NCBI GenBank assembly: GCA_005223375.1
Contig: RXOD01003931.1
Span: 1-36,290 of the forward strand
Source of the DNA: Amoebophrya sp. AT5.2
Taxonomy: Eukaryota > Sar > Dinophyceae > Syndiniales > Amoebophryaceae
Reading direction: 5' to 3'
Length of the DNA: 36,290 nt
The number at the start of each line of letters is the position of its first letter. Positions within the stretch are counted from its first letter, which is position 1. A program made the translations under genes and the position numbers. This document shows positions 1 through 36,290 of the stretch, in pieces. Below the pieces are notes generated by a model. It did no database searches. It was not told where the DNA came from and saw only the letters and a list, made by a program, of their open reading frames with translations.

Positions 1-58
1 GCAAGGGTGCCAGGCCTGGCAACCGCAGAAAGTCCCTGCTGCTCCCTCTTCTTTTTAG

Positions 59-2636
59 GACCGCCAAGGCAAGGGGGAACCCGAAGAGCCCCCAAAAAAT
101 TTCACTTACCCCAATAGGCACGTCCTTGTTACCACCTGGCCCCACCATACCGATCGAGCAGATCCAGGAGTCCTTCGCGAAGCGGGGCTGGGTCACGGCG
201 TTCAAGCGCTCGAACTCGCACAGACACCTCGACGTGACGGACAAGCCGAAGTGGATTCTGGCCCACCGTACTCGGCTCACTTTGTACGGAAAGCGCTCGG
301 ACCTGCTGCGCTTCTCGGCGCATTTCCGCTTCGCGCGGGACTTCGAAAGCGCGGGAACGGTGGAGGAGGTAGAAACCAGCCTGAGCGGGGAATACATGGA
401 GTGCCTGGCGCAAGTCCTGCTGGACGAGCGGACCTCGGTGCGGCAGCGGCTGGCGCTCCCGGCTGTGGTCGCGGGTGGAGGGAGAAAAACTGCGAAGAAG
501 CCGGCTGTTGGGGAGGTGAAAGTGAAACCGACACTGTTGCCTCCAGACCACTTCGAGCGGGAGAAGCTGCGCGAGTTGGCGGATTTCCTCGAGGGCTACG
601 AAACGCCGGAAGAAACGGAAGACGAAGAAAACGATGCTGGCCCGAAGGCAGGCTCATCCTCCAGTGCGAGCGAAGGCATCTTCGACACGTCCTCGTCGCA
701 GCCGGAATCCAGCGCCAGCGGTCCCTCTGCTTCTGCAGGGAAAATGAAGAAAGCGACAGCTGCAGCGACTTCGAAACAAATGGGAGCGACAGCTTCTAAT
801 GCCGCGAAATCGAAAAGGACGAGCGCGGCGAACCTTGCGACATCAAATGGTAGGGGGCCACGCTCATTGCCTGTTGAGGCGCCATCGATGGACGATGATG
901 CGGATTCTGACGAAGACGACGAGGATGAAGAGGACGACGATGACGCCGATGACGACAGTGACGACGATGAAGATGATGCTGACGAGGACGCGCTCGACGA
1001 CGACGATGACCTTGACGAAGAAGACGACCTGCTCGAAGATGAAGACGCGACCACCAGGAAACGCCTAAGAAAAAGTCGCAAGCGTCGCGCCAGCACAACT
1101 TCGTCCTCCGGCCTTGACGAAGAAATACTCGATGACGAGGACGACGACCACGAGGGTAGGAAAACACACACGAAGAAGAGAGTGAGAGGCTCTTTGTCGC
1201 CACGCGCCGGCGGAGGCAAGGGCGTCTCGCTGCATCTGGGCCTGACCAAGAATTTTCCGTACCTGGCCCGGGTGGACTACGCCGACACGCGGTTCCAGAC
1301 CTGTTTCCAGGTGGACGCCGCCGAACAAGACAGTTTGTGGCTTCAGGAACAGGAGGCACGGTGTCACGATTTGCTCCGGGCAGAAGAACAGAAAACCGGG
1401 AAGCCGGTGTACGATGCGGTCACCCGGATGCGACGGGTGATGCCGACAAGTAAGATCCATGACCCTTTAGAGCCGTACGACGTTCCGCTCGACTTCGTGC
1501 AAACCGTCGCAGAAGCCGTTAAAGATGAAGTGGACGAAGAGATGAGCCCGGAGGACCGCGACGATGGTGAGGCCGCAGGGTCGGCACTTCCAAGGGACGA
1601 GCCTGCTCCAAAGCGGCGAAAGAAGGACCACCATGAGCTGCAGGGGGCCCAGGCCGCTTCGTCCACTACGTTTTCATCACCTTCACCGAGCTTCGACTAC
1701 GGCCCGGAAGTTCACCTTCATCCCGATTCCACGGTGAAAGCGCTGGCGAAGCGGCTCCTGGAACTGGTTCGCCTTCGCGAACAGAACGGGATCCCGATGG
1801 ATTTCGAGGCGCGCGACCCGCTTCTCGCCGACCTCGAGAAACTACGCCTGGCAGTTTGCTTTGCGCCCGGTACCCTGCGCGGCGAAGGCACCGCACTGAT
1901 TGCGGCCCCCGCTCACGTCGCCAAGAAATACTGCCAGAACCGCCGGGTTGAAAGCATGCGCACACAGGAGGACGACGCTGCACTTATCGGCGAGGCTCGT
2001 CTAGGTGGCACAAAAACTGGAGCCAACGACGACCACGACAATCTTGGCACGGCTGCATCTTCATCAAAAGCAGCAACAAGAAAAGGAAATAAACTCGCGC
2101 AAGTAGGAGCGCCGCCCTCCCAGCAGCCTTCTCGTTTTTACCATCGCTTCCTCCCCAACCTTCGCGGGCGCATGGCCCGTTTGTATGGCGCGCCGGCGAT
2201 CAACCAGAAGTCGCTGCATGTGACCGCGGAGCAAGTGGTGCAGCTGTGCAACAAGGACAAGTTTGTCTCCGAGAAGAACGTGAACCTGGAAATTCTGCCC
2301 TTCACGAGCACCCCGCCGGCGGTGTGGAGTCGCGTGGACGGGTCGCTGAATGCGCATCTGCTGAACGCTCTGACACTTCGCGTGTACACGTTGCTCTGCA
2401 AGTTCCCGGGAATGAGCGCGATGAACCTCGCACAGCAGCTGCCTTTCTTCGACGCGGTGGAAGCGGAAATGCTGGTGCGGGACTACATGCACGGAATGGT
2501 GTACAGTCTGATTCTCCCAGTGGAAACGAGAGGCGTTGATGAAAAGGAAGGCCCTAGTCAGGAGCCTCCTACGTCGCGCGGAGAAAATTGCTATTTCGCC
2601 AAAAACCTGCGCGACGCGTGCCTACACCTTCTTTGA
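59..2636 (+). CDS. Large acidic nuclear-type protein, 5' end missing; weak resemblance to a winged-helix transcription factor subunit
   Basis: The frame stays open from base 1, so the gene begins outside the window. A pyrimidine tract ending in AG at 57-58 looks like a splice acceptor, so the visible exon probably starts at 59. No ATG occurs before the first well-folded part, about base 126. From there, residues 1-115 are a globular basic segment. Residues 115-380 are low complexity and include an Asp/Glu run (roughly residues 257-310) followed by basic nuclear-localisation-like stretches. A second globular part covers about 380-490, and the C-terminal 150 residues look helical. One C-terminal stretch has a PGMS...L...L pattern like the winged helices at the end of TFIIIC large subunits. 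That likeness is weak and I do not assign the function. The protein is probably nuclear. The stop TGA is at 2634-2636. Confidence 0.6.
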
Positions 2637-3810
2637 CCGAAGAAATACAGATTTACCTTCGAGGCAGGTACAAACCAGCGACATGTTGAATCAATGAGAA
2701 TCCGCATCAAGAACGTGGACGCACGCAAAAGAAAACAAGAACAGACCTGCTGCACCTGCATGCTGTGCCGTTTCAGCCAGCTACGTGTTCTTGATGACCG
2801 AGCGTCGATCTGGAAAAGAAAGTCTAAGAGCTAACGCTTGTGGTTCTAGTTTCCATCAATCGTTCAGGTTCTCACTCAGTGCCGAGGCTGTGATTTGCGC
2901 TTGACACGCCGCATGCGAGAGCGTGTTGCCACACACATCAAAGTCCTGGTGGGTAGACCTGCAAGCATTTCGTCGTACCACGAACTGATTTCGGTCACGC
3001 AAAATGGCTGACGAGAAGTTTCGCATAAAATTTATACGCAGCGTGCTTTCTCACGCCCCCCTGCACGACCCCTTGATTGACGCATCCGCAACCCCCGCAT
3101 GACGCGTGATGTTTACCGAGACCGCATACGGATTTCACACATGCTCATAGATACTTTGCTTGATGTCGATACGGTGGATAAACTCAATTAATACGATCAC
3201 TGCAAGTGCAACTCCAAAACGAAGACGATGGAAGAAGTGGCAATAACATTAACAACCGCTGACACGACCTTGTTTTTACCGTAAAAAATATAACCCGGCG
3301 TGTCCGACTCCGAGCACGACTGAAACTGAGACTGACATAGATACGAAACTGGCACAGTTTGAAAATTTACTTTCTCAAGAACAAACTACTGGTACTGCAT
3401 TGATCCTGGTGCTGCTCCCTTGCCGCGACGAGTCCAGAAGGACCAGCACCAACTGCTGGCACGAGCAGCAGCAACAGCATCAAGGTCGTGCGGCGGACAT
3501 CAAGATCAAGCTCAAACAGATGATCAACGCAGCAACGTGCGAAACCTGATCCGAAGGACAAGACGTGGACTGTTGCGACGAGTTAGCCCCTTTCTTTGGA
3601 CTGCATACTCTCTCTAACCCCCCGCGCGCCTCCTCGCGGTCCCGCGCAGCACACGCCCACGTCGACGGCGGCCACGAAAGCCGGTGAGAAAATCTTGAGG
3701 TAGACAGCTGAGGAGGTGGAGCACAGGCACACGCGTCAGCGTTCACTGAAGTGAAAAATTCCAACAGTATTAAGAGTAACAAAGAACAAGACTTCTGCGA
3801 GGACCCGGAA
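2637..3810. other. Intergenic stretch without a supported gene
   Basis: This is AT-richer than the genes on either side. Short open frames around 3367-3617 have no family signature and overlap on both strands. It probably holds the 3' untranslated region of the acidic protein and the promoter or leader of the phosphatase gene. A small upstream exon of the phosphatase cannot be excluded, because its frame stays open back to 3712. Confidence 0.5.
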
Positions 3811-5561
3811 ATGTTCGGTTCGGTGGACTACCACAAGGCGGGCGTGGACCTCCTCCGGCACGCGGGACCGAGGAGATACAACGAGCTGGATGCTGTGTAC
3901 GAGCACCCCACCAGCAAGGGAAAAGTCTACATCGGCAACCTCGTCTCCGCACAAAACAAAGGCATCCTCGACCGACACAGCATCAAAAGAATAGTAAACT
4001 AAAACATTTACATTTCTTTTTAATTTTATTCATTGTTTCACCAACATACATCTACAACAACTTACTTGCTAGTTGAACAAGTTGTACTAAGCCTGGTCCT
4101 GGTGTTCGTGGTGGTCGAGGTCCCAGTTCTCGTCGTGACGAGCAAGAGGAACAAGCCGGGCCATCCTCAAGTAAAATTACAGAAGAATTTATAAGCAATG
4201 GGAGTCCCATTAGTCCCCGGCCGGCTCCCATTGGTCCCATTGGTCCCATTGCTCCCCTCCCCTCGGGGTTCGGCCGGGTGGGCTCTTGCAAAGCGGTCGA
4301 CTCACTTGCGCTTGAATCGCGTATAGGTGGTGGCCTGGAAGCATTGACGTTCCGCGCACTCCAGGCTGTGGCGCCGCTTCGATTGTCGTTCATCTAGTCC
4401 GTTCCGCGTGCCCGTGCCTATAGGAGCCGGTGTGGTGAAGAAGTCGCGTTGATTGATGTACAGGGCAGCGGCAACGTCATCTACCAGGCTGGAGGTGTTC
4501 TCGATGCCGAACATCGTGTCGTTTGTGTTTGTGTCGTAGCTAGTGCCGTAGGTCGTGGTCGTCTGGTGCGGTTGAGTAGTAGGCTCGCGCTTGCGCTACC
4601 TATAGGCTTTCTGCAGGCTCTTGCGGGTGTGTTCGACGGACTCCCCCGCTCCCCGAGTAGAGCGTGAAATCGACTCCCCACCCGGCTCCCATTGGTCCCA
4701 TTGGTCCCCTCCCGCCGGGGCTAAAACCTTATAAATTGTTCTGTAAAAATAAAATAAAATCCAGGTAAACTGCCAGGACACCACCACGGAGAACTTCCAC
4801 GAGGGACAGGCCGGCTACCAATACTACCGCTTCCCAATATCACACTGGTACTTGTTACGCAGAGGATCTAACTGATCGAATGACATGAGTCAGGGTCAAT
4901 TTTTTTGGTCTTTCAGATTTTAGGTAATCAAAATTGCTTACTGTTCATCTTCCGTCAGTAGAAGCTGCATCTGAACGATTCCAGGTGGCGTGAGAAGAAC
5001 ATGGATTCTCCGGAGAACGTGCTGCGGTTCTTTCTCGAGCCCTTCAAGTGGATCGACGCACAGATCGAGCAGGGACACTCCGTGCTGATTCATTGTCTGG
5101 CCGGCGCGCACCGGGCGGGAAGCACGGGCGTAGCTTACTGCATGTACGCCAACAAATCCGGTTTCGACGAAACCCTCGCCATCGTGAAATCGATCCGGCC
5201 GATCGTGGACCCGTTCGGACCGCTGGAAGAACTGCTAAGGAGGCTGGAGGCAGGTAAGGTTAACAAGCTGATAGATCAATTGCAATCTAAAAATTGGTTC
5301 TAGTCCAAGACTGAACTAAGTTGTACTTTCACTATAGTTTTATATTTATTTTACTCCATTTCACTTTCAGGTCTGAAGAAAGGCGCCGTGGTGAAGAAGC
5401 CGACGCGGTTACTGGCGGACGTGGGCTTGTCACCACTGACGTCACCACTATCGCCGGGTGGAGGCCTCGCTGGCAAACCACGGGCATCGCTTGGTCTCAG
5501 ATCGAATCTGCAGCGAGTATCAAACGGTGGCGAGAACCCAACAAAAAAACCGACATCGTGA
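3811..5561 (+). CDS. Dual-specificity protein phosphatase, four exons
   Basis: Exons are 3811-3993, 4765-4847, 4985-5253 and 5371-5561. They join in frame to 241 residues. The signature Cys loop HCLAGAHRAG lies in exon 3, with H at 5091-5093 and the catalytic Cys at 5094-5096. It fits the HCx5R P-loop, which forms the phosphocysteine intermediate. An upstream segment, KVYIGNLVSAQN, matches the N-terminal strand of the dual-specificity phosphatase fold, and the motif RIVNCQD is rebuilt exactly across intron 1. These enzymes dephosphorylate Tyr and Ser/Thr, often on MAP kinases. The tail of about 60 residues is Pro/Ser-rich. All introns are GT-AG (771, 137 and 117 nt). ATG 3811 is the first in-frame ATG; the frame is open without an ATG back to 3712, so a further 5' exon is possible. 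The family assignment is secure, the substrate unknown. Confidence 0.88.
4221..4720. repeat. Pair of CCCATTGGT-type repeats bracketing a segment inside intron 1
   Basis: Two copies of a roughly 40-bp motif lie at 4221-4268 and 4682-4720 in the same orientation. Each has CCGGCTCCC followed by tandem ATTGGTCCC units, then CTCCC and CGGGG. The left copy has one extra, slightly altered unit. They bracket about 410 bp. This may be the terminal structure of a small nested mobile segment or of the intron family itself. Confidence 0.6.
4302..4609 (-). other. Coding-like open frame, antisense, inside the phosphatase intron
   Basis: On the minus strand an open frame of about 100 codons follows a TAG and ends at 4302. 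It has a Thr/Asn-rich N-terminal part, an ATG at 4514 and a basic end. Its codons often end in C or G, as in the real genes here. I recognise no family. It may be a captured gene fragment carried by the nested insert, or chance. Confidence 0.3.
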
Positions 5562-6669
5562 CGGAAGCCACCTGCAGGTGTGCCTTCCACAGACGATGTC
5601 AGGAAGTAGACGCAGGATGATCGATTTGCATTTGCGCATCGATCGCGTAGTAGCAATAGAATAGATTGATACGTTCGCAATCGCATGGCCATGGGCATGG
5701 GCTGGATATGGATTCGCAAAAGCAATAATTTCCATGTGTGTGTGAAACTCATTTCCAGCTTTTCGCGAGGCAGCTCCTGCTGGTCGCTGGGACTGCAAGG
5801 ACAAGGGGTGCTGTTGACATCGACTCTTCATTTTCCTGGTTGTACAATGCAAAAAAGCCGCACGCGCAAGGATGAGGAATGTCGCTTCAGAGTTGTGCCT
5901 GAAGTCGCAATGAATTGCAGCAATTAGCTTGAAGGGACGACACGTTGGAGCTTTTACGTCATGACCTCCATGTCCATGCTCTCAGTTGGAGTTGGAAAAG
6001 ACGACGCTGACCGAAAAGATAAATGGTCCGCGGCATTAGTGTCGTTGGCGACGGCTTTCACGCGATGCAAGTACATCTTCGAAGAAGCAAGGGCAAGGCG
6101 AGACAGGTGGAGCAATCGTAGCGCACGCGAACGGCCGCGCCGCAGCCACTTACCACCGCATGCAGAACACAATGTCAATGTCGTGGAGTGATCATGTCGT
6201 AGTCGTTGTATTCAAATTCATCATACAACGTGAACGTTTGATACTAGACAGTAGTACGCGACAGGCAGCTGTGTTTTGTTGAGTCTGCGGTTTCCAGAGT
6301 TCGCTGTACATGAAACATCCTGTCGAGGGAACGAGGAGGAGCGATGAAACTAAGCAAGCGCAAACTTCGAGTCCAAAGTCCTTTCATCTAGCTCTACCGG
6401 TAGGATGGTGCTCCTGGACCTGGTGGTCAGTCGTGTCAACTCCAGTTGTGGCTGCGCTGGGCCAGACAGTTGAAAATAAGAAAGTGCATTTCATCTGCGA
6501 CACACACTGCAGGTCGCTTTTGCATAATTCTACGCGCAACGATCGTCTTACTGCTCCGATGAAGAATAAATGTCGCCAGAGTCACGACCTCCACGACGCC
6601 CTTAAGTTGTACTGGCGCTCCTCTAAGAACAAAGGTCGATAAAAAATTAATAGAAACAGCCACTAAAAA
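5562..6669. other. Intergenic stretch without a supported gene
   Basis: I see no conserved domain and no convincing coding frame. Several short open frames (for example 5961-6191 and 6310-6642) lack any family signature. The stretch must contain the end of the phosphatase transcript and the start of the next. Confidence 0.5.
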
Positions 6670-8056
6670 ATGATGACGCCTTTCGGCGAACACCAGAACA
6701 GCCCGGCGAAAGTCTTTCCCGGCGGAGACGGCCCGCAATTTGCGTACGGGGGCGCCGGAGGTGGAAGCGCCTCTTCCTCTTCTTCCGGAAACATGGTCGT
6801 CGGCGCCCCCATGATAGCAACCCAGCCTGTAATCATGACTCCTATGACATCAAGCGGTGCTGGACACGGGCAGCCGGTGTTCCTAATGGCGCCTTCGCAG
6901 TCGTTTGGAGGCCCATTGTCACCCATAGGCGGAGGAGGAATGCTCCAAATGCAAATGCAGCAACCGCTCGCGTGGGACCGACCACGCGTTTGCGGCGAGT
7001 GTACCCAGGAGTGCTGGATGGCGTGCGCCTGTGCCTGCTTGAGCATCGACGTAGTATCCAACGAAATCGCGCTGCCTGCAGCGAGGCAACACACGTGGAT
7101 GGTGGGACTATGCGTTGGAGTCAGGTACTAAGATTTTAGCATTCAACTTTTTGATCATACATTAGCTTTGTCTTTGCGAGTAGACGAACACCAACACTGT
7201 CACTTCTTCTATCACATGCGCTGTATGATCATCGGATGCTGGTGCTGCTGCGCAAGCAAGACCATGCGTAAGTACACTCAGGTCTACTTCTACTTCTTGA
7301 AATTAATTAATAGGTTTTTCTCTGTCAGAGTGCAGGTGCACTGCTGTGGCGGAGTTTTTCTCTTTCCACCGATCATGAGCAAGTAAATAACATCCACGTA
7401 ATACTAAAAGAAACCGAACAATGCGCGACAGGTGGTGCGCCGACATGGCTCGCACTCTCGAGGAAATGATAGCGAATTCCAACCGTATTTTCGGGATCAT
7501 GGTCCTCGTCTCTCTGCTCGTGTCCGCCCTGGGAGCGATATTTTTGATGCGGTGGAAGAATTACGTCGGCCAGCACTTGAAAGTAAGGCCGGACGAAGTC
7601 TTTGAAGACTTCATCTGTATGTGGTGCTGCCCCTGCCACCACATCCCGGCGGTACACCGAACTGCCAATCTGGTCCAGAGTTGTCGACGCGGGGCCGGGG
7701 GGGCGGGTGCTGGAGCCATGATGGGTGCGGGCGGTGCGCCAGCGGCGCCCATGACGATGATGATGGCCCCGTCCTCAGGCTCAGCCCCCGGCTCCGCAAA
7801 CAACACTGGAACCGGCCCCGACAGCCTGATGCTAGCGAATGGTACGAACAGGGGGTACGACCGAGAACCTGGCGCAGCTCCCGAAAGCAGCACGACAACG
7901 GTATTGGCGATGGCACCAAGCAGCGGGGCCGCGCTAGCACCGGCTACCACAATCGCAAACCCAACAAGTGACCAGCTCGTCGCGGCGGGGGGGCCCGGGC
8001 CGCGCGATCATGGAAGCAGTATCGTGCGCGGCTACGCAGTACCGGACGGGAAGTGA
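6670..8056 (+). CDS. Cysteine-rich membrane protein, possibly PLAC8-like, four exons
   Basis: Best model: exons 6670-7121, 7182-7267, 7331-7382 and 7432-8056, giving 404 residues. The first 100 residues are Gly/Ser/Met-rich and probably disordered. Then come Cys clusters, CGECTQECWMACACAC and, in exon 2, GCWCCCAS. A hydrophobic membrane segment follows near IFGIMVLVSLLVSALGAIF, then a second Cys cluster, CMWCCPCHHIPAVHR, of the kind seen near the end of PLAC8 domains. The tail is Gly/Ala/Ser/Pro-rich. PLAC8 proteins are small membrane-associated Cys-rich proteins of varied roles. Exons 3 and 4 are bounded by GT-AG introns of 63 and 49 nt. Intron 1 has no GT-AG pair that keeps the Cys-rich frame (see findings). 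A fully canonical alternative splice exists but loses the exon 2 cysteines. The PLAC8 assignment is tentative; the gene itself is likely. Confidence 0.62.
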
Positions 8057-8594
8057 ACCCGTTGGAGCCGCTCCACTTCAAACACCACGACATTAGGAAT
8101 GAAAAGCAACCACATACCACACGCACTCGCACGCAGAAAGAAAACTTTTTACTATGGACATGAACTCGCAACATGCTGCGCAAACGTATTTTTGCCTTGT
8201 TCTTTTCATGCGACTTCCAGCTCCACAGGAACGTCGCCCACGCCCACCATTCGTCTTGTCATATTATAATGGCCGCCAGCAGAAACAGAATTCTTGCGCC
8301 CGACGGACCACTCCTGTTGCTTCGCCAAGTGTTACAACAGTCGGGAGGTGAGCGCTCGCTCGACACCGACCGCCATTATGTCCTGAGCATGTTGTGAAAG
8401 GCTCCGGTATGCATCCATATGCGACTGCGGTATGCATATAATGCAGTTCGTCGTGGTTCTGTTTTTTACCGTTTCATTTTGAAAGCATTCCCCTCCTCGC
8501 ATCGGGGATTCTGCGTCCCGGATCACAGATCGGAGATCATCAGAGTCGTTTATTACTGGAGCGGCGTTCTTGTTCAGGACGAGAACAGAATGCG
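8057..8594. other. Intergenic stretch without a supported gene
   Basis: I see no gene. Short open frames on both strands overlap and show no domain. The last bases before 8595 are the leader of the next gene. Confidence 0.5.
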
Positions 8595-11500
8595 ATGCAG
8601 CGGTGCACGTGCTTGCTCCTCGTCCGCGCGTTGGTCGCTACCACCATGGCGACGGCGGTCGCGGGGGTACCTCTACCTGCTAGCGACCAGGAGCACGCCC
8701 AAGCCCATGAGTCACCGTCAGCACCAGCAGACCCAGTCGGCGGGGTCTTCGGGAAAAGCGCGTGGTGTCCTGCGGGCATTGTTGCGCTCTTTCCGGAGGC
8801 CGAGATATGGCGCGCACTCAATGACGCGGAAGAACAAGAAATCGAAAACGAACACGAAGGGGGTGCCGCACGACAGCCCGGTCCGGAGGAGGGCGGTGGA
8901 AATCCTCGACCGCGTCCACGCGGCACATCTGCAGTTGGATTTACAAGCGACGCCGTCGAGCAAGAAATTGAAATTGGTTCCTTGTTGTACTCGGATGAGT
9001 TGCTGTCGACGGTTCTCCTGTCTCCAGCAGCGGCCTCGTCTGAGGCAGATGCGGATGAGAGCGCAGAGCCTGCTGGCGCTGAACCAGAGCAGTCCGGAGA
9101 CGCTGCGAAGAGCACCAGTCCGAAATATTTGTATCAACAACCAGTGGAGAGCTTGTTGTGCGCGCAAGACTACAGCAACAACGACTACGACAACGTTTGG
9201 AAGAGTGTCGGCTTCCTCCACGAGATCGCGCACTACTACGAGTGTGGGGACCCGTTTTCCGCAGATCTTGAAAAGGTGCTGGATGGCACGGAAGCAATTG
9301 CCGACAGCCTGTGCAGCCACTTGGAAGATCTGGCGGTTCCCTGTGGCAAAAGTAGACTCGTTCGCGTTTTTCCGACGACGATACTCGCTGAAGACGAGGA
9401 TGACGAAGAAAAGAGTGGTGAAGATCGCACAGGGGAACCGCACGACCACAACCTAAACCAGTCCGTTGCTGGAACGTCTGTGCCGCAAGAAGTGCAGGAC
9501 GCGCTAGACAAACACAAACTCAGGAGCGTCAGCTCCCATGCGGAAACGATGACGCGGACTACACCTTTAGCATACGGGCTGCATGCAGCGAAAGAATTTG
9601 CAGCTGGCTGTCTAGAGTTTGGCCTCGAAAGCCAAGCGCCTTCGCGGGCAGCAGGTGAAGAACCTCAAGCCAGCTCCGCCTTCGGAGAAGCAGGCGTGAA
9701 AACGCTTTTGTCGCACTTTCGCCGCGTATCGTTTGTGACGCTTCTCGGGATTGCGGCAGAGCGGGCAGTGGTGCGGGCTTCGGCGGCGCGTACGGAGGCC
9801 CCCAGCACAACGACCGTTGAGGACGACTACAGAGGGCGCATGATTGAGACGGCGAGACGGTTGACTGCCCTCCGGCTGGCGCTGCTGCCCACCGGCACGA
9901 CCGGCGAACGAAACCACGATGCCGTGCGCGCATCCGCCGGCGTGAATATTTCTGCGGACAAGCACCAGCAGCTGCTCGCGTTGCTCCCCCGTCCGCGGGC
10001 GCGCGCCGCCTTCGCAAAAGCTCTGAACCTCCTCGACGGCGTCGCGCACCAGCAGCAGGCTCGCTCCGGGTCGCAGAAAATTCTTTTCGTGGACCAGCAG
10101 GCCTTCAAACGGTCTACGTTCCGTACCGCGCTGTGGCACCACGCCGAGCGTGCCTTCCAGCGGCTTTCCGGCGGTGAGATCCTGCCGTCGTACCTCGTGC
10201 GAAACTTCGTGGACGCGACGAAGGACCGCCTGCCTGCGGATCTCGTCCACAACGCTCCGGCAAAGCAAATGGCCGCGTTTCTGCGCGCGGCGCTGGTGCA
10301 CCGAGAGGGATGGAGCGACGCGAAGGTCGAACAAGCGAGGCGCGGGCTAGTGGAAAACTTTGCAAACACAATGGTCGACCGACTAGAAGCACCGAACGCG
10401 ACCCTGGCCTACGCGCTGAAGGATTTTGCCCTTTGGAAACACGGAAGCATCCTGCACCCGGCGCCGAACCTCCGCGGCGCGTTCGCGGCGCGCCGGCACG
10501 CGTACGAATACCTCACGGCATTCAGCAACGGCATGGCACGGGGGCTAGCTGCGGTCTCCAGCTCGTCCCTTGCCTCAGCATCGGCAAACGCAAGCCCCAA
10601 GCTCTTCTTCGGCTCCGCGGAATATCAAATCGACATTTTTGAGTCCTTGGTCTTCGGGTGGCAAGCGGTGCGGACGTTCGGCATTTACCCTGAAGTGGTC
10701 CTGCGCGGGTACAAGGCGCTAACTGCGTTTTTAGAACGTCATCAAGCGCGCTGCAAAGATGCTCGAAATGAATTGCCCGTGGTTCCCCGCCCATGGTCGG
10801 ACTACGCGGAAATACTTCTGGACCAGCTGCGAGACCTCTTTGCACAGCAGGACGGAACGTTGCCGGTTTACTACGGTGGGGGCGCCGGAGGCCTGACCAT
10901 GGAAATTCGGTATTCGTGCCCAGGCCCAGGCCACCGCCATGACGAGAACGATGAGGACTCGCCTTCACGTCGACCGGCCTCAGTGCAGAAGATGCTCGCT
11001 GCGGAATGCGAGCTGCAACGGGCATTCCGTCCGCAAGGGGGGGCGAGCATTCCACCCTCGACTGCACGACGTAAAATGATCAACAAGTACAACGACTTGT
11101 TCGACCTGTGGGCACTCGAGCCTCTTCACGCGGATCGTGCGCTGGTAAAGCACAGCGGTAAACACTTTTCGCACTACGCGCAAGTCCAAATCCTAATCGC
11201 TGAAGAGGATCCTGAGCTGGCGTTTCCTATGCTGGATCTTGTGGAAGTAGATGCTGAAGAACTTGAAACTGGAGAGCGTCCTCGCGATCTTGGGGACGAA
11301 GCAGTAGAGTTGCGGGAAGTGCTCAATGCGGTGCCGGTGCTGGAGTCAGAAACGGGACAGCTTCGCACGACTGGCGATGTGCTCAAGGTGGCCAATGCGG
11401 ACTTTGCGGAGGATTTCAAGGACATCGTGCTCGGAAAGATTTTTCAGGTGTTAGGCCTGGCGGTTGAACCTCCGAGCATACCAGCATCTTCACCAGAAGG

Positions 11501-12602
11501 CAGCTCCTCACCACGAAAACGACCTAAGCCACCTTTCTACGTCGAAATCGGCGTGGGTCCTGGCGCGATCGAGCACAACACGCGCTTTCTCCGCACCATG
11601 CGCGGGTGGCGGGGCCTGCTGCTGGACAGCCACTACTCCCTTCCGCGCGTGAATCTGCACCAGGAGGTGGTCACCGCGGACAACGTCGTGGACTTGCTAA
11701 CCCAATACGGGGTGCCAGATTCCTCCTCCACCTCGCGACGAGGAGATGATCGCGATGCTGGAAGCGAGTTTGACCTCCTCAGCGTGGACGTCGACGGCGC
11801 AGACTACCATATTGTGCGCGCGATTCTGCTGTCCGAGAAGAAGTACCACCCGAAAGTTGTCGTCGTGGAACACATACACGGCTACGGGTGGCCAGCAGTC
11901 GTGGTCCCCCTGGACGCATGGCTGGTGCCGAAATCTTCTACTGCAATAAAACAACACTCGCAGTCGCACGAGCAGGCGCAGGAGCATCAGGAACTAGAGC
12001 AAAATCACCCGGAGCTTCTACAGGATGCAGCAGATGAGAGAGAGATGAAAGGCGAAGTAGATCAGGACCATACCCACCTGATGCACGCGAGTTCGGCGCG
12101 GGCGCTTCAGGAGCTTCTGAACGCCTTCGGATACAGCCTCGTATACTACGGCGACTTCGATCTTATTTTCGTGCGCCGGGACGAACTCGAACGCGCGCAA
12201 AGCAAGACGAGGTTGGAAATCATGGGGGAAGATGAAGATCAAAATGCTGTCGTAGAAGTCGTGCCCCCAGCGCGACCAGATGAAGTGGCGTTGAGGACAA
12301 CGACTACATTTAGGAATGCGGACAACCTGCTCACCTTGTGCAAACGGTACAAAGCCTCGCTCCGCACAGTCTTGCGCGACATTCGAATACTCGACAACGA
12401 AGACTACTGTAAATTTGAAAGCAATTATCGCTCTCCCTATCGAAATAGTACCCATAGCGGAGATGATCGGTTACTTGATCCACGTGAGGGAATTCAAGGG
12501 TATTCAGATCGCACGCTACAGACCCGCTTCTGGCGCGCTCGCTCGGACGCAAGCCAGCTCTTTTCGGTAGCGCAGCTGCGCGATCCAACTTTTGTGCTGT
12601 GA
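8595..12602 (+). CDS. Large secretory-pathway protein with C-terminal FkbM-type methyltransferase domain
   Basis: This is a single exon of 1335 residues. The first 24 residues are a typical signal peptide (hydrophobic core LLLVRALVATTMATAVAG), so the protein enters the secretory pathway. Residues 25-130 are acidic and disordered. Residues 180-950 are a long, mostly helical region with no family I recognise. From about residue 978 a methyltransferase fold begins: FYVEIGVGPGAIEHNTRFL (SAM-binding loop), then GWRGLLLDSHY, FDLLSVDVDGADYHI near residue 1058, and GYSLVYYGDFDLIFVRR near 1175. This order matches FkbM-like domains, in which SVDVDG is the diagnostic strand. Acidic insertions (about 1110-1160) interrupt the domain. 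A role in modifying glycans or small molecules in the secretory pathway is inference from the signal peptide. The substrate is unknown. Confidence 0.75.
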   Translation: MQRCTCLLLVRALVATTMATAVAGVPLPASDQEHAQAHESPSAPADPVGGVFGKSAWCPAGIVALFPEAEIWRALNDAEEQEIENEHEGGAARQPGPEEGGGNPRPRPRGTSAVGFTSDAVEQEIEIGSLLYSDELLSTVLLSPAAASSEADADESAEPAGAEPEQSGDAAKSTSPKYLYQQPVESLLCAQDYSNNDYDNVWKSVGFLHEIAHYYECGDPFSADLEKVLDGTEAIADSLCSHLEDLAVPCGKSRLVRVFPTTILAEDEDDEEKSGEDRTGEPHDHNLNQSVAGTSVPQEVQDALDKHKLRSVSSHAETMTRTTPLAYGLHAAKEFAAGCLEFGLESQAPSRAAGEEPQASSAFGEAGVKTLLSHFRRVSFVTLLGIAAERAVVRASAARTEAPSTTTVEDDYRGRMIETARRLTALRLALLPTGTTGERNHDAVRASAGVNISADKHQQLLALLPRPRARAAFAKALNLLDGVAHQQQARSGSQKILFVDQQAFKRSTFRTALWHHAERAFQRLSGGEILPSYLVRNFVDATKDRLPADLVHNAPAKQMAAFLRAALVHREGWSDAKVEQARRGLVENFANTMVDRLEAPNATLAYALKDFALWKHGSILHPAPNLRGAFAARRHAYEYLTAFSNGMARGLAAVSSSSLASASANASPKLFFGSAEYQIDIFESLVFGWQAVRTFGIYPEVVLRGYKALTAFLERHQARCKDARNELPVVPRPWSDYAEILLDQLRDLFAQQDGTLPVYYGGGAGGLTMEIRYSCPGPGHRHDENDEDSPSRRPASVQKMLAAECELQRAFRPQGGASIPPSTARRKMINKYNDLFDLWALEPLHADRALVKHSGKHFSHYAQVQILIAEEDPELAFPMLDLVEVDAEELETGERPRDLGDEAVELREVLNAVPVLESETGQLRTTGDVLKVANADFAEDFKDIVLGKIFQVLGLAVEPPSIPASSPEGSSSPRKRPKPPFYVEIGVGPGAIEHNTRFLRTMRGWRGLLLDSHYSLPRVNLHQEVVTADNVVDLLTQYGVPDSSSTSRRGDDRDAGSEFDLLSVDVDGADYHIVRAILLSEKKYHPKVVVVEHIHGYGWPAVVVPLDAWLVPKSSTAIKQHSQSHEQAQEHQELEQNHPELLQDAADEREMKGEVDQDHTHLMHASSARALQELLNAFGYSLVYYGDFDLIFVRRDELERAQSKTRLEIMGEDEDQNAVVEVVPPARPDEVALRTTTTFRNADNLLTLCKRYKASLRTVLRDIRILDNEDYCKFESNYRSPYRNSTHSGDDRLLDPREGIQGYSDRTLQTRFWRARSDASQLFSVAQLRDPTFVL

Positions 12603-12863
12603 ATAATGAACACCAAGTAAAGGCTAAGGCAGCCTTCTCTTAAAAAGCTCGGAATCCTCGCAAAGCTTCGACGATGGATTTTCTTGATGCGGGGAACACT
12701 GAAATAGTCCGTCTTCTTCATCTCACCGACACGGCAGATTTACGAGACAGCTCTTTGAGCTCCACAAGGAGCGCAAGCGTTCAGGGAGCTTAAGCGCTTT
12801 TATATTTATTCTTTGTTCGGTCGCTTTCGTTTTGTTGTCGTTGTCGTTATTAACGAAAGCAAT
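12603..12863. other. Host flank left of the element
   Basis: This is noncoding. A 9-bp inverted repeat (GCTTTCGTT at 12823-12831 and AACGAAAGC at 12852-12860) ends three bases before the element edge and may mark the target site. The three intervening bases are AAT. Confidence 0.5.
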
Positions 12864-13082
12864 AAATATATCAGCCTCGGCTTAACTGTCGCGATTCTTC
12901 TCGCTTGCGCGTGATAGATATTTAGTTGCGCATGAATGAATCCGAATGGTCCCGAGACCGATTGGTCGCGGGTCAAGAGCACCGATTCCGCAGATCATGA
13001 CCGATGGAACCGCTGCATACTTGAGGCACAGCTAAAGCTGCGACTGAATCTCACGAATACGAATGGCCCAGAAAGTCAGCCA
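12864..13082 (-). repeat. Split direct repeat B2 (outer 3' end of the element)
   Basis: This is a 219-bp copy of the B repeat, differing from B1 at one base (C at about 13014, T in B1). It contains an imperfect hairpin at 12951-12972 (CCCG, a mismatch, GACC, a GATT loop, GGTC, then CGGG). The outer edge is at 12864, next to host AAT. Confidence 0.92.
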
Positions 13083-13258
13083 GGCATCGGGAATGAAATG
13101 TGGAGACGCAGTCACGGCCCTTGCTGGAAGCTCGGGACGAATCGGAGAAGTTGTCATGCGACAAACTGGAACTAGTGAAGTGCAGAAAAACGGGAGAGCT
13201 CGAACGAGGCAGAGAGCTCGATGCAGAAAAAACCAACTAAAGGGCGAAGGTGGGAGGG
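13083..13258. other. Unique spacer between repeats A2 and B2
   Basis: These 176 bp have no second copy in the window. There is no coding signature, and G- and A-rich tracts occur on the plus strand. It is the part of the 3' end lying between the two terminal repeats. Confidence 0.6.
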
Positions 13259-13399
13259 TAAAACAGAAAATCGAGCATAAGCTCGATACTCACGAAGTTC
13301 CAAGCCCTTGAGAGTGAGGAATGAACGAATAGCGCAACGGAATGTTCTTGTAATCTTTTCGCGATCAGTCTGCCGGGGCTGGATCAATTTATCCATAAC
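13259..13399 (-). repeat. Split direct repeat A2 (internal copy)
   Basis: This 141-bp segment is identical to 26327-26467. It contains a perfect 7-bp hairpin, ATCGAGC-ATAA-GCTCGAT, at 13270-13287, and the short palindromic motif GGAT-CAATTT-ATCC near its outer end. It abuts B1 without a gap. Confidence 0.92.
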
Positions 13400-13618
13400 A
13401 AATATATCAGCCTCGGCTTAACTGTCGCGATTCTTCTCGCTTGCGCGTGATAGATATTTAGTTGCGCATGAATGAATCCGAATGGTCCCGAGACCGATTG
13501 GTCGCGGGTCAAGAGCACCGATTCCGCAGATCATGACCGATGGAACCGTTGCATACTTGAGGCACAGCTAAAGCTGCGACTGAATCTCACGAATACGAAT
13601 GGCCCAGAAAGTCAGCCA
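13400..13618 (-). repeat. Split direct repeat B1 (internal copy)
   Basis: This is the 219-bp partner of 12864-13082, with one mismatch. It sits between the pol 3' end and A2. The hairpin recurs at 13487-13508. Confidence 0.92.
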
Positions 13619-13932
13619 ACCGATACGAACAGCAACGATGAAGTGGCCGTTCTTGTGCGGGGACAGAGGCGTTGCTTGAAGTGAAACGAAGTAAACTGGT
13701 GCCATTCGGTTCTTGTATTCGTATGGCAGTGGAGTTGTAAACAGAGATGACACAGCCGTGAGAATGGAAGACAATAAGAGTGAAGTGAGGTTCAGTGACT
13801 CAGGACGACAGGTGTTCCTCTTCTCGGAAGGGACGTCGGGCAATAATTTTAAATTAGTTGCGCCCGAGGTACTCCTGGAGTCTTGAGTCAGATGAGCAGC
13901 TGTGCTATAGAACTATGCAGTGAAGGGAGAAT
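13619..13932 (-). other. Region between pol stop and repeat B1
   Basis: About 310 bp without a supported gene, presumably the 3' untranslated part of the pol transcript. Confidence 0.5.
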
Positions 13933-16900
13933 CTACTTCGCGAACAAGCTCGCGGAATACTTGGCGTACATCAGTGGATGTATGTGAAAACTCTTGTACT
14001 GGTGCTGAAAGACGTCGATTGTATACTCGTCCTCCCACATAGTGGACGTGGGGGTCCACCCCATGTGCGTGCACACTGCACATTTGAAGATCACGTGTGC
14101 GGGATTGTCGGATTTCCCGTCTTCGAGCTTTGGGTAGATTCCCAGTTCCGCCGCGCGGATTCTGAACCACAACGCGAGCGCCCTTCGGGGGCCGTAGAGC
14201 GTTGTACCGAGAGTTTTGCAAATTCCTGCTAGATCTGAGATGGTGAATGGGAGCAGATGCTCGTGTACGAGTGCCGCGGGGACAAAGATTTTAAACACTT
14301 CCCCGGGTTTCGGATCGACTTTCACTACTGGCACAGCGACTTCTGCCCATGGCGACATTTGGTCGCGCTTGATCATATCCGGCCGGACGTGGAGGAGGGA
14401 TCGCGGCCGCAATCCGGACTGCATCCAGAGAGAAAAGATCGCCCTCTCCCTGGCTGTAAGCTTGTAGGCCAAGCTCAAGTTGGGCGGCAGCGCCTTGGTG
14501 CTGTCGTGATCGAGCATGAGGGCTCCCAGTCGGGCGAACGTCTGCGCCATGAGGACGCTCGCGTGCGGGTTGTGCTGTTCCAGCACGTTGAGTGCCCTGA
14601 GCCGCATTCCGACCACGGAGACGTAGGCGTCGGGGTTCAAGTAGCCGCAATCCAAGAGGTAGGATCCTATTTTGTGTATTCCGTTCTTTCCGTCTTCATG
14701 GCCTTCTATGGCATGTTTTTAACAGCTGAAATCTGTATTCGAACCAGGGGCTAGTACCAAACTCCTGGAGATCTGCCCAATGGACATTGGGATGATTGTT
14801 TCGCAGCCACTCAGCCTGATCGCGCGACGAGTATCGATCTGGTTCAAAAAACGCCGCCGGCCAGTGTGTTCGACAGTACAACATCCAAATTCGCCATTTA
14901 GAATTTCGATCCGCGAGACCTCCATTGCGCATGTACCAATCCTCGTCTCTCCAGATCGTCAGGATGGATTGACTAGAGAGCGGCCATTCCTTGGCCTGTT
15001 TGCGACCGACGAGAGGTTTCGCGCGCGCGCGTCTGACCTTCTTGTCTTCGAACCACTCGATTTTGAGCTTGGGGTCGTTGTGCCAGTTGTTTTTCTTTCC
15101 GTATTTCTTCACAATCTTGGATACAGGTGGTGCCAATCTCCATCCATGTTTGCGGGCTTCCTGTGTTCAATGAACCAAAACAAAACTCAGCACTGGCTTT
15201 TTTACATTATTATGGGAGGCAGTCTAACTTGAATTGCTGAGTTGCCGTCTTCATCTCATCCGCTACTTCATACAGTATGCGCATTACATCTTCCCTACTT
15301 TCTTCGAACTTGGGATCGTAGATTTCACGGAGGGGCTTCATCATGTCATCCCTTGTACAAGCATCGGCACAGTTTGCGTTGGTGCTTATGTAGCCGTAGA
15401 AGTGGTACGAGTCTGGCAAATGTTCCTGCTGGAAATCATTCAAAACGAAGCAAGCAGCCGACGCTAAAACATTGTCCAGCTGGCCTTTAACTATGCCGTA
15501 CACTGTTGCAACGTTGTCGACATGGGCAATGATGTGATAACGTTGCATCCGCTCCTTCCAGAGGCGTTGTGCGACAGTGACGGCAAGGATTTCGTAGAGG
15601 AGGATTGTGCCATTTCGAAACAGCTCTGGGAGCTCCTTCTGCTTCAGATGCAAAGAGTATCCGACTGCTTCGGAGTTGTGGTCGAAGAAGACTCCGCCCA
15701 AAGCTGCGTGGTCATCTTTAGCCGATGCCGATGCATCGGTCATCAAATGCACGCGACCCTTTTTTGCTGCGAATCTTCTTAAGACAGAGGGCGGCTCGTC
15801 TTCTACTATCTGAGCTGCTTTGCGAATTATGGCGATGGTGTTTTCTCTTACCCTTGCGCTTTCGACTTTTTTGAGGAATTGTCTCTCGTTGCTCGTGAGG
15901 TTGTAGAGGAAGCGGGTGACAGGGATACTGCGCTTATGCTTCCTTGTGAAAAAGGCATGTACTAAGAGCCCCGCTAGCTTCTGGATTTCCTTGAATATGA
16001 AGCCCGTGCCCCCCTTGAATTTTGTAGCGGATTGCGAGAGGATCTCAACGAGACCATCCACTCTTTCGCGTGCTAGCGCTTTCTTTTTCGCCGGGAGGTA
16101 GAAGGAAATCTCATCCTCGGTGGGTGCTGCCATTATGCCTAATATTTCAATTTCCTCTCCGTACTTGCACACTTCTGTCTTTTCTGGCGCTACGGCCACG
16201 CCGAGAATGCTACACAACCGACGCACGGCACACGAATAAACGTGGATGCGCGCGGGGTGTCCGAAAAAAATTACATCGTCTACGTATACGTATGCGGGGA
16301 TACGAAGTAGCGTATTAATGTAATGATTTAACGGTTCGGAGCACGCTGCGCAGAACGCAAAGACCGAATGGACATTGCCAAACGTCATGCAATTCATGCG
16401 CCCGTATCTCATTGCCTCCTTCTTCGGATCGTACAGCATAAATTGATTTTCCTTGGGGTCCCTGACCCCGTATTGCATATACGCCCTATACAAATCAATT
16501 TTTCCGATCGCCGGGACAAATGAGGTCCCGCTGTACTCCGGGTGTGGCAGTGGTAGCGTGCTGATGTCCTTCCACGACATCTTACCTTCGGCTTTGCGCT
16601 TGCGTCCTTGTGTCACGCCCTTAGTAACGTCCCGCCTCGCCTGGTCGTGGGGATCGGTGTACCCCGGATTTAGGCACGTGAGAATGCCTTGAATGATATC
16701 CGGTATTCCCGGAAGAGTAAGGTGTTCAGCGATAGGCGAGCACATTAGGTTACGCAGTTTCTCATTCGCGATGGGACGCGCCTTTTTATAGGTGCCGTCG
16801 TCGAGGACTTTTTGTCCGATCCCGAAGAAAGGAAAAGTGTATTTATCGGGATCTAGCTCATTTTCTTGGAGCTCTACTCCGAGGACGCCGCCAAGCAGAT

Positions 16901-17627
16901 CAACCACCGCGGCGGCGCTCCGATCCTGCACGTCCTTGGTCTCGAAGGCGTAGGGGCCGCTCCTCATCTTTGTTTTCTCGGCCATGGGAATGTTGTAGTC
17001 GACTTCTCCTTCTTGTACTTCCTCATACCTTTCGATCGTTCGGTAAGGGTTTCTTCACTACGGTTGGTTCCGATAATTGAAGCCACAACAAGAAAAAAGT
17101 GAACGGAATACAACGAGAAATAAAATAAGAATTTTGCTTCAGCGATCGCACCTTGCGACTTCATCGTCAGTGAGCTTCCTGCCATTCCATGCCCCGTAGA
17201 TGGGGAGCTTCCCGTGGACGTCAAACCCTTTATTCACCCTCCCTTCTTTTGCGAAGAGCATGGCTCTACGTCCCTCGTCGAGGTACTCGGTCGTTCTTCC
17301 GAGATGCCCCCAGACCCATGAGTTCATCTGCCTCGTTTTGTACTCGGTATCGTAGTTGACGTAGGACTTGTTGATGTCCACTATGTGCGGCAGCCGCGCT
17401 TCTTCCCATTCGTTCATGATTTTCTTCACCGCGCTCATATCGAGTAGCTCTTCGAGGTCGGTGAGGGTTTCGTTTAGGCGTCCCGCCTCTTCACGTGCTA
17501 TTCGTTCATCTTCTTCTTCCTTCCGCTGTCGCTTCGCGGCCTTCTCCTCGGCTTCCGCCTTCTTTTGGGCGAAGAGGGTTCGCACTTCTTCGAAGGCCTC
17601 TCTTCTCGGTTTCGAGAGGACCGCCAT
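13933..17627 (-). CDS. pol: Pol: reverse transcriptase - RNase H - tyrosine recombinase, four exons
   Basis: Minus-strand exons 17627-17152, 17028-15229, 15137-14758 and 14666-13933 join to 1129 residues. Residues 1-60 are a charged helix. The RT core includes GKIDLYRAYMQYG and the YVDD active-site box near residue 407. RNase H follows, with its D-E-D-D set in HLMTDAS (about 584), LYEIL (637), HVDN (665) and NCADACTR (718). The C-terminal part is a tyrosine recombinase. Its box I Arg lies in SGLRPRS (about 975), a YGPRR motif stands where HxxR is usual, then GW, and a likely nucleophile Tyr in WEDEY (about 1099). RT-RNase H-YR in this order defines DIRS-order retrotransposons. The introns (123, 91 and 91 nt) are GT-AG. 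The first joins DDEVA to RYEEVQ and the third joins LQEF to GSYLLD, both smoothly. The middle one (15138-15228) is less certain. ATG 17627 follows an in-frame stop. The bulk of the call is secure. Confidence 0.88.
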
Positions 17628-18373
17628 CGTGGCGGTCAGCCCGGTGCGTTAGCGGCTGCGAATCTTACATTTTGCTCGACTTGTGAATGGTTTATTAATG
17701 AAGAATTAAGAAGGACGTAATGGACTCACCTGGATTTTGGAATTTTCACACAAGAGATTAGGTGCGTGCGGTTTGTTTTCTTTCCGATTTGCGAGTGAAA
17801 AAGATGTATTTGTGATCGATGCGCGAACCTTCCGCTCCCGATGATGGTTCGACGATCCCCCCACGCCCTCGCGACGTCTCGATCACTCGCTACGACGCCC
17901 ACGACTCAAATCGAACGATGAGACCGAAGCCTATGTGCTCACATACTTCGAATCCCGAACTTTCTTCTTCGCGAAAGGCGCAGTCCGTTATGCGACTTGC
18001 ATCGTTCCCTTTTTTCTTTCATACATGGATGCGTCGCAAAAAACAAATTTAAATTGTTGGTAGCAGTTGTTCGCCAGGATCAAGGCCATGCGACAATTTC
18101 CGGAATGTGCATAGGTTTCCGTTCTTCAGCATGTATATCGCTATACAATGGCGCGCGATTGCACCGCTGTACAATGGCGCGCGGTCTTCTTGTTTCATCT
18201 CTTCTTTGAAGTAAAAATGATTTTACATGACCCGCCGTGCGGGTTTTTCGTGGTAGCTTTTATTGCACCCCCCTTGACCATAGCTGGGGGGAAACCTTAT
18301 TTCGTTGTAAGTAGTCAACAATCGGCCCGCACCAAGGGCGTCTTCTTCAATGAGAATGAAAAATTCCAAGAAA
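17628..18373 (-). other. Spacer between gag-like gene and pol
   Basis: About 745 bp without a gene. On the plus strand it holds a 14-bp direct repeat, TACAATGGCGCGCG, at 18144-18157 and 18170-18183. It also holds a perfect hairpin, ACCCGC-CGT-GCGGGT, followed by a T run (18230-18248). It probably contains the gag 3' region and a pol promoter or leader. Confidence 0.5.
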
Positions 18374-21300
18374 CTACGCATTTGCGTCTTTCGGTTCGTC
18401 ATCACATGGCGTGCAGTACTGTTCCGTGAATGCATGATCCCACTCACAATCACTTCCTTTCCGACACGACAGGACCTTCTTGTCTTTCTTGCCTAATATC
18501 TTGTATATGCCGGCACCGTGGACTGGACACGACTTCTTATCATTATACATCTTGAGGGCTTCTCCGTACTCCTTCTTTGCCTTCTTTGCTACCTCCGGTA
18601 GCGCCGCCAGCTGCAGACTGGTCAGTCCTTTGCCGGCTCCCTTCTTTCCACCTCCTTTGGTTTCCTGATCTTTCCCACCGGGTGGGTTTTGCGGATCGAT
18701 GTAGTTTCTGTCATACTCGCCTTTCCCGACCTGGTCGTGCTGGTAGCTTTGCTGATACTGGTAGTGGTGGTCGTATTTTCCTCCATATTTTCCACTGTTT
18801 TTGTTGTTCCAGTCGTATTTGCTGCCTTTGTCTCCGGGCTTCTTCCCGTACTTGCCTCCTCCTTTCGTATTTCCTTTTCCGTATTTTCCACTCCCTTTGT
18901 AGTAGGGTGAGTCCCACTGCGATCGGTCGCCCGGGTTCTTGCCTTTCTCCCCTTTCTTTTCCTTCTGATTCGGATCGCGCTCAACAGGATACACATCCTT
19001 CGCCCAGTCGCCTATCAGCGAGATGAGCATGTCCACTGTCGTGTTGGGGAGGAGGCGTGTCATGAACCGATCGGCTAGTAAGAGTACTGCGTGCGTTTTG
19101 CTCCTCCTTTTGTCGTAGTCAGTAAAATGTTTGTGCAGGCCCTGCGCCATGATTCTGGAGATGAATGAGGCGAAGTTCACTTGCGCGGTGAGAGGATCGG
19201 CCTGCCACAGCGGGGTCAGCACGTAGAGCAAGATCACGATGACTTCTGAAAACAGGTAGTTTCTGCTCATCTTCTCGGCATGCTTGGTGGGGGCAGCCTG
19301 AGGATCAAAATTCGACTTCGACGAGTACGGCAACACATCTTGCTTGACTCCCCTCGCCAGCTGCTGAATCTCGGAGAACTTCACTTCCGTCATCGGTTTC
19401 CCATCCATGCCGGTGAGCCCAGCAAAAATGAGATGCTCGCGGCCTAAGCTGCTTTTGGTCCTGTCGTGATGTTTCAATGCAAATTGGTGCTTGCAGTGGA
19501 CGGAAGAACAAGATTTTCCGTGAAAGAAGAAATCAATACACGAGACACCACCACAAGAGATAGAAATAGAGAAGAAGTTGGCGCGGCAGCATGAAGTACC
19601 ACTTGATCATGCTTTTGAACACTTCCAGGGTGGCTGAGAGTTCTGAATGCCTCCAGCACTCCTTCATCTTGGAGATGGCGGGCCAAGGTACCGACGCCGG
19701 CTCGGCTACGTATGCGTTCGTCAACCGCTTGACGTGCTGTTCCTCCAAAAGGCCACTCATGGCCAGCTCCGCATACATGCGGCACAGTTTGTCGAGCGGT
19801 ATTGTTTCGGCTTGTGTTGTGATCGCCTGTGCCGTGGAGTGGAGGGTGAGGGCATATAGCCGCGGATGCTTCGCGACGCGCTGCGTCCTCACTCCCTGTT
19901 CTTGATCCAGGCTCACCTGACCGAGCAGGGTTTCGATGTCCTCCCCCATTTCGCGGCACAACCGCGCATTAAGGTTGCCGTGGCGGTCGATGATGGCGCT
20001 GTCCCAGTACTCGACTGGAATTCTTTCGTCTTCGCGGAACGGCCGTTGATAATCATCCGGGTCGCCTTCGTCCAAGAAGGGGCGCGCGGATCATCTCTTT
20101 CGTGACACCATCGATTCCTACTCCGACGGTTCGTTCCGGCAGTACGAGGATCGGACTCCGCCGCTGCAGCGACTGCGCAAGCGCGCTCTGATTCTGTTTC
20201 AATCTTAGCTCTGCCAGCTCCTGCATACACGACTTCCCTGTGATTTCGTCGATGGTAGGAATCCTGCCGTTTTTCGCGTACTGCTGAGTCGCGTATACGC
20301 TTTCATTTCGCATTTGGCGGATGATGTTAGCTTCCTCCGGCGTTAGTCCCGGCGGGAGGCTCGTCGCTGCTGTCGTGGTCGCACTCGCGGTGCTCGGTGC
20401 TGCAGGCGCCCCTTTGCCGCCTTTGCCGCAGCCTGGATTTGGCGGCCGGGTTGTTTATCACAGGGACTCCTTTTCCTGCGCCTGGCGCGGGCGGTGCGTT
20501 CAAGTAGTTTGAGTTGAAGCCCGTGCTCTGGTAGTAGTCGACTCCTCCGAAACCGTCCCAGTTGACTGGTTCCCCCGCACCTGGTTGCGGTTGCTGTTGT
20601 GCGCCGGCTTGATCGGTAGCCATCATTTCTGCGTCCGCCTCGACTTGGGCTGTAGCTTCCCACTGCTCGAAGTATCGCGCCTTCGGGAAGTCCTTCCAGG
20701 GGGGGAAATCGCTGGATTCGTTGAATGGTTCTTCATCGACTTCCATTCCGTCTCCTCCGACCACCACTTTCGGCGGGGGCTGGAACATGTCGTAGAAGCT
20801 CTCGATGCGCTGAGCCACCATCTCTGCGCCGCGGCCATGAAACGGCCACACCGAGCAGCTCGCCATCGCCTTGATAGACTCTTCCGGTAGTGGCATCAGG
20901 TCGCTCCACTTGCTCAGCTGATTCGTGACGTTGTACTGCACTTGATCTGTGCCTGTTTTTAAAATGAATGCAGTGAAATCAGATGTGCCTCTCGATGGTA
21001 CTAAGGGGTTCTCACCAGGACGAGCGAATAAAAAGAAATAAAACCTGCAATGAGGAAGAACTTGTGGACGTCGTCTTCGTCCAAGAGTGGCATTTTGACG
21101 ATGACTTTCGCTCGGAAGCAGCACCACATCCGGTGGGCGATCCGCGGCTTGTAAATCCCTTCCTGGGTGAGCAACAACTTCAACGGGAGCGGCCAGCACG
21201 CGGCCGGGCCGAAGATCTCGCCGAAGACTGCCAGTATCGCTGCGAATTGTTCTGTCGCCATCATCCCCTCGGGGCCGAGAAACCGCGCCGCGACGATGAG

Positions 21301-22047
21301 GTCTTTTCCGAACTTTGCTGTTGCTGCTCGCTTGTTGCCGTCGAGGGTCATGAAACAACAGAAGCGCGTTAACGCGGCGATTGCCGTGGCCGCCAGGTTT
21401 TCACCCCAGGCCTCACTTTCTTCATCGGCAACTTCGACCGGGTAAGCAGGAGTACTCGATTGGAGTGCCGACAATAAGTTGCCGCACACACCGTTTGGTG
21501 TTGCTCGGATGTACTTCCTCGGGGCCTCCTCGATTGCTTCGAGTAACTGCTGTTGCTCTTGCCAGTACGCTTCGGCATTTTCACGTATCTTCTTGACCGT
21601 CGCCCCCTTCACGTGTGCCCCGAACGTGACGCGCTCGTCGAACATGTCGGCCACCAAATTCTGATGTGCCTTGTCGTCGATCTTGCTGTCGATCTGCTGC
21701 GCGGCTTCCTGGAGTCTCGCGTAGTTCTCCTTGAAGTAGGCTTCAGGATCGAACGTGTTTTCCTCCATGCCGAAGCTCTTGCGCTTCTGGCGCAGGTTCT
21801 GTACTGCTTCCTCCTGCTCTGGTGTTAGGCCGCTCATTGCGACATCCTTGAACTCTTGGAGGCGTTGCGAGGATGATGATGCGCCGCCCTGCTCGATCGC
21901 AGATGTGCTTCCTCCCAACAGGTTCGTCGCAGCTGAGAGTAGTGTGCTCCCTTTCTTCTGGGCTCCTTTCTGCCCTTTGTTGGGTGCCGGCGGGCGGCCG
22001 TCCTCTCCTGGTCGCGGCGAAGAATTTTTCGTCGTCTCAGACTTCAT
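18374..22047 (-). CDS. gag: Gag-like structural protein with CCCH-like zinc motif, multi-exon
   Basis: Proposed minus-strand exons 22047-21045, 20952-20554, 20432-20109, 20065-19600 and 19460-18374 join in frame to 1092 residues. The introns at 20953-21044 (92 nt) and 19461-19599 (139 nt) give smooth joins (FFLIAG to TDQVQY; KSMIKW to TKSSLG). Those at 20433-20553 and 20066-20108 are weaker and could instead be +1 frame changes. The N-terminal part is basic and Ala/Gln-rich. The middle is helical (for example FASFISRIMAQGLHKHF), as in capsid domains. A Gly/Tyr/Lys-rich low-complexity stretch follows (about 18650-18950). At the C-terminus, C-x20-C-x5-C-x3-H (ending SCRKGSDCEWDH) resembles a CCCH finger with a long first spacer, in place of the CCHC knuckle common in Gag. 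Position upstream of pol, basic low complexity and a zinc motif support Gag; no sequence family is recognised. ATG 22047 is the first plausible start. Confidence 0.6.
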
Positions 22048-22570
22048 CTTGTTCGCAATGAACTCGAGAATAAAAAGGTCGCACTTCCTTGATCGCGCGA
22101 CTGTTTTTTCTATACGTTCGCTCTTGTTGGACGATGGAGTGGTGACTGGCTTCACTTCATCTCTTTCATCGCTATTTCTCCCTTCGTGGTGCTGTGCTCG
22201 TGAGCTTCCCACGAAGACGCGACCCTTTCACGACTCCCACGAAACCACTTTTCCCCTACGAACATGTGCTTCCACATTTTTCCATCGACGTTCCAGATTC
22301 TCGGTAGCGTGGGTCGTGAAGTGAAACAAAATAAATTTCTTCTCGATAAGCCTTTTCTCGGCGTAGTCCTTCACTCAGTGGCCTATTTCAACCTCGGTCC
22401 TCCTTAGACCGTCGCGCAAGCTTCCGTATTCCTGCTCTCCTGGAGTGTCGGCATGCTCCTACTTTTCAACTTCTCTTGAGCGAACGCCGTTTCCGCATTT
22501 CCTTCACCTGCGGGAAGTAGTATGAAGCTTGTCTCATTCTTAGCAAATCTATATTCAGCCAGTCATGCAT
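22048..22570 (-). other. Spacer upstream of the gag-like gene
   Basis: About 520 bp. The gag frame stays open to 22212 without an ATG. The remainder shows no coding signature. It is a possible promoter or leader region. Confidence 0.45.
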
Positions 22571-23557
22571 TCACGAAGTAGAGGTGGTGACTTCCAAGAA
22601 AGAAAGAGAAAATTTATACTGCTCATTCCGCGAGCCGAGTTCACGGCGGAGCTGTTTCGTCTCGTGTTTGATGCCCTTTACCTCCGCAAGGAAGTCCACC
22701 TTGGTTGCGAGCCTCTCTTGCTCGAGCTTTTTCGATTGTTCCTTGATCTCCTTGCGAAAACCGCGCACGTAGCCGCAGTCGACAATGTTTTTGAGCTCGA
22801 CGAAGGCGTTCTCCGTTTTGGTGTTCCACTTCGTCTCGATCTTGCGCGCGAAGCCATCGGATTCGTCTTTGATGTCTTCGTGCAAGCTGCTGTTCACTTC
22901 CTCGATCTGCTCCGACAACGCCTCCAAGCGTTCGAGGATGCAGCTGTTCTTCTTCTTCTTGATAGTACACACGTCGTCGATGTATTGCGCTTCCGGCGCT
23001 TCGTCGTAGTCTCCATGAGAAATACTGGGCGTAGACGGTGCGTCAGAGGCGGATCCGACGGGGGCCCCGCCGAGCATCCGCGCAACTTCGTCGCCGTGCG
23101 GCAGCAACATGTGCGCCGACTGCTGGAGGAACTGAAAGGTGGAGTGCTTGGCACCGTGGGGCATGCTCGCGGACGAGGTGCCCTCTCCTTCTTTGTTGAC
23201 GATGAACTGTGCAGCCGCCGCGATCTGGGTGGAGTGTGAGGCGAATTTATCCCGTTGTGAAAAATCAGCTTTAGATACAGGGCGCTGCCTGTGAGGTGAC
23301 CAAGTAAACGATACCAACTTGCATTCTTCCTTCATTTGTTCGCGGCTGTTGTTTTTGATCGTGGTTTCGCGCATGGCGGCGCTTAGATGATCCCTGATGA
23401 AGCGCAAAATGTCCACGTCTTCCTGGTTCTGCAGTTCCTTCAACTCGGCCACCGAGGCCGCCTGAGCGCGTGGCGCGAATGCTTTCTCCATGGACCACAT
23501 GATCTTGCCTTCCAGTGGGTGCTTCTCGTTCTTCCACCCAGTAAGTTCGTTATCCAT
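22571..23557 (-). CDS. Element-encoded coiled-coil protein of unknown function
   Basis: This has 328 residues from a true ATG at 23557, 15 nt after the previous stop. The N-terminal 100 residues are mixed helical, 130-190 are Ser/Pro/Gly-rich, and from about 195 to the end is a charged coiled coil (LERLEALSEQIEEVNSS and KKLEQERLATKVDFLAEVK). Coiled coils are common in structural and nucleic-acid-binding retroelement proteins, so an ORF1-like or accessory structural role is possible. No family is recognised. Confidence 0.6.
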   Translation of the reverse strand: MDNELTGWKNEKHPLEGKIMWSMEKAFAPRAQAASVAELKELQNQEDVDILRFIRDHLSAAMRETTIKNNSREQMKEECKLVSFTWSPHRQRPVSKADFSQRDKFASHSTQIAAAAQFIVNKEGEGTSSASMPHGAKHSTFQFLQQSAHMLLPHGDEVARMLGGAPVGSASDAPSTPSISHGDYDEAPEAQYIDDVCTIKKKKNSCILERLEALSEQIEEVNSSLHEDIKDESDGFARKIETKWNTKTENAFVELKNIVDCGYVRGFRKEIKEQSKKLEQERLATKVDFLAEVKGIKHETKQLRRELGSRNEQYKFSLSFLEVTTSTS

Positions 23558-23572
23558 TACTTGTTGCTTCGA

Positions 23573-23884
23573 TTACTTTCTTCGAAAGTGAGGACGGGGA
23601 ACTGTAGCTATACCAACTGCTTCTTTTTCGATGACTTCAGTGGGGTCTTCTCCACGCCACTCGAGGACTTCGAAGAGTGAGTCGTGAGCTCGTATGCCAA
23701 TGCTAATACTGCGTTTGTCAACTGTGTATGCTAGTAGTTCTTGTTTTATCCGTGCTCTCCAATAGCGTTGGGCGCCGACGTCGATTTTACCACTGCAGAC
23801 AAACTGAATAATTTTGCCATCGTCAACGACTTCAGTATGTGTACGCGTGAGCACCATAGTATCCTCGAAATGGGCAAGCACCAT
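23573..23884 (-). CDS. Small element ORF, 103 residues, C-terminal ATVPRP signature (second of a pair)
   Basis: Starts at ATG 23884, two nucleotides after the stop of the preceding ORF, and ends at 23573. It has exactly the same length as that ORF. Both alternate hydrophobic and polar residues as beta strands do, and share a sparse pattern (a Gly, then F-x2-S, then G-x2-R-x-Y) at similar positions. They may be diverged tandem duplicates. The C-terminus is ATVPRPHFRRK. No family is recognised. Confidence 0.55.
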   Translation of the reverse strand: MVLAHFEDTMVLTRTHTEVVDDGKIIQFVCSGKIDVGAQRYWRARIKQELLAYTVDKRSISIGIRAHDSLFEVLEWRGEDPTEVIEKEAVGIATVPRPHFRRK

Positions 23885-23886
23885 AA

Positions 23887-24198
23887 CTATTTCCGCGTTC
23901 GAAATGGGCGTGGTAACGTAGCTAAACTACAAGTGAAGTGCTCGCGATTGAACTTGGCGATTTCGAGATTCGAGTGACCGGATCCTCGGTTGTCAGGTAG
24001 GCGACCTTTCGAGTAACCTAGAGGCACTTGGTGTGCATCAACTCGGTGGATCTTGGTTTTGCAGTATGTCCTTCTTGGGATTCCGAGTTCGCTTGTGTGG
24101 AAGTGCATGCAATATTTTTCTTCACCTCTGGCTACATCAGCTTCCTCTTTATCAATGAAGACCGCGGGGCCTGGTAGATGATCCGTAAGAAGTATCAT
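23887..24198 (-). CDS. Small element ORF, 103 residues, C-terminal ATLPRP signature (first of a pair)
   Basis: Starts at ATG 24198, nine nucleotides after the upstream stop. It has 103 residues with a His/Cys-containing middle (KYCMHFHTSE) and ends ATLPRPFRTRK. The stop codon and the next ATG are separated by only TT. No family is recognised. Same length and tail as the next ORF suggest shared ancestry or a shared sorting signal. Confidence 0.55.
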   Translation of the reverse strand: MILLTDHLPGPAVFIDKEEADVARGEEKYCMHFHTSELGIPRRTYCKTKIHRVDAHQVPLGYSKGRLPDNRGSGHSNLEIAKFNREHFTCSLATLPRPFRTRK

Positions 24199-24207
24199 CC
24201 CATCGAG

Positions 24208-24657
24208 TTACCATTTGAGCAGGGGTCGAGGCACTATTGCTATTTTCTTCACTACTTTTCGCCCTTCTTCTCTTTCGATTCTACGTTCTCGCGCTTCGAT
24301 GTTTGCTCTTTCGTACCACCACGGTAGTGGCCCGCTTTCAGGGTCGCGTGGGTCAGCTATCGGAAAATATGGGTACGGTTCTGGTTTTATCTTAGTGCTA
24401 AAGATCTTTTCGTTCGGATTTTCTTGCTGCCAGTGAGAATATCCTCTGAAATCTGAGAAGGTGAATTCGCGATTTTCGGCGCGACGCCAGCCTGGCAGCA
24501 ATTGCTCTTCCTGGTCGAGCGGTGGTGGGACCGCCGCTGCAAGTGCCGGCGTAACAATGGAATTGTAGTTCTTGTAGCGCTGTGCGTTCAGACTAATGTA
24601 CGGGTTCGAGCTTGTCCTTGACCTTTTCGGTGGACAGTAGATAAGATTGAAAGGCAT
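24208..24657 (-). CDS. Small element ORF, 149 residues, C-terminal AIVPRP signature
   Basis: Starts at ATG 24657, 53 nt after the macro-domain stop. The N-terminus is Pro/Tyr/Asn-rich, with aromatic residues in WRRAENREFTFSDFRGY. A charged helix (YERANIEARERRIEREEGRK) follows, and the end is AIVPRPLLKW. It is the third ORF with the same C-terminal signature. No family is recognised. Confidence 0.5.
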   Translation of the reverse strand: MPFNLIYCPPKRSRTSSNPYISLNAQRYKNYNSIVTPALAAAVPPPLDQEEQLLPGWRRAENREFTFSDFRGYSHWQQENPNEKIFSTKIKPEPYPYFPIADPRDPESGPLPWWYERANIEARERRIEREEGRKVVKKIAIVPRPLLKW

Positions 24658-24710
24658 CGCGCTGCATGATGATGTCCTGTGCTAATCATGCGGGCGCAAG
24701 AAAAAAACAT

Positions 24711-25379
24711 CTACCACTTTTTGGCGCTTTTCTCGATGATTTGGAACTCGATCATCTTCCCTACTCGCTTAGTGCATGTGGCTGCAGCTGCTTCTATTGC
24801 TGCTTTGTACTCGTTCCAGTTCCCTCGTGCTAGCCCACACCCGATTCGAGCGGGAAATGCAACGACGCAAGGATGATCAGACGAAAAGTTCTTGTTCGAT
24901 ATGGGACTCGGCCGCATCATGACAAGCTCACAGAGATATTCCCCGCACTCACGTAGTGCATCTTTGAACCAGTTGAGGCGCATGATAGACGAATCCCCTT
25001 CAGACGGCCCCCCCGGCCGTTTCTGGCCCATCATGGCGATGACGACTGGGCCCCAGTAACTTGCTCTTTTCCACCACGGGATCGATGCTGGCGTGCTCAC
25101 GATGATCGTACCGGGTTGGCGGCCCCAGTATGCGTCCGAATAGATGTCGGAGTACGGGTAGTGCCGGAATACGTCTTCCGCTAAACCGGCTGCCGGTCTG
25201 TTCACCATGGTGCAGTTGCACTGGTGAATGATGATGTGGGGGGCGCCTGCCGTCTCCCCTTGGAGGATATCGCCGGGGCGGGTCACAACCATTTTTCCTG
25301 TGTCTCGTGCTTTGTCTTTTCCACTGAGTGAAGTCAAAATCAGGAGCTCGTTAAGCAAAGTGAGAATTTCATCTTCCAT
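24711..25379 (-). CDS. Macro domain protein (ADP-ribose binding or hydrolase type)
   Basis: 222 residues from ATG 25379, one nucleotide after the previous stop. The macro fold is recognisable in order: GDILQGETAG (strand and adenine-side loop), IIIHQCNC with the ribose-side Asn, AAGLAEDVFRHYPYSDIYS, PGTIIVS, VVIAMMGQKRPGG, and FPARIGCGLARGNWNEY (phosphate-binding loop). The GLA...F.YPY.D.YS and IGCGLA.G.W combination is that of the ADP-ribose-1''-phosphate phosphatase/ALC1-like macro group, members of which also occur in large DNA viruses. Such domains bind or remove ADP-ribose. In this setting it could counter host ADP-ribosylation or process tRNA-splicing by-products; both are inference. 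The last 10 residues are Lys-rich (SAKKW). The fold is secure, the role unknown. Confidence 0.85.
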   Translation of the reverse strand: MEDEILTLLNELLILTSLSGKDKARDTGKMVVTRPGDILQGETAGAPHIIIHQCNCTMVNRPAAGLAEDVFRHYPYSDIYSDAYWGRQPGTIIVSTPASIPWWKRASYWGPVVIAMMGQKRPGGPSEGDSSIMRLNWFKDALRECGEYLCELVMMRPSPISNKNFSSDHPCVVAFPARIGCGLARGNWNEYKAAIEAAAATCTKRVGKMIEFQIIEKSAKKW

Positions 25380-25380
25380 C

Positions 25381-25545
25381 CTATCGCACTAACGTTCTGA
25401 GTGCTGGATTGTGACACATCACCGTGCGGGGAGCGTCAGACGCCTCACTCACTGTCTTCTCATGCATCAGCTCAATGCACTTGCGCAGCTCTCGTAGAGG
25501 CAGGTTGAAACAATGACGCAAACACGACGCCCCGGCTGCAGCCAT
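25381..25545 (-). CDS. Short ORF directly upstream of the macro domain gene
   Basis: 54 codons from ATG 25545 with two CxxxC-like Cys/His positions (SCLRHC). The stop TAG is followed by G and then the macro-domain ATG. It could be a small first cistron, a leader peptide, or the first exon of the macro gene. No family is recognised. Confidence 0.35.
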   Translation of the reverse strand: MAAAGASCLRHCFNLPLRELRKCIELMHEKTVSEASDAPRTVMCHNPALRTLVR

Positions 25546-26326
25546 GTTTTGTCGAGACGACAAAGCAGAAAAGCTTTAATTCATTTTTTCTTTTTCTGGT
25601 GGAAAAATATGTGGGCATGACTGCAGGTGGCAGTTCTGCAGTACGGGTGACCATGTTGCCATGAGAGTCTGCACCTGCTCGCTGACGCCTAGTGCACTAG
25701 GACGCCAGCCACATGCCCTGCGCCCCGCTTGGAGGAAGCCAGGCCGACTTGCTCCGACTCAACGCACCGACGTCCCCGTCTCCTCGAACTGAATGGGAAC
25801 TAAGTCCACGCATCAGCCGGGGGGATCCCTCAGAGGCCCTTGGCAATGTATGTTTCTCAGAATGTCGGTTCACTGGAATAAGACAGCGAAATCGTGAATG
25901 CGGGAACACAAAACTGGAAGTGAAGAGTAGGTTGTTCTCAGAGGGTGCCTACGCCCCTTGTTTCTTTCATTGTGTGTGCGTATGCCGGAGCATCTTGCCG
26001 TGCGACGCCTGGGCGTGCGTTTGCTTACTTGAGCGTGCCGAAGTCAGAAATTCATTTCGAATGAAGCGCTGTCGTGAAAATGCTCGTAGAAATTGAGCAA
26101 CAGCGCGAGGGCCCACAGAAGAGTGGTTTGTCATCCATGGATCGACGTGGCCGTAGTAAAGGAGAAGCTGTGGATCACAACGGTAGAGCAACTTGCACCA
26201 TGCAAGAGGTCTAACCGAGGTGCAAACCCGACGTCCCTTCCGAGAACACTCGAGGTTCCAAACACCGTAGCTGGGGACCAGCCACAAGTGGAGGATCCAA
26301 GAGCTGGGTCACAGTTTCAAGAACTC
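25546..26326 (-). other. 5' region of the element between repeat A1 and the first ORF
   Basis: About 780 bp without a convincing gene on either strand. It is expected to hold the promoter and leader of the element transcript. The open frames at 25713-26096 (plus) and 25967-26287 (minus) overlap each other and lack signatures. Confidence 0.5.
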
Positions 26327-26467
26327 TAAAACAGAAAATCGAGCATAAGCTCGATACTCACGAAGTTCCAAGCCCTTGAGAGTGAGGAATGAACGAATAG
26401 CGCAACGGAATGTTCTTGTAATCTTTTCGCGATCAGTCTGCCGGGGCTGGATCAATTTATCCATAAC
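26327..26467 (-). repeat. Split direct repeat A1 (outer 5' end of the element)
   Basis: This 141-bp repeat is identical to 13259-13399, including the hairpin at 26338-26355. Identity stops at 26467, exactly where A2 abuts B1 in the other copy. That fixes the 5' boundary of the element. The terminal plus-strand bases are AAC (GTT on the coding strand). Confidence 0.93.
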
Positions 26468-27058
26468 GCATGGAATGTTGATTGGCCGCGGTATCGGTTC
26501 GTGCCATTGCCAGTCTTCGCATGCAGGTCCAGATTATTTGCAGCCGTGCCCCCAGGGATGCAAGCTTCTGGTCGTTGCGTCTCTTTTTACTTCATGTTTC
26601 GTGCGCGTTCAGAACAAGGTCGTGTCAGCACTCGGTAGAAGTAACGTATGAATGTATCAATCTGTACGCTGGCACTGGCTTCGTGAAGCGTGGTCTTCAT
26701 CGTCCTTCCTTTCAGGATTCTCAATCGTGGACGGAGAATTGTTTCTCGAGCCAACCGATTGCTCTTCTTTGCAGTCTATCGTTCAACTGCAACTTCATCA
26801 TACGTTTACATTCGAATTCTTTCGTTCGTCCCCAAACCCAGATGCGCAAACAACTGCATGATACGCGTACCACTCCCCCAGTAGAAGAAGCTCCGGCCTA
26901 CAACTACCTGAGCACCAGGAGAAGACTCATTCTCCATTCGACGTAGACGTTGTTCAACATCTAGCTCGTAGAAGGCATAAAAACGTGCATCGATACGGAT
27001 ACAAGGTGGACCCACCTCTTCTACGTCCTCGTCAAGCAAACATTAGCATTACAGGAGA
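26468..27058. other. Host flank right of the element, upstream of the next gene
   Basis: About 590 bp without a supported gene. The open frames at 26482-26946 have no family signature. Probably promoter and leader of the gene at 27059. Confidence 0.45.
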
Positions 27059-27751
27059 ATGTCTTACCTTCCGAAAATGTGGGCCAGCGAGGAGTTTCGC
27101 AAAAGAGACATCCCCATGCGCACTCCTTCCGACTGGCTCGCCCACTACAACCAGGGGTCCAGTAAGGCCGAGCACACGTCTCCGGTTCTCTTTCGCTACA
27201 AGCCTGGGACCGACCCGCACCTGCGGCGCGAGTACAAAAATCCGGACAACGCCTTCAGCGCCATCGAGGCCGCCGAAGCGGTCGCGGCCAGGGAAAAGAG
27301 CGCTCGTCGTGGTGTAGCTCGTGCCGCGGGGGGAATGCGAGGAGACGGAGAACAAGAACTGCAGGGGGATAACTACGAGAAGGAGTCGGTGTCTGGGGTT
27401 GCGAGTCCGGCGCTGCCGTACAAGATGGAGACGCTGGAGGACTGGAAGAAGCGGTTTGGGGCCCCCGAGCGCTTCGACGCGCAGATGACTGCGTGCGTCT
27501 GCCGGGACAAGGAGCAGGACTTCGCGAAGCTTACGGTCACGAAGATGAAGCAGAAGTTCTCTGTCTTCTTCGGGAAGCGAATCGAAAAACGACACCCAGA
27601 GATGCGTACACTGCCATCAGGGGACAATCCGAACGGAATCGTAATCGCGAAAGTGGCGACCAAGCACCCGAACCAAGCGATTAAGCCTGTGGAAACGCTG
27701 CTGCAGAAACATAGAAAAGCAAAAGCAAGCAGTGGGGGGACGAACATTTGA
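27059..27751 (+). CDS. Unidentified protein of 230 residues
   Basis: Starts at ATG 27059, 10 bases downstream of an in-frame TAG context, and ends in TGA at 27749-27751. No signal peptide or membrane segment. Two globular parts (residues 1-75 and 115-205) are joined by an Ala/Arg/Gly-rich linker. Each contains a DW motif in similar surroundings (SDWLAHYN and EDWKKRFG), possibly an internal duplication. The C-terminal 30 residues are Lys-rich. The CACxCRDK stretch holds two Cys, too few for an obvious zinc site. Codon third positions are C/G-rich as in neighbouring genes, which supports it as real. No family is recognised. Confidence 0.65.
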   Translation: MSYLPKMWASEEFRKRDIPMRTPSDWLAHYNQGSSKAEHTSPVLFRYKPGTDPHLRREYKNPDNAFSAIEAAEAVAAREKSARRGVARAAGGMRGDGEQELQGDNYEKESVSGVASPALPYKMETLEDWKKRFGAPERFDAQMTACVCRDKEQDFAKLTVTKMKQKFSVFFGKRIEKRHPEMRTLPSGDNPNGIVIAKVATKHPNQAIKPVETLLQKHRKAKASSGGTNI

Positions 27752-28421
27752 AACACTGCCGACGTAGGCTCCCGGCGCGTCGTCATCCAGATACACAGTG
27801 AGCCCAGCCTAGAACAGGGGAAGCCATAGCCGCGTCAGTGCTACTTCAGCATCAGCTTCATCTGTCGTATTAGACTCAGTCGCTTGTTGATGAATGATTG
27901 ATCTCTTGCTCTTCCTTGTACGACAATACGAAAACGAAAAGATTATAAAATTCATCATGTGATCTTCAGCTTCAGCACGTTGGTTCATGCATGCTCATCT
28001 CAATCTGAATCCCTCCACCATGGCTAGTGCACGCCTTCGAATGTGCAATAAACCAAAAATCTAAATAAAAGTCCATGAACCTGAACTGGTCCTGCCCAAA
28101 GAAATTCAAACGACACAATCATCACGTTCTGATCGATTTACACGAAGGGCCGGGCGGATCGCTTTTGCATGGGCCGACGCTGTGGGTTCGTCGTGCTCGT
28201 GCGATATCATATGTTACTTTTAAACTACTTTTGCGTGGAATATGTGGATGTGGATGTGGGCTTGGCCTCGGCAGACACAGCTGCGCTTTGCTCGGGACGA
28301 TGGCTTTCCGTAGTTGAGATTTCGATCGAGTTGTACTTCTACGATCTTCTAAACAGCGACAGCGACAACGCACCACCTTAGGCTACAGCAAACGGGAGAT
28401 GTTTCTTGGGCTCATTCAACC
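27752..28421. other. Intergenic stretch without a supported gene
   Basis: AT-richer spacer of about 670 bp. Short open frames (28075-28381) have no signature. Confidence 0.5.
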
Positions 28422-31190
28422 ATGGTGGAGGAAAACCGTGAAGATTTAGATTTTGTTTTCGAAGAGGAAGATTTCCGTTGTACTAGATATGAAAATGTAG
28501 CGCATGTTCGTTATCCTTATCCCTACCGAGAGGGCCAGGGCTTCGCCTTGCTTCGCGACGGGAGCACGGACAGCTCGTCAATCTGGAAAGTGCACCATTT
28601 TCTTCGCTCCTATCAATCCAATCTCATCGGTTGCTTCCTCGCCAAAGTCATGGCCTCTACCGCCGCACGCCCCGCCGCGGCATCGCCATTGCCTCCCGCC
28701 AGCGAGCGGTGGTGTTCCAGTCACGACGAGGGCCCCCAGCGCCAGCATCGGCATCCCTCCGAGGATTATAGCGGTGACCACGAGGACGAGGAGGGTAGCG
28801 CTATCGAGGGCGGCTCTCCACCTCCTGACGCCGCGGCGGCGTCCCTGTTGCGGTTTGTTTTGCCGGCAGCATCGCAGATTGCGAGCACCGTTCCAGCTGA
28901 CGTTCGCACGACGTCTGCTCGGGCGCGGCGTGGGCATGACTCGGTGTTCGTGAACCGCACCGACCTGCAGCCGGAGTTGTTTCACTATGCGCAGCCTGCG
29001 ACCGATGACCCGGAACTGCTGCGCGCGCGCAGCGAGCAAAAACTGGCGCAGCAGCGACGTGCGCGGGAGGCACTCGAGTGCGGCCGCAGCGTCGCGGAAA
29101 TCCTGCGCGAGCGGCGGGGTCTCGTGCTGGGCCAGTACCAGCAGCAGATGGAGCAAAAGCAGGAGGCCGTCGGAGCACTGGGAGGTAGAGGACCAACGTC
29201 GAGTTCCAGTGCTGTGGTCGCTGCACGCAACAATCCAAATCGCAAGAGGCCACGCTTGCCGTCGCCCGGGAGCAAGCGACCCACCCGGGATCTGGAAGGC
29301 CGAATCCTCATTGACGAAGTCGAGTTCGAGAGCGATGCGGATTACGTCGTTTACGATCTTGTCGAACCACAACCAATATTGATGCTGCAACCACAACCGC
29401 ACCAACCGACAGCTTTTGCTATTGAAGACCAGCGAGACCACGCAGAACTCTCCAATCACGTTGAAGCTGACGAGAACGAGGTCGACGTGGACGGACCAGT
29501 TAGAGAACGCGGCACAAAGCGCGCCCGAGTGGACGCCGAAGCAGGTGGCCTTCGTGAGCGGAAAGTAATTCGCAGCAACATGAAGACCATCAGCCAGGAC
29601 GAGGCCGATGGTGCGGATCAGCCCGCTGTAGTAGATGCAGTGAATCAAGAGCCCTCGTCGTCGGAACCGCCCCCAGCCCCGCGGCCGCGCATTCGTAGTC
29701 AGGAACTTGAGCGGCAACGCCGGCTCTTTCTGCTCGACGACGAGGATTTCTTCGGCAAAAAGCAAACAGCAGTGCTAATTCCATGCAAGGTCCGAGCTTC
29801 GGCAAGATTAATGCAGAGCGGAGTTGCACCAGCGAATGACGCAGAAGTAGGCGCAGGAGGCGGCATAATGCCTGCTCGTCCAGGGTGCCCGAACAACAGT
29901 TTCGGATTTTTCGGGGAGGCCGGGGATCGCACCAGTGCTTTCTCAGCAACATCGCGCCAAGCGGCCGCAGCTGCGATTTTCGAGACTTCTGGTCGCGTCG
30001 AAGCTCCAGCTGTTCCGCCCATCCAGTCGCAGTCGTCTGCGCCTGCACCCTCCTCGAGTGTTTTTGGTGCCGCTCCGGGGACAGAAACGTTCGGCGGCTC
30101 ATCGTCTTCGACTTCATTCTTCAACAACACGACACAGCACGACAAAGCGACATCGACTCCTGGCCGCGCGTCCATGTTCCAATCGTCTGGTGGAGTGGCT
30201 ACCGCTAGCTCCAGCGCTGGGGCAGCTCCTGGGAATAATATTTTTGCTGCTGCTGGTGCAACAATTTTCACTGCTGCTCCTGCGTCAACGTCCATATTCG
30301 GGGCAGTGCCTGCTGCCCGCGACGCGGCGCCAACGTCACAAACGAGTATCTTCGGGCAACAGCCAACGGCTGAAGCAAATAATCGGGCGCAAGTAGACCA
30401 AAAACTACCTGCCGCAGCGTCCAGACCGGAGGGCGGCGCTGGTGCAAGCGACCATCAAGCGGCAGCGGCGAAACCTCCAAAAGCCGACGCCTCTCAAAAA
30501 CCAGCGAAGAAGAACAAGCGGCGAAATGAAGATGTCGACCTTCGGGGCGCAAGCGAAGCGGACTTGCGAGCGAGGAACCCAGACTTTTTCGCGGAAACGG
30601 CCCAGTTTGGCAGTGCCGCCGCGATGAAGCCGCAGAAGGCTGCTGGACGAAAAGGCAAAGGAAAAAACGACGTGCCGAATGAACCCACTGGGCATCAGGA
30701 GTTGGAGGCAGCAGCGAACGACTCGATTGCGGCTTTCATATCGGGTAACGGGAAGGTGGCCTCAGGACCAGGACCAGGAGGAGCCGCGCAAAACGACCCG
30801 TTTGCGGCGCAGCAGCCCCCGCAATCAGGTCCAGGTGGAGCGGTGACGCAGCAAATGTCGATCGTGTCAGGAGCTCTTTCGCAAGACCGCGGTGGGGAGA
30901 GCGTAGAAGCTCCGCCGGTAGAGCATCACGCTTCTGAAGGAATCGCTGCAGCTGGAGCTAACATTTTTGGAAGCGCTTTTGGCACCGGAGGCGACGCCGG
31001 TGGGAACGACGCGGGCGCAGGCAGTTCCAGCGCCGACGAGGACATCGAAATCGAAATGGCAGGAGTGTCCGGCGACATCTGCGCTTTCGTAGAAGCGACG
31101 CAGCCAACCGTCCAGGTGGATTCCGGCGACGTTTGGCCGGAAACAGAGGGTCCGGGCCTCTCAGGCGTCTCGACGTACCACGCTTTATGA
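28422..31190 (+). CDS. Probable FG-repeat nucleoporin
   Basis: Open from ATG 28422 (922 residues). A second in-frame ATG at 28650 in a stronger context (gtcATGGCC) would give 846 residues. The first 76 codons are AT-rich and unlike the rest, so 28650 may be the true start. About residues 185-260 are a charged coiled coil. A basic stretch (NRKRPRLPSPGSKRP) is a likely nuclear-localisation signal. The C-terminal half is Ser/Ala/Gly/Gln-rich with spaced FG motifs: NSFGFFG (about 491), SVFGAAP and ETFGGS (about 545-553), SIFGAV (623), SIFGQQ (641) and NIFGSAFG (847). Spaced FG repeats in low-complexity sequence are the hallmark of nucleoporins lining the pore channel, where they bind transport receptors. 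The specific Nup cannot be named. Confidence 0.62.
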   Translation: MVEENREDLDFVFEEEDFRCTRYENVAHVRYPYPYREGQGFALLRDGSTDSSSIWKVHHFLRSYQSNLIGCFLAKVMASTAARPAAASPLPPASERWCSSHDEGPQRQHRHPSEDYSGDHEDEEGSAIEGGSPPPDAAAASLLRFVLPAASQIASTVPADVRTTSARARRGHDSVFVNRTDLQPELFHYAQPATDDPELLRARSEQKLAQQRRAREALECGRSVAEILRERRGLVLGQYQQQMEQKQEAVGALGGRGPTSSSSAVVAARNNPNRKRPRLPSPGSKRPTRDLEGRILIDEVEFESDADYVVYDLVEPQPILMLQPQPHQPTAFAIEDQRDHAELSNHVEADENEVDVDGPVRERGTKRARVDAEAGGLRERKVIRSNMKTISQDEADGADQPAVVDAVNQEPSSSEPPPAPRPRIRSQELERQRRLFLLDDEDFFGKKQTAVLIPCKVRASARLMQSGVAPANDAEVGAGGGIMPARPGCPNNSFGFFGEAGDRTSAFSATSRQAAAAAIFETSGRVEAPAVPPIQSQSSAPAPSSSVFGAAPGTETFGGSSSSTSFFNNTTQHDKATSTPGRASMFQSSGGVATASSSAGAAPGNNIFAAAGATIFTAAPASTSIFGAVPAARDAAPTSQTSIFGQQPTAEANNRAQVDQKLPAAASRPEGGAGASDHQAAAAKPPKADASQKPAKKNKRRNEDVDLRGASEADLRARNPDFFAETAQFGSAAAMKPQKAAGRKGKGKNDVPNEPTGHQELEAAANDSIAAFISGNGKVASGPGPGGAAQNDPFAAQQPPQSGPGGAVTQQMSIVSGALSQDRGGESVEAPPVEHHASEGIAAAGANIFGSAFGTGGDAGGNDAGAGSSSADEDIEIEMAGVSGDICAFVEATQPTVQVDSGDVWPETEGPGLSGVSTYHAL

Positions 31191-31419
31191 ATTAAAACCT
31201 CAGAGTCCGAGTTTTTCGTAGAACATCTACAACGAAGTGGAAGATAGAAGAAGCTCTGCCAGTGCCGTAGGTAGGAGAAAGTTGGTTCAAATTTATCGCG
31301 ACCGACCTCCGACGTGAAAGTGAATGGTTCAAGAAGTTCAACCGATGCTACATAATGATAATTATTTCAGCACCATCCACCGCGCATGATCACTCAGGTA
31401 CCTGACCCTGCATCGAAGC
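31191..31419. other. Spacer between two plus-strand genes
   Basis: Noncoding; 229 bp hold the 3' end of one transcript and the start of the next. Confidence 0.5.
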
Positions 31420-33177
31420 ATGGTCCCTCCTTTTGGCGAGTTTGGGCGCGGGTTCTCTCACCTGCCCGACCCGTGGTGCAAACAGGGTGTTAAGTTCCTC
31501 ACTACTCCGACGCCCGCCGCGACACAGCAGGGACAGGGAGCTCCTTCCGCCGCTGCACCGTCCTCCTTGGCGGCGCAGTCCGCCGCGTTTGCGTCCGCAC
31601 TTCGCTCCGGGGTCGCCAGGGCGGGCACCAAGCGTGTCTACGGCGCGGCACCATCTGGAACAATGCTTGGCACTCCATTTTCTTCAAGCGACCCCAACAA
31701 CAGTAATCCCTTCGGGGTGAAGGCCCGCAGCAAGCCGCGCTTCTTCGGCGACAGTTCTTCGTACTGGCAGTGCCGCGCCGCGATTCTATCCCAGATCGAG
31801 ATCGACAGCAGCGTCAATTGCGCTGACCACTGGCTGCGCGCCTACCGACTCGCGGGGATTGACATTGACCGCCTTAAATTCCATCTGCTGGTGCAGGCGC
31901 GCGACAACGCAGAATGGTCGGAAACCGAGGCGTGGATGCGCGAGGAGATCAACAACTACCGCGCGGAAAAGCAGAAACTAGAAGCAGCGCGGAGCATGAA
32001 GCAGCCGCTGCAGTACGAGATCAAAGCAGGCGGAGTCACTCAGGGAACTCCTGCAATGGCCGCTGCGGGTTTGGTTTTTTCAGCCAAAAACACTTCTTCG
32101 GGGACACTCATTCAAAGTAGCGGGGGAGCAGCACCCTCGGAATCATCAGGAGAACAACGCGGCGGAGCACCGGGCACAGGCCCGCAACAGCAGAATAAAC
32201 AGAAAGATCAAGGACAAGGTGAGGGCCGCTGGAGTAGTTGGAAAGAGAAGGAGTGGACGGCCGAGGAGTGGAAGGAGTGGGAAGCTCAGCAGAAAGCGTG
32301 GGAGGCCAAGCAGCTCGAAAACGCCGTAAAAAAGGAGCGGAGGAACATCACGCGCGGGGGGAAAGCCGAACAAGCGGGAGCGGCAGCTGGCGGGAATTCG
32401 AGTTCGAACTGGAATTCCACTTCCTCTTGGAACAACTACAACCGATCGTGGCACAACAGTCAGGACAACAGCTGGAACAACAAGAAACAAAGCGATACAA
32501 GTTGGAACGCCGGCAGCAGCTGGAACAACAAGAACGGCAACAACGCCCATAGCTGGAACAACGATAAAACTTCTGGAGCGCCCTCCAAGAGCAACGTTGG
32601 CAAGGGCAGCAGCAGTGGGGGCACCGTGGCAACCATCAAAGGCAGCTCATATCAGTACGGATCCGGTGCGGGGGCTGATGCTAGATCTTCGTCCCACGAC
32701 AATCAGAATGCCGGTAGAAGAGAAGGCACGACCAAAATCGTATTGAAGAGCATGCGGCAGAAAGCCGCGGAAGACAAGCAGCAAGCTCAGCTACAGCATC
32801 AACAAGCTGGTGGGAGCGCAGCAGGAGCGTCGTCCTCCTCGCGGACAGCAGCGAAGACTGAGTACGACCCTCGGTTTACCGCGAAGGCGCAGGGGGAGAT
32901 AAAGCGTTGGCGCTGCCACCAGTGCACGCGACCCGTGCCCGCCGAGCACATAACGCACTGCGCCGTGTGTGATCCTGTAAATGGGAAAAGCTGGGTCCCG
33001 ACCCAAACTGTACCCGACCCGCACGGCGAACGTCCGCGAATCGATCACGACGCCGCGAAGCGACACATCCTGATGGGAACTGGCTTTGCGCGAAAGGGAG
33101 GATTGGGGAAGGGTGGAAAGAACGGAAGCCAGAACAGCCGCGGGGGAGCCGGAGGACAGTCATGTCTCTACCAGTGA
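31420..33177 (+). CDS. Trp/Asn-repeat protein with C-terminal zinc ribbon
   Basis: Single exon of 585 residues. The N-terminal 100 residues are Ala/Ser/Pro-rich. Residues 100-200 are a globular helical part (SYWQCRAAILSQIEID and ADHWLRAYRLAGIDID). About residues 270-300 form a Trp/Glu-rich charged helix. About 327-382 are tandem SSWNN-like repeats with Trp every 6-9 residues. Near 497-519 a CHQC...CAVC pair of knuckles (CxxC-x11-CxxC) preceded by WR resembles a RanBP2-type zinc finger with one extra spacer residue and no central Asn. Such fingers often bind single-stranded RNA or ubiquitin. The Gly/Lys tail is also typical of RNA-binding proteins. An RNA-related role is inference. No family is assigned to the whole protein. 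Confidence 0.65.
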   Translation: MVPPFGEFGRGFSHLPDPWCKQGVKFLTTPTPAATQQGQGAPSAAAPSSLAAQSAAFASALRSGVARAGTKRVYGAAPSGTMLGTPFSSSDPNNSNPFGVKARSKPRFFGDSSSYWQCRAAILSQIEIDSSVNCADHWLRAYRLAGIDIDRLKFHLLVQARDNAEWSETEAWMREEINNYRAEKQKLEAARSMKQPLQYEIKAGGVTQGTPAMAAAGLVFSAKNTSSGTLIQSSGGAAPSESSGEQRGGAPGTGPQQQNKQKDQGQGEGRWSSWKEKEWTAEEWKEWEAQQKAWEAKQLENAVKKERRNITRGGKAEQAGAAAGGNSSSNWNSTSSWNNYNRSWHNSQDNSWNNKKQSDTSWNAGSSWNNKNGNNAHSWNNDKTSGAPSKSNVGKGSSSGGTVATIKGSSYQYGSGAGADARSSSHDNQNAGRREGTTKIVLKSMRQKAAEDKQQAQLQHQQAGGSAAGASSSSRTAAKTEYDPRFTAKAQGEIKRWRCHQCTRPVPAEHITHCAVCDPVNGKSWVPTQTVPDPHGERPRIDHDAAKRHILMGTGFARKGGLGKGGKNGSQNSRGGAGGQSCLYQ

Positions 33178-33830
33178 GCGAGTCAGTACAGCTTGACCGT
33201 GAGCAAGTGTGTTGTAGGTCTGCTTTACGTACGAGCTGCCTCTGCCGAACTCAGTTTTAGTTTGGTAGTACGAGTGAGAGCGAACCTATTCGCGGCGACG
33301 TTTGAACGACCGAAATAAACCGACGTACAAACTTCGAGCACTTCTTACCCGATCGAAGCATCACACGACACAGGGACAGAACAATGTATGAATGTCTCTA
33401 CAACGTAGAGAACACTAAGTGGCGCTGCGCGGGGGCACCAGGTGCTCCTCCTCGACCGCTTCTACTGGTGGTGAGTAGTGTTTCGTTTGTCATTGTCTTT
33501 GATGTTGCGAGTTGCGTTTGCCCGTGAAGATATTTATAGTACGGCGGTACAAATGAAAAGAAAAGGAAAACGTTGTACGTGTATCGGTTCGATGAGAAGA
33601 TCTTCATCTTGTGACTTCAAATTATCCATGTCTCCTCCCTTGGCCATGCATCGTCTGGTCGTGAATGCTCACCGTTCTGGTTAACCTTTATCCATCGTGG
33701 TTACTCGATATTCAAGGTAGGCATTCTCTGCGTTTTCTTATAAGTTGTAGAGACATTCTACATCTTGCACTTCCTTGCTTCATCTACAACGTGCTTTCCT
33801 TCTCCCAGTTTGTAAAAGGTAATATAAAGG
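33178..33830. other. Intergenic stretch without a supported gene
   Basis: About 650 bp. No domain or convincing frame seen. A TATAAAGG stretch lies immediately before the next ATG. Confidence 0.45.
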
Positions 33831-35186
33831 ATGAAGGGCGCCAGCATCGTTCGACATCATGTAGTACCTCCCCTCCCGCTGCCTCACGAATTTCCGGAGC
33901 ACATGCGAGGTCTGCAAACTACCATCATCGGTGTGGGCAAGAACTATGCGAAACATGTCGATGAAATGTGGCAACGTTACGAAAAGGACTTGAAAAAAAA
34001 TGTGGTACCACCGAGATTCTAGAGTACACGTAGACGTACTTCTTGTAGTACTGTACTAGGCTTAGGCTAGCCCAGACCCAGAGCCAGACTCCCACTTCCA
34101 GTCCAACTGCATCAACTACATCACGATAGGGAAACTAATACAGGGAAGGGGAACACGAACACAAACAAACTCAAACACAAAAATAATTTTTCGATTTCGC
34201 GATCACAATGAATTCGAATTGATTCGATTCCAATTGTGAGCAGCCGCGCAGTCGGACTGGTTGGTGCTCGCGCTCGGATATTTTGCCACCTGCTCCTGGC
34301 TCCTGCTGAATGAATTTATACCGAAGGACCAAGCAAGAAAGTTAAAGAGAAGTATACTGTACTTCATTCAGATTACTGCAGGCGCAGGCACTGTGGTACT
34401 GATACAGTTACATCTTCACTCAATCAAGAGGACATAGAAATAGCTTTCAAGGACATCAACCAAAATTTACCACCACGACTTTCCAAACTACAGTCCGCCC
34501 CTGCCCCTCCTGTTCGCCCGCAGCCCGCCGGCAGACCGATTCTGTTTCAGAAGCCGAAGTCGTCGCTCGTGTTTGACTCGCCCCTTATGTTTCCTCGTTC
34601 CGTCGGCCCCGTACACCACGAGATCGAGCTTGCGGTGTTGATCGGAAAGCCGGCCTACCATGTTCGGAAAGAGGACGCACTCGACTTCATCCAAGGCTTT
34701 ACTGTGGGGCTGGACATGACCGCGCGGGACCCCCAGACGCAAGCCAAGGACGAGGGCAAGCCCTGGTGCGTGGCGAAAGGAATGCCGCACTTTCTCCCCC
34801 TGTGCAAACGGTTCTTGGGAACTGCAGACCTGGTGGCGGACATCAGGGGCAGGGTAGTTGCCGGAAAAGCACAATCTCAGCCTTCGCAAAGTGGGCTTCC
34901 GTACGGCGCGGAGTTCTGGCTGGAGCTGAAAGTGAATGGGGCGGTCCGACAACAGACGTCAACGAAGGATCTGATCTACAGCGTGCCACTCCTGATGGAA
35001 CACATAACGAAGGTATTTCCGCTCATGCCAGGCGATCTGATCATGACGGGCACGCCCGAGGGCGTTGCGGGGGTGGAAGAAGGCGACCACGTGGAGCTCG
35101 AGATGCGCCTAATCGAATCGAACGACCCGCAGCTGAAGCTGGCTTGTGACTATCACGTAAACGTTTACAATGATGCACAAGATTGA
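33831..35186 (+). CDS. Fumarylacetoacetate hydrolase-family enzyme (FAHD1-like acylpyruvase), two exons
   Basis: Exons 33831-34004 and 34494-35186 join in phase 0 to 288 residues across a 489-nt GT-AG intron. Family signatures in order: TIIGVGKNYAKHVDEM (N-terminal lid), PILFQKPKSSL, HHEIELAVLIG with the two Glu metal ligands (HxExE), GLDMTARD with the third, Asp, ligand, then PWCVAKG and PGDLIMTGTPEGVAGVEEGD. This is the FAHD1 branch, which cleaves acylpyruvates and decarboxylates oxaloacetate using a divalent metal, usually in mitochondria. The segment between lid and body (WQRYEKDLKKNV plus a Pro-rich stretch) is longer than in typical FAHD1. No clear targeting peptide is seen. The family is secure; the precise substrate is inference. 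Confidence 0.9.
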
Positions 35187-36155
35187 AATTGATGAAGAAC
35201 AGTATAATTTCGAAACGTTGCTTCATGTAGTTCATGCTGGCCGCTGCAATAGTAGAATAAACAAAGTTGTTCTTGTACTATAGTTACCATTTTGGCTCAT
35301 CAAGATCATTTGTTTTGGGTGGCGGACGTGACCACAGATCCGATTTGACAGCAGATACACTTGGCACCGCCGGCGCGTGTCGTTCGTCTGTGCTTTTCCG
35401 TGTCGTCAGGGTCTATCTGAGGCTGTTTGTTGCGTCAGCTTTTTTCCGAGCCCCTGCGTCCGACGTGAAAACAATTCGCACGCTCTTCGGCTGAAGACGT
35501 TGCTTTGCGGTTCCAAGTCCAGACCGGTCATTGTACCCAATTCCGTCGTATTGCCCGTCGTATTGCCGATACCAAGACGAGAAATTCCGTGCACTGATCC
35601 GATGACGCGTCACGTTTGCGTCTCCTTTTGAGTCACCCATGCACCACTTACACATCCTATAGATACATAGTAAAAAGTATTTTTTCATTCGCCTACTTGT
35701 TGAGCTTGACTCAAGCTGCTTGAGTTGGCGATGCTAGCACAATTTTCGAACCCGACTTCGCAGGCCCTCTGCGTTTGGCGCAACTTACCCACAGACTCTG
35801 AAGCAGATCCAGGATTTGCTCCGGAGGGACGCTTTGTTTTGAAAAAAAAGGCTCAGCCTGAGGCATCATTTTAATTTTTACTCTGATTTTTTTCCCGCAA
35901 TCAAGCCTCCCTCTCGTGGCCGCCGGCGCGATTGATTCATCACCTTCAGCATCAATTCCCAGTCGAGGTCGATTTTCGTCGCCTCAGCGTCTTGCTGAAG
36001 TACCAAAGATAAGGAAAGGGAGAGCAGCGCGACCACGTGACGAATTCGAAGCGACGAGAAATGGTGAGCCTTGCCACAGTTGCCGCAGCCGCAGCGTTCC
36101 ACCTGGTCAACATGCTAGGGCTTCAGGTGATCGGCGTTAAGAGGGAGCCAGCACG
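35187..36155. other. Right-end stretch without a supported gene
   Basis: No conserved domain seen. It contains the spliced-leader-like string at 35286-35299 (listed separately). The open frame 35916-36140 is short and unsupported. Confidence 0.45.
35283..35304 (+). other. Spliced-leader-like string
   Basis: The window has CCATTTTGGCTCA at 35287-35299 followed by TCAAG. The dinoflagellate spliced leader ends in CCATTTTGGCTCAAG. The 13-base core is exact, the bases before it differ (TTA for TAG), and TC is inserted before AAG. No GT donor follows, so it is not a complete SL RNA gene. It could be a relic of a retroposed trans-spliced mRNA, or chance. Confidence 0.35.
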
Positions 36156-36241
36156 CGGTCTCCGATCCGAACATCTCGAACTCGATCGTCACTTTTTTTT
36201 CGGAATCGCATGCGAGTTCGAGATGTTCGGATCGGAGACCG
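36156..36241. repeat. Perfect inverted repeat, 29-bp arms
   Basis: The left arm (36156-36184) and right arm (36213-36241) are exact reverse complements, separated by 28 bases that include a run of eight T. The arm begins CGGTCTCCGATCCG and ends TCGAACTCG. It would form a strong hairpin in RNA or single-stranded DNA. It may be the end of a foldback element, or one arm pair of an inverted-repeat transposon running off the window. Confidence 0.85.
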
Positions 36242-36290
36242 GCGCCAAGACGGCGGTAAGGGGACGGGGGGCAATAAAAGCGTGGCGGTC

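Follow-up and report, generated by a model that had tools for sequence, protein, structure and literature searches.

A 36,290-nt contig of the Amoebophrya sp. AT5.2 assembly (GCA_005223375.1, contig RXOD01003931.1), analysed over its whole length and referred to here as the window, carries a repeat-bounded unit encoding a reverse transcriptase (RT) and several further proteins, which raises the question of what kind of element this is, whether its large size belongs to it, and what its first gene might do. Very probably, it is a complete member of a giant DIRS-order lineage with PAT/Ngaro-type split repeats and an accessory, predicted ADP-ribosyl hydrolase. The dinoflagellate host proposed from the sequence in the initial annotation is supported by spliced-leader matches (18 exact, 50 with up to 2 mismatches; reversed control, 0) and by DVNP genes (9 rows over the cut-off, and 0/14 control genomes). 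The element itself contains no spliced-leader relic, the last 12 bases of the leader giving two loose matches in the window (4.4 expected), neither of them within the element.

Repeats and coding capacity of the element

A direct-repeat search of the whole window (minimum length 40) returns exactly two families, one of 222 nt (12861-13082 and 13397-13618) and one of 141 nt (13259-13399 and 26327-26467). The 141-nt copies (A) are 100% identical (141/141), and the 222-nt pair differs at two sites only, 13013 and the edge base 12863, which lies outside the true B repeat of 219 bp (12864-13082 and 13400-13618; 218/219, one mismatch). A2 abuts B1 directly, so that the unit edges match the B1/A2 junction to the base, and the repeat anatomy initially described therefore stands in full. 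Repeat length, together with recurrence of the arrangement in other contigs, excludes a chance origin. The element is 13,604 bp long, lies on the minus strand and reads, on its coding strand, A1 (26467-26327), ORFs, B1, A2, a 176-bp spacer and B2:

26327..26467, minus strand: A1, the left terminal repeat, at the element's 5' end (identical to A2 over 141 nt)
24714..25379, minus strand: macrodomain protein ORF, 222 aa, domain at residues ~29-217 (macrodomain fold)
24211..24681, minus strand: ORF of 157 aa, no match (ORF scan)
22574..23572, minus strand: 333-aa ORF without a match, of coiled-coil appearance by eye (ORF scan)
21004..22227, minus strand: Gag-region ORF, 408 aa (C737 and C675 carry weak relatives in the equivalent position; tblastn E 4e-9 and 3e-6)
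20953..21044, minus strand: proposed 92-nt GT-AG intron from the 408-aa ORF into the next frame (drawn from the sequence, ends checked)
19536..20090, minus strand: 185-aa Gag-region ORF (C737 has a relative, tblastn E 4e-8)
18377..19606, minus strand: 410-aa Gag-like ORF with a Cys/His finger at its end (C737 and C451 hold relatives, at E 3e-6 and 1e-4)
17142..17648, minus strand: 169-aa N-terminal portion of the pol ORF (matches beside RT in 26/29 relatives' RT loci)
17029..17151, minus strand: predicted 123-nt GT-AG intron between the pol N-terminal part and RT (EukProt model P0001 joins here; ends checked)
15213..17054, minus strand: RT, with YVDD, and RNase H (RVT_1 match at E 5e-5, short of the gathering score; alignment)
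14699..15166, minus strand: N-terminal part of the recombinase (a single ORF with the recombinase in, e.g., C253)
13936..14718, minus strand: tyrosine recombinase (YR), 261 aa (alignment; AF2 model, pLDDT 77; fold matches Cre/XerH)
13400..13618, minus strand: B1 (218/219 to B2)
13259..13399, minus strand: A2, abutting B1 (identical to A1)
13083..13258, minus strand: spacer between A2 and B2 (from repeat positions)
12864..13082, minus strand: B2, right terminal repeat and 3' end of the element (218/219 to B1)

RT with RNase H, a tyrosine recombinase instead of a DDE integrase, and split direct repeats in the order A1 ... B1A2 ... B2 place the element in the DIRS order with PAT/Ngaro-type repeats, as first proposed. 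The three domains ascribed to a single Pol are all encoded, but RT and RNase H share one ORF and YR has another, in a different frame. RVT_1 matches all 25 members of the RT alignment, the focal one included, at E values up to 1 (best 1.6e-9); D187 and D260 of RT and D440, E488, D513 and D564 of RNase H are invariant in 25/25, and the first D of YxDD is substituted in three rows. Across the site of the pol N-terminal/RT intron, C675 has a single open frame. Protein searches with RT, in which scoring covered the 7997 candidates with the most shared words (296 candidates for one stretch), give only three matches, the EukProt gene models P0001-P0003. P0001 models the gene in this window (244 of its residues are exact matches); P0002 and P0003 have no DNA match above 90% among the loci retrieved.

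In the YR alignment (n=17), K, xxR and W are present in 17/17, the first R and the Tyr each in 16/17, and H or Y precedes xxR. The focal YR model folds like Cre/XerH, with weak Foldseek matches (best E 4.7e-3, none below 0.001), and Pfam PF00589 recognises 0/17 of the sequences. A GT-AG intron in YR can be drawn convincingly for C451, C1846 and C1313; the case of C675 is ambiguous, and those of C45 and C1823 are unconvincing (C2180 left out). The initial annotation included neither the introns nor the macrodomain.

The Cys/His finger of the 410-aa ORF reads CPxHGA...C...C...H by eye, and a finger is also found in a C675 ORF. At two points in the focal Gag region the reading frame shifts with no convincing intron there, so this copy may be inactive. 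An NCBIfam scan gives nothing above cut-off; Pfam, which missed both YR and the macrodomain here, matches no methyltransferase family in the 12 element ORFs and no DNA_methylase in these or the 25 RT ORFs.

The macrodomain protein

The first large ORF of the focal element encodes a protein with a macrodomain fold (comparison structures PDB 5e3b, 2fg1, 5m3i and 4j5q), of which Pfam recognises 0/5 sequences. His24, Asn27, Gln85 and Gly128 of SCO6735 correspond to H52, N55, Q119 and G182, which are invariant in 7/7 rows of the macrodomain alignment (rows C24 and C918 left out), and the focal protein has no lysine equivalent to Lys34 of SCO6735. For two pairs of macrodomains dN is 0.37 and 0.46 with saturated dS; dS is saturated in three of the four comparisons made, and the only defined ratio is 0.08, for the RT of C675/C451. 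Amino-acid change is far slower than silent change. The macrodomain is found in 6/8 RT rows of clade I and 0/17 of clade II, and is missing on C1313 despite 9 kb of sequence upstream of RT; the lineage can thus do without it.

Some macrodomains only bind ADP-ribose, and the Asp of TARG1 presumably corresponds to Ala184 of the element protein. That the element macrodomain is likewise only a binder, or a structural part of the particle, is unlikely, though it is the alternative that survives best. A Gln occupies the place of the TARG1/DarG catalytic Lys (PMC9411070). However, SCO6735 is described as an active hydrolase, cleaving ADP-ribose off thymidine in DNA, without the TARG1/DarG catalytic residues and with an essential Gln85 (PMC9411070), and it is this Gln that never varies in the element sequences. 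Hydrolysis by an enzyme of the SCO6735/TARG1/DarG class is thus the preferred reading of the protein. As described in the same source, SCO6735/BT1257, DarG and TARG1 are cellular or toxin-antitoxin proteins, not encoded by retrotransposons (PMC9411070), and our literature search found no report of de-ADP-ribosylating (macrodomain) cargo in retrotransposons. Profile searches of the host find PARP-domain genes (7 rows, 6 over cut-off) and no DarT.

Relatives, size and origin of the lineage

Related RTs are found on 43 contigs of the assembly, and B1/B2 pairs (212-329 bp, 97.8-100% identity) in 13 of the 20 YR loci examined. The other seven show no good B pair, three of them being cut by a contig end; C363 has no B pair in a further 3.9 kb beyond YR, and C675 no repeats over 13.5 kb. 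At the DNA level, the focal repeat region is not repeated elsewhere in the assembly, save for a 73% A-like match on C51. The search for further copies with A1 ... B1A2 ... B2 ends, suggested initially, succeeded for C737, C336 and C253, in which A1 could be located. Together with the focal element these span 11.4-15.7 kb, as expected of the giant subgroup that had been suspected, and the recurrence of four long elements across one genome makes the large size a feature of the lineage and not of one freak copy.

An ordinary-sized PAT/Ngaro element enlarged by inserted or transduced DNA, the 5' half with its macrodomain being a passenger, is improbable. Family matches are lacking for several ORFs in the 5' half and Gag-region matches between elements are weak, as such an origin would predict, but six elements, the focal one among them, have the macrodomain 5.7-7.8 kb upstream of RT in the same orientation, macrodomain dN is below 0.5 at saturated dS, and four elements drawn from both sides of the RT tree are similar in total size (C336 is in clade II; C253 is not a row). 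An endogenous virus, or a Crypton-related DNA transposon, that captured an RT would explain the size and the extra genes, and is more improbable still: YR lies downstream of RT-RNase H on the same strand, within 1.5 kb, in 43/43 contigs, and the repeats are 98-100% alike while the YR proteins of these relatives are only 34-48% identical to the focal YR, as expected if repeats are renewed by reverse transcription. Creation of the repeats at 13400 and 26467 by misassembly is the least likely of all, since C336 and C253 independently show the same arrangement with different flanks at the two ends, even though the assembly is a draft of 2759 contigs in which C737 and C801 end inside repeats.

The split-repeat DIRS-order lineage that we favour is set beside known families by description, and its repeat layout and domains support calling it PAT/Ngaro-like. 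SymbioDIRS-Dnmt3 of Symbiodinium is another dinoflagellate DIRS-like element with A-coding-B-A-B repeats, a divergent RT poorly matched by Pfam and an acquired accessory gene; as described, its DNA methyltransferase Dnmt3 lies inside Pol (PMC5890265), whereas the macrodomain has its own 5' ORF. Ngaro elements share the A1-ORFs-B1A2B2 layout, the Gag/RT-RH/YR order and YR in its own ORF (PMC8547959, PMC9210276); those of Cafeteria burkhardae are about 6-7 kb, well below the sizes found here (PMC8547959), and amphibian (Xenopus) copies carry an accessory SGNH hydrolase unrelated to the macrodomain (PMC9210276). PAT elements share split direct repeats, RT and YR, and a Gag zinc finger in Pat1-like forms, and carry a methyltransferase domain after RNase H (PMC4157794), which Pfam did not match here. 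DIRS1-like elements share RT-RNase H-YR, but are described with inverted terminal repeats, a methyltransferase and lengths of 3974-6283 bp in 28 elements (PMC3266345). VIPER of kinetoplastids has a 5' A1 and 3' B1, A2 and B2 in T. cruzi and C. fasciculata copies, and its description in PMC6681497 mentions no macrodomain.

Ends, proposed cycle and implications

With edges set by eye and C801 left out (its repeat runs off the contig), the B-A junction begins NTT in 11/12 elements and the flank beyond B2 begins AT in 11/12; six rows of the DIRS1-like table likewise start with NTT (PMC3266345). The flanks of C135, C336 and C253, read without an empty site for comparison, show no target-site duplication, and the left flank of C336 ends TATTT, like the B end of the element. 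A palindromic core at the B-A junction scores above 95% of shuffles in 8/12 elements. It was rejected for the focal element, where 0.24 of shuffles reach it, and C2236 (0.26), C96 (0.10) and C2087 (0.08) also fall below that level. The empty site initially sought was not found, the joined focal flanks matching only their own two ends in the assembly. Recent insertion of the focal element is a reasonable reading, because the repeats should be renewed at each cycle.

In the proposed cycle, an RNA running from A1 to B2 would be reverse transcribed, and the internal B1A2 would serve as the template joining the ends, so that a closed cDNA circle with a single B-A junction results. YR would then recombine this junction with a short target core (N-T-T against A-T-N), from which the absence of target duplication would follow. 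The 5' macrodomain would act as an accessory ADP-ribosyl hydrolase, most likely stripping ADP-ribose from element cDNA or proteins and so countering host PARP-type modification. More specifically, and tentatively, one clade may encode a putative DNA or protein de-ADP-ribosylase that shields single-stranded cDNA or the RT/Gag complex; that clade would then offer a retrotransposon parallel to the macrodomains of viruses and antitoxins, and ADP-ribosylation would restrict protist retroelements.

The longest element in the 28-element DIRS1-like survey (PMC3266345) has about half the length of the four measured here, and the macrodomain would join a short list of retrotransposon accessory enzymes, including methyltransferases and the SGNH hydrolase. 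The 13 diverged elements that this one small assembly offers with their repeats well preserved are a good set for studying the co-evolution of split repeats and YR cores. If the macrodomain is active, ADP-ribosylation of DNA or RT complexes would be implicated as a defence against retroelements in a eukaryote.

Repeat anatomy and genomic setting

Two families of direct repeats of at least 40 nt are present in the window, of 222 nt and 141 nt. Trimmed to its true edges, the B repeat is 219 bp with a single mismatch (at 13013), and the A repeat remains 141 bp with none. B1 and A2 abut to the base, confirming the split direct repeats described in the initial annotation, and the element spans 13,604 bp.

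Features of the focal element, 5' to 3'
26467-26327, minus strand: A1, 5' end of the element, followed by the genes
13618-13400, minus strand: B1, downstream of the genes
13399-13259, minus strand: A2, abutting B1 exactly
176 bp, minus strand: spacer between A2 and B2
13082-12864, minus strand: B2, 3' end of the element

The element probably sits between host genes, since a plus-strand frame open for 1386 aa (8442-12602) ends ∼260 bp from it. The window also contains a fumarylacetoacetate hydrolase gene in a single open frame (34314-35186, plus strand, E 2e-43); other long plus-strand ORFs scanned nearby gave no match over the cut-off. By eye, the B1-A2-spacer region (in the window, 13083-13399) contains, close to where A2 ends, a motif resembling GGCT(T)GGA, followed by a T run and a CCCACCC-like tract; these recur in diverged elements and may form a start or priming signal.

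Related elements, their size and their host

Searching the genome with the focal reverse transcriptase (RT) gave 70 rows, of which 20 belonging to a distant RT group (C564, C2325 and other contigs; E 1.9e-25 to 8e-4) were excluded, leaving 50 rows on 43 contigs. The initial annotation called for a search for further copies, and related elements are present: in all 43 contigs (one row checked per contig) a tyrosine recombinase (YR) match lies on the same strand ≤1.5 kb downstream of the RT. Inspection of 20 YR loci (∼1.5 kb each side where the contig allowed) revealed B1/B2 repeats of 212-329 bp, with 97.8-100% identity, in 13. The remaining seven lack a good B pair: C1454, C520 and C1878 are cut by the contig end, while C363, C1129 (repeat identity only 64%), C1175 and C439 are not. 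No repeat was found in a further 3.9 kb at C363 or in 13.5 kb fetched at C675. YR proteins of the 12 other repeat-bearing loci are 34-48% identical to the focal YR; such near-perfect repeats within deeply divergent elements are predicted by repeat renewal through reverse transcription.

A DNA-level search of the assembly found no further copy of the focal repeat region, except an A-like stretch (73% identity to focal A) amid several internal direct and inverted repeats (C51:13187-16329). This contig is absent from the RT and YR search rows, and the region is possibly a non-autonomous relative. The distant RT/RNase H group (24-34% identity) may be another DIRS-like family; the one copy read, a 761-aa ORF (C564:3200-7700, minus strand), has an FGNVHSV motif in common with the focal RT.

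A1 was found in three further elements (C737, ∼15.7 kb; C336, ∼13.0 kb; C253, ∼11.4 kb). The A1 copy of C737 is preceded by B sequence as far as the contig end, which we take to reflect the assembler's route across the repeat. In the midpoint-rooted RT tree, whose rows do not include C253, the deepest branch separates C336 from the focal element and C737. The four measured elements (11.4-15.7 kb) bear out the proposed giant subgroup, being longer than the 28 DIRS1-like elements tabulated in one survey (3974-6283 bp; PMC3266345) and the Ngaro insertions described in Cafeteria (6-7 kb; PMC8547959). The C801 and C737 contigs end inside repeats; split direct repeats may therefore be points where assembly breaks off, and complete elements may be under-counted. 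The C336 and C737 elements, and hence both RT clades, have a small ORF 5' of Gag that contains paired CxxC motifs; no clear counterpart was seen in the focal element.

The suspected dinoflagellate host is supported by the spliced leader, a string occurring in literature on dinoflagellates (18 exact sites, 50 with ≤2 mismatches; reversed control, 0), and by DVNP genes (nine rows over the cut-off; 0 in 14 control genomes). The exact leader sites may be a mixture of leader genes and relics of reinserted mRNA.

Integration and gene structure

With edges placed by eye and C801 excluded, the three bases past B1 are NTT, and the flank past B2 starts with AT, in 11 of 12 elements each. NTT likewise starts six DIRS1-like rows of the survey table (PMC3266345). 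No target duplication was found at three loci with both flanks read, and the check for an empty site of the focal element found none. The edges and missing duplication fit a mechanism in which the B-A junction of a circular cDNA would recombine with a core in the target; the preceding RNA-to-circle steps rest on inference from established knowledge of the DIRS order.

The automatic gene model P0001 (eukprot g6338.t1) links an N-terminal part to the RT over 123 nt with GT-AG ends, a site at which C675 has one open frame. This and a second stretch of 92 nt (20953-21044) are candidate introns. GT-AG candidates of 73-78 nt occur in the YR of three of six tested relatives; C675 is ambiguous and two are unconvincing. 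P0001 omits the stretch with the YVDD motif and is therefore unreliable as a model. Spliced from the focal pol and YR, it is a mis-annotated transposon in the public protein set.

The macrodomain and what is new

A 5' ORF upstream of the RT (24714-25379, minus strand) encodes a macrodomain, and its key residues suggest that it is enzymatically active. Replication of DIRS-type elements is expected to leave single-stranded cDNA exposed. PARP-type genes are present in the host (seven rows, six over the cut-off), as is one row for a recognisable Pfam macrodomain, and profile search found no DarT. Enzymes of this class are described as acting on ADP-ribosylated thymidine in DNA or on ADP-ribosylated proteins, in each case stripping off the ADP-ribose (PMC9411070; PMC8501950). 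From these points the most likely role, proposed tentatively, is that the element macrodomain would remove host-placed ADP-ribose from cDNA or Gag/RT proteins. No retrotransposon-encoded macrodomain was found by title or abstract start among the literature matches listed, mostly from outside subscription journals, or by term search in a review of retrotransposon accessory domains (PMC6338049).

DIRS-like elements of the dinoflagellate Symbiodinium are described with A-coding-B-A-B repeats, their acquired gene being Dnmt3 rather than a macrodomain (PMC5890265); neither the host group nor the repeat type is therefore new, unlike the size and the macrodomain. The finding stands more strongly than first stated: this dinoflagellate harbours a lineage of giant YR retrotransposons that recurs across its genome, and one clade of the lineage carries a macrodomain.
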